A stretch of 64,000 nucleotides of DNA from the NCBI GenBank assembly GCA_030429705.1, contig JAUIES010000001.1, forward strand, positions 1,674,001-1,738,000, in the 5' to 3' direction. Of the stretch, positions 1-64,000 are shown one piece after another. Position 1 is the stretch's first letter. Each line of letters opens with the position of its first letter. The translations under genes were made by a program, and so were the position numbers. This DNA is from Phycisphaerae bacterium (GTDB lineage: Bacteria > Planctomycetota > Phycisphaerae > Phycisphaerales > UBA1924). The notes under the pieces were generated by a model. It saw only the letters and a program-made list of their open reading frames with translations, was not told the DNA's origin and made no database searches.

Positions 1-1
1 C

Positions 2-1810
2 ATGACCGTCGTCGATGTCACGACCGATGTCCTGGTCTGTGGCGGCGGTATGGCGGGTGTCTGTGCAGCCCTCTCGGCAGCACGCAATGGCGCGAAAGTC
101 CTACTCGTGCAGGACCGCTCAAGGCTCGGCGGCAACGCCAGCAGCGAGATCAAGATGCACATCGTTGGGGCCGACTGCCACGGCTCGCGGCCCGGCTGGC
201 GAGAAGGAGGGGTGCTCGAAGAAATCCGACTCGACGATGCAGTGCATAACCCCAACCGCGCCTACGAGATGTTCGATTTTCTCCTCTACGACAAGTGCAT
301 CCGCGAGCCCAACATCACGCTCCTGCTCGACAGTTCAATCTATCGCACCCAGGTGACCGATGGCAAGATCACGGCCGCGTTCGTGCGCTGCGATAAAACC
401 GAACACATCTATCGCGTCAAAGCCCATGTCTATCTTGACTGCACCGGTGATTCACGCCTCGCCCTCGAAGCCGGGGCGGACACACGCTACGGGCGCGAAT
501 CTCGATCCGAGTTCAACGAATCACTCGCGCCAGAAATGGGGGACCGCAAAACCCAGGGTTCGAGCATCCTCTTCACCGCTCGTCAACACGACAAGCCAAT
601 GCCATACATCGCGCCGCCATGGGTGCGCAGTATCACGGCAGACGATTTGAAACTGCGCAATGTCGGGCGGCACTCCTACGAGTACGGCTTCTGGTGGATC
701 GAACTCGGCGGCATGTTCGACACCATCCGCGACAACGAACGCCTCCGCTACGAACTGCTTGCCATCGTCCTCGGCGTTTGGAACTACATCAAAAACAGCG
801 GTGATCGCCCCGATTCAGCCAACTGGGCTCTCGAAACCGTCGGCATGATCCCCGGCAAGCGCGAATCGCGCCGCATCATGGGCGACCATCTCCAAACCCA
901 GGCTGACTTCGAGGGCGGCTGGAAGAACCGCGACGACGGTGTGGCTATCGGTGGCTGGAATTTCGACGAACACCCCCCCGAAGGATTCGACGCTCCCGAA
1001 AAGCGGCCCTATCGAGCGGTCCGCATGGAAGAACCCTACAACATCGGGCTCGAATCGCTCTATTCACGCAACATATCCAACCTCATGATGGCCGGTCGAA
1101 ACATCAGCAACACCCATGTCGCGTTCACCTCAGCCCGCGTCATGGGAACCTGCGCCTGCATCGGGCAGGCGGTCGGCACTGCAGCCGCCATGTGCGCCGA
1201 GCACGGGCTCTCGCCGCGCGAGTTGCGCACAACACGCATCGCCGATTTACAACAACGGCTCCTCCGAGACGACCAGCCAATCCGCCAGGTCGTCAATACC
1301 GACCCCGCCGACCTCGCCCGCGCTGCAACTGTCACCGCCTCAAGTGTCTTTGAAGGCGGAGAACCATCGCAGGTCCTTTCGGGCTACACCCGCGACCTGC
1401 CCGGAGAATCCAAGAACCGCTGGCGAGCAAAACTCAGCAACGAGAATGACCCGGCAGCTGTCGGCGCATGGCTCGAACTGCAATGGACCGAGCCCCAACC
1501 AATCACCCACATCCAACTCACCTTCGACACCGGGTTTCATCGAGAACTGACGCTGTCAGCGTCAAACCATGTCACCAATCGACAGGTCAAAGGCCCGCAA
1601 CCCGAAACCGTGCGTGACTACCGCCTGATCGGAACGACTGACGATGGAACAAAGGTCACACTCGCCGAGGTCGTGGGGAACTACCAACGCGTCCGCCGCC
1701 ACACTATTCAACCGGTCAACATCGTCGCTCTTCGGCTCGAAGTCCTCGCTGCCAACGGTTCCGGTGAAGCAAGGCTCTTCGAAATCCGCTGCTACGAAAG
1801 TGTCACCTGA
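2..1810 (+). CDS. FAD-dependent oxidoreductase with C-terminal discoidin-like domain
   Basis: A 602-residue flavoprotein. A Rossmann FAD-binding motif sits at the N-terminus (G14-G-G-M-A-G19, then L42-G-G-N-A-S47), and a second conserved stretch, MMAGRNIS, lies near residues 362-369. This matches the FAD_oxidored family common in planctomycetes and Bacteroidetes. Residues about 440-600 are beta-rich and resemble an F5/8 type C (discoidin) carbohydrate-binding fold. No signal peptide is visible from the ATG at position 2, but that codon is at the window edge, so the true start may lie upstream. Its neighbours (MFS transporter, Gfo/Idh dehydrogenase) suggest oxidation of a sugar or sugar acid; the substrate is unknown. 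Confidence 0.85.
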   Translation: MTVVDVTTDVLVCGGGMAGVCAALSAARNGAKVLLVQDRSRLGGNASSEIKMHIVGADCHGSRPGWREGGVLEEIRLDDAVHNPNRAYEMFDFLLYDKCIREPNITLLLDSSIYRTQVTDGKITAAFVRCDKTEHIYRVKAHVYLDCTGDSRLALEAGADTRYGRESRSEFNESLAPEMGDRKTQGSSILFTARQHDKPMPYIAPPWVRSITADDLKLRNVGRHSYEYGFWWIELGGMFDTIRDNERLRYELLAIVLGVWNYIKNSGDRPDSANWALETVGMIPGKRESRRIMGDHLQTQADFEGGWKNRDDGVAIGGWNFDEHPPEGFDAPEKRPYRAVRMEEPYNIGLESLYSRNISNLMMAGRNISNTHVAFTSARVMGTCACIGQAVGTAAAMCAEHGLSPRELRTTRIADLQQRLLRDDQPIRQVVNTDPADLARAATVTASSVFEGGEPSQVLSGYTRDLPGESKNRWRAKLSNENDPAAVGAWLELQWTEPQPITHIQLTFDTGFHRELTLSASNHVTNRQVKGPQPETVRDYRLIGTTDDGTKVTLAEVVGNYQRVRRHTIQPVNIVALRLEVLAANGSGEARLFEIRCYESVT

Positions 1811-1823
1811 ACCCGGTCGCGGC

Positions 1824-2288
1824 TCAGTCAGCAATCGGCCGCACACGATACGAGGCCATCGCTGCGCGAACCTGATCCGCTTCAGCCGTGTCAGGAAACA
1901 GTCGATACCGAGGCGCAACGATCAGTTCGATCGTCTCCGCAGTCACCATGAACAACGACTTGAATGGAAACAACCCCTGCGTCATCGCTGTCAGTGCCGC
2001 CTCGGCTTCGACAAAGTGCTCATCACCAGCGCGAAGTTCAACGGCCCCCCCTTTGACCTGGAACCCCTTCTGGCGAAAAATATCGATGAAACTCACGCAG
2101 GCTTGCGCGTTCTCGCGAATGTTCCGCCCTGAACCGGGTGAAGCGATGTTGGCGATGATAATCGCCCGATCACCAAAGGCTGTGAATATTTCCTTGGGCG
2201 AAACGCTCGGCTCGCCTGCCGCCGATGAGGTCGCAAGCCAGCACAAAACACTCTCGTCGATCAGTCGTCTGACTTCATCGGTGAACAT
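1824..2288 (-). CDS. pyridoxamine 5'-phosphate oxidase-related FMN-binding protein
   Basis: A 154-residue single-domain protein of the PNPOx-like split-barrel family. It opens with a helix, then W-L-A-T-S-S-A-A-G-E-P, the usual first strands of this FMN-binding fold. The ATG at 2288 is chosen over the TTG one codon upstream. It begins 8 bp after the stop of the upstream MFS gene, so the two are probably cotranscribed. Small proteins of this family bind FMN, F420 or haem and often reduce or sequester a small molecule. The substrate cannot be told from sequence. Confidence 0.8.
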   Translation of the reverse strand: MFTDEVRRLIDESVLCWLATSSAAGEPSVSPKEIFTAFGDRAIIIANIASPGSGRNIRENAQACVSFIDIFRQKGFQVKGGAVELRAGDEHFVEAEAALTAMTQGLFPFKSLFMVTAETIELIVAPRYRLFPDTAEADQVRAAMASYRVRPIAD

Positions 2289-2296
2289 CAATCATT

Positions 2297-3724
2297 CTAT
2301 TCGCCTGCAGCCTCGTCAGATCCGTGCGCTACACCGTTCTTGCGGTCCATGAAGTAGATCCCCGCAAAGATCAGGATTAACACTGCTGGCAGGGCAGCAA
2401 CACGCCACAACGCCTCGCGTCCACCTTCCGACTGGACATCACGCCACATCTGATACTCCTCCGTCTCCTTCGGAGCATCACGCAGTGTTACACGAGCAGC
2501 CTCCAGAGGCAGCCGTTCAATCGCCGCTGCCCGCTCGTCCGCACCTTCAATCGCATTTGCCGCCGCGAGCGCATCCGCCGACGGTACAGCCGCTGCGATC
2601 ACCTCTCCGGGGATCGTCTCGTTGATCCGTTCGTCATAGATGCTTCCCATCCAGGGCTGCACAAAGAACACTGCAAGCATTCCCACACCGCCAATCGTCG
2701 ATAGCCCGAGCGCGCCAGTTTTGGGGAGTCGCTCCGCCACAAACCCGACCATCGTTGGCCAGAAGTAACACACGCCAACCCCGAAAACGCCCGACGCGGC
2801 AAACGCCGCGACGCCATTCGTGGCCTTGCTCATGAGGACAAGGCCAACCGTCGAGAGAATCGCGGATGCGAGCAAGACACCCGACGCGCTGAGCCGTTGC
2901 ACAATCGGACCAGCGCAATATCGCCCGACCGCCATGATTCCCGTCACCCAAGCCAGCACGAGCATCCCGTGTTGGTTAGCGGTGAACTCCACAATGTTCG
3001 GAATCCATTGGTTCGTGCCAAGTTCCGTGCAGGCCGTGAAACACATCGCAACCAACATGATGAGATACAATGGCCTCAAACACTCTTTGAACATCTCACC
3101 CGTTGTGACACCGCTTGCGACTCGTTCTGTCAAAGGAAATTTCTGCCCTAAGAACATGAACCCATACACCAGAAGCGGCGGCACCATCAACAGCATCTTC
3201 CACTGCCACAACTTACCCAGACCCCCAGGGCCCGGCGCAACCGGCTCAGTTGATTTGAACGCTTCAGAAAGCGCGAAGGTCACCAGGGCGCCAATCACAA
3301 TTCCCCCGGGGAACCAAACATGAAATCGGTTTAGCATCTTCGTCTTCGCATCCGGATACAGCGTCGCCACCAACGGATTGCACGCCGCTTCAACAAACCC
3401 GCACCCGATTCCGACAAGCAGCGTCCCGATGAGAAGCGACCAATACCCGCTCGCAAAGATCGTGATGAGCATCCCGATCCCTTGCCCGTAAAATGCTCCC
3501 CAAGCCAGCCGTTTCATGCCGACGATGTCACAAAGCGGCCCGCCGACCATCATTGAGATCGTGAATCCGAAGAAAAACACCCCGTTGATCCAGCCGACCT
3601 GCTCCTTCGTCAGGTTGAAATCAGCTTCGAGGTCTCCCATGATCCCGCCGCGCACAGCAAACGACATCGCAGTAACAACCAACGCCAGACAACTGGCGAC
3701 GAACAAACGATTTCGATTATCCAT
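2297..3724 (-). CDS. MFS transporter, sugar-permease type
   Basis: A polytopic membrane protein of 475 residues with about 12 hydrophobic segments and a GGPLCDIVGMKR motif after TM2, the conserved MFS loop 2-3 signature. The reading frame is open upstream to 3853, but the ATG at 3724 directly precedes TM1 and leaves a normal intergenic space before the divergent gene at 3852. A hydrophilic, Ala/Glu-rich stretch of roughly 70 residues separates the last two membrane segments, unusually long for MFS permeases. It forms an operon with the flavoprotein at 1824-2288. Uptake of a sugar or organic acid for the adjacent oxidoreductases is an inference from context. Confidence 0.85.
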   Translation of the reverse strand: MDNRNRLFVASCLALVVTAMSFAVRGGIMGDLEADFNLTKEQVGWINGVFFFGFTISMMVGGPLCDIVGMKRLAWGAFYGQGIGMLITIFASGYWSLLIGTLLVGIGCGFVEAACNPLVATLYPDAKTKMLNRFHVWFPGGIVIGALVTFALSEAFKSTEPVAPGPGGLGKLWQWKMLLMVPPLLVYGFMFLGQKFPLTERVASGVTTGEMFKECLRPLYLIMLVAMCFTACTELGTNQWIPNIVEFTANQHGMLVLAWVTGIMAVGRYCAGPIVQRLSASGVLLASAILSTVGLVLMSKATNGVAAFAASGVFGVGVCYFWPTMVGFVAERLPKTGALGLSTIGGVGMLAVFFVQPWMGSIYDERINETIPGEVIAAAVPSADALAAANAIEGADERAAAIERLPLEAARVTLRDAPKETEEYQMWRDVQSEGGREALWRVAALPAVLILIFAGIYFMDRKNGVAHGSDEAAGE

Positions 3725-3851
3725 CGCGGGAGTGTACAGATTTGCTTCACCCGGTGCGCAGCGTGGCAACCAAACGATTCCCTTCTCTGCAAAACGATCC
3801 GCTGCAGGCATTCTGGTAAACTCGCGCTCGCTCGCAAAAGGAGATCGCAAC

Positions 3852-5123
3852 ATGACTTGGACCCGTCGTCAGTTCGTGCAATCAGCAGCCGTCGCTGCCG
3901 CCGTCCCAACCATCCTCACCACCGCCGGAGCCGCTCGCAGCACACGCGCCAACGAAAAACTCAGTCTGGGCATCATCGGCATGGGGATCCGTGGCCGAAA
4001 CACCTTCAACGCCTACTTCAAAAACAACGAACGCTGTCATGTCGTCGCCATTGCAGAAGTCGACAAGACCCGTCGCGATCACTACCAGAACGAGATCAAC
4101 AAGGCTCGCGGCGATGAATCCTGCGAAGCCTACAACGACTTTCGCGAGATCCTTGCTCGCGACGATATCGATGCGGTCGTCATCACCACACCCGACCACT
4201 GGCACGCCACCATGTGCATCATGGCTGCCAACGCCGGCAAAGATATTTACTGCGAAAAGCCGCTCACCCACACGCTCGAAGAAAGCCGTCGAATCATCGA
4301 GTCTGTCCGCAAGCACAACTGCGTCTTCCAAACCGGCAGCCAGCAACGCAGCGAGTTCGGCCACAAGTTCGCTCAGGCATGCGAATATGTCCGCAACGGC
4401 CGAATCGGCAAAGTGCTCAATGTCAACATCGGTGTCGGCGACCCCCCCAAAGTCTGCGACCTTCCGCCCGAAGACATGGAGCCCGGGCTCGACTGGTCAG
4501 CCTGGCTCGGTCCCGCAGCCGACCGCCCATACAACAGCGAACTCAGCCCTCGAGGTGTACACAACCACTACCCGCGATGGCGAAACTACATCGACTATTG
4601 CAACGGCTATCTCGCCGACATGGGCGCACATCACTATGACATCGCACAGTGGGGCATCAACGCCGACGACACCGGACCGGTCGAAATCCTCCCCGCAGTC
4701 GATGGCGATCGCACACGAGGTGTACGAGCAATCTACGCGAGCGGCGTCACCATGACCCACGGCGGACCAAGCGGGGCGACCTTCATCGGAACCCAAGGCG
4801 TTGTCCATGTCGATCGAGGTCGCATCGATGCAGTCCCGAGCAACCTGTATGAAACGCCTATCGGTGACGACGAGTTGCATCTGCCGCGCAACAAGAACCA
4901 CGCCGAAAACTGGATCGACTGCATCTATTCACGCGAGAAGCCGATCTGCGATGTCGAGATCGGCGCTCGAACCTCTGCCGTCTGCGAACTTGTCAATCTC
5001 GTCTACCGACACAACGAACGGATCGCCTGGGATCCACAAGCCTGGTCATTCACCGAAGGCACCGGCAACCCCGACTGGCTCGACTATGACCGCCGAGACG
5101 AATGGAAACTTCCAGACGCGTGA
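3852..5123 (+). CDS. Gfo/Idh/MocA family oxidoreductase, Tat-exported
   Basis: A 423-residue NAD(P)-dependent dehydrogenase-like protein. It starts with a Tat signal (T-R-R-Q-F-V-Q followed by an Ala-rich hydrophobic stretch), then a Rossmann motif G-M-G-I-R-G near residue 43, the family's C-E-K-P-L motif, and A-D-M-G-A-H-H-Y-D containing the usual catalytic-region histidine. The ATG at 3852 is preceded by AAGGAG at the right distance, although the frame is open further upstream. It is divergent from the MFS transporter. Exported Gfo/Idh proteins are numerous in planctomycetes and usually act on sugars or inositols; the exact substrate is unknown. Confidence 0.9.
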   Translation: MTWTRRQFVQSAAVAAAVPTILTTAGAARSTRANEKLSLGIIGMGIRGRNTFNAYFKNNERCHVVAIAEVDKTRRDHYQNEINKARGDESCEAYNDFREILARDDIDAVVITTPDHWHATMCIMAANAGKDIYCEKPLTHTLEESRRIIESVRKHNCVFQTGSQQRSEFGHKFAQACEYVRNGRIGKVLNVNIGVGDPPKVCDLPPEDMEPGLDWSAWLGPAADRPYNSELSPRGVHNHYPRWRNYIDYCNGYLADMGAHHYDIAQWGINADDTGPVEILPAVDGDRTRGVRAIYASGVTMTHGGPSGATFIGTQGVVHVDRGRIDAVPSNLYETPIGDDELHLPRNKNHAENWIDCIYSREKPICDVEIGARTSAVCELVNLVYRHNERIAWDPQAWSFTEGTGNPDWLDYDRRDEWKLPDA

Positions 5124-5213
5124 CGGGTTTTCTGATCAGGCGCATCTCTGTCATCCAAGAGCGTCTAACACTCGGCCAAACCGGCCGAAGCAGCACCCTC
5201 GAAAGGACTGGCG

Positions 5214-6509
5214 ATGGGCAATATCGGTATCGTGGCGCGAGCAACGCTCGTCACAGGCACTTTTCTGCTCTTTTTCGCGTCCTCGGTCGCGGCTCCGCTC
5301 TTCGAACGCGTTGATGTCGGCGGCATCATCCACCAACTCGCCAATGACATCCGCAACAACTATGTCTTCCCCGAAAAAGGTGAAGAAGCAGCCGAAATGC
5401 TCGAAGAGAACGCCGACAATGGCGTCTACGAAGGTCTGGAAGGCATCGAACTCGCGCAGCGGCTCACAGCAGACCTCCAAAAACTTACCGGCGATCGCCA
5501 CTTCGGCATTCGCCCCGCACCCACGCAAGCGCCCTCAGCACCAGTCCAGGTCATGCCTGAGAAGCGGGGTACACCAATCAGTCGCATCGAACGCCTCGAT
5601 GGCAATATCGGGTATGTCGATTTCCGGGGATTCGAGATGCGTGAACGCATCGAACCCCAGATCCACGCCATGATGAAGATCCTCGAAGGGTCCGATGCAC
5701 TCATCTTTGACCTGCGCAAAAACGGCGGCGGCGATCCCGCGACCGTCCAACTCATCTGCTCATACCTCTTCGCAAAGGACAAGCCCGTTCACCTCAACAG
5801 CCTTTACTTCCGCCCGGCGGACGAAACCACCGAGTTCTGGACCGAACCCAAATCAGTCAAGGGTGATGGCTTCGCTGAAACACCAGTCTGGGTGCTCACC
5901 AGCAGTTTTACTTTCTCCGGTGCAGAAGAGTTCACCTACAACCTGAAGACCCGCAAGCGTGCAACCGTGGTCGGCGAAACCACCGGTGGCGGCGCGCACC
6001 CGGTCAATGGATTCCGCGTCGGTGACTTCGTCGCCATGATCCCCGTCGGCCGAGCGATCAACCCCATCACCGGCAAAAACTGGGAAGGCACCGGCGTCGA
6101 GCCGGACATCAAAGTCGAAGCAGCCAAAGCGCTTGATGTCGCGATCACCAGCGCCCTCGACACGCTCGCGAAGTCTGACAAACCCGAGATCGCTCGTGCA
6201 GCCGAGTGGGCAAAACTCGCTCATCGCACAAACGCGGACACAGTCAATATTGATGAGTCGGCCATGAAAGCCATCGCAGGTAACTACGGCCCGCGCACCA
6301 TCGAATACCGCGACGGCCAACTCTGGTACAGCAGACCTGAAGCCAGCGCCGGTGAACGATTACTCATCCCGATCAAGGAAGATGTGTTCATTTTCGAAGG
6401 CGTGCAAGGGTTTCAACTCGAGATCGACCGCGCGAGTGACGGCTCCATCGAAGGACTCAAAGGAATCTACGAAGCCGGGCACACCGACTACAGCAAACGC
6501 GGAGGCTGA
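5214..6509 (+). CDS. S41 family (C-terminal processing / IRBP-like) peptidase
   Basis: A 431-residue secreted serine protease. An N-terminal signal peptide (hydrophobic residues 8-26, AxA-like cleavage near 27) is followed by a helical N-domain and the S41 tail-specific protease core. The catalytic serine lies in T-F-S-G-A-E-E-F, and the downstream V-V-G-E-T-T-G-G-G-A motif and G-T-G-V-E-P-D motif are typical. No PDZ domain is visible between the N-domain and the core, so it resembles the retinol-binding-protein-like S41 group more than CtpA. A GAAAGGAC Shine-Dalgarno sequence precedes the ATG. It may be expressed independently of the upstream oxidoreductase, 90 bp away. Confidence 0.88.
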   Translation: MGNIGIVARATLVTGTFLLFFASSVAAPLFERVDVGGIIHQLANDIRNNYVFPEKGEEAAEMLEENADNGVYEGLEGIELAQRLTADLQKLTGDRHFGIRPAPTQAPSAPVQVMPEKRGTPISRIERLDGNIGYVDFRGFEMRERIEPQIHAMMKILEGSDALIFDLRKNGGGDPATVQLICSYLFAKDKPVHLNSLYFRPADETTEFWTEPKSVKGDGFAETPVWVLTSSFTFSGAEEFTYNLKTRKRATVVGETTGGGAHPVNGFRVGDFVAMIPVGRAINPITGKNWEGTGVEPDIKVEAAKALDVAITSALDTLAKSDKPEIARAAEWAKLAHRTNADTVNIDESAMKAIAGNYGPRTIEYRDGQLWYSRPEASAGERLLIPIKEDVFIFEGVQGFQLEIDRASDGSIEGLKGIYEAGHTDYSKRGG

Positions 6510-6516
6510 ACAGCGA

Positions 6517-6864
6517 TCAGCCCTTCACATCCAGCGTTCGACCGACCGCGATCACCGTGGCAACCTCGACCTGCTGTGCCGGATTCTGATAGAACGGCAG
6601 CGAACCCTTTCCATGCGATGTCCTCGATGAGTGCGCCGCTTGGGTGGGCTTACGCTCCGTTTGAATTGACTCAAAAACATCGGTGACCGAGTCAGCCGCC
6701 AGCCGAGTAGCCGAGCCTGCATGACCGGGAGCCTGTCCATAGACGCGCGACGCCACCAACTTCGCCATCTTCGTCGAGCGTAACCCATCGTCTGATTCCA
6801 CACGCACACGCTGCGTCGCGGGTGTGGCTGCATTTGAAATGGATCCAACAACGGCATCGCTCAT
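6517..6864 (-). CDS. hypothetical protein
   Basis: A small open frame of about 115 residues with no family I recognise. It is basic and rich in Ser/Thr/Ala, has no signal peptide or membrane segment, and contains a conserved-looking stretch K-M-A-K-L-V-A-S-R-V. It ends 7 bp from the stop of the convergent peptidase gene and begins downstream of the EF-G terminator, so it would need its own promoter. The ATG at 6864 is preferred to the GTG two codons upstream. Its tight fit between neighbours supports a real gene, but the evidence is limited. Confidence 0.45.
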   Translation of the reverse strand: MSDAVVGSISNAATPATQRVRVESDDGLRSTKMAKLVASRVYGQAPGHAGSATRLAADSVTDVFESIQTERKPTQAAHSSRTSHGKGSLPFYQNPAQQVEVATVIAVGRTLDVKG

Positions 6865-6937
6865 ACCCACCCGATCGTACCTTGCTCACAGGATCGTGCA
6901 ATAAACACCCGGGCAAACCAGCACCATCACAACGCGC

Positions 6938-6976
6938 AAAAATGACAGGTCCTCAGCAGTGACGCTGAGGACCTGT
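6938..6976 (-). terminator. rho-independent terminator of the EF-G gene
   Basis: A perfect 12-bp stem (6945-6956 with 6965-6976, loop of 8) lies 31 bp after the EF-G stop. On the - strand it is followed by CA and a run of five T (6938-6942). Confidence 0.85.
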
Positions 6977-7007
6977 GAATTTGCATCAAGCATCGAATCG
7001 ACTGGTC

Positions 7008-9077
7008 CTAATCGTCGTCCTTGTGACCTTCAAAAGCGTTCACGACTGCTTGTTGAATATGCGGCGGCGTGTTCTCGTCGTGGCTGTACTCCATCTCGTA
7101 ACTGCCAGCGCCGCCCGTGATACTCTTGAGCTCGGTCGAGAAGTTCTGCAACTCACTCAAGGGCGCTTGCGCCACGATCACACACATGTCGCCCGCGAGC
7201 ATGCGCGTATCCATCACGCGGCCGCGCTTGGTCGACAAATCACCCGCGATATCACCCATGTAATTGGACGGGCAACTGACTTCCAGCGTGACAATCGGTT
7301 CAAGCAGCACCGGATGCGCCTTGTTCACAGCTTCAATAAACGCTTTCTTGCCAGCACTGATAAACGCAATTTCCTTGGAGTCCACCGGGTGGTGCTTGCC
7401 GTCATAAACCGACACACGCACACCCGTAAACGGATACCCGGCGACCGCACCGTGCTCAAGCGTCTGGCGAATGCCCTTCTCGATCGCCGGCATGAACTGT
7501 CTCGGGATCGACCCGCCAACAGTTGCGTTTTCAAACTCGAAACCAGTTTCATGATCTGCCGGCAACGGTTCGATGCGTAAGTACACCTCACCAAACTGGC
7601 CTGCACCCCCGGTCTGCTTCTTGTGCCGATGATGTCCCTCCGCCTTCCCGGTGATCGTCTCCTTGTACGCGACCTTCGGCGGGCTCGTCTCAAGGTCAAT
7701 ACCAAACTGATCCTTCATCCGCTCAAGCACAATCCGAAGGTGCAACTCGCCCAATCCCTGCAACACCGTCTGCTTCGTCGCGGCGATCCGGTTCATCGTC
7801 AAACACGGGTCTTCTGCAATCAACTTGTGAATCGCGCCAGAAAACTTCGCTTCATCCGCATGATTCTTCAACTCGATCGCAAGCCCGTACATGGGCTTGG
7901 GCAGAGGCAACGGCCGCAGGTGCAACGAGTCAAGATTGTGCCCCTCGTGCAGCACCGCGTCGAAGAACACATCATCAATTTTCGAGACCGCACCGATATC
8001 ACCCGGGCCCAAAGCGTCGACCTCGATCGATTCCTTCCCCTGCCGCTTGAGCAAATGCCCGATGCGAATCGGTTTCTTGTGGTCCGCAAGCAAAACCTCG
8101 CTCTTCGACTTGATCGTTCCCTGATGCACACGGAACACCCCGAGTTTCCCGACAAATGGGTCCGTCGTCACCTTGAACACATTCGCGATCAACGGCTTGC
8201 TCGGGTCGGGGTCCGCGTGAAACTCCGTCTCCTCAGCATCTTCAGATTCACGCACCATGAACGGGCGGGGATTCCCCTCAAGCGGACTTGGCAGCAAACT
8301 CGCAAACATGTGCAGCAGATTCTCAGTCCCCGCACCTGTCTTCGCAGAACAGAAACAAATCGGAATCAGATGCGACTCACGCAATGCGGCTTCAAAAGCA
8401 TCGTGCAACTTCTGCTTGTCGAGATTCGAGTCGTCCCCGTCCTCCAGGTACTGATTCATCAGATCGTCCTGCATCTCCACGATCTGTTCAACGATCACCT
8501 GATGTGCATCGGCTGCACTCGAAAACAGCGTCTCTTCGTCCGACGCTTCATCAAAGACACCGATGACCGACGAACAGTCAGGGCTCGGCAGACTGATCGG
8601 CAGACAAATCGAACCGAACTCCTCGCGGATCTGCTCGACCAACTCTTCAAGTTCAAGATTCTGTTCATCGATCTTGTTGATGATGATCATCCGAGGCAGA
8701 TTGCGCTCTTCGGCGAGACTCATCATCCGCCGCGTGCTGGTTTCAATACCCTTGTGCGCATCGACGACAACGCACACCGTCTCGACCGCCGGAAACACAC
8801 TTATCGCGTGACCCATAAACCCCGGCATGCCCGGTGCATCGATCATGTTCACCATGTGCCCTTCATGCTCGAAGTGCAGCATCGAAGGCCGAAGCGAATG
8901 CTTGTGGTGCTTCTCCTCATCGGTAAAGTCGCTCGCCGTGTTCCCTTCTTCAACCGAACCCATCCTCGGGATCGTGCCTGTTGCAAAAAGGAGTCGCTCT
9001 GCCAGCGTTGTCTTCCCACTGGATGCCTGACCAACAAGAGCGAGATTACGAATATCAGCGGGGTTGCGTACAGCCAT
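7008..9077 (-). CDS. elongation factor G paralogue (EF-G-like GTPase)
   Basis: A 689-residue translational GTPase with the full EF-G layout: G domain, domain II, and the domain III-V region with a conserved glycine- and lysine-rich stretch. The G1 loop reads G16-Q-A-S-S-G-K-T-T rather than the usual GHIDAGKTT, G3 is D80-A-P-G instead of DTPG, and G4 is N134-K-I-D. These changes are typical of the second EF-G group (EF-G-2-like), not the principal factor. The ATG at 9077 has a strong GGGAGG upstream; the frame is open to 9197 but those codons show no homology. It is transcribed alone, divergent from gltX, and ends in a strong terminator. It probably has an accessory role in translocation or ribosome recycling. 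Confidence 0.9.
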   Translation of the reverse strand: MAVRNPADIRNLALVGQASSGKTTLAERLLFATGTIPRMGSVEEGNTASDFTDEEKHHKHSLRPSMLHFEHEGHMVNMIDAPGMPGFMGHAISVFPAVETVCVVVDAHKGIETSTRRMMSLAEERNLPRMIIINKIDEQNLELEELVEQIREEFGSICLPISLPSPDCSSVIGVFDEASDEETLFSSAADAHQVIVEQIVEMQDDLMNQYLEDGDDSNLDKQKLHDAFEAALRESHLIPICFCSAKTGAGTENLLHMFASLLPSPLEGNPRPFMVRESEDAEETEFHADPDPSKPLIANVFKVTTDPFVGKLGVFRVHQGTIKSKSEVLLADHKKPIRIGHLLKRQGKESIEVDALGPGDIGAVSKIDDVFFDAVLHEGHNLDSLHLRPLPLPKPMYGLAIELKNHADEAKFSGAIHKLIAEDPCLTMNRIAATKQTVLQGLGELHLRIVLERMKDQFGIDLETSPPKVAYKETITGKAEGHHRHKKQTGGAGQFGEVYLRIEPLPADHETGFEFENATVGGSIPRQFMPAIEKGIRQTLEHGAVAGYPFTGVRVSVYDGKHHPVDSKEIAFISAGKKAFIEAVNKAHPVLLEPIVTLEVSCPSNYMGDIAGDLSTKRGRVMDTRMLAGDMCVIVAQAPLSELQNFSTELKSITGGAGSYEMEYSHDENTPPHIQQAVVNAFEGHKDDD

Positions 9078-9378
9078 ATGAGGGGCCTCCCTAGGGCAAA
9101 GTTGAATCGATCGGCCTCGATGCTCCCAAAGGCACAATCTTGGATGAATCAAATACAGCAACCGGGTGTCCAGACCCAATCGCGCATCACGGCCCAAAGC
9201 CGTGACGCGCCAGTATAAGCGAACTCCGCTCTTTTCGTGGCCTTTACACCACCAAAAACACCCATGTCAGCCATTCGGTCGTACAAAATAACTACAGGCT
9301 CAAAAGTGGACTGAACGCTCGTCAAGACCAATCCACACGCAATCGCGCCAGAAACCGCACGACTACGCTTCTCGTCCT
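9078..9378. other. divergent intergenic region between EF-G and gltX
   Basis: This 301-bp stretch has no gene. It must carry both promoters. An imperfect hairpin lies at 9182-9210 (TCACGGC at 9187-9193 paired with GCCGTGA at 9199-9205, plus an outer GCGC pair), possibly an operator or mRNA leader structure. No confident promoter hexamers are assigned. Confidence 0.4.
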
Positions 9379-11133
9379 ATGGCACAAGACCAAGTCATCA
9401 CACGCTTTGCACCCTCGCCCACCGGACATCTCCACATCGGTGGTGCTCGCACCGCGCTGTTCTGCTGGGCATTCGCCCGTAAACACGACGGACGGTTCCT
9501 CCTCCGCATCGAAGACACCGATCAGGCACGATCCAGCGAAGATGCCGCCAAAGGCATTCTCGAAGACCTCGCCTGGCTCGGCATCACCTGGGACGACGGC
9601 CCGGATTTCACATCAGACGGTGGCACGGGCGTCACGCCCGTTCGCGTCGGTGGCGACCCACGCAACATCGGTCCCTTCTACCAAAGCCAGCGCCACGACA
9701 TCTACAACCCATACTTCGAGCAACTCCTCGACGCTGGCGTCGCCTTTCCCGCTTTCGACACGCCCGAACAACTCACAGCCATGCGTAAGGCGGCCGAATC
9801 AGAAAAGCGCAGTTTCATCTACCGTCGAGCCGCCGACTTCGACCACGCCGCCGCTCTTGAACGCGCCAAGACCGAGCCGCATGTCCTTCGTCTTCATATG
9901 CCAGACACCGCCATCACGGTTCACGACCAGGTCCTCGGCGAAGTCACTTTCCCCCACGCCGAACTCGACGATTTCGTCATTCGCAAAACCGATGGCTATC
10001 CAACCTACCACTTCGCGGTCGTCGTCGATGACGCACGCATGGGTGTCACGCATGTCCTTCGCGGCCAGGAACACCTCAACAACACCCCTAAACATATCGC
10101 CATCCAGAACGCACTCGGCTTGCCCACCCCTGCATACGCACACATGCCGCTCATCTTTAACCCCGATGGCACCAAGATGAGTAAACGCGACAAGGACAAA
10201 GCCGCCAAGATAGCAGTCAAAGAAGCCGGCATCACAACCGTTGCCGAACTCATCGATCGTTTGCCCCAATCGAACCGCGCCCATCAGGAACCAATCCTCC
10301 GCACCTTCAACGACACCGACCTTGCTGCGTGGCTCAAAGACAAGCAGCGGCAGCTCGGGCGCGACCAGGTCTCAGCCGTCGCCCAGGCCCTCGACCTCAC
10401 ACTCCCCGAGATTGATGTCGAAGACTTTCGAGCAGCCGGCTACCTCCCCGAAACCCTTTGCAACTTCCTCGCCCTTCTGGGTTGGAACCCAGGTATCAAA
10501 AACGCCGACGGCACCGACCTCGAGCGCTTCGACCACGCCTTTCTGGCAAGCAATTTCGACACCGACCGCATCGGCAAAACCCAGTCCAAGTTCGACCGCG
10601 ACAAGCTCCTCGCCTTCAGCGCCGACACGATCCAGCACACGCTTGACGACGCAACCTTTGCAACGCTGTGGCTCGAATGGGCAGAGCGCTTCGACGAGGC
10701 GCTTGCGTCGTGGGCTCACAATGACACCACCCGTTGGCAGGTTGCCGTCGCAGCCGCGAGACCTCGCGCCAAGACCCTCCGCGATGCGCGCACCGCCCTC
10801 GCCTTCGCATTCATCGAGACCGATTCGATCACCTACGACGAAAAGCCCGTCAACAAGTTCCTTCTCAAAGGCGAACCAACAGGCCTCGACACACTCGCCG
10901 ATCTGCGAACCGCGATCGCGTCCATCGACCCATGGACACCCGACGCGATCGACTCATTCCTGCAAGCCTACACACAAGAGCACAGCATCGGCATGGGCAA
11001 AATCGCCCAACCCCTCCGCATCGCGCTCACTGGCACCGGCGTTAGCCCCGGCCTCGGCCACACCCTGACCCTCGTCGGCAAAGAAACAACCCTCGCCCGC
11101 ATCGACCGCTGTCTCAACACGCTGCGTCAATAG
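9379..11133 (+). CDS. gltX: glutamyl-tRNA synthetase
   Basis: A class I aminoacyl-tRNA synthetase of 584 residues that charges tRNA-Glu. The HIGH box is H19-I-G-G22 after F-A-P-S-P-T-G, and the K-M-S-K-R loop lies near residues 265-269. The C-terminal anticodon-binding region is complete, and the protein is somewhat longer than the usual 470-500 residues. One source of extra length is an insertion of roughly 15 residues between G-P-D (about 74-76) and G-P-F (98-100), a place that is normally short. The DNA of this insert (about 9607-9670) contains TGGCACGGGCGTCACGCCCG and resembles a dispersed hairpin repeat. The protein may act as a discriminating or non-discriminating enzyme; this cannot be decided here. 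Confidence 0.95.
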   Translation: MAQDQVITRFAPSPTGHLHIGGARTALFCWAFARKHDGRFLLRIEDTDQARSSEDAAKGILEDLAWLGITWDDGPDFTSDGGTGVTPVRVGGDPRNIGPFYQSQRHDIYNPYFEQLLDAGVAFPAFDTPEQLTAMRKAAESEKRSFIYRRAADFDHAAALERAKTEPHVLRLHMPDTAITVHDQVLGEVTFPHAELDDFVIRKTDGYPTYHFAVVVDDARMGVTHVLRGQEHLNNTPKHIAIQNALGLPTPAYAHMPLIFNPDGTKMSKRDKDKAAKIAVKEAGITTVAELIDRLPQSNRAHQEPILRTFNDTDLAAWLKDKQRQLGRDQVSAVAQALDLTLPEIDVEDFRAAGYLPETLCNFLALLGWNPGIKNADGTDLERFDHAFLASNFDTDRIGKTQSKFDRDKLLAFSADTIQHTLDDATFATLWLEWAERFDEALASWAHNDTTRWQVAVAAARPRAKTLRDARTALAFAFIETDSITYDEKPVNKFLLKGEPTGLDTLADLRTAIASIDPWTPDAIDSFLQAYTQEHSIGMGKIAQPLRIALTGTGVSPGLGHTLTLVGKETTLARIDRCLNTLRQ

Positions 11134-11149
11134 CGGCAGTTGTTAAGCA

Positions 11150-11206
11150 GAGGCGTGGGGCCCAACGAGCCGGGCGGCGCAAGCCCTCGGTCCTTTCTCA
11201 CGCCTC
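11150..11206. repeat. hairpin-forming intergenic element after gltX
   Basis: Outer arms of 8 bp (GAGGCGTG at 11150-11157 and CACGCCTC at 11199-11206) enclose a GC-rich core that can pair imperfectly. There is no T-run, so it is not a canonical terminator. The core looks like a small palindromic repeat unit, but I see no second copy in this window. Confidence 0.4.
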
Positions 11207-11266
11207 CGAGCATTTGGTCAGGTGGACGAACGCTACGAAGGTCGGAATGCGTGCGTCGAAGAATTG

Positions 11267-12670
11267 CTAGAAGACCAACAGCCCAACCGCCATCCACGCC
11301 GCTCCCATCAGCATGACAATCGCCGTGTACCCGACAATGTCGCGTGCCTTCACCCCCGTGATCGCGAGTAATGGCAGCGCCCAGAACGGCTGCAACATAT
11401 TGGTCAGTTCGTCACCATACGCGACCGCCATCACCATCTTCGCCGGGTCCACCCCGATCTCCGCCGCTGCTCGCATGGCGATCGGACCTTGGACCGCCCA
11501 CTGACCCCCCCCAGACGGCACAAACAGATTGACCACACCCGCCGAGAACAGCGTCATGATCGGAAGCGTCGTCTCGTTCGCCGAACCGGCGATGCCCTCC
11601 GCCATCATCGCCGTCAGCCCGCTCGCAGCCATGAGACCCATGATCCCCGCATACAACGGAAACTGCAGAATAATCCCCGCGCACCCCTTCGCCGCCTCCT
11701 CGATCGCTCGTACATACCGCATCGGCGTGCCATGCAACACCAAGCCCAGCATCAGCATCGTCATGTTCACCGTATCTGGCGTCAATGACATCAGCCCGCT
11801 CGCAACTGGTTCGCCCGTCGCCGCGTCAACGCCCGGCAGGTAATAACGCCACGCCCACACCGCAATCAGACCCGCAAGAATCACGGTCACAGCCGGCGAG
11901 TCTTCCAATAGCCGAGGCAGGAACGGCTTGCGTGTCGCATCCTCGACCAGGCCCTTCGCCTCCTGCTCCAACACCCCGTACGCACTCGCTGGCCGCGCCG
12001 CATCACCGTTGGGACACAGCCGCGTCAAAAGCAACGGAACCAGCACGATCAATCCGCCCGTCACAAACAGATTCATCGGGCTCAAAAGCGTCTGCGAGAT
12101 GCGGATCACCTCAAACGGTGCGTCCGCACCGAAGATATCCGAGATCTCGCTCGCGTTCGTCACCTTGAGTGGAGCGCTGCCCGAAAACCCGCCGTGCCAC
12201 AACATCATCCCCACATACCCCGCCGCCGCCAACAGCGGGTAGTGCACGCGCACACCTCGTGCCTCCATCGCAATGCCAACACGCCGAGCCATGATCGCGC
12301 CCGCTACGAGCCCGAGCCCCCAGTTGAACACCGCAAGAACGCCGCCGGTGAGCGCGACAATTGCCACAGCCTGCGAGGCCGATCGCGGCATCGACGCAAG
12401 CGCCCCGAGCATACGGGCAACAGGCGGGCTCGAAGCCAGCGCATGCCCCGTCACAAGAATCAGACACATCTGCATTGCAAACTTCAACAGCCCAGCCGAC
12501 CATACCCCCCCGGTGCCTGCCCACGCATCTATAGCCGCAACGGCGCTCGTCTCGGTCAGCGCGATCGCCAACACAAAGGTCACACCCGTCATCAAGACAG
12601 CCAGGACGAATGGATCCGGAGCAGTCCGCCGAAACCCCTCGCTGATCTTGACCCCGAACGCCGCGATCAT
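11267..12670 (-). CDS. atoE: short-chain fatty acid transporter, AtoE family
   Basis: A 467-residue membrane protein with about 11-12 hydrophobic segments. It matches the AtoE/short-chain fatty acid permease family in length and in motifs such as W-G-L-G-L-V-A-G-A, H-G-G-F-S-G-S-A-P, and the C-terminal V-P-S-G-G-G-Q-W-A-V-Q-G-P. The family takes up butyrate or acetoacetate, or related short acids. Its start overlaps the stop of the upstream aminotransferase by four bases (ATGA), so the two are translationally coupled. Together they suggest amino-acid or keto-acid turnover; the transported species is inferred from family only. Confidence 0.88.
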   Translation of the reverse strand: MIAAFGVKISEGFRRTAPDPFVLAVLMTGVTFVLAIALTETSAVAAIDAWAGTGGVWSAGLLKFAMQMCLILVTGHALASSPPVARMLGALASMPRSASQAVAIVALTGGVLAVFNWGLGLVAGAIMARRVGIAMEARGVRVHYPLLAAAGYVGMMLWHGGFSGSAPLKVTNASEISDIFGADAPFEVIRISQTLLSPMNLFVTGGLIVLVPLLLTRLCPNGDAARPASAYGVLEQEAKGLVEDATRKPFLPRLLEDSPAVTVILAGLIAVWAWRYYLPGVDAATGEPVASGLMSLTPDTVNMTMLMLGLVLHGTPMRYVRAIEEAAKGCAGIILQFPLYAGIMGLMAASGLTAMMAEGIAGSANETTLPIMTLFSAGVVNLFVPSGGGQWAVQGPIAMRAAAEIGVDPAKMVMAVAYGDELTNMLQPFWALPLLAITGVKARDIVGYTAIVMLMGAAWMAVGLLVF

Positions 12671-13857
12671 CGTCCGATCCTCCGCAGCCGCCGCGCCGCT
12701 TCATCGAGTGTGTCCTGCCGCTTGCAAAACGCAAACCGCACCAATGATCGCCCATCTGCAGGGTCGTTGTAAAACGCACTTGGCGGTATGGCCGCGACAC
12801 CGTAATCGCGCGTCAGCACACGACACAGTTCGACATCATCCCGCACGCCGAGTTGCTCGCCCGCTCGCCCGTGACTGCACATGACAAAGTAAGTCCCCGC
12901 CGGCTCATGCACATCAAACCCGACTTCGTCAAGCACTTCACACAGGAACGACCGCGCCGACGCGTATCGCCCGTGCAACTGAGCAACATACGCTTCGCCA
13001 TCACGCAACGCGACCGCCGCTCCCACCTGAAGTGGCGTGGGCACCGCATAGATCAAAAACTGATGCGCCGAACGAATCGCCGCCGTCAGCGCCGCCGGTC
13101 CGATCGCCCACCCGATCTTCCAGCCTGTCAGACTGAAAGTCTTACCCAAACTCGAGAGCGTCAGTGTTCGCTCCGCCATACCCGGCAGCGTCGCAATCGG
13201 TGTGTGCACGCACACGTCACCAAAGACAAGCCGCTCATAAACTTCATCTGCAATTGCAATCACATCATGCTCGGCGCACAGCCTCGCAATCGTCCCGAGC
13301 TCATCGCGCGAAAAAACCTTCCCCGTCGGATTGTGAGGGGTATTCACAATGATCGCCCGTGTGCGCTCATTAAACGCACTCGCCAACTCGTCACCATCAA
13401 AGCCAAAACCGTTCGCGGTCGGCCGAAGCGTGACAAACCTTGGCACGGCACCCGCCATCGCACAGTCCGGTCGATAGGCGTCATACGCCGGTTCAAACAT
13501 GATCACTTCATCACCGGGGTTGCAAAGCCCCAGCATCGCCGCCGCCAGCCCCCCCGTACACCCATTCGTGATTGTAATCTCCGTCGCCGGGTCTGCTGTC
13601 AAACCGGCAGACCGCTTCCACCACGCAGCCACAGCCTCGCGCAACGCCAGAACGCCCGGCATCGGCGCGTACTGATTGTGCCCATCATCAATCGCTCGCC
13701 GCGCCGCCTCACGCACAAACGCCGGTCCATCAAAGTCCGGAAAGCCCTGCGACAGATTGACCGCGTCATGCTCATTCGCAAGCGCCGTCATCTCGGCAAA
13801 AATCGTCGTCCCAAACGGACGAAACCGCTCTGCGGTCTGTTGTGCTCCAGGTTCCAT
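12667..13857 (-). CDS. class I/II aminotransferase (kynurenine/methionine aminotransferase-like)
   Basis: A 396-residue PLP enzyme of fold type I. The PLP lysine is K239 in S-S-L-G-K-T-F-S-L-T-G-W-K-I-G-W. The substrate-binding N-P-T-G motif is at residues 176-179 and D204 lies in I-A-D-E-V-Y. The N-terminus (N-L-S-Q-G-F-P-D-F) is typical of the YbdL/kynurenine aminotransferase subgroup, which transaminates methionine, glutamine, kynurenine or aromatic amino acids. It is the first gene of a two-gene unit with the AtoE transporter. A role with the omega-amidase-like hydrolase at 16.5 kb (transaminase-omega-amidase pathway) is possible but only inferred. Confidence 0.9.
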   Translation of the reverse strand: MEPGAQQTAERFRPFGTTIFAEMTALANEHDAVNLSQGFPDFDGPAFVREAARRAIDDGHNQYAPMPGVLALREAVAAWWKRSAGLTADPATEITITNGCTGGLAAAMLGLCNPGDEVIMFEPAYDAYRPDCAMAGAVPRFVTLRPTANGFGFDGDELASAFNERTRAIIVNTPHNPTGKVFSRDELGTIARLCAEHDVIAIADEVYERLVFGDVCVHTPIATLPGMAERTLTLSSLGKTFSLTGWKIGWAIGPAALTAAIRSAHQFLIYAVPTPLQVGAAVALRDGEAYVAQLHGRYASARSFLCEVLDEVGFDVHEPAGTYFVMCSHGRAGEQLGVRDDVELCRVLTRDYGVAAIPPSAFYNDPADGRSLVRFAFCKRQDTLDEAARRLRRIGR

Positions 13858-13901
13858 ACGCGCACCATAACACCATTGCCAGCCGCGCGTCGAGTCGCCC
13901 T

Positions 13902-15140
13902 CTACAGCGTCATCTCATGTTCAATCTCAGCAAGGATTGCCCGCGACAAGTAGTCGTACTGCTCAAGACTGTTGTACAAGTGACAACTCACGCGAACAAA
14001 CCGCGTCGGTGCAGCCCCGGCCGCCATCGGCATCGACCAGATCGGCACCTGGATTCGGTGCTCGTCAACAAGTCGATCCTGCATCGCATCCGCATACTTC
14101 GTCGTCCGCTTCGCCAGTCGCTCCAACCGACTCGCGTCGTGCGCAGGTAACGGAATGGTCGCCATCGGCCCGATCATCTCATTTGAAATCGGACGATCAA
14201 CCCCAAACGCCTCACAGAGCACATCACGAGCCATTACGGCAAGTTCGTCGTTCTTACGCCGTACATCCGCCCACGACCCACCGACGAACCCCGGCACCGC
14301 ATCAATCGCATCCGCAAGACAAAACCCCGCCGAACTATCCTGCGTGCCGACATAATCAAACTCAGTGTGAAAGAACGACCGATCCGACCGTGGCCGCTTC
14401 GTATGCACCGACAGCGCCAAAGGCCGAAACCCCTCCTGCAAGTCCGGTCGCACATACAAAAACCCAGTCGCCCGCGGCGAACAAAGCCACTTGTGACAGT
14501 TTGCTGTATAGAACGCCGGTCCGATCGCTTCAATATCAACCTCGCAAAACCCGGGCGCGTGCGCACCATCCACGATGGTCTCAATCCCGCGTTCACGCAT
14601 AAACGCAACAATGCGCTCCACAGGCATGATCATCGCTGTCGGGCTCGTCACATGACTCACAAGGCAATACCGTGTCTTCGGCGTAACCGCGCTGGTCACC
14701 GCCTCATAGAGCGCGTCCTCAGTCGCGCCGACAAACGGCAGGTGAGGCGTGACAACCGTCGCGCCCACCTTGGCAGCCGCATGTTCAAGAATCGCCAGGC
14801 ACGCCGGGTACTCATGTGTGTTTGCCAGAACCTCGTCACCCGGTTCGAGCGTCAGATTCTGCACAATTGTCGCGACCGCCTCGGTGACATTGCGCATGTG
14901 CACAATGTCAGCAGGGGGGGCGTTGACGATCCCGCTCAACTTCTCGCGTGATCGATCCAGCAATCGCCACGCATCCTGCATCAGGAACCGAATTGGATCC
15001 TGCTCAACCGCAGCCAGATACGCCAGCCTCGCCTCCATCACCACCCGAGGTGTCGCCCCATACGACCCTTGGTTCAAAAACACAATGTTCGGGTCATGCA
15101 TCCAGTGCGTTGCAAGCGTCGATGGAGTTGGCAGTTTCAT
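13902..15140 (-). CDS. class V aminotransferase, isopenicillin N epimerase-like
   Basis: A 412-residue PLP-dependent enzyme. The PLP-ring aspartate is D191 in I-V-D-G-A-H-A-P-G and the Schiff-base lysine is K217 in C-H-K-W-L-C-S-P-R. The N-terminal F-L-N-Q-G-S-Y-G-A-T-P is characteristic of the isopenicillin N epimerase/CefD-like branch, whose members are mostly epimerases, desulfurases or lyases of unknown substrate. It lies 44 bp upstream of the class I aminotransferase gene on the same strand, so it may share its transcript. No beta-lactam genes are near, so a role in antibiotic synthesis is not suggested. Confidence 0.88.
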   Translation of the reverse strand: MKLPTPSTLATHWMHDPNIVFLNQGSYGATPRVVMEARLAYLAAVEQDPIRFLMQDAWRLLDRSREKLSGIVNAPPADIVHMRNVTEAVATIVQNLTLEPGDEVLANTHEYPACLAILEHAAAKVGATVVTPHLPFVGATEDALYEAVTSAVTPKTRYCLVSHVTSPTAMIMPVERIVAFMRERGIETIVDGAHAPGFCEVDIEAIGPAFYTANCHKWLCSPRATGFLYVRPDLQEGFRPLALSVHTKRPRSDRSFFHTEFDYVGTQDSSAGFCLADAIDAVPGFVGGSWADVRRKNDELAVMARDVLCEAFGVDRPISNEMIGPMATIPLPAHDASRLERLAKRTTKYADAMQDRLVDEHRIQVPIWSMPMAAGAAPTRFVRVSCHLYNSLEQYDYLSRAILAEIEHEMTL

Positions 15141-15170
15141 GATTCGAGCATACGCAACGGCGTGTCATGA

Positions 15171-15206
15171 CAAAAAGAAAGCGAGCCGGGATACATCCCG
15201 GCTCGC
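15171..15206 (-). terminator. rho-independent terminator of the RRM protein gene
   Basis: A perfect 11-bp stem GCGAGCCGGGA/TCCCGGCTCGC at 15181-15206 (4-nt loop), followed on the - strand by TTTCTTTTTG (15171-15180). It lies 37 bp after the RRM gene stop and insulates it from the class V aminotransferase gene. Confidence 0.9.
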
Positions 15207-15243
15207 ACTTGATCAAGTTACACGGGCGATTGCCCGGCGTTGA

Positions 15244-15603
15244 TTACCAACCGCCGCGGCCACCGCCACCGCCGCCGCCACCACCGCCGTAGCCGCCGCG
15301 ACCACCGCCGCCGCCGCCACCGCCATAGCCGCCACCACCACCGCCACCGCCGCGGTTCTGACGCGGACGAGCTTCGTTGACAGTCAGATCGCGACCATCG
15401 ACATTGGTGCCGTTGATTGCTTCGATTGCAGCGTTGGCTTCGTTGTCATTCGCCATTTCGACGAATCCGAATCCACGCGGACGACCGGTTTCGCGGTCCA
15501 TGACCAGTGAAGCCGAAACGACTTCACCATGAGCGCCAAACAAATCGCGCAGTGCGTCCTCACCCGTGCTGTAGGACAGATTCCCGACATAAATCTTCTT
15601 CAT
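15244..15603 (-). CDS. glycine-rich RRM RNA-binding protein
   Basis: A 119-residue protein with one RNA recognition motif and a glycine-rich tail. RNP2 is K-I-Y-V-G-N-L-S (residues 3-10) and RNP1 is R-G-F-G-F-V-E-M (43-50). Residues from about 85 to the end are nearly all Gly with Tyr and Arg, as in cold-inducible RNA-binding proteins of cyanobacteria and planctomycetes. The ATG at 15603 starts exactly at the RRM; the longer open frame to 15780 has no homology. The roughly 150 bp up to the divergent maf end may hold a structured 5' leader, as expected for cold-regulated mRNAs, but none is proven. It probably binds single-stranded RNA as a chaperone. Confidence 0.92.
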   Translation of the reverse strand: MKKIYVGNLSYSTGEDALRDLFGAHGEVVSASLVMDRETGRPRGFGFVEMANDNEANAAIEAINGTNVDGRDLTVNEARPRQNRGGGGGGGGYGGGGGGGGRGGYGGGGGGGGGGRGGW

Positions 15604-15751
15604 TTCAATACACCTTGCCCCTGATACATTCGAATCCGTGCTTGAACTCGGGCAAGAGAAAGCGACGGGAACCCCGCGTGTCCATCCGACCTCGGATAGA
15701 GCCTGACACTGAGAACAGACACAGTATACGCCAAGGTCAACTGTCAAGCAC

Positions 15752-16384
15752 CTATTCCGTCCGATTCTCCAACCGATCACCCCCGGCAGACAACGCGCGA
15801 AGTCGGCTTAAAAGCGCCTTCATCGGAAGCCCCATGATCCCCTCTGGGTCACCCGAATAGGTGATAGGCCAATCAGCAGAAACACGCTCTGCGAGGTTAT
15901 AAGCACCCGCTTTCCCACGCCACGCGCCTGTCGACACATACGCGTTAATCGATGCGTCGTCAATCCATCCAACGGTTACCAAAGCAACATCCAGAAAAAT
16001 TGCCCGTTTGCCCGTTTTCGCATCAATCAACGCCACACCCGTCAAGACTTCATGCGTCTGCCCTCGAAATTGCTCGATGATCGACCGCGCATGGTCAGCA
16101 TCCCGCGGCTGCCCGATGATCGCACCGTCCTGCACGCACACTGTGTCGGCGCCAAGCACATACCACCCCTGCTCCAAATTCGAACCGGCATGTGCATGAC
16201 CGGCAGCAGCCTTCAAATACGCAAGACCCATCACCCACGCACGCGCATCTGTCAACCCCGGCTCAAGGTCACCGTCGTCAACATCGGCATCCACAATCGT
16301 GTGCTCTAGGCCGTGCGTTGCAAGAAGTTCCCGCCGCCTCGGCGATCGACTCGCCAAGGCGACGGGAGGAAGGGGGCTCGTCAT
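15752..16384 (-). CDS. maf: Maf-like nucleotide pyrophosphatase
   Basis: A 210-residue protein of the Maf/HAM1-fold family that hydrolyses non-canonical or regular nucleoside triphosphates to monophosphates. It shows the N-terminal A-S-R-S-P-R-R-R-E-L-L signature (residues 11-21), the central G-A-D-T-V motif and the C-terminal K-A-G-A-Y-N-L and G-D-P-E-G-I-M-G-L-P motifs. Length is normal. Residues 25-45 are more acidic than usual (several D-D-G-D). The subfamily (dTTP/UTP versus m7GTP) is not assigned. It is divergent from the amidase gene at 16523. Confidence 0.92.
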   Translation of the reverse strand: MTSPLPPVALASRSPRRRELLATHGLEHTIVDADVDDGDLEPGLTDARAWVMGLAYLKAAAGHAHAGSNLEQGWYVLGADTVCVQDGAIIGQPRDADHARSIIEQFRGQTHEVLTGVALIDAKTGKRAIFLDVALVTVGWIDDASINAYVSTGAWRGKAGAYNLAERVSADWPITYSGDPEGIMGLPMKALLSRLRALSAGGDRLENRTE

Positions 16385-16522
16385 ATCCGCTCACTCAAGG
16401 TGTCATCCGTTCCGTTGTCTACACCAAGGACTGTGAAGTTTTCGCTGTCCATCAGTCAGCACACACACATTCATCCAAGGACCGTCCAGAACGACCAACG
16501 CTGACGGAATACTGTTTGTTTC

Positions 16523-17308
16523 ATGCAAGCCCATCTTGTACAGTTCGATATTCAGTGGCAGTCACCCGATGCCAACTTCGCGCGTGTCAACGATCTGCTC
16601 TCGCGCGCAAAGATCAACGCCGGTGATCTCGTCGTCTTGCCCGAGTTGTTCGATTCTGGTTTTTCACTCAACACCAACATCACGAACGATCGCGATCTAC
16701 GCACGCTGACATTTCTCTCGGAAACAGCTCAAAACTATGGCGTGATCGTGCAGGGCGGCCGAACCGTCAAACTCGAAAGCAACGCCTATGCCCACAATGT
16801 CATGAGCGTCGTCGGCCCTGACGGACTCACGCGCTGCGAATACACCAAGATACACCCCTTCTCCTTCGGGAGAGAGTCCGAATCATTTGTCGGTGGTGAC
16901 GAAGTCGTGACATTTACCTGGGGACAAAACGATCCCATCGTGTGCTGCCCAGCCATTTGTTACGACCTTCGCTTTCCGGAACTCTTCCGCATCGGCGCAT
17001 CACGCGGAGCCGAGCTCTTCGCCGTCGGTGCCAACTGGCCGGACCCACGCCAAAACCACTGGCGGACCCTGCTCATCGCACGCGCGATCGAGAATCAGGC
17101 GTTTGTCCTCGGTGTCAATCGAACGGGTGACGATCCACACCTCTCGTACGCCGGCGGATCCATCATTGTTGGTCCAAAAGGCGAAATTCTTGCAGAAGCA
17201 AAGAGCGAAGAATGCGTGCTGTCAGCACCAATCGAGGCACGCGTGGTCCGTGATTGGCGAACCACTTTTCCGGCCCTGCGCGATGCCAAGTTGATCCCGC
17301 ACGATTGA
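16523..17308 (+). CDS. carbon-nitrogen hydrolase, omega-amidase-like
   Basis: A 261-residue nitrilase-superfamily enzyme with the complete Glu-Lys-Cys triad: E41 in V-L-P-E-L-F, K109 in E-Y-T-K-I-H-P-F and C146 in A-I-C-Y-D-L-R-F-P-E. The sequence around the cysteine and N-W-P-D-P-R match the Nit2/YafV omega-amidase group, which converts alpha-ketoglutaramate or alpha-ketosuccinamate to keto acid and ammonia. Such enzymes often act after glutamine/methionine transaminases, and an enzyme of that type is encoded 2.7 kb away. The start at 16523 fits the family N-terminus. Confidence 0.9.
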   Translation: MQAHLVQFDIQWQSPDANFARVNDLLSRAKINAGDLVVLPELFDSGFSLNTNITNDRDLRTLTFLSETAQNYGVIVQGGRTVKLESNAYAHNVMSVVGPDGLTRCEYTKIHPFSFGRESESFVGGDEVVTFTWGQNDPIVCCPAICYDLRFPELFRIGASRGAELFAVGANWPDPRQNHWRTLLIARAIENQAFVLGVNRTGDDPHLSYAGGSIIVGPKGEILAEAKSEECVLSAPIEARVVRDWRTTFPALRDAKLIPHD

Positions 17309-17522
17309 CAAATCACGCTCGATCGACTGTGCAAGATAAAATAAATTTTCTTCGCCAACGACAAGTGTCGGCACCAACAGGCCGCCTGCTCGTCAGCAAT
17401 CGCACACAATCGCCGGTGGTTCCGTGTGTCGCACAATTATTTTTCGCTTATCAAAATATGAATTGTGTTGGGAATCGAAACTCGGTGGGGGGTGTTCACG
17501 AATAAGGAATCAGGAGGGTCTT

Positions 17523-17789
17523 ATGCAAGACAACAACCACGAATACGAACAAGAGTATGAATACGACCATGAGTACGACGCCATCAGCGCAGACCGGCTC
17601 TGCGAAGCATCAGAAGCGGTCCTGCTCGCCATGGCCACACTCAACGCCGATGGCCTCGCACATGATCTGAAACCAGGCGAAGTGCTCGGCAGCCAGTATC
17701 AGCCAGCGTGCCTCAAGGAGTTCACACGCGAAGAAATCGTCGAAGCCGCAGCCTTCCTGCGCAGGCTCGGAGTCCTTGACGATGCATGA
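17523..17789 (+). CDS. small acidic hypothetical protein
   Basis: An 88-residue protein. The start is fixed by a strong AGGAGG (17512-17517) five bases before the ATG. The first 20 residues are almost entirely Glu, Asp, Tyr, His and Asn, a low-complexity acidic leader. The rest is a compact helical domain ending in E-I-V-E-A-A-A-F-L-R-R-L-G-V-L. No family is recognised. The upstream 215 bp are AT-rich, suggesting an independent promoter. The C-terminal half resembles a small helix-turn-helix or adaptor fold, but I cannot support a function. Confidence 0.65.
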   Translation: MQDNNHEYEQEYEYDHEYDAISADRLCEASEAVLLAMATLNADGLAHDLKPGEVLGSQYQPACLKEFTREEIVEAAAFLRRLGVLDDA

Positions 17790-17889
17790 TCCGTCCTCTC
17801 TCCTGGGACTCGGCGGCACACCTCTGCCCGCGCGACATCGGTCGCCCGTGGGCGCAGGTCTGCTGCCGGGTCTCGGTTTGTCCTGCCAA

Positions 17890-19335
17890 TTATCCGCCCG
17901 TGCGCTTGCGCTCAGCATGCACATGATCAAACCGCGCTGATTGCGGCGGGTCCGTGCGTAAGGGTGCGGTTTCCCCCACCAGATCCTGCCACGCAAGCAA
18001 ATCAGCCATCATGCGTTCAATCGTCTCATGGTGCGCAGGATCAGACGCAAGGTCTTCAATCTCGTCCGGATCGGTGTGCAGGTCGAAGAGCTGCAAGCGA
18101 TTGATCCGTGGATACACGATCAACTTGTATCGTTCTTCCACGAGAGCACGCTGCACGCTGGTGTATTCGAGCAACAGCGAACGGCGCATCAGGTTTTGCC
18201 CAACGGGCTTATCTGAAACCAGCGGCGAGAGATCAATCCCGAAAGTGCCTTCAGGTGGTGCAAGACCGGCCATCGCACACATCGTCGGCATCAAATCAAG
18301 CAGATACACGAGTTCGTCGATTTGTTCCCCCGCAGGCACACCCGGGCCCGCGATGACAATTGGTGCGCGCACAGAATGTTCATACATGTTCTGCTTGCCC
18401 ATCAAACCATGGCTCCCAACCGCAAGCCCGTGATCAGACGCAAAAACGATCCAGGTATCGTCCGCAAGCCCGAGCGACTCGATCGATTCAATCAACCGAC
18501 CGATCTGCTCGTCCATGTGCGTGATCATCGCGTAGTAATCGATCAACTGCTTCCGCGTGTCGTCCGCAGTCCGAGGCCAGGGCGCGAGCGCCTCATCACG
18601 AATCGTCATCTCGCCATTATGAAACGGATGAACCGGCATGAAGTTCTTCGGGAGTGATACCGTTGTTTCGTCATATAACGCGCGAACCGCTTCTGGAGGC
18701 GTCCGCGGATCGTGCGGAGCCGTCATCGAAACAAACGCAAAGAACGGCTTGTCGCTCGGCCTCGTCTCCAGAAATTCGATCGCCTCGTCAACAAACGCGG
18801 TACTTGAAAACGCATGTAGCGGCTTGCGCATGTCGTTGGCATACACGCCGCTCGGATCAAACTCGTGCACACGCAGTGTCGTGTGGCTCCCCATGCCTCC
18901 AAAGAAAATCGACCCGCCATGCGTAAACCCCCGAGCAAATGAAGCCTTGCCGCTGTGCCACTTGCCCGTTCCAAAAGTCGCGTACCCAGCGTCACGCAAC
19001 ATCTCGGGTAGTGTCTTCATCGTCGCTGGCAGATTCCAGATATGTGGTTTCACGGCTTGCAAACGCTGACCTGTCATCATCATCGCTCGTGACGGCGCAC
19101 ACACCGCCCCTGAGTTGGAACCCATGCAATACGCCCGCGTAAAGGTCGTGCCACGAGCCACCAACGCATCGAGGCTCGGCGTAATGATCTCCTCATTGCC
19201 CAGCGCCGCGATCGAGTCCGCACGCTGATCATCTGCCAAAATAAAAACGATGTTCGGCCCAGTCTGTCCCCGCGCGTGCAAACCAGCGCATGCAAGAACA
19301 CACACGACCGTCACAAAAAACAGCCGACTCCTCAT
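17890..19335 (-). CDS. sulfatase, exported
   Basis: A formylglycine-dependent sulfatase of about 481 residues. A signal peptide (residues 1-23, R-S-R then a hydrophobic stretch) is followed by the N-terminal metal site A-D-D (34-36) and the modification motif C79-A-P-S-R83, whose cysteine becomes formylglycine. Later D-H-G-L-A-V-G and G-K-Q-N-M-Y-E-H motifs complete the alkaline phosphatase-like fold. The ATG at 19335 has GGGAG eight bases upstream; ATGs at 19341 and 19353 are alternatives. The gene begins just after the GspE-like ATPase stop on the same strand. The substrate is probably a sulfated polysaccharide, as for many marine planctomycete sulfatases. Confidence 0.93.
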   Translation of the reverse strand: MRSRLFFVTVVCVLACAGLHARGQTGPNIVFILADDQRADSIAALGNEEIITPSLDALVARGTTFTRAYCMGSNSGAVCAPSRAMMMTGQRLQAVKPHIWNLPATMKTLPEMLRDAGYATFGTGKWHSGKASFARGFTHGGSIFFGGMGSHTTLRVHEFDPSGVYANDMRKPLHAFSSTAFVDEAIEFLETRPSDKPFFAFVSMTAPHDPRTPPEAVRALYDETTVSLPKNFMPVHPFHNGEMTIRDEALAPWPRTADDTRKQLIDYYAMITHMDEQIGRLIESIESLGLADDTWIVFASDHGLAVGSHGLMGKQNMYEHSVRAPIVIAGPGVPAGEQIDELVYLLDLMPTMCAMAGLAPPEGTFGIDLSPLVSDKPVGQNLMRRSLLLEYTSVQRALVEERYKLIVYPRINRLQLFDLHTDPDEIEDLASDPAHHETIERMMADLLAWQDLVGETAPLRTDPPQSARFDHVHAERKRTGG

Positions 19336-19363
19336 GCCCATTCTCCCGTTCATTGTGCCGCGA

Positions 19364-21025
19364 TCAACTTGAACCAGCGACTCGTTCAACCTCGTCCATG
19401 CTGGTCGTCCCTTCCGAGACCATGCGGTACCCGAACTGCTGCAGGGTCGTAAACAACCCCTGGTCGATGATTTTCCGCATTCCCTGAATACTCGGATTCC
19501 GAAGCACAACATCGCGTAGTTCGTCATTGAAATCGAGCAACTCAAACAACGCTCTTCGCCCGCGGTACCCGGTCTTGATACAAGTGGGGCACCCAACCGG
19601 CGCACAGATGTGCGTCTTCTGGTTCAGGAATCGCCCGATCTTGTTCGCCTGCCCGGGTGTCACCGGCACCTGCTGCTTGCACTTCTCGCACAGCGTCCGC
19701 ACCAGACGCTGCGCAAGCACGAGGTTCAGCGCGTTTGCAACCAGGTAAGGCTCAACACGCAGGTCCAGCAAGCGAAACACCGCCGAGATCGAATCCTTCG
19801 AGTGCACCGTCGAAAACACAAGGTGCCCTGTCATCGCAGCCTGCATTCCCGTTCGTGCCGTTTCTTCGTCACGAATCTCACCCAGCAGAATCACATCCGG
19901 GTCCTGACGCAGCACCGATCGCAGCAGCGTATTGAAGGTATTCCCCTTCTTCTCATCGATCGGCATCTGTGTCACGCCTTCGATCTGATATTCCACCGGA
20001 TCTTCAATCGTGATCACATTTCGAGAATCACGGTCAATCTCGCGAAGCCCGTTGTACAGCGTCGTCGTCTTGCCCGACCCAGTCGGCCCGCACACAAGCA
20101 ACAATCCCGAGTCCTGTTGACACACCGCATGAATTCGCTCATGCATGTACCCGACGAGCCCGAGATCAGCAAGCGAAGTCGGCACGCCTCGTTGATCGAG
20201 CACACGAATCACCATCTTCTGCCCATGCACCGATGGCGTGATACTCACACGATACTCAACACGCCGATCAGGAAAACGAGCCGAAAAGTGCCCATCCTGC
20301 ACCGCATCCCGTGCAGCCGATTTCATCTGACACGCATTCTTCACGAGCCCGAGCATGCGCTCACCAACATCGTTCGGCAGTTCCGTGATCCACACCATCT
20401 GCCCGTCAACACGCATGCGGATATTGACACTCTCACCCTTTGGTTCGCAGTGGATATCTGTCGAACGCGTCCGTGATGCCACACGCAGCAGAAGCCTCGT
20501 CGCGCGAGGACCGGGCCCGGTCCCGCCCAAAGCCTCCGACGACTGCCCACCAGCGTCGACCACACGCACATTTTCGTCATCAACACCGGACACCGCAAAC
20601 GCTTTGATGATCGTCTGCAGTTCCTGCACCCAAGGTGCCCGTTCCTCAGCCTTGCGGCGAGTCTTCACTGGCATAGTGGGTCCGCTCTCGGCATCCTGTT
20701 CCGCAGTCGCCCCGACGCGCTCGGTCACTTCGCTGCGTCGTTCTTCGACCTCAAACCGCAACTGCCCGATCTGAATCAGATCACCCGGCTGGAGCAACGC
20801 CTCGTCGATCTTCTGCCCATTGACCTTGGTGCCGTTCCGACTGCCAAGATCGCGCACCCGAAACTTCCCGCTTTCGAACGGCTCGATAATGCAATGATGG
20901 CGACTCGCCATGTCATCCTTGATGCGAAGCCGATTGTCAGGATGCCGTCCGATCGTGATCGGATCCTCATCCAGTCGAATCGGGCGCCCCCGCCCAGCAT
21001 TCGTTTTCAGTTGAAGCGTCGCCAT
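19364..21025 (-). CDS. FHA domain-GspE/PilB type II/IV secretion ATPase fusion
   Basis: A 553-residue protein with two parts. Residues about 5-90 form a forkhead-associated (FHA) phosphothreonine-binding domain, with G-R at 26-27, S41-R-H-H44 and G-S-R-N-G-T (61-66), all key FHA positions. From about 150 to the end is a GspE/PilB-like hexameric ATPase: Walker A G-P-T-G-S-G-K-T-T near residue 310, Walker B I-L-L-G-E-I-R-D-E-E-T-A, and two CxxC pairs (about 445-485) for a structural zinc. The usual N1/MshEN domain is absent and appears replaced by FHA. It probably powers pseudopilus or pilus assembly under control of a Ser/Thr kinase; pseudopilin-like genes lie at 47.8 and 62.3 kb. Confidence 0.9.
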   Translation of the reverse strand: MATLQLKTNAGRGRPIRLDEDPITIGRHPDNRLRIKDDMASRHHCIIEPFESGKFRVRDLGSRNGTKVNGQKIDEALLQPGDLIQIGQLRFEVEERRSEVTERVGATAEQDAESGPTMPVKTRRKAEERAPWVQELQTIIKAFAVSGVDDENVRVVDAGGQSSEALGGTGPGPRATRLLLRVASRTRSTDIHCEPKGESVNIRMRVDGQMVWITELPNDVGERMLGLVKNACQMKSAARDAVQDGHFSARFPDRRVEYRVSITPSVHGQKMVIRVLDQRGVPTSLADLGLVGYMHERIHAVCQQDSGLLLVCGPTGSGKTTTLYNGLREIDRDSRNVITIEDPVEYQIEGVTQMPIDEKKGNTFNTLLRSVLRQDPDVILLGEIRDEETARTGMQAAMTGHLVFSTVHSKDSISAVFRLLDLRVEPYLVANALNLVLAQRLVRTLCEKCKQQVPVTPGQANKIGRFLNQKTHICAPVGCPTCIKTGYRGRRALFELLDFNDELRDVVLRNPSIQGMRKIIDQGLFTTLQQFGYRMVSEGTTSMDEVERVAGSS

Positions 21026-21158
21026 GAATCCCTTTCCCCGGTGCCAAGATGCCCTCATAGGATAGTGAGTTCAGAGCCACGCGGATCCAAACCAGTTTCG
21101 ATTCCATTCCAAACGCCTCCAAGTCCTTCACCCGGCCCACGATCTACACTCTGGTCCC

Positions 21159-22637
21159 ATGATTGATTTGAGAGATCTTCGCGAACACCCTGACCGCTAT
21201 CGCACCGGTGCCCGGCACAAGAATGTCGCAGTCGACATCGATCGACTCCTCGCTCTCGATGTTTCCAAACGAGACCTGCAAACACGCCAGGAATCCCTCC
21301 GGGCCGAGCAGAATCGCCTCGCCAAAGAAACCGGCCCAAAGATCGGACAACTCATGGGCCGTCTCAAAAAAGCAGACGAAGCCGAGAAGGCAGCCATAGA
21401 GGCCGAGGTCGATGCCATCAAAGCAGCCCCCGCAGCCTTGAAAACCGATATCCAGCAACTCGACGCCCAACTCGATGCCATCGAGCCCGAACTCGCAGCC
21501 CTTCTCCTCGCTGTCCCGCAGCCAGCCGACGAAGATGTCCCCATCGGAGCCAGCGCCGAAGACAACATCGCACTGCGCCACTGGGCACCCGAAGGCTGGG
21601 ATCCAACAAAGTCCTTTGCAGAAAACAAAGGCTTCGTCCCCAAAACCCATCTCGAACTCTGCGAATCGCTCGGGCTCGTCGACTACGCCCGTGGCGTCAA
21701 ACTCGCCGGCTCACGATCCTACTTCCTCACCGGCGACGGCATGCGCCTTCATCAAGCCGTCCTCCGCTACGCCATCGATTTCATGTCAAACAAGCACGGC
21801 TTCACACCCATGAGCGTGCCCGTCCTCGTCCGCGAAGAAGCCATGGTCGGCACCGGTTTTTTTCCCGGAGGCCGAGCCCAAAGTTACCTCATCGACGAAA
21901 CACGCCGCTGGCAAATCGAAACCGATGAAGCCGAACCGGACAACACGGAAACAGCATCCACCAAAGGTGCTGAGCACAAGGGCAACGACCTCTATCTCAC
22001 CGGCACCGGAGAAGTCGGGCTTATGGGTCTCCACATGAACGAGATCCTCGATGAAGCCGACCTCCCAAAACGCTATGTCACCGTCTCGACCTGCTTCCGA
22101 CGCGAAGCCGGTGCTGCTGGCAAGGACACCGCCGGCCTCTACCGCGTGCATCAGTTCGACAAAGTCGAACAGGTCGTCATCTGTAGAGCCGACGAAACCG
22201 AAAGCCGCGACTGGCACCGCAAGATGATCGTCTTTGTCGAAGAACTGCTCCAATCACTCGATTTGCCGTATCGTTTGCTCCAATGCTGCACCGGCGACCT
22301 GGGTGTCAAGAACGCTGACATGATCGATATCGAATGCTGGATGCCCGGCCGAGGCGAACTTGCCTCCGACGGCACCCCGACCGGTGCCTATGCCGAGACC
22401 CACTCCGCGAGCCGTCTCTACGACTTCCAGACCCGCCGCCTCAATATGCGGTATCGACCAGGGGGGGATTCGGGCAAGGGGCAGACGACGATCTGTCACA
22501 GCCTCAACAACACCGTGGCTGCAAGCCCCAGGCTCCTCATCCCGATCCTTGAGATGTACCAGAACGAAGACGGCTCTGTCACCATCCCCGATGCCCTCCG
22601 CCCGTACATGAACGAGCAAACTCGAATCGACGCCTGA
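21159..22637 (+). CDS. serS: seryl-tRNA synthetase
   Basis: A class II synthetase of 492 residues, a little longer than the usual 420-430. An N-terminal coiled-coil tRNA-binding arm (about 25-115) is followed by the catalytic core. Motif 2 reads C-F-R-R-E-A-G-A-A-G-K-D-T and the following H-Q-F-D-K-V-E is intact. The usual P-T-A-E-V is G-T-G-E-V, and motif 3 is L-N-N-T-V-A-A-S-P-R rather than LNGSGLAVGR, keeping Asn and the terminal Arg. A hydrophilic insert of about 25 residues (R-R-W-Q-I onward) lies just before that region. Divergent from the secretion ATPase gene. Confidence 0.93.
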   Translation: MIDLRDLREHPDRYRTGARHKNVAVDIDRLLALDVSKRDLQTRQESLRAEQNRLAKETGPKIGQLMGRLKKADEAEKAAIEAEVDAIKAAPAALKTDIQQLDAQLDAIEPELAALLLAVPQPADEDVPIGASAEDNIALRHWAPEGWDPTKSFAENKGFVPKTHLELCESLGLVDYARGVKLAGSRSYFLTGDGMRLHQAVLRYAIDFMSNKHGFTPMSVPVLVREEAMVGTGFFPGGRAQSYLIDETRRWQIETDEAEPDNTETASTKGAEHKGNDLYLTGTGEVGLMGLHMNEILDEADLPKRYVTVSTCFRREAGAAGKDTAGLYRVHQFDKVEQVVICRADETESRDWHRKMIVFVEELLQSLDLPYRLLQCCTGDLGVKNADMIDIECWMPGRGELASDGTPTGAYAETHSASRLYDFQTRRLNMRYRPGGDSGKGQTTICHSLNNTVAASPRLLIPILEMYQNEDGSVTIPDALRPYMNEQTRIDA

Positions 22638-22675
22638 AGTGTCTGTTCAACCAGTTCGGTCCATCACCGACAATG

Positions 22676-22708
22676 ACAAAACAAATGACTCGGTCCGAAG
22701 ACCGAGTC
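22676..22708 (-). terminator. rho-independent terminator with UUCG loop
   Basis: A 9-bp stem GACTCGGTC/GACCGAGTC closed by a TTCG tetraloop on the - strand (22687-22708), followed by ATTTGTTTTG. It terminates the PEP-CTERM-like gene at 22737 and sits between two convergent genes, so it may also stop serS transcripts. Confidence 0.82.
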
Positions 22709-22736
22709 TTGAAAGATTCGCAGTATTGGTCAGCAA

Positions 22737-23417
22737 TCAACCGCGACGACGACGGATCGCAGCCAGACCGCCCAGTCCAAGCAATGCGACACTGCCCGGT
22801 GTCGGAACGATGATCAACTGATCCTGAATCCCGCCGCCAACCATCGCACGCAGCGAAAGCGTCGGGCCTGTGCCGTCAAGTGCGTCAAGCATGCTCTGCG
22901 CCGACGACTGCATGGAAGCACTCAGATCTTGGCCAACGGCAACACGGAAGTCACCACTCGACAGGTCCAGGCCGGCATCATTGACGATCTCCCAAGTCGC
23001 AGCCTGCATTTTGACCGCGTCCTCGCCTGTCATGCCAGCGTAGTAAAACCGGCCAAACAACTCGCGAAGCAGATTGGCCTTCGCACTCCCCATCCCCGGC
23101 GCCTGAGCAGTCGGCGCCTGCCCCAGATTGACGACCTGATAGGTATACGGGTCGCCATTCGAAACATTCTCGGTCGTCTCGATGCACATCGAGATGAACT
23201 CACCCGAGGCACCAGCGCCCGTGTACGAACCGCCTGTGCGTGTCCAATTGAACAACCCACCGCCAGCATTCCCTTCCGATTCGCCAGCATCGTGCGAAAT
23301 CACGAGCGTGCCGCCGGGGCTCACGCCGTTAAAGGTCGCCTCAACCGAGTTGGGGATACCAGCCATCGAAACGCTGGTCATGCCAGCGACCGCAACAAGT
23401 GCAATTGTCTTTGTCAT
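22737..23417 (-). CDS. PEP-CTERM-like exported protein
   Basis: A 226-residue exported protein. It has a short signal peptide (M-T-K-T then hydrophobic, AG cleavage near residue 20) and a C-terminal sorting tail: P-T-P-G-S-V-A-L-L-G-L-G-G-L-A-A then I-R-R-R-R-G. The tail fits the PEP-CTERM class, in which exosortase cleaves near the proline motif. The body is Gly/Ser/Thr-rich with no enzyme motif, so it is probably an extracellular or envelope structural protein. GGAGAG lies ahead of the ATG. Its 254-bp upstream region is notably AT-rich. No exosortase gene is in the window. Confidence 0.85.
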   Translation of the reverse strand: MTKTIALVAVAGMTSVSMAGIPNSVEATFNGVSPGGTLVISHDAGESEGNAGGGLFNWTRTGGSYTGAGASGEFISMCIETTENVSNGDPYTYQVVNLGQAPTAQAPGMGSAKANLLRELFGRFYYAGMTGEDAVKMQAATWEIVNDAGLDLSSGDFRVAVGQDLSASMQSSAQSMLDALDGTGPTLSLRAMVGGGIQDQLIIVPTPGSVALLGLGGLAAIRRRRG

Positions 23418-23671
23418 CGTTTTCTCTCCTCAGGAACATATGTGTAAGCAGTTCGTTCGTGTCAAACCACCACGAATCGTGACCCAACGAGCGGCATAAT
23501 ACCCTAAAGAGGGTATGTATAAAGAACAAAGAGCCATATTCTGTAAAAAAAGTCTGGTATAAACTTGTGAATACACATAATAGTAAAATGTACGGTAATA
23601 TAACAGGCAAATTGACGAATTGAGATGCAATCCGCAGCCCCGAAACCGCCCAGACTTGTCACATGACGACC

Positions 23672-24460
23672 CTAGAGGTTGTATTTGAAGATGCACCAGA
23701 TGGCACGCACGCCATCCTTCCAGCCAATCTTCTTGCCTTCAGCATAAGTCCTGCCGGCGTAACTGATTGGAACTTCAAAAATCCGTATTGGGTAGGTCTG
23801 TGTAGATGCACCAGGCGCCTCAGAACCGTCCGCACTGTTCGTGGTCACATCCACCGCAGGCAGCCGCATCTTCGCCAATTTCGCCACCATCTCTGGCTCA
23901 ATACCAAACCGATTCTCCGTGAGCGCCAAATGCTCAAGCACGCGCCGCGTGAACACCTTTGTGCCACACTCGATGTCCGTCAGATTCAGATTGCTCAGCA
24001 TGTTGCTTGTCAGTGTGATGACCCGGTTGGCGATCGAATGCCAGTAATACAGCACCCGATGCGTCTGTCCAAGAAAACGGGTGCCGATGACCGCGTCTGC
24101 TTGCCCCTTCAAGACCGGGTCGAGTGCCGCCTGATGATCCGCCGGGTCGTATTCAAGATCTGCATCCTGCACCAGAACGACATCCGCTCCCATCTCCACC
24201 GCGCATTTGAAACCGCGGCGAAGTGCCGAACCTTTCCCAGCGTTCACCTTGGCCGAGAGTGGCGTCACATCCTCGCGCATCCCGAATTCCGCAATCAACT
24301 CGGCTGTCCCGTCCGTCGATCCGTCATCCACCAAAATCACATGGCGCGTCGCGAGCAAACCGTTGGGCATACGAGGACGCTCGGTTTCGTCCAGCCTCGC
24401 CATCAACTGAGGCAACAGCACACGCTCGTTGTACACCGGAATGACGACTGCGACGATCAT
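23672..24460 (-). CDS. family 2 glycosyltransferase
   Basis: A 262-residue GT-A fold glycosyltransferase: V-V-I-P-V-Y-N-E at the N-terminus, D-D-G-S-T-D-G-T, and the metal-binding region Q-D-A-D-L-E-Y-D-P. The length and the E-C-G-T-K-V-F motif fit the dolichyl-phosphate/polyprenyl-phosphate sugar synthase-like group, although no C-terminal membrane helices are present. The ATG at 24460 overlaps the mutY stop by four bases (ATGA); the frame open to 24565 is not used. Probably transfers a sugar to a lipid carrier or glycan. Confidence 0.88.
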   Translation of the reverse strand: MIVAVVIPVYNERVLLPQLMARLDETERPRMPNGLLATRHVILVDDGSTDGTAELIAEFGMREDVTPLSAKVNAGKGSALRRGFKCAVEMGADVVLVQDADLEYDPADHQAALDPVLKGQADAVIGTRFLGQTHRVLYYWHSIANRVITLTSNMLSNLNLTDIECGTKVFTRRVLEHLALTENRFGIEPEMVAKLAKMRLPAVDVTTNSADGSEAPGASTQTYPIRIFEVPISYAGRTYAEGKKIGWKDGVRAIWCIFKYNL

Positions 24461-25521
24461 GTGCCAGACCTTACGCAGGAATCGAGCTCGATGCCGACCG
24501 CATCGAGAACCCGTCGTTGGGCATTCGAGACACCAAGTTGACTGAGACCGCGTCGCGTCATCCACTGCCGACCGCCTCCCGCCCGCACGCCAATCGCCTT
24601 GTACACCACAAACCGGACTTCGCGGTGTGTTGTGTCAAACCGAAACGCGCTCACCCGTCCGATCGATCGGCACGGGAACAGGTCCCGCAACTCTCGTAAA
24701 CCCACAGCCTTGGATGCCCGTTCCACCGTGGGCACTTGCCACAGTCCACCCCAGAGTCCATCAGCCGGGCGTTGTTCAACCAACACGCGGCCGCGCCCAT
24801 CGATCGCCACCATCGAACTCGCGTGTAGCACCTGTCGCTTCGACTTCGGCTTCGGGCTAGGGATCTGCTCTTGCGTGCATGCAGCATGCGCTTTGCAATG
24901 CGTCTTCAGCGGACAATCGCCACATCGCGGGTTACGAGGCGTACACACCGTTGCGCCCAACTCCATCAGCCCTTCATTGAATAGCGCTGGCGTTTTCGCT
25001 TGCTGCGCGAGTTCGTCCGCTCGCGCCCACGACCGGGCGTGGTCTGGTGGCCCATCGATACCGTCAAGCCGAGCCAGTACCCGAACAACATTGCCGTCCA
25101 CGATCGGCACCGGTTGTCCGAACACGATCGAACAGATCGCACCCGCCGTATAACGACCCACACCAGGAAGCGCGATCAAGTCGTCAAGATCACGAGGCAC
25201 CCGCCCGCCATGGTCTTCACAGATCACGCGTGCCGCAGCCTGCAACGACCGTGCGCGCCGGTAGTACCCAAGCCCCGACCACGCACCCAGCACCGCCTCT
25301 TCTGGCGCATCAGCCAGAGCCTGCGCCGTCGGGAACCGGTCGATGAACCCGTCAAACCGCTCGAGCACGCGCGATACCTGTGTCTGCTGGAGCATAATTT
25401 CAGACACCAACGAGACATATGGGTCGCGTCGACCGCGCACGGTGCGCCGCCAGGGTAGCGCACGAGCGTGCAATCCAAACCAGTCCGCGACCAACGAAGT
25501 GATCTTCCGATTCGATGCCAT
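24457..25521 (-). CDS. mutY: A/G-specific adenine glycosylase
   Basis: A 354-residue DNA repair glycosylase that removes adenine mispaired with 8-oxoguanine. It has the E-I-M-L-Q-Q-T-Q-V motif, the helix-hairpin-helix L-P-G-V-G-R-Y-T-A-G-A with catalytic Asp in I-V-D-G-N-V, and a [4Fe-4S] cluster cysteine set (C-T-P-R-N-P-R-C-G-D-C-P-L-K-T-H-C). The C-terminal NUDIX-like 8-oxoG recognition domain follows. It is the first gene of a two-gene unit with the glycosyltransferase, with ATGA overlap. Confidence 0.95.
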   Translation of the reverse strand: MASNRKITSLVADWFGLHARALPWRRTVRGRRDPYVSLVSEIMLQQTQVSRVLERFDGFIDRFPTAQALADAPEEAVLGAWSGLGYYRRARSLQAAARVICEDHGGRVPRDLDDLIALPGVGRYTAGAICSIVFGQPVPIVDGNVVRVLARLDGIDGPPDHARSWARADELAQQAKTPALFNEGLMELGATVCTPRNPRCGDCPLKTHCKAHAACTQEQIPSPKPKSKRQVLHASSMVAIDGRGRVLVEQRPADGLWGGLWQVPTVERASKAVGLRELRDLFPCRSIGRVSAFRFDTTHREVRFVVYKAIGVRAGGGRQWMTRRGLSQLGVSNAQRRVLDAVGIELDSCVRSGT

Positions 25522-25660
25522 CGTGCCCGAAGCCTAGTCACCGATTTGATATCGACCCCCCCAAATCGTGCAACACCCTCGCAAAGGCCGATACACTCTT
25601 GCGTACACATTCTGTCCCGACCCCGTCACCACACCTGCCCCAACCCGAGACACCAACGCC

Positions 25661-26560
25661 GTGCCACTGTTCGATCGCATCACCGACCTGCTCAGCCGAC
25701 TGAACAGCTATCCCTCCTGGGAGGTCGCGGTCGAACTTGCCGTCATCTGGATCGTCGTCTGGGTCATCATGCGATTCCTCCGCGGCACCCGTGCGGTCGG
25801 GGCGCTCAAAGGCCTGCTCATCCTCCTCCTCGTCGGTACCGTCCTCACCCGCATCTTCGGCAGCGGGGGCGAGTCCTTCCAACGACTGACCTATCTCTAC
25901 GACAGAGCGCTCGCGCTCGTCGCCATCGGTCTCATCGTTATCTTTCAGCCAGAACTGCGCCGAGGACTCATCCGTCTCGGTGAAACACCACTCTTCCGAT
26001 CAAGCAAATCTGACCAACAGCATGTCATCGAAGCCATCGTCTCCGCATGCGAATACCTCGGAAAGGCGCGGTTTGGCGGCCTTATTGTCCTCGAACGATC
26101 CGTCGGGCTGCGAGGCATGATCGAAGGCGGCACGACCCTCGATGCCGAAGTTTCCGATCGGCTCCTCCGATCAATCTTTTTCCCAGGTTCCGCGCTCCAC
26201 GATCTCGCGGTGGTCATCCGCAACACCCGCATCCACGCCGCCGGTGTCCAACTGCCCCTCGCAGAACCAAACGAAATGCCATCGCCCGATCTTGGCTCAC
26301 GACATCGCGCAGCCGTCGGTGTCACCAAAGATTCTGACTCCATCGTTATCGTCGTCAGCGAAGAAACCGGCTCGATGCGCATCGCCGAACGCGGTCGACT
26401 TTCAAACCCGATCACCGCAAGCGAACTTGGGGAACAACTCAGCATCAGGCTCGGTCGCGTGCCGGATGCCGACGAAGAAGCCGAAGTCGTCGCAGAAGCC
26501 ATGCGAGAACCCGTCGAATCAACACCCAAAACCCCGCAGAAAGCCGAGGAACAAGCGTGA
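25661..26560 (+). CDS. cdaA: diadenylate cyclase, CdaA type (atypical DLA motif)
   Basis: A 299-residue c-di-AMP synthase: three N-terminal membrane segments (residues about 20-90), a linker with F-Q-P-E-L-R-R-G, then the DisA_N (DAC) catalytic domain. The second catalytic motif R214-H-R216 is intact. The first motif, normally D-G-A, reads D181-L-A here (codons GAT CTC GCG at 26201-26209), so the Asp is kept but the Gly is Leu. The GTG at 25661 is preferred because it directly precedes TM1; an upstream GTG at 25568 is an alternative. It overlaps ybbR by four bases, the usual regulator partner. Activity is therefore uncertain without a test. Confidence 0.88.
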   Translation: MPLFDRITDLLSRLNSYPSWEVAVELAVIWIVVWVIMRFLRGTRAVGALKGLLILLLVGTVLTRIFGSGGESFQRLTYLYDRALALVAIGLIVIFQPELRRGLIRLGETPLFRSSKSDQQHVIEAIVSACEYLGKARFGGLIVLERSVGLRGMIEGGTTLDAEVSDRLLRSIFFPGSALHDLAVVIRNTRIHAAGVQLPLAEPNEMPSPDLGSRHRAAVGVTKDSDSIVIVVSEETGSMRIAERGRLSNPITASELGEQLSIRLGRVPDADEEAEVVAEAMREPVESTPKTPQKAEEQA

Positions 26561-27585
26561 AGTCCCTCGTCCTCAGACTCATCTTCGTCACGGTCATCGC
26601 CGTGCTCGTCTGGACCCTCGCCGAGAGTCAGACGCTCCGATCCGCACCGTTCACCGCAGATCTCGAGATTCAGCCAGGATCCGTCAACCGCGTCTTGCGA
26701 CTCGCAAACACCGAGACTTTTGACGGTCGCATCGAGTTGCGCGTCAGTGGCTCAGGCAGCGGCCTGGAAGAACTCACACGCACGCTCCGCGACCCAATCA
26801 CGCTGCAACTCGGTGTCGACATCTCATTTGAGCCCGGCGAACAACTCGTAGACCTTCGCGCCGTCCTACGCGCCAGCGACCTGTTCCGCAAAAACGCCGT
26901 CACCCTGAACGATGTTGAGCCGCAGTTCATCCGTATCTTGACCGACGAACTTGTCTCGATTGATGTGCCGGTGCGCGCCGAACTACCCGGAATCCAGATC
27001 GAAGGACAAGCCAGAACCGATCCTGAAACCGTGCAGTTCCGTATCCCTCGCTCGCTCCAGTCGTCGCTCGCCTCGTCGGATGTGTTTGTTTACGCCACCC
27101 TCGGCCAAGATGAACTCGCCCGATTGACTCCGGGTGTCGAACAACGCGTCGATGGTGTCACCGCTTCGCCCTCGCCCGCCCTGGCAGCATCGTGGTTTCT
27201 CCGGCCAACCACCGCGTCTGTATCCGTGATTCTCAAACTCAAATCACGCACTGCGACTGAGACCATACCTGCTGTGCCCGTCCAACTGCGCGTCGCACCC
27301 GCAGAACTCGCACGGTTCGACATTGAAGTCGCAGAAGACGACCGTTTCCTGCACGATGTCGTCCTTCGAGGCCCCGGCCCGCTCATCGAACGCATCCGCG
27401 CCGATACCTCCCTTCGCCCGGTCGCGGTCGTCGCACTGACATTCGAAGAACTTGAACGCGGCATCGAAACCAAAGATGCGCAGATCATCCTCCCGCCCGG
27501 CTTTGAACAGGTCGAAGCGCAGGCCGATTCTGTCTCGGTTCGCGTGACGATCACACGCCGCGAACCACCGCCCGAAGCCGACTAG
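26557..27585 (+). CDS. ybbR: YbbR-domain protein, CdaA regulator (CdaR-like)
   Basis: A 342-residue protein with one N-terminal membrane anchor (residues about 5-21) and an extracytoplasmic region made of several YbbR-like beta repeats. Overlapping ATGA with cdaA is the usual gene order, where CdaR/YbbR binds and modulates CdaA. The repeat boundaries cannot be fixed by eye, but alternating hydrophobic strands fit the fold. The C-terminus ends in a short basic/acidic tail with no further domain. Confidence 0.85.
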
Positions 27586-27736
27586 TTTCGAGTTCTGTTC
27601 GGCCAAGATTCTCAGGTTTACACCCACAATTCAAGAGACCGCGGGCTCGCGCGCGTCTACTGTTTGGGCCCGCGCCAAAGTCGTGCGCGGCACACCCATT
27701 CTCGAAGCCGAGTGCGGCGGAAAAGGGCATTGCACT

Positions 27737-29287
27737 ATGAAGATCAAGACCGACGAAATTGCCAGCGTTATCAAACAGGAAATCGAGCAATATACCGCCG
27801 AACTCGAAGTCTCCGAAGTCGGACGCGTCATCGAAATCGGCGACGGTATTGCGCGTGTCTACGGCCTCTCCAAAGCCATGGCTGGCGAACTCCTCGAGTT
27901 CCAGGGAGCACAAGGCGCCGTCATGGGTCAGGTCATGAACCTCGAAGAAGACACCGTCGGTGCAGTCATCTACGGCGATTATCTCTCCGTCAAAGAAGGT
28001 GATGTCGTTAAAAGCACCGGACGACTCCTTGAAGTCCCCGTCGGTGAAGCCCTCCTCGGTCGCGTCGTCGACCCCCTCGGTCGCCCGCTTGATGACGCAG
28101 GACCAATCGAAGCCGAAGCAACACGCAAGATCGACATCATCGCCCCCGGCATCGCCGAGCGTCAACCGGTCCACGAACCGCTGCAAACCGGTGTCAAGGC
28201 CATCGACGCGATGATCCCGATTGGTCGCGGTCAGCGTGAACTCATCATCGGCGACCGCAAGACCGGTAAGACCGCCGTCGCGGTCGACACGATCATCAAC
28301 CAGAAGCAGTACTGGGGCACCGACGAAGCCGTCGTCTGTATCTATGTTGCCGTCGGTCAGAAAGAATCAACCGTCGCAGGCGTCGTCGAAGCACTCCGCA
28401 AGAACGGTGCGATGGACTACACCATCGTTGTCAACGCCTCCGCCTCTGACCCCGCCCCCCTCCAGTACATCGCACCGTACGCCGGTTGCGCCATGGGTGA
28501 ACACTTCATGTGGCAAGGCATGGAAGGCAAGACACCCAAGCACGCACTCTGCGTTTATGACGACCTATCCAAGCAGGCCGTCGCCTACCGCCAGTTGTCG
28601 CTCCTCCTCCGTCGCCCGCCCGGCCGCGAAGCCTACCCCGGCGATGTCTTCTACCTGCACAGCCGCCTCCTCGAACGCGCCACCAAACTCAACGACGAAA
28701 ACGGTGCAGGTTCACTCACCGCGCTCCCCATCATCGAAACACAAGAAGGCGATGTCTCCGCATACATCCCGACCAATGTGATCTCGATTACCGACGGCCA
28801 GATCTATCTCGAACCCGAACTGTTCTTCTCCGGCGTTCGTCCGGCGATTAATGTCGGTATCTCGGTCTCGCGCGTCGGCGGTGCCGCTCAGGTGAAGGCC
28901 ATGAAGAAGATCGCCGGCTCACTCCGCCTCGACCTCGCTGCCTTCCGCGAACTCGAAGCCTTCGCCCAGCTCGGAACCGACCTTGATGCAAGCACGCAGA
29001 AACAGCTCGATCGCGGTGCTCGCATGGTCGAACTCCTCAAGCAGCCGCAGTATGTGCCGATGCGCGTGACCGAGCAGATCATCTCGATCTATGCCGGTAC
29101 CAAGGGCTTCCTCGACAATGTCCCGCTCGACAAGGTCGCCAAGTTTGAAGAAGCGATGCACGAATACTGCCGCACATCAGGCAAATCTGTCTACGAAGAC
29201 ATCGAGACCAACCTCGCGCTGTCAGATGAAACCACCAAGTCGTTGGAAGATCTCCTGACGAAGTTCAAAGCCGACTGGGCTGGCTGA
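27737..29287 (+). CDS. atpA: F-type ATP synthase subunit alpha
   Basis: A 516-residue F1 alpha subunit. The P-loop is G172-D-R-K-T-G-K-T179, position and sequence matching the family. The visual comparison also finds the N-terminal beta-barrel R-V[10 protein letters not shown], the Y-D-D-L-S-K-Q motif and the alpha-type C-terminal helices. The ATG at 27737 is the family start; the frame is open to 27683. It is bounded by a gap of 151 bp upstream and a strong terminator downstream, with no other atp genes within the window, whereas bacterial atp genes normally form an operon (atpIBEFHAGDC). It is not the beta or V-type subunit. Confidence 0.97.
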
Positions 29288-29318
29288 CCCGCTTCGCTCC
29301 AACACGAAAATCACACGC

Positions 29319-29347
29319 AAGCCCGCAGTGCATCACTGCGGGCTTTT
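29319..29347 (+). terminator. rho-independent terminator of atpA
   Basis: An 11-bp stem AGCCCGCAGTG/CACTGCGGGCT (29320-29344, CAT loop) followed by TTTT. It lies 32 bp after the atpA stop, showing that atpA is the last gene of its transcript. Confidence 0.92.
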
Positions 29348-29453
29348 CAATTCAGGTCATGCGATGTCCGTATGCACCGATCTTGACCTGGTGCATTCGC
29401 AGTTGCAGAATCACCCCGGGCGAGATCGTCACGCAACCGCGGACGATGGCACG

Positions 29454-29483
29454 AAAAAACCCGCTCTCACGAGGAGAGCGGGT
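29454..29483 (-). terminator. rho-independent terminator of lamin-tail PEP-CTERM gene
   Basis: A 10-bp stem ACCCGCTCTC/GAGAGCGGGT (29459-29483, 5-nt loop) with a T-run (29454-29459 on the + strand as A) at the 3' side on the - strand. It lies 32 bp beyond the gene's stop. Confidence 0.88.
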
Positions 29484-29514
29484 CGTTCTTTGTGTTCTAA
29501 GAGTCTGGGTCAGG

Positions 29515-30189
29515 TTAGCGGCGACGACGCGTCGCAACCAAACCGCCTAAGCCGAGCATCGCGAGAGCGCCCGGAGCGGGGATGATCTGATTGATACCGG
29601 GGGTGCCGCCAAACAGGTCGAAACCGGTGCGGTTGTCATGGAAGAACTCCAGAACGACATGTCCGCCGACCGTGTCCGTCCGAGCGAATCCGGCGGGAAG
29701 GAAAGTACCATCCGGGCCAACTGTCATGGCAGCATCAAATGCTGCGCCAGCGCGGTTGGCAGCATCGCCATCGCCGCCATCCGTCACGAACACCGAATCG
29801 ACAACGGCAAGACCCGCATCGACCAGAATCGCGGTGTATGAACTGTTTTCGACAGATCCGGGCTGATCCATATCCGGTGTAAATGTGCCATACCCAGACA
29901 CGGCGTCAGCATTCGCCATCACAAAGGTTTCACCAGCACCGATGATGGTGCCAGCACCGACAATGTACGGCGAACCGCCGTCAACGCCGCCGAACGAAGC
30001 GCCAGCGTCGCTGTCCCACAGTTCCAGTGACCAGCCGCTGATATCCACAGCCGCAGCACCCATGTTGACAAACTCGATGAACTCCCAGTCAGCACCGGTC
30101 GTGCTGCCGAGGATCTCACTGATCAAGACATCGGCATTCGCAGCCCCTGCGACACCGGCAACAGCAGCCATAGCAATCAACTTGCGCAT
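29515..30189 (-). CDS. lamin-tail-domain PEP-CTERM-like exported protein
   Basis: A 224-residue exported protein: signal peptide (residues 1-19, A-N-A/D cleavage), then a lamin tail domain (LTD) with V-L-I-S-E-I-L-G and W-E-F-I-E-F-V-N-M-G-A-A-A-V-D-I-S-G-W. It ends with a PEP-CTERM-like tail I-P-A-P-G-A-L-A-M-L-G-L-G-G-L-V-A-T-R-R-R-R. The LTD is an Ig-like fold seen in many secreted bacterial proteins, with uncertain role. The start ATG has GGGAGAG upstream. Similar tail chemistry to the proteins at 22737, 37225 and 58996. Confidence 0.88.
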   Translation of the reverse strand: MRKLIAMAAVAGVAGAANADVLISEILGSTTGADWEFIEFVNMGAAAVDISGWSLELWDSDAGASFGGVDGGSPYIVGAGTIIGAGETFVMANADAVSGYGTFTPDMDQPGSVENSSYTAILVDAGLAVVDSVFVTDGGDGDAANRAGAAFDAAMTVGPDGTFLPAGFARTDTVGGHVVLEFFHDNRTGFDLFGGTPGINQIIPAPGALAMLGLGGLVATRRRR

Positions 30190-30470
30190 TCCACTCTCCC
30201 TGAACTAAATACCTAAAATCTTCTCACACCCAGCCGCGCATGGCGGGCCATAAGTCAATAGGTACACCAGGATCCGAGAATCGGTAGCAACTTTGCGGTT
30301 TGCACGCCCTTTTCAGGCGGGTCTTCGCAGAGTTTTGACCAACTCGTCCTTTCTCCCGCTTTTTGGCTTCAAAATTGCATCGCGTCAATGTCCGGTAACC
30401 CATTGCTACGACCGAGCCTCTTCAAGTTCAAGATCCATCGATTCGAGCCAACCAATCACGCGAGCGCATG
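30190..30470. other. intergenic region between two exported protein genes
   Basis: About 280 bp without a gene between the PEP-CTERM-like gene start (30189) and the terminator of the metallopeptidase gene (30471). The part near 30200-30225 is AT-rich, as expected for the promoter of the - strand gene. I see no small ORF, RNA gene or repeat. Confidence 0.5.
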
Positions 30471-30502
30471 AAAAAGGGCGCTCTCTCTAAAGAGAGCGCC
30501 CT
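30471..30502 (-). terminator. rho-independent terminator of the metallopeptidase gene
   Basis: A 12-bp stem AGGGCGCTCTCT/AGAGAGCGCCCT (30475-30502, 4-nt loop) followed on the - strand by TTTTT (30471-30475). It lies 26 bp after the stop codon. Confidence 0.92.
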
Positions 30503-30527
30503 GTATGCGTAAAACAATGCGACGCGA

Positions 30528-32768
30528 TTATGGGCAGCCGTCGCTGAAGAGCGTCAGATACGCCTGCACATCGAAGAAGTCGAACACATCGTCATCAACG
30601 ATATCCGCGGACTGGTCCTGTGCTGCAAAGTCACCGAGGAAGTCTTGCACATCGAAGAAGTCGAGCACGCCGTCCATCACGCGGTCGGCTGCACAACCGG
30701 CATCGTCACACACAATGTCATCGATGCGAAGGGCATCAACACCCGCTTCGATGACCGAGTCATTCGGATTGTCCCAGGTGCTGAAACGAACCATGAACTG
30801 ATTGGTCAGCGACACATGGTCAAGGATGCGAATGCTCGATTCCATCCACGCCGAAGCGCCAGATGTCGTCGAGAACGCAAGCGTCCAACTCGCACCGTTG
30901 TTGTCTGACAACTCAACGGTGTACGCGTCGTCGCCGTCGCTGTCGTTACGAGCAAACCAATATGCGTGTGACATGACCGGGTCGACAGCACCCGAAAGGT
31001 CCATCGAAGCCGAGGTCAACCGCGTCGGGCCGCCATCAACATCCGAGTTACCATCGACATTGTCGGTGAGCCAGCACTGACCCGATCCGTCAAAGTCTGA
31101 CGCGGGGTCCCAACGGTCGCCGCCACCAGCAGGCACGCCGCGATCCCAGCCACCGTCGGTCAGATCGATGTTTTCAACTGTCCAACCTGGGGCCGATTCA
31201 AAGTCCATCGAAACGATGGTGTCCAGGCCGTCCACCACGAGTGCGCTGTACGCACCGCTGACCGGGCTGGTGTAGGTCTCGCCGTCGTCGCCAAGAGCCG
31301 AGAACGAGAAGGTCATTGTGCCGCCACAATCAGACGCTGGCACATCGATGCTGTATGAGTTCGCTGCGCCTTCCGTCATCGCGATCGAATTGACACCATT
31401 GCCAATGTCATAGTGGAACATGCCAGTTCCCGAAACCGGGTTGGTCGTTGTCACGCTCGAGACATCCATCGTGATCGTCGTCGAGCCGTCAGGGGCGATC
31501 TGAGTCGGGATACCACTCGGGAAGTCAAAGTCCAAGCCTTCGCACGACAGATCACACGAAACGCCCGCCAATGTCGGCAAAATCTCGTTGTTGATCTCTT
31601 GCGGGTGGAAACGCATCAGAACATTGGAAAGTCCGCCCGGGCACAGGTGGCAATACGACATGATCGTGCCATTGGGGGTCACCGAGCAGTCACCACCAGC
31701 ACAGTTGTCAATACCGATGTCATGCGTGTGCGGCGCACCAATGTTGTGTCCGCCTTCATGCGACACCACCATGATGTCCCAGTTCTGGCTGTTGTTGTCT
31801 TCCGTGGGATACGGGAAGAACCCGTTCATGTTTGCGCTCAAGCCATAGTTGAACCCGCTATTGCAGATACCGGGAAGCCACGCAACGCCCCCGCCAAGTC
31901 CACGACCCGAGATGAAGTGACCAAGGTCCTTTTCAATAGCACCTTCGTTGGCTTCCCAGTAATCGCGGTACTGGAACAACTGATCCGTGGTGCTGCCGTT
32001 AGCAGTCCACGGGTCGGTCGTATCCCACAAACGCGAGAATGTGATCTGCACCGTCGTGAATACATCACGCGAGTAAATTTCAGAAACCGCACCGAACAGA
32101 GTCGCCAGGTAAGTGTTCGCAGCCGCCTGATCGCCACTGAACAACCCCAGATACTGCTCATCCGTTTCGACAGCAAAATCAAGGCTGTAGCAAACGCCGC
32201 CGCGCGTGTCATGTTCGACCACCGGTCCTGGCACCTGCACAGGTTGATCGAGTTGATCAACAGCACATTCCCACTGCGCCCAGTTGATCACGCCCTCAGG
32301 CAGCGTGGTCAGGTTGTACACACCAATCGGCAGATCCTGATCGAACGGCCCGGACGAAACAATCCAGGTCTGCCCCATCGTTTCGATGAACCCCTCAACC
32401 CCATACGGGCTGAACGCGAGGAACACGAGCGAGTCCGCATCGCCAGCGACCGAACCGCCGAACAACGAAACCTCCGGGCGATCCATTTCGATCTCACCGT
32501 CTTCGGTCACAACGACCAAACGGGCATCTTGGGCATAAACCTCGCGGCTCTCAAGATCGAGATCAACCGTTACATCATCAGAAAGGACAAAGTTGTCCAG
32601 TGTCACGCTGTCGAGCGTCTGCAGCACCTGATAGCCTGTGCGATCAAGCGTCAACGCAGTCATGACCTCTGTCGAGTTCTTCGCATCAACAAGTAACGGC
32701 GAACTGATCTCGGGCGAAGCAAAAGCCGCCGAGGCTGCTAGCAGGACCGATAACGATACCCTCTTCAT
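30528..32768 (-). CDS. reprolysin-like zinc metallopeptidase with dockerin-like tail
   Basis: A 746-residue secreted protease. A signal peptide (M-K-R-V then hydrophobic, A-F-A cleavage) is followed by a propeptide-like N-domain and a metzincin catalytic domain with H-E-G-G-H-N-I-G-A-P-H near residues 336-346 and a Met-turn region (G-T-I-M-S-Y-C). A beta-sandwich region follows, then the C-terminal tail: two DxxxDxxxFFDV repeats (D-G-V-L-D-F-F-D-V and D-D-V-F-D-F-F-D-V) ending G-C-P, the GC-type dockerin-like sequence of Phycisphaerae. AAGGGG precedes the ATG at 32768. Probably an extracellular protease anchored through the tail. Confidence 0.9.
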   Translation of the reverse strand: MKRVSLSVLLAASAAFASPEISSPLLVDAKNSTEVMTALTLDRTGYQVLQTLDSVTLDNFVLSDDVTVDLDLESREVYAQDARLVVVTEDGEIEMDRPEVSLFGGSVAGDADSLVFLAFSPYGVEGFIETMGQTWIVSSGPFDQDLPIGVYNLTTLPEGVINWAQWECAVDQLDQPVQVPGPVVEHDTRGGVCYSLDFAVETDEQYLGLFSGDQAAANTYLATLFGAVSEIYSRDVFTTVQITFSRLWDTTDPWTANGSTTDQLFQYRDYWEANEGAIEKDLGHFISGRGLGGGVAWLPGICNSGFNYGLSANMNGFFPYPTEDNNSQNWDIMVVSHEGGHNIGAPHTHDIGIDNCAGGDCSVTPNGTIMSYCHLCPGGLSNVLMRFHPQEINNEILPTLAGVSCDLSCEGLDFDFPSGIPTQIAPDGSTTITMDVSSVTTTNPVSGTGMFHYDIGNGVNSIAMTEGAANSYSIDVPASDCGGTMTFSFSALGDDGETYTSPVSGAYSALVVDGLDTIVSMDFESAPGWTVENIDLTDGGWDRGVPAGGGDRWDPASDFDGSGQCWLTDNVDGNSDVDGGPTRLTSASMDLSGAVDPVMSHAYWFARNDSDGDDAYTVELSDNNGASWTLAFSTTSGASAWMESSIRILDHVSLTNQFMVRFSTWDNPNDSVIEAGVDALRIDDIVCDDAGCAADRVMDGVLDFFDVQDFLGDFAAQDQSADIVDDDVFDFFDVQAYLTLFSDGCP

Positions 32769-32974
32769 AAGGTTCCCCTTCACAAAAAGTCAAAATGGGT
32801 GGACTCCCCGTCCCCTCTGTTCAAACACATACCACGATAACGAACTTACGGTTCCCTCTCAATTAAAACGGAACGCCTTCGCCTAGATCGACTCATTCAC
32901 GCTTTTGATCCAAACGATCGGGGCGTGTTCGTGCGATTTGGTTCCATACACTTCGCCGCGAACCTTCACCGCCC

Positions 32975-35900
32975 ATGCCCAACGACCCATACACAAAAAC
33001 CATGCAACGAGACCTCAAAAATCATCTCTTCTCGGTCCTCCTCATCTGCTTCATCGGGTGTCAGTCCTTCGCCCAGCCTGATCAGCCTCAAGCCCAGAAT
33101 CAGCCGGAAACAACCGCGCTCACGCAAGACCAGGTTCAAAAACAGATCGAAGCGCTCGAAACGATCGGAAATCTTGACGCTGCGACCAAAGAAGCCGCCT
33201 CCAACTTGTACCGCGAAGCCCTCGATGCACTCGCCCAGCGCGCCGAGTCGGCCGCCAAAGTCGCCGAGTTTGATCGACTCACAGCCGGCGCCCCCGAACT
33301 CCTCGCATCCATCCGCGCTGAACTCGCAAAACCCCCCGCACCGGTCCAACTTAACCTGCCCCAAGACCCCACGCTCATCCAGCTCGAGCAAGGTCTCAAC
33401 CAGGCCCAGTCTGTCCTTCTCTCAGCACGAACCGAATCAACCGAACTCGCCGCGGAGTCTACAAGGCGTGACGAGCGCCGCGAAGTGCTCGCCAACCGAC
33501 TCACCGAACTACGCAAAAAACTCGACGAAATCGAAGATACCATCAACGCTCAGGTTGCAACAGATGCATCGCCCGTCGCCAACGCCCAACGCACACTCCA
33601 GCAAGCCAGGCGAGAAGCTGTTCTCGTCGAGATTCAGGCATTCGAAGCCGAACGCGCCAGTTACGACGCACGCGTCGAACTCCTGCCCGCACGCCGCGAC
33701 CGCGCCGTTCGTCGTGTGACCGCTGCTCAAGCCGCGGTTGATGCCTGGCAAACGAAGGTCACGCAAGCCCGCAAAAACGAAGCAAGTGAAGCTGCAAACC
33801 AAGCCAGGCAACTCGCTCAGGAAATCGCCAGCACCTCGCCCGCACTCAAAGAATTCGCAGACGAAAACACACGCCTCGCCAATCTCCGCACCGGTACCAA
33901 TGGCACCACACAAACGCTTGATGCGCTTGCAAACAGCCTTTCGAGCACCCGTCAAGATCTCGTCCAACTCCGCGCCGGATACAACAGCGTGCAACGACGC
34001 ATACGCGCAGCCGCGCCCAACCGAGCAACCGGACTCCTGCTCCGCAATCAATACGCCGACCTGAAGAATCCCGTCCAACTGCGACAGGACCTGCGCACCA
34101 CGCAAAAGGAACTTGAAAAAGTCGAACTTCGACGCATCGAGTTACAAGAGCAGCGCGAGGGAGCAGGTGACATCAGCAAAGTCACGCAAGACCTGATCGC
34201 AGCCGTCAATGCTTCAGAAACCGATGGCCCCATCGACATGAGCGTGCTCGACGAATACGCACGCAGGCTCGCGACAAATCGTCGCGATGCGCTCGACAGC
34301 CTCATCGTCGATGCAAGCAAGGAATCCCAACTCCGAATCGATCTCGCAGCCATACAACAAACACTGCTCGATTCAACGGTTGCATATCACAACTACATCG
34401 AAGAACGCATCCTCTGGATTCGGAGCATCGCCGACGGTCAGTTCAACTTCGGTCGCTCACTCAATCAGGCTGGCGCGTGGTGTGCAGACCCAGGCGCATG
34501 GGGTCAAACGGTCAAACAGGTCTTGACCGATGCAAAGGCAAACCCATTTCGTCTGCTGATTGTCATTTTTGGAATCGTGCTGGCGTTTCTCGTACGGCGT
34601 TTCTCAAGAATAAAACTCTTCGAGTTTGCAGACCTCGTGCGAAGTTATCGCACCGATTCCATGCGATGGACTGCCCTTGGATTCATGCTCACCCTCGGGG
34701 CGAACTGCGCAATCCCGACGATTTTCATCCTTATTGCATGGCTGCTGCACGGGTCATCATCTGCCGAACCCGCTGTGGCAGCGATCAGCGCGTCAGTCCT
34801 CAAGACCTCGCCAATGATTGTGCTCGCGTTCTTTGCGTTCGCAAGCATGCGCACGCGCGGTCTCTTCGCAGCGCACTTTCGTTGGCCACAACCAACAGTC
34901 CGACACATTCGCAATCAGATGGCGTGGTATCTTCCAATCGTTGTGCCACTGGTTATTCTCGGCCACGCTATCAATAACGCAGGCAACGACGACTTCATCG
35001 CCTCCGCCGGACGCGTGGTCTTCACCACACACATGATTGCACTCGCTGTGTTCGTCATGCGTGTGTTTAAACCCGCAGGTCCGGCGATGGCCGAGTACCT
35101 CAGTCGACAACCGAATCGATTCATTGGCAAAACGGTCTACTTCTGGTACGGACTCGCGATCGGAATCCCACTGCTCTTCATCGTCCTGTCTTGGATCGGG
35201 TATCACTACACCGTCATTCATCTGTTCGCGCAGGTGCAGCAATCGCTCATGCTCGTGTTCACGCTCATCGTCGCATATGCGATCATGTCGCGTTGGCTCT
35301 TCGTAAACCGTCGACGCGTCGCAAGCGCAGCCGCCAAACGCAAGCGAGAAATGACGGAAGCCGATATGGCAACTTCTGCAGAATCAGGAGTCATCCTCGA
35401 AGAGGAAGAACTCAACCTCCCCGCGATCAGCGCACAGACGCAGCAGATCTTCCGTGCTGTCATCTTCATTTCTGCGATCGTCGGCCTCTTTAGTATCTGG
35501 TCGCCCGTCCTGCCTGCGCTTCGCATGCTCGATCGCGTCGAACTTTGGCCGCAGGTCAGAGTCGTTTCAGACACCGAAGACGAAGGCGTCCCGATACTCG
35601 AAACAACGACGCCGATTCAGGATGGCGTTGACGCTTCGCGAGCCAGCACATCCACAGTTGGTCAACCAACAGGCGATTCCAATCCCGGATCCACGGGGGG
35701 GACTGCACCAGGCACCACGCCAACGATCACACCCCTGACCACACCACTTTCGACAAACGGGTCAACAAAGCAGGCCGATACGGAATCCCCCGAAGAACCG
35801 CCACACATCATCACTCTGACAGAGGTGGCGCTGGCGATCGTGGTTCTGTTTGCAACCTGGCTTTCATTCCGTAATCTGCCCGGCCTGCTTGAGATCGTTG

Positions 35901-36667
35901 TTCTGCCAAGGCTCCCGCTCGATGCGGGAAGTCGTTACGCGCTCAGCACCGTCGTCCGCTACGCCATCGCCATCATCGGATTCAGCATCGCCTTCAGCGT
36001 CATCGGGCTCTCCTGGGGCAAGGTCCAGTGGCTTGCAGCAGCACTCACCTTCGGCCTCGCCTTCGGTCTCCAGGAGATCTTCGCCAACTTCGTCTCAGGG
36101 CTCATCATTCTCGCAGAACGCCCCATTCGCATCGGCGATTCAGTGACTGTAGGGGGGGTTACCGGGGATGTATCACGCATCCGCATGCGTGCGACGACAA
36201 TCCTCGATTGGGACAATAAAGAACTCGTCATTCCAAACAAGACCTTTATCACGGGCGATGTGATCAACTGGACGCTCACCGACCCCATCTTGCGTGCCAT
36301 CATCAATGTCGGCGTGTCATACAGCGCCGATGTCGACCATGTCGTTCGGGTCTTGAAGAAAATCGCGGCTGCAGAACCGACCGTCCTCCAGACTCCGCCG
36401 TCCACAGTGTTCTTCAAAGAGTTCGGCGATAGCACGCTGAACTTTGAATTGCGCGTCTACATCCCCTCCGTGCGCAACTGGGTCTCGGTCAAGCATGTGC
36501 TCAACATGACCATCATGAAGACCTTCAAGGAAGAAGGCATCGAGATCGCATTCCCGCAACGCGACCTCCACATTCGCTCAGCAGAATCACCTATTCGTAT
36601 CGTCCGAGAGCAAGTCGGTGGGCAGGACATCGTCACGCTCGAATCCGATCAGCCCCAGCCAGAGTAA
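32975..36667 (+). CDS. large mechanosensitive ion channel, MscK/MscM-like
   Basis: A 1230-residue MscS-superfamily protein. It begins with a signal peptide (about residues 10-33 after a short leader; ATG at 33002 is an alternative start), then a long periplasmic coiled-coil rich in Gln, Glu and Arg (about 40-480), several membrane helices (530-850), and the C-terminal pore module with G-L-A-F-G-L-Q-E-I-F-A-N-F-V-S-G-L and the beta-domain R-I-G-D-S-V-T-V-G-G-V-x-G. A Thr/Pro/Ser/Gly-rich low-complexity linker (about 868-945) interrupts the membrane region just before the last helices, unusual for this family. It should release solutes under hypo-osmotic stress. Confidence 0.9.
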   Translation: MPNDPYTKTMQRDLKNHLFSVLLICFIGCQSFAQPDQPQAQNQPETTALTQDQVQKQIEALETIGNLDAATKEAASNLYREALDALAQRAESAAKVAEFDRLTAGAPELLASIRAELAKPPAPVQLNLPQDPTLIQLEQGLNQAQSVLLSARTESTELAAESTRRDERREVLANRLTELRKKLDEIEDTINAQVATDASPVANAQRTLQQARREAVLVEIQAFEAERASYDARVELLPARRDRAVRRVTAAQAAVDAWQTKVTQARKNEASEAANQARQLAQEIASTSPALKEFADENTRLANLRTGTNGTTQTLDALANSLSSTRQDLVQLRAGYNSVQRRIRAAAPNRATGLLLRNQYADLKNPVQLRQDLRTTQKELEKVELRRIELQEQREGAGDISKVTQDLIAAVNASETDGPIDMSVLDEYARRLATNRRDALDSLIVDASKESQLRIDLAAIQQTLLDSTVAYHNYIEERILWIRSIADGQFNFGRSLNQAGAWCADPGAWGQTVKQVLTDAKANPFRLLIVIFGIVLAFLVRRFSRIKLFEFADLVRSYRTDSMRWTALGFMLTLGANCAIPTIFILIAWLLHGSSSAEPAVAAISASVLKTSPMIVLAFFAFASMRTRGLFAAHFRWPQPTVRHIRNQMAWYLPIVVPLVILGHAINNAGNDDFIASAGRVVFTTHMIALAVFVMRVFKPAGPAMAEYLSRQPNRFIGKTVYFWYGLAIGIPLLFIVLSWIGYHYTVIHLFAQVQQSLMLVFTLIVAYAIMSRWLFVNRRRVASAAAKRKREMTEADMATSAESGVILEEEELNLPAISAQTQQIFRAVIFISAIVGLFSIWSPVLPALRMLDRVELWPQVRVVSDTEDEGVPILETTTPIQDGVDASRASTSTVGQPTGDSNPGSTGGTAPGTTPTITPLTTPLSTNGSTKQADTESPEEPPHIITLTEVALAIVVLFATWLSFRNLPGLLEIVVLPRLPLDAGSRYALSTVVRYAIAIIGFSIAFSVIGLSWGKVQWLAAALTFGLAFGLQEIFANFVSGLIILAERPIRIGDSVTVGGVTGDVSRIRMRATTILDWDNKELVIPNKTFITGDVINWTLTDPILRAIINVGVSYSADVDHVVRVLKKIAAAEPTVLQTPPSTVFFKEFGDSTLNFELRVYIPSVRNWVSVKHVLNMTIMKTFKEEGIEIAFPQRDLHIRSAESPIRIVREQVGGQDIVTLESDQPQPE

Positions 36668-36695
36668 CAAGCTGAGATCGGCTATCCTTGCAGCT

Positions 36696-37142
36696 ATGAA
36701 TGCAGTCATGCTCGCTATTGGTGCCGGCTTGTGTTGGGGGGTCGGCGAAGTCGCCACGCGGTCGGTCTTGCACACAGGCAAGATCGGCCCGTTCGCAGCC
36801 GTCACCATTCGTTCATCGATCGCGCTCCCATTGATCTGGGCAGCATGGTTCGTCGCCAGGCGATTTAGCCAACTTGAAGCGAGAGGCATCGCAGATCTCG
36901 ACAGTGCAAACTGGCTGAAACTGGTCCTCGGCTCGGGCCTCATCGCCGGAGCCGCCGCGATGATCTTCTTCTACGCAGCCCTCTCCATTGGAGAAGTGTC
37001 GCGTATCAAACCCATAGCCTTTGCCCTTGCACCCGCCACCGGTGTGCTGCTTGGTTGGCTCATCCTCGGCGAGCCCATCAGTCCACGCAAACTGGCAGGT
37101 GTTGCGCTCATTCTGGTGGGTGTCGTCACGCTGACACGATAA
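36696..37142 (+). CDS. EamA-family transporter, single-domain
   Basis: A 148-residue membrane protein with about five hydrophobic helices and the EamA motif set: I-G-A-G-L-C-W-G near the start and the C-terminal R-I-K-P-I-A-F-A-L-A-P and L-G-E-P-I-S-P-R-K-L-A-G-V-A-L-I-L-x-G-V. Typical EamA permeases carry two such repeats (about 290 residues); this has one, like EmrE-size half-transporters that act as dimers. ATG at 36696 begins the homology; the frame open to 36618 overlaps the channel gene. It follows the channel gene by 28 bp and is likely cotranscribed. The substrate is unknown. Confidence 0.85.
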   Translation: MNAVMLAIGAGLCWGVGEVATRSVLHTGKIGPFAAVTIRSSIALPLIWAAWFVARRFSQLEARGIADLDSANWLKLVLGSGLIAGAAAMIFFYAALSIGEVSRIKPIAFALAPATGVLLGWLILGEPISPRKLAGVALILVGVVTLTR

Positions 37143-37162
37143 AACGATCCAAGAAACAAACC

Positions 37163-37200
37163 AAAAAGGGGGCTCAGGAAAAAAGACACCCAAGCCCCCT
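37163..37200 (-). terminator. probable terminator of the PEP-CTERM-like gene at 37.2 kb
   Basis: An 8-bp stem AGGGGGCT/AGCCCCCT (37167-37174 with 37193-37200, 18-nt loop) followed on the - strand by TTTTTGG. The stem is short and the loop large, so it is a weaker terminator than others here. Confidence 0.65.
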
Positions 37201-37224
37201 GCGCCATGTTGTTGTCGTGTCTGC

Positions 37225-37899
37225 TTAGCCTCGGCGACGCCGTGATATCATGAGACCTCCCGCGCCAAGCAAGCAGGCACTTGCAGGAGCCGGAATCAGG
37301 GTTGCTGTAAACAGGAAGTCCTGTGAGCCGCTCTGTCCGTTGTGAGGCTGGAACCAACCGCGGCCCACCCATGATGAGTTGTCCGGAAGGCGATGCCCGT
37401 CCGCCAGGAACAAGAACGCATTTCCAGCAGTGTCCGCCTTCGATGTCAGACTGAACGAGTCAGCCGGATTCGATGACGCGCTCCCGCCGTCGTCAACGAT
37501 CAGTGTTCCAGCGTCCGCCGAATCTTCTCCGACGGCAATCCAGCCGTTTGCTTCAGCCTGTACATTGAATGTGTATGTGAAGTTCAAGTGGTACGCACTC
37601 GGAGCAACATACCCCCCCGATCCGTCAACTTCACCGCCATACAGCATGCCAGCGATGTTGATTTCAATATTCCCGCCCGTGTCGGTATTGTCGGTGACGG
37701 TCAGTGTCGTGTTGTTGTAATAACCCATGCTGAAGGTCGCCACAGCGCTGCCACCAAACATGCCGTCATAACGAAGTCCATAGGGAGGCGGATTCTGGTT
37801 GCCATCCGGGTGATCGCCCAGTCGGTACTGCGTGACGGTTCCCGCGAACGAACAACCACACACGCCGGCGATCACGGCGCAACTCAAAAGTGCTTTCAT
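37225..37899 (-). CDS. PEP-CTERM-like exported protein
   Basis: A 224-residue exported protein. Signal peptide M-K-A-L-L-S-C-A-V-I-A-G-V with cleavage near F-A-G (residues 18-20). The mature part is Gly/Asn/Thr-rich with beta character and repeated aromatic residues; no catalytic motif. The tail, I-P-A-P-A-S-A-C-L-L-G-A-G-G-L then M-I-S-R-R-R-R, is PEP-CTERM-like. ATG 37899 is preceded by GGAGAG; the frame open to 37986 lacks a signal. Function unknown, presumably surface-exposed. Confidence 0.85.
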   Translation of the reverse strand: MKALLSCAVIAGVCGCSFAGTVTQYRLGDHPDGNQNPPPYGLRYDGMFGGSAVATFSMGYYNNTTLTVTDNTDTGGNIEINIAGMLYGGEVDGSGGYVAPSAYHLNFTYTFNVQAEANGWIAVGEDSADAGTLIVDDGGSASSNPADSFSLTSKADTAGNAFLFLADGHRLPDNSSWVGRGWFQPHNGQSGSQDFLFTATLIPAPASACLLGAGGLMISRRRRG

Positions 37900-38205
37900 C
37901 AGTTCTCTCCTCAAAATCAGTCCAAACAGACGCTGATCACCCAGCCACGCTCTGCATGACCAGGACGCGACCACCATACCACCCAAACAGGGTCAAAAAC
38001 AACTACTCTGCCACCAATATCTAAAAAATAAACTACAAGGCTCAAATAAAAGTCCTATAACTCACAGTGCACGACCACAGATTGTCCGATTTGATCGCGC
38101 AATCTCAGGTCCGCGCGCACGCAGCACTCGACCGCGACTTCATCAACCAGCAGTTTGAATCAGCCAGACCGAGGTGTTGTGAATCTGGGTCGTTTTAACC
38201 TGCGT
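37900..38205. other. AT-rich intergenic region at the strand-composition switch
   Basis: 306 bp with no gene. An AT-rich core (about 38012-38062) contains CTAAAAAATAAAC and TCAAATAAAAG. The + strand is strongly C-rich up to about 38160 (for 37981-38040, C16 and G6) and near parity or G-rich beyond it. No match to the DnaA box TTATCCACA or close variants was found by eye. It may hold the promoter of the - strand gene upstream of it, and is a candidate for a replication origin. Confidence 0.4.
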
Positions 38206-39168
38206 TCAGAACGGCCAGATCTCGAGCCCGTGCGGTGCGTGCCGAACATCCATCGTCAGGTTCACCTTCTTGATCGTCTTCCGAGCGACCGGGTCGTGAA
38301 CAGCGATCGTCGAGGGTGACGAGCCCGCGATGATCAATCCGTCGTCGGTCACACACAACCCGCGACCGAACCCTTGCCTGGCGATGTCACGAGGCAGGTT
38401 CGCGTTGACCAACTGTGCATCCGGATACTTTGGAATCTTGAGGCTGACGAGCGCTTTGCCTGATTTGTCGCCCCAGACGACCGCGTCGGCTTCTGTCGAG
38501 TTGTAGAGGAGGCCAGTGCGGAAGGGTCTGGCGTTGTGGGTCCAGTCTGGGACTTTGCCCATCGACCTGGTGGTGCCGTCGGGACTGAGTTCGAGGACAT
38601 CGTTGAGGCGGACACCTCCGATAAAGACTTTGCCGTTTTCGGCGAAGACATTGTTGATATGGAATAGATCGCGGATTGGCGGGCCGTTGTCGGCGTGCGG
38701 GTCGAACTGCTCGGTGCGATATTCAATCTCAGTGACGATTTTTCGCTTGACTTGTTTTTGAACGGGCTTTCCGATGAGCAGGTGGCCGACGGTGAAGGCT
38801 TGTGTCGCTAGGTCAAATTCGAGGATGGCATCGCGTTTGGTGCTGGTGAGGAGAAGTGTTTCGCCATTGGTGCAGATTTCGTGACACTGCGTGAGGTTTG
38901 CACATGGGAACGAGCGGCGTTGCTTGAAGTCCTGGTCAAAGACGAAGAGTTCGTCGGTGGCGGCGATGTAGATTTCGTTGTTGTGGAACGCGATGCCTCG
39001 GAGCCCTCGCATGCCGCCTCGGCCTTCGAAGTCGATCGCGCCGTCGTCCCAAGAGAGGACTTTGCGTGATTCGCCGGTTTCGAGGTTGACGAGGTGTGCG
39101 CCGCCATGGAATTGGCCCATGTGGGTCGAGCGGATGACTTCGGTGACGAGAACGGTGGGCAGTGGCAT
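38206..39168 (-). CDS. beta-propeller-like hypothetical protein
   Basis: A 320-residue protein without signal peptide or membrane segments. It has repeated beta-strand pairs (G-L-R-G-I-A-F-H, E-I-Y-I-A-A-T-D-E-L-F-V-F-D, K-V-F-I-G-G-V-R) consistent with a beta-propeller, and a distinctive I-N-N-V motif. It resembles the DUF4915/TIGR03032 class of uncharacterised proteins, but I would not assign it firmly. Its ATG is 9 bp after the stop of the NTF2-fold gene, so the two are cotranscribed. The + strand composition changes within this gene. Confidence 0.75.
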   Translation of the reverse strand: MPLPTVLVTEVIRSTHMGQFHGGAHLVNLETGESRKVLSWDDGAIDFEGRGGMRGLRGIAFHNNEIYIAATDELFVFDQDFKQRRSFPCANLTQCHEICTNGETLLLTSTKRDAILEFDLATQAFTVGHLLIGKPVQKQVKRKIVTEIEYRTEQFDPHADNGPPIRDLFHINNVFAENGKVFIGGVRLNDVLELSPDGTTRSMGKVPDWTHNARPFRTGLLYNSTEADAVVWGDKSGKALVSLKIPKYPDAQLVNANLPRDIARQGFGRGLCVTDDGLIIAGSSPSTIAVHDPVARKTIKKVNLTMDVRHAPHGLEIWPF

Positions 39169-39177
39169 GGGGTTAGA

Positions 39178-39615
39178 TTAGGGAGCGTCGGGCGGGCTTG
39201 CTGATGGGGTGCTTCGTGTGACGCCGACGCGATCGAGGAAGGTATCGAGGCGTTCGAGTTCGCCGGGGAGGTCGATGTGTTCGATGGTGTCGATCTGGTT
39301 TGCGTTGTTGAAGGTGAAAACCTGTTCGCACTCATGGCGGTGGGTGAGGCCGCGGTGGTCGGTGAGGTCGATGTAGCGGACGCGGAATCGCGATGGTGAT
39401 TCCTGCGTGAGTTGTGACTCGTAACGGATGCGGTCGAAACTGGTGCGGGCCCACTCGGCAGCGGCTCGGTATGACGCGATGATCTCGGTCGCAGATTGGA
39501 TGGTTTCCGATCGGATGGTGTAGACGCAGTCTGGCGCGAGCAGGGGCTCGGCGGCTGCGAAGTCTTCATGGTCGAGCGCGTGGACGAAGGCGCGGGCGAT
39601 GTCGGAGCGTTGCAT
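39178..39615 (-). CDS. NTF2-fold/SnoaL-like protein
   Basis: A 145-residue alpha/beta-cone (NTF2-like) protein: A-F-V-H-A-L-D-H-E-D-F-A-A-A-E-P-L-L-A-P-D-C-V-Y at the N-terminus is the usual helix and first strand of the SnoaL/ketosteroid isomerase-like fold, and residues 70-120 continue the sheet. The ATG at 39615 is the family start. A longer open frame to 39690 would start in a 59-bp repeat and is not real. It sits 9 bp before the propeller-like gene. The ligand is unknown. Confidence 0.78.
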   Translation of the reverse strand: MQRSDIARAFVHALDHEDFAAAEPLLAPDCVYTIRSETIQSATEIIASYRAAAEWARTSFDRIRYESQLTQESPSRFRVRYIDLTDHRGLTHRHECEQVFTFNNANQIDTIEHIDLPGELERLDTFLDRVGVTRSTPSASPPDAP

Positions 39616-39654
39616 GGCGTTAAGTGTAGTTGAATCGGGGTGCGCGAGGGAGTG

Positions 39655-39713
39655 GACGCACCCCCTCCGACCATCGCTGCGCTCGGCCACCTCCCCCGCG
39701 GGCGGGGGAGGGA
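39655..39713. repeat. 59-bp GC-rich inverted-repeat element, copy 1 (family R1)
   Basis: It is 56/59 identical to 40278-40336. The - strand begins TCCCTCCCCCGCCCGCGGGG, a palindromic CCCCCGC/GCGGGGG unit, and continues to GGTCGGAGGGGGTGCGTC. It lies 40 bp upstream of the ATG of the NTF2-fold gene. This class of GC-rich element is known from intergenic regions of many bacteria, though I cannot name it precisely. Confidence 0.85.
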
Positions 39714-39728
39714 TTGATACTGGAACGA

Positions 39729-40145
39729 TCAGGCCCAGCCGAGTTGTTTGAAGGAGTGGCCGTCGTTCCAGATTTTGGTCATGTGGTTGATTTTGTCGCC
39801 TTTGAAGTGCATGGCGTAGACATAGTTGGCTTCGACCGATTTGCCGGTGGGGGGGACCGGGCCGCCGTCGGCGGTGTGGGTGCCGTGGAAGACGCCGTAG
39901 CCAACGGCGCAGTTGCGATCTTCATCGACGGCGAAGGCTTTGATCTCGTAGGAGGCGTCGGGCGCGAAGGTGTAGAGGCCGGCCATCCAGTCTGTATAGC
40001 CCTCGAGGGTTTGCACATCTTGAAGGCCGTCGGCCTGGGCGGAGAAGGTGGCGCCTGGGTGGCAGTATTGCTTGCAGGTGTTCCAGCCTTGGCCGGTTTC
40101 GCAGGCGTCGAAGAACTTGAGGGCGGTGTCGTGCATGGGTGTCAT
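39729..40145 (-). CDS. SnoaL-like/ester cyclase-type NTF2-fold protein
   Basis: A 138-residue NTF2-like protein: A-L-K-F-F-D-A-C-E-T-G-Q-G-W at the N-terminus, then W-M-A-G-L and A-V-G-Y-G-V-F-H-G-T-H-T in the sheet, and H-M-T-K-I-W-N-D near the C-terminus, the signature of the SnoaL/ester cyclase group. The ATG at 40145 is used; the longer frame to 40313 starts in the same repeat as its neighbour's. It is distantly related to the NTF2-fold gene at 39178 and probably diverged within the family. Small-molecule cyclisation or hydrolysis is possible but not shown. Confidence 0.8.
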   Translation of the reverse strand: MTPMHDTALKFFDACETGQGWNTCKQYCHPGATFSAQADGLQDVQTLEGYTDWMAGLYTFAPDASYEIKAFAVDEDRNCAVGYGVFHGTHTADGGPVPPTGKSVEANYVYAMHFKGDKINHMTKIWNDGHSFKQLGWA

Positions 40146-40277
40146 GGTGAGTCCTTTTTGGGTTGGATTGTCGGAGAGTGTAGCGGGGATAGCCCTGGGT
40201 TGAATGATGGCTTGTTGGTGATCGGACTCCCTTGCGATTCGGGCTCGTTGGGTTGGGGCGCGACTCGTTCGGATTGG

Positions 40278-40336
40278 GACGCACCCCCTCCGACCATCGC
40301 TACGCTCGGCCACTTACCCCGCGGGCGGGGGAGGGA
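40278..40336. repeat. 59-bp GC-rich inverted-repeat element, copy 2 (family R1)
   Basis: Same element and orientation as 39655-39713, with three substitutions. It lies 133 bp upstream of the second NTF2-fold gene. Because of it, the open frames of both NTF2-fold genes appear to extend into the same M-A-E-R-S-D-G-R-R-G-C-V peptide. Confidence 0.85.
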
Positions 40337-40373
40337 GGACTGCTGGCTTGCGTCACTCGGCTCGTGGATGAAG

Positions 40374-40414
40374 GAGCACCGAGGTCCGAAGACGGACTTC
40401 GGTGGCACGGGTCA
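40374..40414. repeat. hairpin repeat R3, copy 1
   Basis: Contains GCACCGAGGTCCGAAGACGG then a hairpin CCGAAG-ACGGA-CTTCGG and ends GGTGGCACGGGTC. It is nearly identical to 40551-40591, and the flanks (CTCGTG, TGAA) also match. Confidence 0.8.
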
Positions 40415-40550
40415 GGGTGAGTTCGGTGTTTTCTCGTCGTGCTTGATGGTGAACCATGGCCTTGCATAGCCAAGACCATGCCACCCGCCTCTTGCCGGGT
40501 GCTTTGGGCATGAAGTTGCACAACCACGATTCGCTCGTGTGTGAATGGGG

Positions 40551-40591
40551 AAGCACCGAGGTCCGAGGGCGGACTTCGGTGGCACGGGTCG
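40551..40591. repeat. hairpin repeat R3, copy 2
   Basis: Second copy, with GAGG replacing GAAG at one side (GTCCGAGGGCGGAC), still able to form the stem imperfectly. It shares the core GGTGGCACGGG with gltX at 9618-9650 and, in diverged form, with R2. Confidence 0.75.
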
Positions 40592-40625
40592 AGGCCGCTT
40601 CGGCGCCACACAACCTCCCTTGCCA

Positions 40626-42452
40626 TCACCCCTCCCCGACATCGAGGACGGACATGAAGGCTTCTTGGGGGATGTTGACACTCCCGATGGACTTCATGCG
40701 GTCCTTGCCTTTTTTCTGTTTTTCGAGGAGTTTTCGTTTTCGGGTGACATCGCCGCCGTAGCACTTGGCGGTGACATCTTTTCGGTAGGCCTTGATTGTT
40801 TCGCGTGCGATGATTTTGCCGCCGATGGCCGCCTGGAGGGGGATTTCGAACTGGTGGCGGTCGATTTGTTTGCGGAGTCTTTGGAGGAGGACGCGGCCTC
40901 GGGCTTCGGACTTTTCGCGGTGTGTGATGAGGGAGAGCGCTTCGACGGGTTCGCCGTTGATGAGGATGTCGACCTTGACGAGTTGGTCGGCCTGGTAGCG
41001 GACGACCTCGTAGTCCATGGTGCCATAGCCGCTGGTGAGCCCTTTGAGTTTGTCGTAGAAGTCATAGATGAGTTCTGCGAGCGGGATTTCGAAGTTGAAC
41101 ATCTCGCGTGTGTCGGAGACATAGACCTGGCTTTTGTAGACGCCTCTTCGGTCGAGGCAGAGTTTCATGACATCGCCGATGTATTCCTTGGCGAGCATGA
41201 TCTCGACCTTGCAGATTGGTTCACGGATCTCGACGACGGAGCCCATGTCTGGGAGGTCGGCGGGGTTGTGGACTTCGCGTTCGGTGAGTTCGCCGCCTTT
41301 TCCTCGGACGACGATTTCGTAGGAGACGGTGGGGGCGGTTTGGACGAGTTCGAGGTTGAACTCGCGTTCGAGTCGTTCCTGGATGATGTCCATGTGAAGG
41401 AGGCCGAGGAACCCGCAGCGGAAGCCGAAGCCGAGCGCTTCGGAGTGGACAGCCTGGTAGGTGAAGGATGCGTCGTTGATGGCGAGTTTTTCGATGGCTT
41501 CGCGCATTTCCTCGATATCGCCGCCCTTTTTGTCGGCGGTGGTTGCGGGGTAGAAGTCGCAGAAGACCATTTGTTTGGCTGGTTCGTAGCCGGCGAGGAG
41601 TTCGTCGGCGGGGTTGTTGTCGAGTGTGATGGTGTCGCCGATGCGGACATCGCCGAGTGTTTTGATGGCTGCGACGACATAGCAGGTTTCACCCGGTCCG
41701 ACTTCTTTGACCTTGACTGGCTTGGGTGTATTTTTGCCGATCTCGGTGACGAGGAAGGTTCTCTCCATGCCCATCATGCGAATCTTGTCGCCGACTTTGA
41801 GTCGGCCGTCAAAGACACGGCAATAGAGCATGACGCCTCGGTAGTCGTCGTAGATTGCGTCGAAGATGAGGACGCGTGTTTTGTCAGATTTGGGGGGGCT
41901 TGGCGGCGGCAGGATTTCGCAGATGGCATCGAGGAGTTCGGGGATGCCGACACCGGTTTTGGCGGAGACTGAGATGCAGTCTTCGGCCGGTAGGCCGAGG
42001 ACCTGTTCGACTTCCATGGCGATTTCGTCTGGTCTTGCGCCGGGGAGGTCGATTTTGTTGAGGACGGGGATCATTTCGAGGTCTTGTTCGACCGCGAGGT
42101 AGGCGTTGACGACGGTCTGGGCTTCGACGCCCTGGGAGGCATCGACGACGAGGAGTGCGCCTTCGCAGGCTTTGAGGGCTCGGGAGACTTCGTAGCCGAA
42201 ATCGACATGGCCGGGCGTGTCGATGAAGTTGAGCATGTAGTTTTGGCCGTTGTGCATGTGCATAACGGTGACAGCGGATGCTTTGATGGTGATGCCGCGT
42301 TCTCGTTCGAGGTCCATTGAGTCGAGGAGCTGGGCCTTGGACTCACGATCTGAGACAGCTTTGGTAGCCTGGAGGAGTCGATCGGCGAGGGTGCTCTTGC
42401 CGTGATCGATGTGGGCGATGATTGAGAAATTTCGGATGAGGTTGCGGTCCAT
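40626..42452 (-). CDS. lepA: elongation factor 4
   Basis: A 608-residue translational GTPase that back-translocates or remodels stalled ribosomes. G1 is A-H-I-D-H-G-K-S-T (residues 13-21), then D-T-P-G-H and N-K-I-D. The LepA-specific C-terminal domain and C-D-F-Y-P-like stretch are present, and the length is that of the family. The ATG at 42452 is divergent from a sulfatase gene. Antisense frames to this gene are GC-driven shadows. Confidence 0.96.
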   Translation of the reverse strand: MDRNLIRNFSIIAHIDHGKSTLADRLLQATKAVSDRESKAQLLDSMDLERERGITIKASAVTVMHMHNGQNYMLNFIDTPGHVDFGYEVSRALKACEGALLVVDASQGVEAQTVVNAYLAVEQDLEMIPVLNKIDLPGARPDEIAMEVEQVLGLPAEDCISVSAKTGVGIPELLDAICEILPPPSPPKSDKTRVLIFDAIYDDYRGVMLYCRVFDGRLKVGDKIRMMGMERTFLVTEIGKNTPKPVKVKEVGPGETCYVVAAIKTLGDVRIGDTITLDNNPADELLAGYEPAKQMVFCDFYPATTADKKGGDIEEMREAIEKLAINDASFTYQAVHSEALGFGFRCGFLGLLHMDIIQERLEREFNLELVQTAPTVSYEIVVRGKGGELTEREVHNPADLPDMGSVVEIREPICKVEIMLAKEYIGDVMKLCLDRRGVYKSQVYVSDTREMFNFEIPLAELIYDFYDKLKGLTSGYGTMDYEVVRYQADQLVKVDILINGEPVEALSLITHREKSEARGRVLLQRLRKQIDRHQFEIPLQAAIGGKIIARETIKAYRKDVTAKCYGGDVTRKRKLLEKQKKGKDRMKSIGSVNIPQEAFMSVLDVGEG

Positions 42453-42540
42453 CGCGTGATGAGTTCCTGCTGTTGAGCGTGTGTAGGTGAGATTCGACAG
42501 GGATGCTAGGCTAGAGGGACGATCTGTTGGGAGGTTCTGG

Positions 42541-44034
42541 ATGAAGACGACGAGCTTGGCGACATTGGTGTTGGTGCTGGGGTGGGCGATGGGGTTGGTT
42601 ACCGGGCCGGTGTGGGCTCAGTCTGATCGGCCGAATATTGTTGTGATTCTGGCGGATGACCTCGGGATTGGTGATGTGGGGGCATATCACGCGGATGAGA
42701 GCAAGAGCAAGATTCCGACGCCTCGGATGGATGGATTGGCAGGCGAAGGGATGCGGTTTATGGATGCGCATTCGCCGAGTGCGGTGTGTACGCCGACGCG
42801 GTATGCGTTTTTGACTGGTCGGTATGCGTGGCGGACGCGGCTCAAGGCGTGGGTGCTCAATGGCGAGAGCCGTGCGTTGATCGAGCCTGGGCGCGAGACG
42901 CTGGCGTCGATGCTGAAAGGCAAGGGGTATCGGACGGCATGCATCGGCAAATGGCATCTTGGGCTCGGGCCGTTTGATGAGGAGAAGCCCAACGCGAAGA
43001 CGGATTTCAGCGGGGCGATTGGGTATGGGCCTCGGGAGGTAGGGTTTGACGAAGTATTTGTCATTCCGGCATCTTTGGATATGCCGCCGTATGTGTATGT
43101 GGATGGTGACCGGATCAACAGCCCGCTCACGAAGCAGACGCCGGGGAGCAAGCGGCGTTGGTCTGGGGGCGAGGGGTTTTGGCGCGCGGGTGCGGTCGGC
43201 GAAGATTTTGATTTTTACGAGTGCCTGCCTCGTGTGACGGAGCGTGCAGTTTCGTTTGTGAAGACGAGCGCTGAGGCTGAGGAGCCGTTCTTTTTGTATA
43301 TGCCTTTGCCGGCGCCGCACACGCCCTGGATGCCGACTGATGCGTTTCAGGGTGCATCGGAAGCGGGTTGGTATGGCGATTTCGTCGCTCAGGTTGATGC
43401 GTCTGTCGGGCGGGTGCTGGATGCGATCGATAATGCGGGCGTGCGCGAAAACACGCTGGTGATCGTGACTTCAGATAATGGTGCGCACTGGCGACCAGCG
43501 GATATTGAGGCGTATGGGCATCAGTCACATCTTGGGTATCGCGGGATGAAAGCGGATATCTATGAGGCCGGGCATCGTGTGCCGTTCATCGTGCGTTGGC
43601 CTGGGCGTGTGAAAGCGGGATCGACGACGGATGCGCTTGTCGGGCTGCATGATGTGTTTGCGAGTGTGCGCGAAATTGTGGGGTCGGATGTTGAACCTGG
43701 GAACGGCGAAGACAGTGCATCGTTCGTGGGTGTTCTGACTGGCGAAGAGGCGAAAGGGCGAGAGATGCTGGTGCATCACTCGGGGAATGGCACTTTTGCG
43801 CTGCGGTGGGGCGAATGGAAGTTGATTGAGGGATTGGGGTCGGGTGGTTTCACGAGGCCCGCGAAGCTCGAGCCTGCCGAAGGGCAGCCGGCGTGGCAGT
43901 TATACAATCTCGAGACTGATCCGGGAGAGACGACGAACCTGGCGTCGACGCATGCGATAGTTTTGAATCGGCTGCGCGTTGCTCTTCGAGCGATTCGAGC
44001 ATCGGGCGAGCAGGCTGAAGATGCGGATGATTGA
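42541..44034 (+). CDS. sulfatase, exported
   Basis: A 497-residue formylglycine sulfatase: signal peptide (residues 1-27, V-W-A cleavage), metal site A-D-D (38-40) and modification motif C83-T-P-T-R87, and later D-N-G-A-H-W and G-H-Q-S-H-L-G-Y-R-G-M-K. The motif differs from the C-A-P-S-R of the other sulfatase here, so the two belong to different subfamilies. The ATG at 42541 is used rather than the frame start at 42487. The downstream stress protein begins 39 bp later. Likely acts on a sulfated polysaccharide. Confidence 0.93.
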   Translation: MKTTSLATLVLVLGWAMGLVTGPVWAQSDRPNIVVILADDLGIGDVGAYHADESKSKIPTPRMDGLAGEGMRFMDAHSPSAVCTPTRYAFLTGRYAWRTRLKAWVLNGESRALIEPGRETLASMLKGKGYRTACIGKWHLGLGPFDEEKPNAKTDFSGAIGYGPREVGFDEVFVIPASLDMPPYVYVDGDRINSPLTKQTPGSKRRWSGGEGFWRAGAVGEDFDFYECLPRVTERAVSFVKTSAEAEEPFFLYMPLPAPHTPWMPTDAFQGASEAGWYGDFVAQVDASVGRVLDAIDNAGVRENTLVIVTSDNGAHWRPADIEAYGHQSHLGYRGMKADIYEAGHRVPFIVRWPGRVKAGSTTDALVGLHDVFASVREIVGSDVEPGNGEDSASFVGVLTGEEAKGREMLVHHSGNGTFALRWGEWKLIEGLGSGGFTRPAKLEPAEGQPAWQLYNLETDPGETTNLASTHAIVLNRLRVALRAIRASGEQAEDADD

Positions 44035-44073
44035 CATGACCTGGTTGAAAAAATGAGCAGGACCGAGGGCACC

Positions 44074-45000
44074 ATGCGTAACAACATTCAGAAAATTCGG
44101 CGCATACTGGTCACGACGGGGCTCACTGAAGAATCGGTGGGCGCGATTTTGATGGCGCGACAGTTGGCGGAAGAGTTGAATGCGGCGTTGCACGCGGTAC
44201 ATGTCATAGCGCCCGTGTCGGGCACCCATGAGCGCGCGGTCCCTGGTCTGATGGAACAGGTCGAGCGGACTGGTCGCGAAGCGCTCGAGGCGTTTGCCAA
44301 GGAACAAGGGCTGCGTGAGTTCGCGGAGTTGCATGTGGCGGTGGGGAACCCTGAGCAGGAGATTTTGTCGCTCGGGATTCACCTTGAAGCCGATTTGATC
44401 GTGATCGGTCGATGGGGGAAGGGCGGGCCGAAGCAGGGGATGTTGGGCAGTATCGCGCAGCGGGTCGTTCGGCGTTATCCGTTGAGTGTGTTGATTGTGG
44501 AGCCGACTTATCGAGGGTCGATCGCGCGGATCGCGGTCGCGAGTGCGTGTATCGATAGCCAGAATCTGGAACTCGAACGCGGTCTGGAACTGGCAACGAC
44601 GCTCGGGCACGATCGCATCTCGATGATCATGGCGTACGAGGTGCCTTGTGGGTATCACCTGGTGAGCGACTATGACGAAGCGGAGGCGAAGTTGCGAGAG
44701 GTGCACGAGGGGATTGCCCGCAGACAAATAGAGTCGGCCCGCGCGAATACGGGGGCGACAGTCGCTGTTGATGTCGTGGTTGAGGTTGGTCGACCTTCGG
44801 CGGTTTTGAGTGCGTTTGTCGAACGGGAGGGAGTCGAGTTGTTGGTGCTTGGTGCTCATACACGGAGCAGGCCGGCGGAGATATTTCTGGATCATGCAGC
44901 CGAGCGCATCATCAATCAAACGAACTGTAGTATCTGGGCGGAAAAGAACCCGATGGAGTCGCATCGACTTCGAGACCTTATCTTCGGGATTTTCAATTAG
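44074..45000 (+). CDS. tandem universal stress protein
   Basis: A 308-residue protein of two Usp domains. The first has the ATP-binding motif G-R-W-G-K-G-G-P-K-Q-G-M-L-G-S; the second reads G-A-H-T-R-S-R-P-A-E-I-F-L-D-H-A and is less canonical, suggesting only the first binds ATP. An ATG at 44053 is in frame; the one at 44074 has GAGGG upstream. It lies between sulfatase and YceI genes; a shared operon with the sulfatase is possible. Confidence 0.88.
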   Translation: MRNNIQKIRRILVTTGLTEESVGAILMARQLAEELNAALHAVHVIAPVSGTHERAVPGLMEQVERTGREALEAFAKEQGLREFAELHVAVGNPEQEILSLGIHLEADLIVIGRWGKGGPKQGMLGSIAQRVVRRYPLSVLIVEPTYRGSIARIAVASACIDSQNLELERGLELATTLGHDRISMIMAYEVPCGYHLVSDYDEAEAKLREVHEGIARRQIESARANTGATVAVDVVVEVGRPSAVLSAFVEREGVELLVLGAHTRSRPAEIFLDHAAERIINQTNCSIWAEKNPMESHRLRDLIFGIFN

Positions 45001-45020
45001 TCATTGACAGGAGTATTGGT

Positions 45021-45689
45021 ATGAGAAAATTAGGTAAAGCAGCGACGGTCGTTGGTCTTGCAGGGCTTCTGGTTGCAGCGGGTGTTGGGATGGGCATCGG
45101 GCCCAGTGCATCGACAGCGGCAGGTGAGGCTGTGTCCTCGGCTGCCATGACCGCTTCAACTGCGGCGACTTACAAGATAGATGCGGGTCATTCGGGCGTG
45201 CTGTTTCGGATCAATCATGCGAAGGCGGGCGTGTTCTGGGGTCGCTTTAACGAGTTGTCGGGGACTTATCAGATTGACCCCGACGATCTTGAATCGAGTT
45301 TCTTCAGAGTGACGGTGCCGGTGGCATCTGTTGACACGAACAGCGAAAAACGCGACCAGCACCTGAGGTCGGCTGACTTCTTTAATGCTCGCCAATATCC
45401 GGAAGCAACCTTTGCGAGCACAAGCCTTGTAGCGACGGACGAACCGGGCGTGTTTCAACTCAACGGCGACCTGACGATGTTCGGCGTGACCAAGCCGATC
45501 ACGGCGCGATTGCTGTACACCGGCGAGGGTGAGTTCCGCGGCTCAAAGACGAAGGGTTTTGAGGCTGAGTTTACCATCAAGCGAGAAGTGTTTGGCAACA
45601 CGACTTATCTTGCGCCAGATGGCTCGAACAATGGTGGACTTGGCAATGATGTCCGCATCATCGTCGCGGGCGAAGGTACGGCTCAGTGA
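45021..45689 (+). CDS. YceI family protein
   Basis: A 222-residue exported lipocalin-like protein. Signal peptide (residues 1-30, rich in Ala/Gly) is followed by a low-complexity Ala/Ser/Thr stretch and the YceI domain: Y-K-I-D-A-G-H-S-G-V-L-F-R-I, then D-T-N-S-E-K-R-D-x-H-L-R-S-A-D-F-F, and L-T-M-F-G-V-T-K-P-I. The fold binds polyisoprenoids or lipids in the periplasm. ACAGGAG lies at the right place. A strong terminator follows. Confidence 0.9.
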   Translation: MRKLGKAATVVGLAGLLVAAGVGMGIGPSASTAAGEAVSSAAMTASTAATYKIDAGHSGVLFRINHAKAGVFWGRFNELSGTYQIDPDDLESSFFRVTVPVASVDTNSEKRDQHLRSADFFNARQYPEATFASTSLVATDEPGVFQLNGDLTMFGVTKPITARLLYTGEGEFRGSKTKGFEAEFTIKREVFGNTTYLAPDGSNNGGLGNDVRIIVAGEGTAQ

Positions 45690-45717
45690 TCGAATGAGTT
45701 GTTCGATGAACAAACAG

Positions 45718-45748
45718 ACAGCCCGGTCATTCGATCGGGCTGTTTTTC
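45718..45748 (+). terminator. rho-independent terminator after the YceI gene
   Basis: An 8-bp stem ACAGCCCG/CGGGCTGT (45718-45743, 10-nt loop) followed by TTTTC. Confidence 0.85.
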
Positions 45749-45774
45749 TCGGGTTTCTGCAGGAATGGTGATTA

Positions 45775-46710
45775 ATGGGACCACGCGAGATGATGTTGGC
45801 GGTCGGGTTGCCCGGTGCGGTGTCGACTGTGCTGTTGGTTGTCGGGGTTGTGATACTCGCCCGATTGACCAAGGGGCGTGATGCGCCGGATCCGGCGCCA
45901 GCGCGTGGTTTGTCGTGGCTTGTGGTGCTGCTGATGGCGTGCGGTGTCGTGATGGGCTCGTATGCGTGGCAGTCGCGTGTCGAGTTGTGGCCGAGCGGCG
46001 CGCCGCAACGCTTTCCGTTTGTCGCGATGATTGCGGGCTTGGCAGGATTGGTCGGTGTGGTTGTGCCATCGGGTCGTTGGCGTTGGGGGGGGTATTGCTT
46101 GACGGCTGTGTTTGGTGTGGCAGTCGCGTGGAGTATCTTGTCGCTCCTGCACGGGTCGCTGATTTCGGAGCCGATGCGGTGGGTGTCGATTGTTGGTATG
46201 GGTTGTCTGGCCGGGGTGTACGGATGGATGTTTGAGAAGGCGTCGGCTCAGTTACCTGGCTGGCGATGGCTGGTGCTGATGGCGATGGTTGTCGGGCTGA
46301 TAGCGGTGGGCGCGACGGAAGCGTTGGTGAACGCGCCGCTGATTCTTGGTCCGGTTGGAGCGGTGCTTGGGGCGGCCGTGTTTGCGTCAGTTGTTCGGCC
46401 GACTGTGGGGTTGTCGCGCGGTGTGGGTGCTTTTGTGGGTGTGCTGCTGGTTGGGGTGCTGGTGCTTGCAAACTGGTTCGGCGACTACGAACGGTGGTTG
46501 ATGTTGGGGTTGCTTGTTGGCGTGCCGATTCCTCTGGGGTTGTGTAGCGTACCGGTGGGCAAGCCGGTATTGGCAAAGATGAAGCCGAACACTCGGTTTG
46601 CGGTTCTTGCAGTGATGGTGTTTGCGATTGGTGCGGTGCAGTGCATGCGTGCGATTCCGCCATTGCTCGAATCGATGAATCCGCCGGCTGAGGATGAGTA
46701 CAGTTTTTGA
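45775..46710 (+). CDS. polytopic membrane protein of unknown function
   Basis: A 311-residue protein with about nine hydrophobic helices and short polar loops, so an integral membrane protein. I recognise no family signature. The final 40 residues are more polar and end in an acidic tail. It begins right after the YceI terminator and overlaps only the upstream extension of yjbQ. Codon use is G-rich, like its neighbours. Confidence 0.7.
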   Translation: MGPREMMLAVGLPGAVSTVLLVVGVVILARLTKGRDAPDPAPARGLSWLVVLLMACGVVMGSYAWQSRVELWPSGAPQRFPFVAMIAGLAGLVGVVVPSGRWRWGGYCLTAVFGVAVAWSILSLLHGSLISEPMRWVSIVGMGCLAGVYGWMFEKASAQLPGWRWLVLMAMVVGLIAVGATEALVNAPLILGPVGAVLGAAVFASVVRPTVGLSRGVGAFVGVLLVGVLVLANWFGDYERWLMLGLLVGVPIPLGLCSVPVGKPVLAKMKPNTRFAVLAVMVFAIGAVQCMRAIPPLLESMNPPAEDEYSF

Positions 46711-46741
46711 GCGATCGTGGTGTGTTCGATACACTGGCGAC

Positions 46742-47152
46742 ATGGTTGAAGAGATGACGATGTCGACACCGGGTCGCGGCTTGCATGAGTTCACGCCGGC
46801 GGTGCGCGCGGTTGTTGCACAGGCGGGTGTGCGCGAGGGGCTATGCACCATTTTTGTGCGGCACACTTCGTGCAGTTTGACGATTCAGGAGAACGCGGAC
46901 CCGTCGGCAAAGCATGATCTTGAGGTGTGGTTGAATAAGTTGGTGCCGGAGCACGACCCGATCTATACGCATACGGCTGAGGGGCCTGACGATATGCCGA
47001 GTCATATCAAGGCGGCGCTGACAGCGACGAGTCTGTCGATCCCGATCATGGAACGGGCATTGGTCTTGGGGATGTGGCAGGGGATCTATCTGTGGGAGCA
47101 TCGCCGGGCGGCGCATACGCGGCATGTTGTTGTTCATGTTGGGGGGGCATGA
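46742..47152 (+). CDS. yjbQ: YjbQ family protein
   Basis: A 136-residue protein of the conserved YjbQ family (secondary thiamine-phosphate synthase-like, UPF0047). The typical H-T-S-C-S-L-T-I-Q-E-N-A-D-P motif and the D-D-M-P-S-H-I and Q-G-I-Y-L-W-E-H-R motifs are present. The ATG at 46742 gives the family length; an upstream frame begins at 46694. Its stop overlaps the GNAT gene start (ATGA), implying coupling. Its physiological role in most bacteria is unclear. Confidence 0.93.
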   Translation: MVEEMTMSTPGRGLHEFTPAVRAVVAQAGVREGLCTIFVRHTSCSLTIQENADPSAKHDLEVWLNKLVPEHDPIYTHTAEGPDDMPSHIKAALTATSLSIPIMERALVLGMWQGIYLWEHRRAAHTRHVVVHVGGA

Positions 47153-47751
47153 TGGATCAGGTGGATGCAAAGCCGAAGAAAAAGGTGCCGGGTCGCAAGG
47201 ATGCTGTGGCGGCGGGGAAGTTGGTGTTTTTGCGGATGCCGCGCAAGGCGGACCGGGCGGAATACATCAGGCTTCGGCAGGCGAGCCGGAAGTTTCTCGA
47301 GAGGTGGGAGCCGATTCCGCGGGCTGGGCTCGACCCTTGGGGTGACAGCGGGTTTGATCTTGAACTCGAGATGCGCGAGACGCCGCGGACGAGGCGGTTT
47401 CTGGTGTGTCGCGTCACGGATGGCGTGATCGTGGGGCGGTTGTCGATGAGCGGGATTGAACGCGGGATTCAGCAGACCTGCCACTTTGGGTATTGGGTGG
47501 GGGCCGAGCACGCACGGCAGGGGTACACGACCGAGGCGGTGCGGCTGGGGCTGCGGTATGCGTTCGGGCCGATGGGGTTGCACCGGGTGGAGGCAAACTT
47601 GATCCCGGAGAACGAGGCGTCGCGTGGCGTGGTGGTGAAGGCGGGGTTGAAACTTGAGGGGTATTCGCCGAGGTATCTGAAGATTCGCGGGCGGTGGCGC
47701 GACCATGAGCGGTGGGCGGTGGTGAAGGAGGAGTGGAAGGTAGGGGGGTGA
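47149..47751 (+). CDS. GNAT-family N-acetyltransferase, RimJ/RimL-like
   Basis: A 200-residue acetyltransferase with the RimJ/RimL pattern: the N-domain W-E-P-I-P, G-Y-W-V-G near the mid-part, the acetyl-CoA loop R-Q-G-Y-T-T-E-A, and N-E-A-S-R-G-V-V-V-K-A-G-L-K-L-E-G-Y. Members acetylate N-termini of ribosomal proteins or other amines. The start at 47149 (or the next ATG at 47152) overlaps the yjbQ stop. Downstream is the pseudopilin gene on the same strand. Confidence 0.9.
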   Translation: MMDQVDAKPKKKVPGRKDAVAAGKLVFLRMPRKADRAEYIRLRQASRKFLERWEPIPRAGLDPWGDSGFDLELEMRETPRTRRFLVCRVTDGVIVGRLSMSGIERGIQQTCHFGYWVGAEHARQGYTTEAVRLGLRYAFGPMGLHRVEANLIPENEASRGVVVKAGLKLEGYSPRYLKIRGRWRDHERWAVVKEEWKVGG

Positions 47752-47845
47752 TGGGCGTCAATCGCGGGTGAGTCGTTGTTCGCCGCCCGCCATCTGATGG
47801 TACATGACCCTTGTGCACAGCCACCGTGTCCGGTACACTGCACGC

Positions 47846-48673
47846 GTGCATACCTTCCTCAAACGCTGTGCCGGCTTCACGCTTATCGAGTTGCTGGTGG
47901 TTATTGCGATCATCGCGCTGTTGATCTCGATCTTGCTGCCGTCGTTGCGTGGTGCGCGTGAGGCGGGGTTGACGACTGTGTGTCTGGCTTCGCAGAAGAA
48001 CCTGGCTGCGGGTTTTGTGATGTATGCAGACGACAATGGGGGGCGCCTCGTCGGTGCGTGGACCAACCGCAGTGCCCAAGGCGGGTACGACCACTCGTGG
48101 GTCGATTGGCCGCAGCGCGACGATGGCTTCCGCCTCGGCACCAACGCCCTGCGCAACCGCGACCACACGCGCGACCACCAGCGCGGTATCCGCCGGGGCA
48201 AACTCTGGTCGTATGTGGATTCGGTCGAGGTGTATCACTGTCCGTCGGACGATCGCAGCGTTGGGCACGGGGTGGCTGGCAATATTGCGTACCGGACTTA
48301 CTCGATTCTGAACTGGGTGAGCGGGGACGACTGGTGGGAGGACTATGTCGGGTCAGGCCTAGCGACCCGCCGCGCGACCGCGGTTGTGTTTCCAGCGACC
48401 AGCGTTGTGTTTCTCGAAGAGTCGGATCCGCGGGGTGTGAACATGAACTCGTGGGTGATGTTCCTCGACCGCGAAGCGTGGGTGGACCCGCTCACGGTGT
48501 GGCATGATGATGCGAGCACGATCGGGTTTGCTGACGGCCACGCTGAGGTGCATGCGTGGGAATCGCGACAGACGATCGACATGACCCGCAACCAGCAGTT
48601 CAACACCGCCTGCCCGGACAACCCTGACTGGGAGTTTCTGTCGAAGGGGTGGGTCAACACGCGGCGGGATTGA
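47846..48673 (+). CDS. pseudopilin-like protein with H-X9-DG motif
   Basis: A 275-residue protein with a type II secretion/pilin signature: a short basic leader ending K-R-C-A-G, then F-T-L-I-E-L-L-V-V-I-A-I-I-A-L-L-I-S, cleaved before F by prepilin peptidase. The C-terminal part has the planctomycete H-X9-DG motif (H-D-D-A-S-T-I-G-F-A-D-G). GTG at 47846 gives a 10-residue leader; an ATG at 47804 would give 24, and the TACACT between the two looks like a -10 element. Such proteins form pseudopili or minor pilins of unknown role. Confidence 0.85.
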   Translation: MHTFLKRCAGFTLIELLVVIAIIALLISILLPSLRGAREAGLTTVCLASQKNLAAGFVMYADDNGGRLVGAWTNRSAQGGYDHSWVDWPQRDDGFRLGTNALRNRDHTRDHQRGIRRGKLWSYVDSVEVYHCPSDDRSVGHGVAGNIAYRTYSILNWVSGDDWWEDYVGSGLATRRATAVVFPATSVVFLEESDPRGVNMNSWVMFLDREAWVDPLTVWHDDASTIGFADGHAEVHAWESRQTIDMTRNQQFNTACPDNPDWEFLSKGWVNTRRD

Positions 48674-48885
48674 GTGGTTGGTTGTTGGGCCGCCCTGACA
48701 CAATGAGTTCTTTGTTACTTGGATGGCAGACTGTTGCTTGAACGGCCGACTCGAAGAACGCTGGCCGTGGTAGACAACCGGAGAATTGAGATGGACTAAT
48801 CGCCATGAAAACGCGGCGTTTTGGGCGCGGGATGGCGTGAGCCGGTTGGAAATCGGCAATACCAGGGGGTCGCTCATAAGAGGCG

Positions 48886-51375
48886 CTACTTCTTCTTTTT
48901 CTTGTCCCGCCGGTAGTCGGTTTTGCCCTTGTCGCGGGCTTTGGATTTGCGGCTTCGGCGTTGACCGCCGGGGGTTTTGAAGCCGGCGCCTTTGCCGCCT
49001 TCGAGACCTCCAAAATCAGAACCTCCGCCGATTTTCAGCCCGCCGGGTTTGGCTTTGCCGACGGCTCGGCCCTCAGCATCGACGATCAGCAAATCGAGTT
49101 GGCGGCGGGAGAGATCAACAGCAGCGACCGAGACTTTGACCCGGTCACCCATGTTGAATGATCGGCCGGAGTTTTCGTCGACGAGGGCGCCGGTCTTCTG
49201 GTCCATGCGCCAGCGTGGCATCTGATTGCCTCGGGTGACATCGCCGGGGAGGTCGTCTTTACCGACCATGCCGTCAGCAAGGTATTTGTCGATCTGGACG
49301 AAGACGCCGCGGGGCGAGACACCGGTGACGACGCCGGTGAAGACTTCGCCGATCTGCTCGGCGAGGAGTTGGAGGACGAGGAACTGGCGGAGTTCGCGTT
49401 CGGCCCCGGTGGCGTTTTCTTCGGTAGTCGAGCAGTGGCGGCCGATCTCGACGAGTGTGTCCTGATCGGGCAGGACATCGTGGAGTTTTCGGCCGAGCGC
49501 GATCTTATCAGATTCGGACCGAGGTCGGTTATTACCATTGTCGGTGCGTTCGAGGTATTCGGCAAGGGCGCGGTGGACGGTGAGGTCGGGGTAGCGGCGG
49601 ATGGGGCTGGTGAAGTGTGCGTAGGCGGAACTTGCGAGTGCGAAGTGGCCGATGGCGGCGGGTGAGTACTCGGCCTTGGTGAGTGTTCGGAGGACAGCCA
49701 TGTGGACGGCGCGGGCGGCGGGTGTGCCGGCGGTGGCGTCGAGCAGGCCTTGCATTTCTTCACGGGTGGGGGATTTTGGGATCGCGAAGCCGGCGACGCG
49801 GGCGGCCTTCTGCAGGTGATCGATTTCGGTCGGGACTGGCTCGGGGTGGATCCGACGGAGCAGCGGGACCTTCATGTTCTCAAAGAGCCTTGCGAGCACC
49901 TCGTTGGCTTCGACCATAAACATTTCGATGAGCGTGTGTGTGAATGCGTCGTCTTCCTTGACGGCATCGATGACTTTGCCGTCTTCGTCGAAGACCAGTT
50001 CGACATCGGGCAGTTCGAGATGAATCATGCCCTGCTTGTGACGGCGGGCCTGGATCATCTTGGAGAGTTGATTCATCTCGTGGAGGGCCTGGATGAGTTC
50101 GTCGGTGTAGGGGGTGTCGTTCTTGGCGTGTTTGCGTGCTTCTTCTTCGTCGCCATCGATGAGGGCCTGGGCTTCGAGATAGGTGAGGCGTTTGGATGAC
50201 TCGATGAGGCTGGCGGCGACGCCTTCGGAGCGGACATTACCGCGGCTGTCATAGCGGATGTACGCACTGCGTGCGTATCGGGGGACACCCTCCTGCAACG
50301 AGCAGATGCCATTGGAGAGGATCTCGGGGAGCATGGGGATGACGAGACGGGGGAGGTAGACGGAGTTGCCGCGTTCCTTCGCTTCGATATCAAGGGCTGA
50401 GCCGGGCTCGACGAAATGGGCGACATCGGCGATGTGGATGCCGAGTTCCCAGCCGCCGCCTTGGTCGGTGGGGATACGGCGGATGCTGATGGCATCGTCA
50501 TAGTCTTTGGCATCGGGGGGATCGATGGTACAAATGAACTCGCGTTTAACTTTTTCGAATCGACCGGTGACATCGTTGCGGAGGGTGAGGGCGGAAGGGC
50601 CTTTGGCTTCCCACTCGGCGATTTCCTGGTCGTATCGACGGGTGACATCGCGGGCTTGCTGGACGCAGGCTTCGGGGAACTCGGTCGATGGGAGGCTGAA
50701 TGTTTCGATGACGGCTTGTGTTTCGACATCGGGTTCGCCGGCTTCGCCGAGGACCTTGGTAATCACACCTTCAGCGAGTGCGCCGTTTTCTGGGTAGTCG
50801 ATGATCTCGACGATGACCTTGTCGCCGGGTTTGACATTCTTGCTGGTGGCATCAGGAACGCGGATGGGGTTGGTCAGATCTTTGCCGTCGGGGTAGACGA
50901 TCCATCGGCCGCCCTGATTGGCGATTTCGCCGCTGAAACTGGATTTTTTGCGTGAGAGGATTTCGAGGACTTCGCCTTTGAATTGTTTGCCGAAGCCGCC
51001 TCCCGAGCGTTCACGCCGGTGGTCGCGCCAAAAGTTGATTTTGACTTTGTCGCCCGAGAGCGCGTTGTTGGTTTCTTCGGGGGCGATGAAGATGTCGCCC
51101 TCAAGGTAGGTCTTGTCTGGTTGGACGAAGCCGAAGCCTTTTGCCGAGCCTCGGAATGTGCCGACGAGTTCACCTCGATCGGGGAGTGATGCGAGTCGGA
51201 TGTTGCCGTCGTCACCGGTTTCGATGATGCCTTCAGATTCGAGATCCTGGAGCGCTTTGAAGAAGTCGTCTTCATCATCGACACCGAGTTCGACGCCGAG
51301 CGGTCTGCGGGCTTTGGGTTCGTATCCGGCGTGGCCGAGGAGCGTGAGGAGGCGTGATTTGTATCGGAGGGGCAT
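48886..51375 (-). CDS. rnr: ribonuclease R
   Basis: An 829-residue exoribonuclease (3'-5') of the RNB family. An N-terminal winged-helix region, cold-shock domains (G-E-L-V-G-T-F-R-G-S-A-K-G-F-G-F-V), the RNB catalytic centre D285-P-P-D-A-K-D-Y-D-D-A-I (acidic residues for Mg2+), and S-P-I-R-R-Y-P-D-L near the RNB end, then an S1 domain and a Lys-rich tail ending K-K-K-K. It degrades structured RNA. The start at 51375 fits the family. Confidence 0.95.
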   Translation of the reverse strand: MPLRYKSRLLTLLGHAGYEPKARRPLGVELGVDDEDDFFKALQDLESEGIIETGDDGNIRLASLPDRGELVGTFRGSAKGFGFVQPDKTYLEGDIFIAPEETNNALSGDKVKINFWRDHRRERSGGGFGKQFKGEVLEILSRKKSSFSGEIANQGGRWIVYPDGKDLTNPIRVPDATSKNVKPGDKVIVEIIDYPENGALAEGVITKVLGEAGEPDVETQAVIETFSLPSTEFPEACVQQARDVTRRYDQEIAEWEAKGPSALTLRNDVTGRFEKVKREFICTIDPPDAKDYDDAISIRRIPTDQGGGWELGIHIADVAHFVEPGSALDIEAKERGNSVYLPRLVIPMLPEILSNGICSLQEGVPRYARSAYIRYDSRGNVRSEGVAASLIESSKRLTYLEAQALIDGDEEEARKHAKNDTPYTDELIQALHEMNQLSKMIQARRHKQGMIHLELPDVELVFDEDGKVIDAVKEDDAFTHTLIEMFMVEANEVLARLFENMKVPLLRRIHPEPVPTEIDHLQKAARVAGFAIPKSPTREEMQGLLDATAGTPAARAVHMAVLRTLTKAEYSPAAIGHFALASSAYAHFTSPIRRYPDLTVHRALAEYLERTDNGNNRPRSESDKIALGRKLHDVLPDQDTLVEIGRHCSTTEENATGAERELRQFLVLQLLAEQIGEVFTGVVTGVSPRGVFVQIDKYLADGMVGKDDLPGDVTRGNQMPRWRMDQKTGALVDENSGRSFNMGDRVKVSVAAVDLSRRQLDLLIVDAEGRAVGKAKPGGLKIGGGSDFGGLEGGKGAGFKTPGGQRRSRKSKARDKGKTDYRRDKKKKK

Positions 51376-51462
51376 GTTGATATCTCAGCGATTGCTGAGT
51401 CCTGAAGGCGCGCGTGCGCAATGTGGGGCCAGATCAAGACGCGTGGTCAGATGTGAGCCGGG

Positions 51463-52431
51463 TCATAGTTTGTGGGCGTATCCGGCGAGTGTCTCGGTGA
51501 ACCCGACGGGGGTGAAACCGAGATCGGCGCGAGCCTTTGTGAGGTCTGCGGTGGCGTCTTGTTGTCCCATGAGGGCCATACCTTCGTCGAAGGGGAGGAG
51601 TGCTCCCATACCGATCATGCCGGCCATTTTCGCTTTCATGGCTGCGATCTGGCCGGGCAGACCGATGGCTGCGAGATTCGGGCCGTCGGACGGCAGCGCA
51701 TCGCGGATGGCGCGGAGCATGTCGTCGAAGGCGATGGGTTCGCAACCGACAAGGGGTTCGATCTCGCCGAAGGATTCGTCGCGATTGATTGCATCGCAGA
51801 ACGCTTTTGCGACATCGTCAACGAAGACGGGCTGGACGGTAGGAACGACGGTGCGTGAGCCGTGCTCATCGCGTTCGGAACGGCTGAAGTAGGGCATGAA
51901 GAAATGGGGGGGCTTTTGACCCTTCGCCCAGTCGGCGGCGAGTTGGGTGAAGGCGCCATCCGGGCCGTGGATTAAACCGGGTCGGAAAATGGTCCAGGTC
52001 AGATTGCTGTTGCGGACGACGCGTTCGCCTTCGAACTTGCTCGTCGCGTATTCGGCGGCGGCGAGTGGGGATGCGCCGAGTGCAGACATCTGCAGGAATC
52101 GATTCACGCCTGATTGTTCGCAGGCGCGGACGATGTTGCGTGTGGCTTCGATGTGCATGCGATCGAAAGTCGCGGGGCCCTGTTCGCGGATGATGCCGAC
52201 GAGATTGATGCAGACATCGGCACCGTTGACGAGCGAGCGGCAGTCGGCAGGAATGAGGATGTCGCCGACGATCAGTTCGAGGTTGTTGTCGATCTGGCCG
52301 AATGTTTCAGTTGCTTTGACGCGGTCACGGACGAGCGCGCGGACAGCGTGTCCTTTTGAGAGCAGTTCACGGACAACGGATCGGCCGACGAAGCCGGTGG
52401 CGCCGGTGACAGCGATGGTGGATGCTTGCAC
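51463..52431 (-). CDS. NAD(P)-binding epimerase-like protein, NDUFA9 group
   Basis: A 322-residue short-chain dehydrogenase-like protein: T-G-A-T-G-F-V-G (residues 8-15) NAD(P)-binding motif, then N-L-V-G-I-I-R-E-Q-G and A-S-P-L-A-A-A-E-Y-A-T-S-K-F-E-G-E with Tyr/Lys, typical of the atypical SDR a5/NDUFA9-like group. The start is GTG at 52431, preceded by AGGAG at the correct distance. Proteins of this group are often assigned to quinone or NADH dehydrogenase-related roles, but the function is open. Confidence 0.85.
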   Translation of the reverse strand: MQASTIAVTGATGFVGRSVVRELLSKGHAVRALVRDRVKATETFGQIDNNLELIVGDILIPADCRSLVNGADVCINLVGIIREQGPATFDRMHIEATRNIVRACEQSGVNRFLQMSALGASPLAAAEYATSKFEGERVVRNSNLTWTIFRPGLIHGPDGAFTQLAADWAKGQKPPHFFMPYFSRSERDEHGSRTVVPTVQPVFVDDVAKAFCDAINRDESFGEIEPLVGCEPIAFDDMLRAIRDALPSDGPNLAAIGLPGQIAAMKAKMAGMIGMGALLPFDEGMALMGQQDATADLTKARADLGFTPVGFTETLAGYAHKL

Positions 52432-52590
52432 GGTTCATTCTCCTGGAGCGAATGTGAAGGATAGGTCGAGGGGACGGGAGGGGCGCTCGCGATGGATGGC
52501 GGATCTGGACGGGAGCATGCTCGCAGGGGCGGAAAATTGCTGGCGTGACGAGAGAGAAGGCAGTAGAGTGTCGATAGGAGGACTGTGACG

Positions 52591-53583
52591 ATGGGGTTTA
52601 TGAACATGGTGCATCAATCAGTATGTCACACGGGTCGTTTTCGGTTTTTGGCGGCGGTCGTGGGGACGGGTTTACTCGGAGCGCCAGCGGTTGCGGGGGA
52701 TCCGGTCGGTGTGATTCGCGTGCTGACGCTTGAGTCATTTCGCGCGTACGACTGCAATGGTGCGTGGGACACCGATTTGGTGAATGGTGAAGTATTCGAA
52801 GATCTTCGTGCAGCGCTTACCGATCCGGCCAATTTTGGTATCGGAGGCGTCGTTGATCGAGAGATTCAGTTCAACTCTGTGCCTGAGATCAATGGCCCGC
52901 TGTTGTCGCAGACTGACATTGTCATGTTGTCGACGCTGAGCGAACCTCTGACCGCGTGTGAGTTGCGAGACCTTGGTGCTTTTGTTGAAGCGGGTGGAGG
53001 GTTGTTTGTGTTTGAGAACAGCGCCGGACTTCGGTATGGCCCGCTGTTTGGCGCGGTTGGAACCAGCAGTGGTGATAGCAGTTTTGGCGCGTTCGCTTCC
53101 CATGCAACGACGGTCGGTCCTTTTGCAAACACTGCTGGCAGTTCAATTCAGATCGCGTTTCATCGTCATTTCGAATCGCTCGGCGCACACGGGGCTCCGA
53201 TTTTGAATCACGGCGAGAGTGCGGTCGCGGCCGGGTTTGAGCACGGGCTTGGTCGGGCGGTTCTTTTTTGCGATGAAGAGTGGGTTGCTTCATTCGGCGG
53301 TGCCAACTGCGGCGCTGGTGCTTTTGACCTGCCTCTTGCGTTGAGTTTCTTTATGAATGCTGTGGCGTGGATCACGCCTGAAGCGGGTTTCGAATACGAA
53401 CCGGTCGTCTGGCCGCCGTGTCCGGCGGATCTGGTCGAAGACTGTGTGCTCGATTTCTTCGATGTCCAGACATTTCTCGCGCGCTTCTCTGAAGGCGATA
53501 TGACGGTCGATTTCATCGATGATGGTGTGCTCGACTTCTTCGATGTGCTCGAGTTCCTCAATGACTTTGCTGGTGGTTGCTGA
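52591..53583 (+). CDS. exported protein with glutamine-amidotransferase-like domain and dockerin-like tail
   Basis: A 330-residue secreted protein. Signal peptide near residues 15-35 (A-V-A-G cleavage) is followed by a domain with alternating strands and helices and the sequence D-I-V-M-L-S-T-L-S and G-G-G-L-F-V-F-E-N-S, reminiscent of the ThuA/class I glutamine amidotransferase-like fold. The C-terminus has two D-F-F-D-V repeats and ends G-G-C, as in the proteins at 30528 and 57405. AGGAGG sits nine bases before the ATG at 52591; a GTG at 52585 is too close to it. Ends 5 bp from the convergent ffh stop. Confidence 0.85.
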   Translation: MGFMNMVHQSVCHTGRFRFLAAVVGTGLLGAPAVAGDPVGVIRVLTLESFRAYDCNGAWDTDLVNGEVFEDLRAALTDPANFGIGGVVDREIQFNSVPEINGPLLSQTDIVMLSTLSEPLTACELRDLGAFVEAGGGLFVFENSAGLRYGPLFGAVGTSSGDSSFGAFASHATTVGPFANTAGSSIQIAFHRHFESLGAHGAPILNHGESAVAAGFEHGLGRAVLFCDEEWVASFGGANCGAGAFDLPLALSFFMNAVAWITPEAGFEYEPVVWPPCPADLVEDCVLDFFDVQTFLARFSEGDMTVDFIDDGVLDFFDVLEFLNDFAGGC

Positions 53584-53588
53584 TCAAT

Positions 53589-55100
53589 CTAACGGCTCTT
53601 TTTGCGACGCGATTTGGTTTTCGGTGACTTGGACTTTGTGCTGCCTTTGCCGCCGAAGCCACCGAGTCCGGGCATCATGCCGTCCATGCCGCCGGAGCGT
53701 TGCATCTCTTTGACGGCTTCGACCTTGCTCTTTGCGTTCATGCCGGCCATTTGCTTGGAGACTTTGCTGATCGCGGAGAACTGTTTGACGAGTTGACCGA
53801 CATCGTTTGTTTCGGTGCCGCTGCCTTGGGCAATGCGTCGTCGGCGTGAAGGGTTGATGACCTTGGGCGACTTGCGTTCCTGGGGTGTCATGCTCTGGAT
53901 CATGGCTTCGGTCTTGTCGAACATGCCTTCGTCGACATTGGCATCTTTGAGCATTGGTCCGAGCCCGGGGAGGAGCCCGAGGATCTGTTTCATGGGCCCC
54001 ATGCGGCGAAGTGTTCGGAGCTGCTTGAGGAAGTCTTCCATCGTCATTTCGCCTTTGGCCATTTTGGCCTGCATGGCTTCGGCCTCGGCTTCGGAAACTT
54101 CCTCTTGCGCCTTCTCAACGAGTGAAACAACATCACCCATGCCGAGGATGCGTCCGGCCATGCGGTCGGCGTGGAACTCTTCGAGCGCGTCGAGTTTTTC
54201 GCCAATACCGATGTAGCGAATCGGGGCTCCGGTGACTTCCTTGACCGAAAGAGCAGCCCCCCCTCGTGTGTCTGAATCGAACTTGGTGAGGATGATGCCA
54301 TCGACCTCGAGTTTTTCGTGGAAGATCTTGGCGCTGTTGACCGCGTCCTGACCGGTCATGGCATCGACGACGAGGAAGATGTGATGCGGGTTGAGGGCGC
54401 GGCGGACGCCATGGAGTTCGCCCATCAGTTCGTCGTTGACATGGAGTCGTCCGGCGGTGTCGAGGATGAGGACATCGACGCCGAGTCTGCGGGCTTCTTT
54501 GAGGGCGCTCTGGCAGACGGCGACTGCGACACCGACGGCTTTGCCGTATTCGGCGCATTTCTCGGGTTCTCCGTAAAAGTGGACCTGAGCCCCGCCGGGC
54601 ATGTCGGTGTTGGCCTGGTCGGCGATGATGTTGAGTTGTTCGACGGCGGCAGGTCGCTGGAGGTCTGCGGCGGCGAGCATGACTGATCGACCGCGTTTCT
54701 TGAGGTAGGCTGCGAGTTTGCCGCAGGTCGTTGTTTTGCCTGAGCCCTGCAAACCGGACATCATGATGATCGTCGGTCCAGGACTGACTTTCATGATGCC
54801 GGGTGGGGGGGTTGGTTGGCCGTCCTCGGTGCGTCCGTCGCCGAGGAGATCGACGAGCCGTCGGTGGACAATGCCGATCATTTCCTGGCCGGGCTTGAGG
54901 CTTTTGGTGACTTCGGCACCCGCGGCATCGGCGATGACCTGCTCGCAGAACTGATCAACGACCTTGAGATTGACATCGGCCTCGAGGAGTGCGGTGCGCA
55001 CCTCGGCCATGGCTTCGCGGACATTCGCTTCGGTGATTGTGCCCTGGCCGCTGAGTTTACGGATGGCGCTGTTGAAGCCTTCGCTGAGACGATCGAACAT
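53589..55100 (-). CDS. ffh: signal recognition particle protein
   Basis: A 503-residue SRP54 GTPase: N-domain helices, G-domain with G116-L-Q-G-S-G-K-T-T (P-loop), D-T-A-G-R and T-K-F-D, then a Met-rich M-domain ending in G-G-K-G-S and K-S-R-R-K-K-S-R. It binds signal sequences with 4.5S RNA. ATG 55100 is the family start. The frame open to 55265 has no homology. The C-terminal Gly/Lys/Ser-rich extension is longer than in E. coli. Confidence 0.95.
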   Translation of the reverse strand: MFDRLSEGFNSAIRKLSGQGTITEANVREAMAEVRTALLEADVNLKVVDQFCEQVIADAAGAEVTKSLKPGQEMIGIVHRRLVDLLGDGRTEDGQPTPPPGIMKVSPGPTIIMMSGLQGSGKTTTCGKLAAYLKKRGRSVMLAAADLQRPAAVEQLNIIADQANTDMPGGAQVHFYGEPEKCAEYGKAVGVAVAVCQSALKEARRLGVDVLILDTAGRLHVNDELMGELHGVRRALNPHHIFLVVDAMTGQDAVNSAKIFHEKLEVDGIILTKFDSDTRGGAALSVKEVTGAPIRYIGIGEKLDALEEFHADRMAGRILGMGDVVSLVEKAQEEVSEAEAEAMQAKMAKGEMTMEDFLKQLRTLRRMGPMKQILGLLPGLGPMLKDANVDEGMFDKTEAMIQSMTPQERKSPKVINPSRRRRIAQGSGTETNDVGQLVKQFSAISKVSKQMAGMNAKSKVEAVKEMQRSGGMDGMMPGLGGFGGKGSTKSKSPKTKSRRKKSR

Positions 55101-55263
55101 GTTGAACCTCGGCTGCTGGCCGGGGCTTGACCGGTTGCACTGTATGCGCCCGACGACGGGCGGCAAGCGGCAAGCGGGTTGAGGTGGAACAAGGCCTGCG
55201 CGATCGTTGTTATGATGTGGCTTGCACTGTGAATCCACACTCTCCTTTGAAAGCGAGCCCGAC

Positions 55264-56883
55264 ATGCCTCAACGCGTTCATTCCATGCTTCGTGCGCTCT
55301 TCGCGAGTTTGTTGGTGGCGACCTTGGCGACATCGGCCTGTGCTCAGGAGGCTGAGCCGGAGATGTTTGAGCGGATCAATCGTCGTGGGGCAGTCAATAT
55401 CAAAACTGACTACGACGCGACGAACGCGAAGATCCCGCTTGACGAGGTGCATGCGTTGTTGCCACGGGATGCGATCCCGGCGCTGATGAGTCCGGCTCTT
55501 GAAAGTGTTGATGAGGCGAAAGCGTGGCTGAAGGCTGGTGATCGGATCATCGAGGTCGGCGCAGGCGGGGTTGTTGTGGGCGTGCCGGTGCGGATCCTGA
55601 TGTATCACGAGATTGCAAATCTTGATCTCGGCGGCGAGCCAATGGCGGCAACTTATTGCCCGCTGTGCGATTCGGCGACGGTGTTTTCGAGGCGCGTCCG
55701 CATGCCCGGCGGGAAGACGGAGGTGCTGGAGTTTGGGGTGTCGGGGGCGCTGTACAACTCAAATGTGTTGATGTATGACCGGGCGCACAAGGGGCTGTGG
55801 AGCCAACTGATGATGCGGGCGGTGACGGGCCCGATGTCGGGGACGGCGCTCACAACGCAGCCGGTGCGGATCGTTCGGTTTGACAACTTTGCCGACGCGT
55901 ACCCGGATGCCAAATTGGTGAGCCGCGAGACTGGGCACAGCCGCAACTATGAAGGCGCGAACCCGTATGTCGAGTATTTTGGCTCTGACAGATTGATGGT
56001 GCCTGTTCGATCGTTCGGCGATGCGATGAAGAAGAAGACGCTGGGGCTGGGGATTGAACACGAGGGCGAGGCGTGGTTCGTCCCGGTCGATGCGATCGAT
56101 CGCGAGATGACTGTTGAGACGAAGGCAGGGGGGGTGCGATTCTCGGCTGACGACGCGGGTGTGCATGTGATCGAGGTGCCCGACGATGTGCGCACAGCCC
56201 AGTCGTATTACTATTCGTGGACAGCGTTTTACCCGAACAGCACGATTGTTGAAAAGCGTGAGCCGGCGACGCCGGTTGCGTGGTATGAGGAAGAGATTCG
56301 GGCGTTTGAGGCTGCGGATAGAGCATCGCCGCCGGAACCGGGGCAGGTGCTGTTCATAGGGAGTTCGAGCATTCGCATGTGGGAGACGCTTGAGCGGGAC
56401 ATGAGCCCCGTGCCGGTGTTGCGTCGTGGGTTTGGGGGCTCGAAGACGGGCGAGGTGCTTGCGGTGTTTGATAGGATTGTCACGCCTTACGACCCGAGTG
56501 TGATCGTGTATTACTGCGGGGACAACGACCTCGGCAATGACAATACCGACGCTCAGGCGGCTGCCGATGGATTCATCGCGTTTGAACGACGCGCCCGAGC
56601 GCAGTGGCCGAAGGTGACGGTGATGTACATCGCGATCAAGCCGAGCCTTGCTCGTTGGGACAATTGGCCGGCGATGCAGCGTGCGAATCAGATCGTGCGT
56701 GATTATTGCAACGCCACGCAGCGGGCCGAGTTTCTGGACATCGTGTCGCCGGGCTTGACGGCTGCCGGCACGCCTGACCCGGCGATGTTTCTCGATGACG
56801 GCTTACACCTCAATAGCACGGGGTACGAACGGTGGAACGAAGTGATTCGGCCAAAGGTGCTCGAAGCGTGGGAGCATCGCTGA
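55264..56883 (+). CDS. DUF3179-SGNH/GDSL hydrolase fusion, exported
   Basis: A 539-residue exported protein. After a signal peptide (residues 5-27) comes a DUF3179 domain (about 50-330) with its hallmark Y-C-P-L-C-D-S-A (C132, C135), G-V-S-G-A-L-Y-N-S-N and L-W-S-Q. The C-terminal part (about 350-539) is an SGNH/GDSL hydrolase: V-L-F-I-G-S-S-S-I-R near residue 363 and D-D-G-L-H-L-N-S-T-G-Y near 512, with nucleophile Ser and catalytic His. It probably deacylates a lipid or carbohydrate ester. The ATG at 55264 starts the signal sequence. The combination of DUF3179 with SGNH is uncommon. Confidence 0.9.
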   Translation: MPQRVHSMLRALFASLLVATLATSACAQEAEPEMFERINRRGAVNIKTDYDATNAKIPLDEVHALLPRDAIPALMSPALESVDEAKAWLKAGDRIIEVGAGGVVVGVPVRILMYHEIANLDLGGEPMAATYCPLCDSATVFSRRVRMPGGKTEVLEFGVSGALYNSNVLMYDRAHKGLWSQLMMRAVTGPMSGTALTTQPVRIVRFDNFADAYPDAKLVSRETGHSRNYEGANPYVEYFGSDRLMVPVRSFGDAMKKKTLGLGIEHEGEAWFVPVDAIDREMTVETKAGGVRFSADDAGVHVIEVPDDVRTAQSYYYSWTAFYPNSTIVEKREPATPVAWYEEEIRAFEAADRASPPEPGQVLFIGSSSIRMWETLERDMSPVPVLRRGFGGSKTGEVLAVFDRIVTPYDPSVIVYYCGDNDLGNDNTDAQAAADGFIAFERRARAQWPKVTVMYIAIKPSLARWDNWPAMQRANQIVRDYCNATQRAEFLDIVSPGLTAAGTPDPAMFLDDGLHLNSTGYERWNEVIRPKVLEAWEHR

Positions 56884-56892
56884 ACGAACGGC

Positions 56893-57121
56893 GGTGCCAC
56901 CACCCGCCGTCTTCGGCGCGTGGTGCTTCGGTCGCGGTGCACCGGTAAACACGACGGGCGGAAGACCGCCAGCCGTGGCACCGGGCGAATAGGTGAGGTT
57001 CCACGACAGTCGGTGCCGCCTCGCCGTGCCGGCGGCCAAGAACATTCGGGCAGGCAAGCACGCACGACTCGAAGACTCGATTTGCGTGGCACATGGGAAA
57101 CAACCACCCATGCCACCCGCC
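56893..57121. repeat. ~225-bp intergenic repeat R2, copy A
   Basis: It aligns with 60017-60243 over about 225 bp with roughly 85% identity by eye. It has inverted ends GGTGCCAC and GTGGCACC about 95 bp apart, and a core GCGGAAGACCGCC hairpin, then a second half with CGTGCCGGCGG and AACATTCGGGCA. It lies just after the DUF3179-SGNH gene and includes one copy of the 14-mer CCATGCCACCCGCC. Confidence 0.8.
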
Positions 57122-57404
57122 TGTGCTGCGACACGCGGCAGGCCGAGGTTTGGGGCGAACGGTCCGGGTGTCATATTGGTTGTCTGTTGGCCACTGTTTG
57201 GCAGCCGGATGGCCAGTTTTAGCCGCGGGTGCGTCCACAACGCGCGTTTTTCATTCTAGACCAGTTCATCCTGAATGGCATGCCATTTGCAGGAGTAAAC
57301 CGGCAGCAAATGAAGTGAAGGGCCTGTCGAGCATTTGCTGAGATGCGTTTCGAATCTTGAAGATGGGCTGAATAGAGAACGGGTTCTTGTGAACAGGTGA
57401 TGAA
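57122..57404. other. intergenic region upstream of the propeller gene
   Basis: About 283 bp without a gene between repeat R2 copy A and the propeller gene. It is less GC-rich towards its end and should contain the propeller gene promoter. I see no small ORF or RNA gene. Confidence 0.5.
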
Positions 57405-58763
57405 ATGAGACAGACTAGATTAAACGGAACACAGTCGCGGTTGCCCGCCGTTGTGATTGGGCTTGCCGGGTGTGCTGCTTTTTCATTGGGAGATCATTTC
57501 AATGAGGAGATGAAACTCGCGCCCAATGACGGGGTCGTCGATCAAGCGTTCGGCCATGCTGTCAGTATTGATGGCGGGATCATTGCGGTGGGAGCCAAGG
57601 GTGACGATGATCTTGGCGCCCAGTCCGGGTCGGCGTATGTGTTCAATGCGGCGACCGGTATTCAGATCGCGAAGCTCGTTCCCGATGACGGGGCTGCAGG
57701 CGATGAGTTCGGTTGCTCCATCGCAATCAGCGGCGGGGTCGTTGCGGTCGGTGCTCGGTTTGACGATGATCATGGCGAGAACTCTGGGGCAGCGTACTTG
57801 TTTGATGCTGCGACCGGAGCCCAGTTGGCGAAACTGCTGCCTGATGATGGGCAAGCAGGCGATGAGTTTGGATACTCGATCGCGATGAGCGGCGGGATCG
57901 TTGCTGTGGGAGCAATTCGCACTGACGACCTGGGCGACTCATCAGGCTCGGTGTATCTCTTCGATGTATCAACCGGCGCGCAGTTGCAAAAACTACTGCC
58001 GAACGAGGGAGCGGCGAACCAGAGTTTTGGTGTGTCGGTCGCGATGGATGACGGGGTTGTCGCGGTCGGATCGCGATCGTACTTCGTCCTCGGCGAAGGG
58101 TTTACCCTTGGCGCGGTGTATCTGTTTGATGTATCAACCGGGGACCAGATCAACAGACTTTCGGCTGGCAACGGAACCTGGACCGACTTCTTTGGCGATG
58201 CGATCGATATTGACAACGGCCTGGTCGCGGTCGGGGCGTGGGCACGCAGCATCTTCTTTGATCACTCCGGCGCGGCGTATGTCTTTGACGCGTCGACCGG
58301 CGATCAGGTGTCTTATATCGTTCCGAGTGACGGCCACGATCGAGACCACTTTGGGATTTCTGTTGCGATCGATGATGGTGTCGTCGCGATCGGGAGTCAT
58401 CAGGACGGTGACAATGGATTCAACGCTGGTTCGGCGTATCTGTACGACGCAGTGAGCGGTTCGCGTATTGACAAACTTCTGGCGCACGATGGATCGGCGT
58501 TTGACTACTTCGGCGAATCGATCGCGATCGAGCATGGTCGTGTCGTTGTCGGCGCTGTCGGCGACGAGGATAATGGATCAAACTCCGGTTCGGTGTATGT
58601 GTTCGACAGCGTGTGTCGAGCAGACTTCAATGGCGATGGCGTGCTTGATTTCTTTGATGTCTCCTCGTTTCTGAACGCCAGCCCCGACTTCAATGGCGAC
58701 GGCGTGTTCGACTTTTTCGATGTAGCGGGTTTCTTGAATGCCTTCTCGGCGGGGTGCCCGTAG
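57405..58763 (+). CDS. seven-repeat beta-propeller (FG-GAP-like) protein with dockerin-like tail
   Basis: A 452-residue exported protein. A signal-like hydrophobic segment (residues 12-31) is followed by seven 53-residue repeats (about 37-404), each shaped like D-G-x-x-G-D-x-F-G-x-S-I-A-x-x-G-G-x-V-A-V-G-A and ending S-G-x-x-Y-L-F-D. Seven repeats suggest a closed seven-bladed propeller, as in integrin alpha FG-GAP domains. The tail has two D-F-N-G-D-G-V-x-D-F-F-D-V EF-hand-like repeats and ends G-C-P. Probably binds a surface partner or polysaccharide. Confidence 0.88.
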   Translation: MRQTRLNGTQSRLPAVVIGLAGCAAFSLGDHFNEEMKLAPNDGVVDQAFGHAVSIDGGIIAVGAKGDDDLGAQSGSAYVFNAATGIQIAKLVPDDGAAGDEFGCSIAISGGVVAVGARFDDDHGENSGAAYLFDAATGAQLAKLLPDDGQAGDEFGYSIAMSGGIVAVGAIRTDDLGDSSGSVYLFDVSTGAQLQKLLPNEGAANQSFGVSVAMDDGVVAVGSRSYFVLGEGFTLGAVYLFDVSTGDQINRLSAGNGTWTDFFGDAIDIDNGLVAVGAWARSIFFDHSGAAYVFDASTGDQVSYIVPSDGHDRDHFGISVAIDDGVVAIGSHQDGDNGFNAGSAYLYDAVSGSRIDKLLAHDGSAFDYFGESIAIEHGRVVVGAVGDEDNGSNSGSVYVFDSVCRADFNGDGVLDFFDVSSFLNASPDFNGDGVFDFFDVAGFLNAFSAGCP

Positions 58764-58995
58764 TTCAGACCGTTTGACTCGAGCCGGGTGGTGTGGTCGT
58801 GTAGTCTTTGCTCAGTAAAACCATGACCATGCCACCCGCCCGTTCTGTGCAGTGTGGCATGCTGAGCCGTATGTCTCGGCGACCCCCCAAAATCTGTGCG
58901 TGACACTCGATTTTATTGGCAAAGGTCCGTTTTCGTGCTACTTGTTGATGCTGGAGAAGATTGGTTTGTACACAGTTTGAGGCGAAAGGGATGTC
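58764..58995. other. intergenic region with 14-mer repeat
   Basis: 232 bp, gene-free, with the 14-mer CCATGCCACCCGCC at 58827-58840 and GGCATGCTGAGCC nearby. The end (58940-58995) likely holds the promoter and RBS of the PEP-CTERM-like gene at 58996. Confidence 0.5.
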
Positions 58996-59652
58996 ATGCA
59001 TATTGAGCGATGGGTTGCGGTGACGCTGCTGGGAGCGACTTTGGCCACTTCGGCGTCAGCAGGAACCACTTTGCATGGCCCGACGCCATACCTGAGCAGT
59101 GCCGACAGCCCGTTTGCGGGTTTGTCAGGTCTGATGATCGAGGACTTTGAAGACGGCGTGCTCAACCTGACCGGCGTGTCGGCAAGTGTTGGCGGGGTGG
59201 TTGGACCAGGGAGCGCGACTGATTCAGTCGATGCCGACGATGGTGTCATTGATGGGTCTGGTCTTGGCGGTCATTCGTTGTTCTGGGGCTCAGGCGCAAC
59301 CGGCATTCTGTTCACCTTTGATGAACTCATTCTTGAAGGGCTGCCTCGTCACGCAGGGATCGTGTGGACGGATGGCGCAGGAACGATTGAGTTCGAGGCT
59401 TTCGATGCTTCGGGTGCCTCTATCGGAACACTTTCTGGCACGCACGCGGGCGGTGGGCATAACGGTCAAACGGATGAAGACCGTTTTTACGGCATCAGCC
59501 ATGACGCTGGCATCGGCTCGATTTTCATTCGCAACACAGCCGGCGGTATCGAGGTCGATCACCTGCAGTTTGCCATGGTGCCATCGCCGATGACCGGTAT
59601 GGTGTTGATTTCCGGCGGATTGATTGGTCTTGGCCGCAGACGGCGCTCGTAA
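58996..59652 (+). CDS. PEP-CTERM-like exported protein
   Basis: A 218-residue exported protein: signal peptide (M-H-I-E-R-W then hydrophobic, S-A-S-A-G cleavage), Gly/Asp/Ser-rich beta body with E-D-F-E-D-G-V-L and no catalytic motif, then the tail V-P-S-P-M-T-G-M-V-L-I-S-G-G-L-I-G-L-G-R-R-R-R. It is the only + strand PEP-CTERM-like protein in the window. A GGCGAAAGGG sequence precedes the ATG. Followed by a strong terminator. Confidence 0.85.
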   Translation: MHIERWVAVTLLGATLATSASAGTTLHGPTPYLSSADSPFAGLSGLMIEDFEDGVLNLTGVSASVGGVVGPGSATDSVDADDGVIDGSGLGGHSLFWGSGATGILFTFDELILEGLPRHAGIVWTDGAGTIEFEAFDASGASIGTLSGTHAGGGHNGQTDEDRFYGISHDAGIGSIFIRNTAGGIEVDHLQFAMVPSPMTGMVLISGGLIGLGRRRRS

Positions 59653-59689
59653 CCCGAGCCGAATCGTACATTGAGCATGCACTTTGACC

Positions 59690-59725
59690 AACCCACCCGT
59701 TCATCGAACGGGTGGGTTGTTTGTA
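59690..59725 (+). terminator. rho-independent terminator of the PEP-CTERM-like gene at 59.0 kb
   Basis: A 13-bp stem AACCCACCCGTTC/GAACGGGTGGGTT (59690-59718, ATC loop) followed by GTTTGT. The stem is strong; the T-run is short. Confidence 0.8.
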
Positions 59726-59826
59726 CTCGTCGGCTCGAATCATGCAAGGTTCACCCATCGGCAGGAATTGCGCAGTGGGGGGGATTGTCTCATCTGTTTG
59801 GGTGTGAAAACATGGTTATGGGGCTG

Positions 59827-59994
59827 ACGAACGCGGCGTTGTGTCGGCAGCGCGCAACAATTTGGCTGCAGAACGCGGCGTTCTGGCTGCCGCGCGCCGC
59901 AATTTGCCTGCAGAACGGGAGGTTGTGCCTGCAGCGCGCAACAATTTGCTTCCAGTGCGCAGGGTTTTGGCTGCCGCGCGCGACCGATTGCCTG
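59827..59994. repeat. 21-bp tandem repeat array, eight units
   Basis: Eight degenerate 21-bp units run from 59827 to 59994, each similar to CAGCGCGCAACAATTTGCCTG or CAGAACGCGGCGTTCTGGCTG. Because 21 is a multiple of three, no stop appears in several frames. In one + frame (from a GTG at 59841) the units read as heptads such as A-A-R-N-N-L-A and A-A-A-R-R-N-L-P-A-E, a coiled-coil-like pattern. Whether it is coding is unproven. It lies upstream of R2 copy B. Confidence 0.7.
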
Positions 59995-60016
59995 CGGTTG
60001 GTCAGCGATTGGCCCC

Positions 60017-60243
60017 GGTGCCACCACCCGCCGTCTTCGGCGCGTGGTGATTCGGTCGTGGTGCACCGGTAGACCTGACGGGCGGAAGACCGCCGGTCGT
60101 GGCACCGGGCGAATTTGAGAGGCTCAATGAAGGTTGGTGCCGCCTCGCCGTGCCGGCGGTCAGGAACATTCGGGCACGCAAACACGCACGACTCGAGGAC
60201 TCGCTGTGCGTGGCACACAACGGAAAGAACCCTGGCCACCCGA
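60017..60243. repeat. ~225-bp intergenic repeat R2, copy B
   Basis: The second copy of the element at 56893-57121. It starts GGTGCCACCACCCGCCGTC, like copy A, and matches on through CGTGCCGGCGG and AACATTCGGGCA to the CCACCCG end. It lies between the 21-bp array and the hypothetical gene at 60256. Confidence 0.8.
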
Positions 60244-60255
60244 CGAAGATTGGAT

Positions 60256-60906
60256 CTAAAGAGCTGACCAACAAAGTTCGTATATGCGAAAGTTCCCATG
60301 ATCAGCCGGAGCGTGACTGTTCATGTGGTGTCCGTGCTTCTTCATCCAAGTAACGAGTTCATCGTCAAGAAACCAGATGCCCCCATCACCAAGCGCGATG
60401 TAGACTATCAGCCCACTCTTACTCACCGCGACCCACTCTCGAAATATCCCCCCAACGAAACCTTGTGGCTGTCGATGATCCCTAAATCGACCATTTAGGG
60501 CAGTGTTGAATTCGCTCAAATAATGTCGCGTTTCCTCGGAAACATGCGGTTGCCACTGATCCAAATCTGGCAGTGCTGAATGAATTGTGCCATTGAGGCC
60601 CACCTCATCACTTTTGGCCGTGTTGATGGGCTTGAAAGACAATTCACTCTTGTTTGAATTCAATTGCATTGCGAACACCACATACTCGTTGCCTCGATCG
60701 TCTAAAGCTATATAGGCGACATGAATCTGATGCAAGTCACCAACAGCCAAAGGTCGGTGCCCATTGATGAGTGGTGGTATCAGTTCAGAAGGCCAATCGT
60801 GATCACAACTGCGATGTGCAATGGTCCGAGTGACTGTCACAATCGAAACGACGACGACAAGAATCGCGAGAGCGATTTGGAGTTTTCGGCGTGGGCTCAT
60901 GCTCAT
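60256..60906 (-). CDS. membrane-anchored hypothetical protein
   Basis: A 216-residue protein with an N-terminal membrane anchor (residues about 9-27, after a K/R start) and a soluble domain with no family I recognise. ATG at 60906 or 60900 (two Met near each other) fits an anchor start better than the frame at 60954. Part of this gene (about 60300-60520) has a C-rich + strand, opposite to its surroundings. It lies beside repeats R2 and the 21-bp array, so it may be a recent arrival. Confidence 0.6.
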   Translation of the reverse strand: MSMSPRRKLQIALAILVVVVSIVTVTRTIAHRSCDHDWPSELIPPLINGHRPLAVGDLHQIHVAYIALDDRGNEYVVFAMQLNSNKSELSFKPINTAKSDEVGLNGTIHSALPDLDQWQPHVSEETRHYLSEFNTALNGRFRDHRQPQGFVGGIFREWVAVSKSGLIVYIALGDGGIWFLDDELVTWMKKHGHHMNSHAPADHGNFRIYELCWSAL

Positions 60907-60987
60907 AGTCGCAGTTCTAATTCCTGAACCATCGATACGAGTGATGAAAAGCATGTCCCTCGCCTTTGATTCGGGCTCGTTGGCGAG

Positions 60988-62124
60988 TCAATGCCCGAAC
61001 AAGTTGGTTTGCCCGAACATGCCTTCAGCCTCGAAGTAACCCAGGGCTTCTTCGACCGAAGTAAACACCTTGGTGGCCGTCTCGGTAATGAACGGGCTCG
61101 GGGCCTTGCTTGGCTTCCAGACGACATACACCTCTTTGGCGCCTTCCCAGGCGTGTTGAAGTTCGCGTTCGACGCCGCTGCTGAGGCCGGGGATGGACTT
61201 CCCCCCCTCGCCGGGGAGTTCGGGGACATACGAGACGATCATGTCGGCCTGGTCGATGAGTTTGAAGTCGCGCATGTAGATCTGGCCGTCGATATCGCCG
61301 GCGATGTCGAGGACCTCGCGTGTGCGCATGCGGATGGGTTCCATGTCCGATTGCACGCCACCAAGTTGGTGGGGCATGTGGTCGAAGAAGTCCTTGCCGT
61401 CTTTGACCGCGGCCAGCGCCCGGTCGAGCAGGAGTTTCTCATCGACATCGCCCGGGTCGAAGGTGATGAAGTGGTCGGCGAGCGCGGCCCGGAAGGCGTC
61501 GATCTCGGCGAGGACATCGGGCATGTCCACGACATGGCTCATGGGGAAGGAGGGGTAGACGCGTTTCATGTCCGGACGGCAAACGAGGCGGAACATGGTG
61601 CGGGTGGTCGAGGCGTGGCGCCCGCGCGAGACGATGTAGAACTGGCTGCCGGGGATGGCCTGACTCATGAGTTCGGTGGCGAGGATCTCTTCTTCGCGCC
61701 AGACCATGCAGTCTTTGAGGGTTGCGTCGATGTCGTGTTCATCGTGGAGTCTTGCGTGGACGACCTCGATGTTGTCGACGAGGCAGATGAAGACGCTGGG
61801 TTCGAGTTTCTGGATCTGGTCGAAGTCAAAGGCGGAGAACAGCCCGTGCCTCCAGCGGAAGGTGGCGTGGGTGTTGACGATGATGTTGTCCATATCGCGC
61901 GAGTCGGCGATGACATCTTTGAAGGCGGCGCGGCGGAGTGAGTTGAGGCGAAGGAGGGGGAGGTCGAGGATGCGACCGGGGCGGATATCGGGGGCTTCGG
62001 CGTACATCATGTCGCCGACATTGAAGAGACCAATTTCTTCGCCTTGATCGCCTGCAAACTGAGCAACCTCAGCGAGATATGATTTTTTATCGAGTCCGAT
62101 CTGTCCTGTCACGATGGTGCGCAT
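60988..62124 (-). CDS. P-loop NTPase-like protein with deoxyribosyltransferase-like C-terminus
   Basis: A 378-residue cytosolic protein. The N-terminus (residues 2-16, G-Q-I-G-L-D-K-K-S) looks like a modified P-loop, followed by a nucleotide kinase-like region (about 1-200). The C-terminal third (about 280-378) has M-R-D-F-K-L-I-D-Q-A-D-M-I-V, G-V-E-R-E-L-Q-H-A-W-E-G-A-K-E-V-Y-V-V-W, resembling a nucleoside 2-deoxyribosyltransferase/N-glycosidase fold. ATG 62124 is used; the frame open to 62244 shows no homology. A role in nucleotide salvage or nucleotide-based signalling is inferred only. Confidence 0.6.
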   Translation of the reverse strand: MRTIVTGQIGLDKKSYLAEVAQFAGDQGEEIGLFNVGDMMYAEAPDIRPGRILDLPLLRLNSLRRAAFKDVIADSRDMDNIIVNTHATFRWRHGLFSAFDFDQIQKLEPSVFICLVDNIEVVHARLHDEHDIDATLKDCMVWREEEILATELMSQAIPGSQFYIVSRGRHASTTRTMFRLVCRPDMKRVYPSFPMSHVVDMPDVLAEIDAFRAALADHFITFDPGDVDEKLLLDRALAAVKDGKDFFDHMPHQLGGVQSDMEPIRMRTREVLDIAGDIDGQIYMRDFKLIDQADMIVSYVPELPGEGGKSIPGLSSGVERELQHAWEGAKEVYVVWKPSKAPSPFITETATKVFTSVEEALGYFEAEGMFGQTNLFGH

Positions 62125-62306
62125 GGCAGCCTCCCTTGTGGCCCGGCCCACCGCCGGATGCCGAGTATATGGGTGGTTCGCGGCGAAAAGTCCGATTTGC
62201 CGGGTTTCCCGTCGAATCTGGTGCGTGTTGCAACTTGCGGGCAAGACGGCAGGTATAGACCTGGTGAGTCCAATCGGACCGATGTCTTGTGCGCACAGGA
62301 GAAGCC

Positions 62307-63230
62307 ATGAAGCGTGCTTTCACACTCGTCGAGTTACTGGTTGTGGTCGGTATCGTCGCGCTGCTCGTGGGGATCCTGGTGCCTGCATTGATGAAGGGTC
62401 GACGGGCGGCGGAGGATGCAGCCGGTTCTGCCAACCTGCGGTCATTGTCGCAGGTGATGGGGATGTACACGGGTTCGAATGATGATGGGTTTTTGAATCC
62501 ATTCGGTGGGAGTGCGGTTTCGTATGCGCACGCACGCACTTTGTCGGATCGCGATCTTGATTGGGACTTTGGCGCAGCGCCTTCGGAAAGTTCGACTGAG
62601 GCGTTTGCGTTTTACTGGTACAGTTATCTGGCCGATCTGGATCAAGAATCGAGACTTCGTGAAGAGCAGTTTGCGCCGGCCGATGCGTGGATGAAGGTAC
62701 TGAAAAAGAAGTTCAAGAAGAAGCCGGAGTCGCGAAGCGGGCTTGCGCTGTGGCCTTCGTCGTTTGTGTATAGCCCAACTTTCTACAGTTCACCCTCGCG
62801 GTATCAGGATGCGGAGCGCGCTCCTGCAACTGCGGCGTTGATATCGACCCAGTTCTTGCAGGGTGTAACTTATCCGAGCATGAAAGCAATGCTGTTTGAG
62901 CGCGCAGACTTTGGGCAGCAGACGCGTCCGAAGCCACCCGATCAGCAGCAAGTGAGCACCGGAAGGCCTCCGGCGTTCAACAACATTCGCGCGAAGATTG
63001 CGGTTGCGACGGTCGATGGGAGTGTTCGCGAAGTCGATATGAGCGATGTGTACACGACGGGCGCGATTCGAGCGAGTGGCATGATCGCGGTTCCTGATCG
63101 ACCGGGTCTTTTTGCGCCCCATCAGCACCCTGAGTTGAACCACGGGGCGGATGTCGGTTCCGATGCTGAGTACCCCGCGTACTTCTGGGCGACGCGCGAA
63201 GGTATTGAAGGCCGGGATCTTCCGAACTGA
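62307..63230 (+). CDS. pseudopilin-like protein
   Basis: A 307-residue protein with a type IV pilin-like N-terminus: short leader M-K-R-A, then F-T-L-V-E-L-L-V-V-V-G-I-V-A-L-L-V (Glu at +5), and a helix continuing to A-A-E-D. The residue before the cleavage is Ala, not the usual Gly, so processing may be less typical. The large C-terminal domain has no H-X9-DG motif but ends V-A-T-V-D-G, similar in place. AGGAGAAG lies before the ATG at 62307. A small membrane protein follows directly. Confidence 0.85.
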   Translation: MKRAFTLVELLVVVGIVALLVGILVPALMKGRRAAEDAAGSANLRSLSQVMGMYTGSNDDGFLNPFGGSAVSYAHARTLSDRDLDWDFGAAPSESSTEAFAFYWYSYLADLDQESRLREEQFAPADAWMKVLKKKFKKKPESRSGLALWPSSFVYSPTFYSSPSRYQDAERAPATAALISTQFLQGVTYPSMKAMLFERADFGQQTRPKPPDQQQVSTGRPPAFNNIRAKIAVATVDGSVREVDMSDVYTTGAIRASGMIAVPDRPGLFAPHQHPELNHGADVGSDAEYPAYFWATREGIEGRDLPN

Positions 63231-63233
63231 GCC

Positions 63234-63512
63234 ATGTCGCTGCGCACACTGACTGAAGATGTTCTCTACGCCGGAACCGGGTTTCTCGGGCGATTGGCGG
63301 TTGCCTGGGCGGGCGCTCCGCGCGGTGTGCGTCGCACGGTGGCGGTGCTGATGGTGGTTGTGGTGCTGGCGGTGTGGCTTGGGCCGAAGCTTGATCTGTT
63401 CAGCGGTTCTCGATCGGGATTCACGGCTGAGGAACTGCGTTTGATCGAGCAAGCGGGCAAGTCTGAGCCCATTGAGAGTCGGCTGCCGTGGTGGTATACC
63501 CCCAACGAGTGA
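63234..63512 (+). CDS. small single-pass membrane protein
   Basis: A 92-residue protein starting 3 bp after the pseudopilin stop, so part of the same operon. It has one clear membrane segment (about 36-51) and a polar C-terminus ending W-W-Y-T-P-N-E. No family is recognised. Its coupling to a pseudopilin suggests an accessory role in the same apparatus. Confidence 0.65.
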   Translation: MSLRTLTEDVLYAGTGFLGRLAVAWAGAPRGVRRTVAVLMVVVVLAVWLGPKLDLFSGSRSGFTAEELRLIEQAGKSEPIESRLPWWYTPNE

Positions 63513-63596
63513 TTGCGACGGCGGTTGTGGTCTGCCAGTCTCGCCGAGTTGTGCTACGCTTGTGCCCTCACTTCTGGTTCTCTTGAAAGGTCCGCC

Positions 63597-64000
63597 ATGG
63601 CTGTGCTCATCAACGCCGACACGAAGGTCATTTGTCAGGGTATCACCGGTTCGTTTGGAGCGGTGCACACGCGCGGGTGCCTGCACTATGGCACCAAGAT
63701 GGTTGGTGGTGTGACCCCCGGCAAAGGTGGACAGAAGGACGCAAACGGGCTTGCGATTTTTGATACCGTCAAACAGGCTGTCGATGAAACGGGTGCGGAA
63801 GCGACGATGATCTTTGTGCCCCCGGCGTTTACCGGTGATGCGATTCTCGAGGCTGCGGACGCCGGCATTCGCGTGATCTGTGCGATCACCGAAGGGGTGC
63901 CGGTGCAGGACATGATTCGCGTGCGTGCGGTGCTTGATGAAATGAACATCAGCGCTCGAGGCGCTGATGTCGAGCCTGCTCAGGATCTGTTTACGCTGAT
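63597..64000 (+). CDS. sucD: succinyl-CoA synthetase alpha subunit (5' part)
   Basis: The first 134 codons of an ADP-forming succinyl-CoA synthetase alpha chain; it runs off the window. Clear motifs: K-V-I-C-Q-G-I-T-G-S-F-G, the CoA-binding Y-G-T-K-M-V-G-G-V-T-P-G-K-G-G and A-I-T-E-G-V-P-V-Q-D-M. ATG 63597 follows GAAAGG. After L-D-E-M-N-I-S-A-R-G-A-D-V the sequence does not reach the expected G-P-N-C-P-G; an insertion of about 15 residues may precede it, or the reading continues outside. Confidence 0.93.
   Translation, partial: MAVLINADTKVICQGITGSFGAVHTRGCLHYGTKMVGGVTPGKGGQKDANGLAIFDTVKQAVDETGAEATMIFVPPAFTGDAILEAADAGIRVICAITEGVPVQDMIRVRAVLDEMNISARGADVEPAQDLFTL

What the first reader, a model, noticed from the sequence alone, without database searches (positions are those of the whole stretch)
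38040..38580. GC-skew sign reversal near 38.2-38.5 kb independent of coding strand: candidate replication origin
Hand counts on 60-base lines show C>G on the + strand up to about 38.16 kb (1021-1080: C20/G10; 12421-12480 in a - gene: C20/G15; 34021-34080: C24/G11; 37981-38040: C16/G6; 38101-38160: C21/G13). Beyond about 38.46 kb G>C holds in both + and - genes (38461-38520: C16/G22; 38521-38580: C15/G23; 41341-41400 in a - gene: C11/G21; 46381-46440: C10/G26; 51541-51600: C13/G24). Because the flip does not follow gene orientation, it reflects replication or a rearrangement. A negative-to-positive switch is what a chromosome shows at oriC. An AT-rich stretch (38012-38062) lies at the switch, but no DnaA box was found and dnaA is not here, so an inversion breakpoint remains possible.
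Basis: seen in the sequence. Interest (0 to 1): 0.8.

Follow-up and report, generated by a model that had tools for sequence, protein, structure and literature searches.

The report
Sharp DNA strand-bias flip, not oriC
The base composition of the two DNA strands really does flip sharply at this spot, but the chromosome's normal replication start lies about 0.55-0.6 million bases away, so the flip is most likely a rearrangement scar in a bacterial family whose strand bias is cut into dozens of pieces, with a smaller chance that it marks an extra replication start site.

Summary
Observation confirmed. GC skew flips from -0.153 to +0.190 at window ~38.15-38.43 kb, equally in + and - genes; at 4-fold degenerate sites it flips from -0.43 to +0.46. 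Not the chromosomal oriC. The window is C4:1674001-1738000 of a 3.49-Mb Phycisphaerales genome. The cumulative GC-skew minimum of that contig is beside dnaA (C4:1171452). parB and a parS site are at C4:1096-1098 kb, where skew also turns from - to +. There is no DnaA box within several kb of 38 kb. parB sits beside parS in relatives too, often within 150 kb of dnaA. The flip lies inside a sharp-edged, strongly skewed block (~C4:1664-1791 kb) in the right replichore. It is most simply the junction left by inverting or moving 1664-1712 kb; relatives are heavily rearranged and one complete relative has >=27 such flips in 2.5 Mb. A real puzzle remains. Pooled over the family, the largest jumps are neg->pos only (8 vs 0; 7 vs 0 without this one), mostly in one relative, where parS-like palindromes tend to sit at the flips (6 of 7). 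Dispersed secondary origins are therefore not excluded.

The parts
38149..38430 (.). Skew switch point (combined GC+TA change-point interval); falls in the intergenic edge and the 3' end of the - gene 38206-39168
   Evidence: change-point fit; refit C4:1712367-1712508 (= window 38367-38508) for GC alone
1..38148 (.). Left arm: + strand C>G and A>T (GC skew -0.153; 4-fold-site skew about -0.43 over C4:1665-1712 kb); extends left to a sharp edge at ~C4:1664 kb, outside the window
38431..64000 (.). Right arm: + strand G>C and T>A (GC skew +0.190; 4-fold-site skew about +0.46 over C4:1712.5-1790 kb); extends right to a sharp edge at ~C4:1791 kb, outside the window
37900..38205 (.). Intergenic region next to the switch, with an AT-rich stretch 38012-38062; no DnaA box, parS-like site or repeat found
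38206..39168 (-). Intact 320-aa protein of unknown family whose 3' end spans the switch; homologues in four relatives are not at a comparable strong flip
37225..37899 (-). 224-aa exported-protein-like ORF left of the switch (C-terminus resembles a PEP-CTERM anchor by eye; no Pfam hit)
40626..42452 (-). lepA (elongation factor 4), right-arm anchor gene used for synteny
32975..36667 (+). MscK-type mechanosensitive channel, left-arm anchor gene used for synteny

Best explanation
The flip is a rearrangement junction, not an origin. The chromosome is replicated mainly from an origin region near parABS-dnaA (C4:1.10-1.17 Mb). The window lies in the right replichore, where rightward forks make the + strand G-rich. 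A ~127-kb block (C4:~1664-1791 kb) carries very strong skew; its left ~48 kb was inverted, or moved in reverse, so its sign is opposite to its replichore and a neg->pos edge was left at window ~38.2 kb. Shown: the flip, the block edges, the location of dnaA/parB/parS and the cumulative minimum, and the scrambled gene order and skew mosaic of the family. Inferred: the inversion itself.
For: The GC-skew minimum of C4 is at 1171452, beside dnaA; net G-C rises by 3975 from there to the window minimum with 98% of that interval read. parB is at C4:1097626, 1.5 kb from TGTTCCTCGTGGAACA; in all 11 relatives searched for parB it lies within about 2 kb of parS-like sites, and in 7 of them dnaA is on the same contig 28-150 kb away. 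Left-replichore bins are negative in 30 of 37 (P=0.0002). 4-fold-site skew shows three sharp edges, as an inverted left part of a + block predicts: 0.03->-0.52 at 1664 kb, -0.31->+0.76 at 1712 kb, 0.43->0.00 at 1791 kb. Left and right anchor genes are on different contigs in the closest relative and 2 Mb apart in a near-complete one. One complete relative has at least 27 neg->pos and 26 pos->neg changes in 2.5 Mb.
Against: Fast sites in the left arm are as strongly skewed as in the right arm, so an inversion would have to be recent. Inversions should give as many large pos->neg as neg->pos jumps. Pooled, the largest jumps (4-fold change >=0.8) are 8 up and 0 down, 7 vs 0 without the window; this is driven by one relative, and the own genome alone shows no significant asymmetry. 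No relative preserves the uninverted order, so the inversion is not demonstrated.
Confidence: 0.55

Rival explanations
1. Secondary (dispersed) replication initiation site. Forks leave ~38.2 kb in both directions; fork direction is invariant near the site and mixed further away, giving a sharp neg->pos jump and slower declines, as in N-shaped skew domains of eukaryotes or multi-origin archaea.
For: V shape with strongest 4-fold skew near the jump on the right (+0.62 near, +0.42 mid, +0.34 far) and a long slide into -0.54 on the left. Largest jumps in pooled family data are neg->pos only (8 vs 0, P=0.008; 7 vs 0 without the window); skewness of the skew derivative P=0.003-0.005 at 3-5 kb, 0.024 at 8 kb. 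In relative G047, parS-like palindromes lie at neg->pos changes in 6 of 7 cases (P=0.0015), two of them within about 20-120 bp of the jump.
Against: Asymmetry is carried mainly by one relative; own genome without the window P=0.26-0.39. Marker intervals in G047 are no shorter for up than for down changes (P=0.47). The block ends are sharp, not gradual. No DnaA box, parS-like site, shared motif or shared gene at the jumps of the own genome. Two parS-like sites share one marker bracket and the parS test was post hoc.
Confidence: 0.23
2. Relocated origin-proximal block: the block 1664-1791 kb is the old origin neighbourhood, still carrying a fossil V, while the working origin/parABS now lies elsewhere.
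For: It is the strongest and longest coherent V seen in the own genome, and it holds the cumulative TA-skew minimum of C4. Sharp outer edges fit a moved or isolated block.
Against: No origin-linked genes found in the part annotated; dnaA and parABS are elsewhere and parABS-dnaA proximity is shared by relatives. A fossil V should relax first at 4-fold sites, and it has not.
Confidence: 0.09
3. It is the active chromosomal oriC.
For: Negative-to-positive GC and TA flip, AT-rich stretch nearby, local minimum of GC and minimum of cumulative TA skew on C4.
Against: GC-skew minimum of the contig at dnaA; parB/parS 616 kb away at another neg->pos turn; skew between 1.29 and 1.62 Mb is on average positive again; no DnaA boxes.
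Confidence: 0.05
4. Assembly error: two stretches were joined in the wrong orientation at ~38.2 kb.
For: The genome is in 8 contigs and no reads were available; an inverted join would give the same V.
Against: The gene spanning the change-point is intact over its whole length, G+C matches on both sides, and similar flips occur in several independent genomes.
Confidence: 0.05

Closest known systems
Bacterial chromosomal origin (oriC) skew minimum
   Same: Abrupt negative-to-positive GC and TA skew change independent of gene strand
   Different: Local GC-skew minimum only; 541 kb from dnaA and 616 kb from parB/parS; no DnaA-box cluster
Inversion breakpoints that interrupt skew within a replichore
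   Same: Sharp sign change inside one replichore, matching sharp outer edges of the block, lineage with unconserved gene order
   Different: Skew amplitude in the block is far above the genome average, and large jumps in the family are biased to one polarity
N-shaped skew domains / multiple origins (human N-domains, multi-origin archaea; proposed double origins in some bacteria, Gao 2015, PMC4403523)
   Same: Sharp upward jump followed by decline, several per chromosome; one relative shows at least 27 in 2.5 Mb
   Different: Outer edges of this block are sharp; no initiator boxes; no evidence of firing. Gao 2015 required DnaA boxes and adjacent replication genes for its double-origin candidates

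Membership tests
Bacterial chromosomal oriC | Negative-to-positive skew switch | tested here: met
Bacterial chromosomal oriC | Global minimum of cumulative GC skew | tested here: not met
   Contig C4 minimum at 1171452; window minimum about 4.0 thousand net G-C higher. Contig order for the rest of the genome is unknown.
Bacterial chromosomal oriC | Cluster of DnaA boxes | tested here: not met
   None with <=1 mismatch in C4:1708-1716 kb
Bacterial chromosomal oriC | dnaA, parABS or other origin genes nearby | tested here: not met
   dnaA C4:1169.6 kb, second dnaA 1295.7 kb, parB 1097.6 kb
Bacterial chromosomal oriC | AT-rich unwinding region | tested here: inconclusive
   38012-38062 is 73% AT, but 200-bp windows elsewhere, including downstream of dnaA, are at least as AT-rich
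Bacterial chromosomal oriC | Replication starts there in living cells | not testable with these tools
   needs read-depth or fork-direction data
Inversion breakpoint in a replichore | Paired sharp edges of opposite sense | tested here: met
   Edges at C4:1664, 1712 and 1791 kb
Inversion breakpoint in a replichore | Synteny break against a close relative at the junction | tested here: inconclusive
   Left and right anchors are separated in relatives, but relatives are other genera with almost no shared gene order
Inversion breakpoint in a replichore | Equal numbers of large V and inverted-V jumps across the genome | tested here: inconclusive
   Own genome balanced apart from the window; pooled family data biased to V, mainly through G047
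Dispersed origins (N-domains) | Excess of sharp upward over sharp downward jumps | tested here: inconclusive
   8 vs 0 for the largest jumps pooled; not significant in own genome alone; coarse marker map shows no difference
Dispersed origins (N-domains) | Shared cis element at the jumps | tested here: inconclusive
   parS-like sites at flips in G047; none at the window, no DnaA boxes, no significant k-mer

The most novel reading that the evidence does not exclude
Phycisphaerales chromosomes initiate replication at many dispersed sites besides the dnaA/parABS origin. Each site is marked by an abrupt neg->pos strand-bias jump (up to about -0.8 -> +0.7 at 4-fold sites in one relative), some carry parS-like palindromes, and the window's flip is one of them.
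Probability: 0.2. Interest if true: 0.95.

Novelty: new variant of a known kind. Interest (0 to 1): 0.45.

Why it matters
As a candidate oriC the finding does not hold, but checking it exposed something unusual: in this planctomycete family strand bias is extreme, independent of genes, and cut into dozens of blocks with very sharp reversals, biased toward one polarity in the one complete relative sampled. If the blocks are inversions, these chromosomes rearrange very often. If they are dispersed origins, the single-origin rule for bacterial chromosomes would have an exception. Complete genomes plus read depth would decide directly.

Tried and rejected
DnaA boxes at the switch: none. Repeats at the switch: none. 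tRNAs or Rfam RNAs in the window: none. Gene-orientation cause: rejected, same skew in + and - genes. Double-strand-break resection as cause of the V: rejected by reasoning, since deamination of the exposed 3' strands would give an inverted V. Old, half-relaxed inversion: rejected, because 4-fold sites are as strongly skewed in the left arm as in the right. Common k-mer at 18 up-jumps: nothing significant after many tests. Common gene at the jumps: none obvious by inspection. Homologues of the 38206 gene as a conserved marker of the flip: no comparable strong flip in four relatives. Papers on Planctomycetes skew, origins and multiple origins: nothing on this pattern found in the open library.

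Full report
WHAT WAS CHECKED. The hand counts are right (9 of 10 exact, one off by one G). GC skew of 2-kb windows is negative throughout 1-38 kb and positive from 38 kb to 64 kb. The change-point is 38282-38507 for GC, 38066-38454 for TA and 38149-38430 for both. The excursion is far beyond 10,000 block shuffles. Skew does not depend on gene strand: -0.151/-0.156 in +/- ORFs on the left, +0.206/+0.179 on the right. The switch falls at the edge of the 37900-38205 intergenic region and in the 3' end of an intact - gene (38206-39168).

WHERE IT LIES. The window is C4:1674001-1738000 of a 3.49-Mb, 8-contig genome; a relative found by protein search is labelled Phycisphaerales. I read about two thirds of C4 and nearly all of 1.10-1.85 Mb. 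The cumulative GC-skew minimum of C4 is at 1171452, beside dnaA. Between there and the window minimum net G-C rises by 3975 with 98% of bases read, so the window is a secondary minimum for GC. For TA skew the window is the minimum, by only about 195 bases relative to the dnaA point. Left-replichore bins are negative in 30 of 37; right bins are positive in 22 of 34.

WHERE THE ORIGIN REGION IS. Two dnaA genes lie at C4:1169.6 and 1295.7 kb. parB is at C4:1097.6 kb, 1.5 kb from the only near-perfect parS in the genome (TGTTCCTCGTGGAACA, 1096104), and skew turns from about -0.05 to +0.07 between 1090 and 1100 kb. In all 11 relatives searched, parB sits beside parS-like sites; in seven, dnaA is on the same contig 28-150 kb away. 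The shared arrangement places the chromosomal origin/segregation region at C4:1.10-1.17 Mb, 541-616 kb from the window. No DnaA box with <=1 mismatch lies in C4:1708-1716 kb.

ANATOMY OF THE FLIP. At 4-fold degenerate sites the signal is much stronger: -0.43 in the left arm and +0.46 in the right, against 0.07-0.2 in three other parts of the contig measured the same way. The profile slides to about -0.54, then jumps to +0.36..+0.61. The strong block has sharp outer edges at ~1664 kb (0.03 to -0.52) and ~1791 kb (0.43 to 0.00). Three sharp edges are what results when the left part of a uniformly positive block is inverted. Both arms are equally strong at fast sites, so an inversion would have to be recent.

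RELATIVES. Gene order is nearly unconserved: left and right anchors (MscK, lepA) are on different contigs in the closest genus and 2 Mb apart in a near-complete one. In the single-contig relative G047 (70% GC), strand bias at 4-fold sites reaches -0.87 and +0.94 on the two sides of one flip. Two strongly polar oligomers used as markers show at least 27 neg->pos and 26 pos->neg changes in 2.5 Mb; some of these may be noise where skew is weak. Flips are therefore common in the family and cannot each be the chromosomal oriC.

THE UNEXPLAINED PART. Inversions should produce V and inverted-V edges equally. Pooled over 2.7 Mb, the largest 4-fold jumps (>=0.8) are 8 V and 0 inverted V (7 vs 0 without the window), and the skewness of the derivative is significant (P=0.003-0.005 at 3-5 kb, 0.024 at 8 kb). 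Most of this comes from G047; the own genome without the window is not significant, at lower thresholds the counts are about equal, and the coarse marker map shows no difference in sharpness. In G047, six of seven parS-like loci (<=2 mismatches) fall in neg->pos brackets (chance 25%, P=0.0015, two share one bracket), and two lie within about 20-120 bp of a sharp flip. This was noticed after looking, so it is a lead. The window itself has no parS-like site.

VERDICT. Observation confirmed; oriC reading not supported; rearrangement junction most likely (0.55); secondary origin possible (0.23). The V excess and the parS-like association are the parts worth following.

LIMITS. Relatives are unnamed and of other genera; contig order is unknown; about a third of C4 and most of the other contigs were not read; no reads were available. 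Human N-domains and multi-origin archaea are cited from general knowledge, not tested here.

Noticed in passing
G000 C4:1169648-1170127 and C4:1295657-1296133 (L001, L002); also 11 relatives: Every genome examined carries two DnaA-domain proteins (about 460 and 520 aa in the own genome). In the own genome both lie close to local neg->pos skew turns.
   Followed up: partly
relative G047, C1:732255 and 1976491 (in L131, L140): parS-like palindromes TGTTCCACGGGGAACA and CGTTCCTCGTGGAACA sit about 115 and 20 bp from sharp neg->pos skew flips, far from the parB locus at 1566 kb.
   Followed up: partly
relative G047, C1:1-20000 (L127): 4-fold degenerate sites change from about -0.8 to +0.9 skew across a flip near 7.6 kb (change-point interval ~50 bp), an extreme local strand bias.
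   Followed up: partly
G000 C5:1-40000 (L018, L105), C8:250001-270000 (L061) and C4:1455-1480 kb: Other strongly positive skew blocks (+0.16 to +0.23) without a negative partner in the sequence read; C5 declines from its contig end.
   Followed up: no
window 29515-30189 (-): Small protein with a lamin-tail (LTD) domain (Pfam E 5.9e-13).
   Followed up: no
window 19364-21058 (-): FHA domain fused to a type II/IV secretion ATPase (T2SSE), in a small cluster with seryl-tRNA synthetase that keeps its order in relative G067.
   Followed up: no
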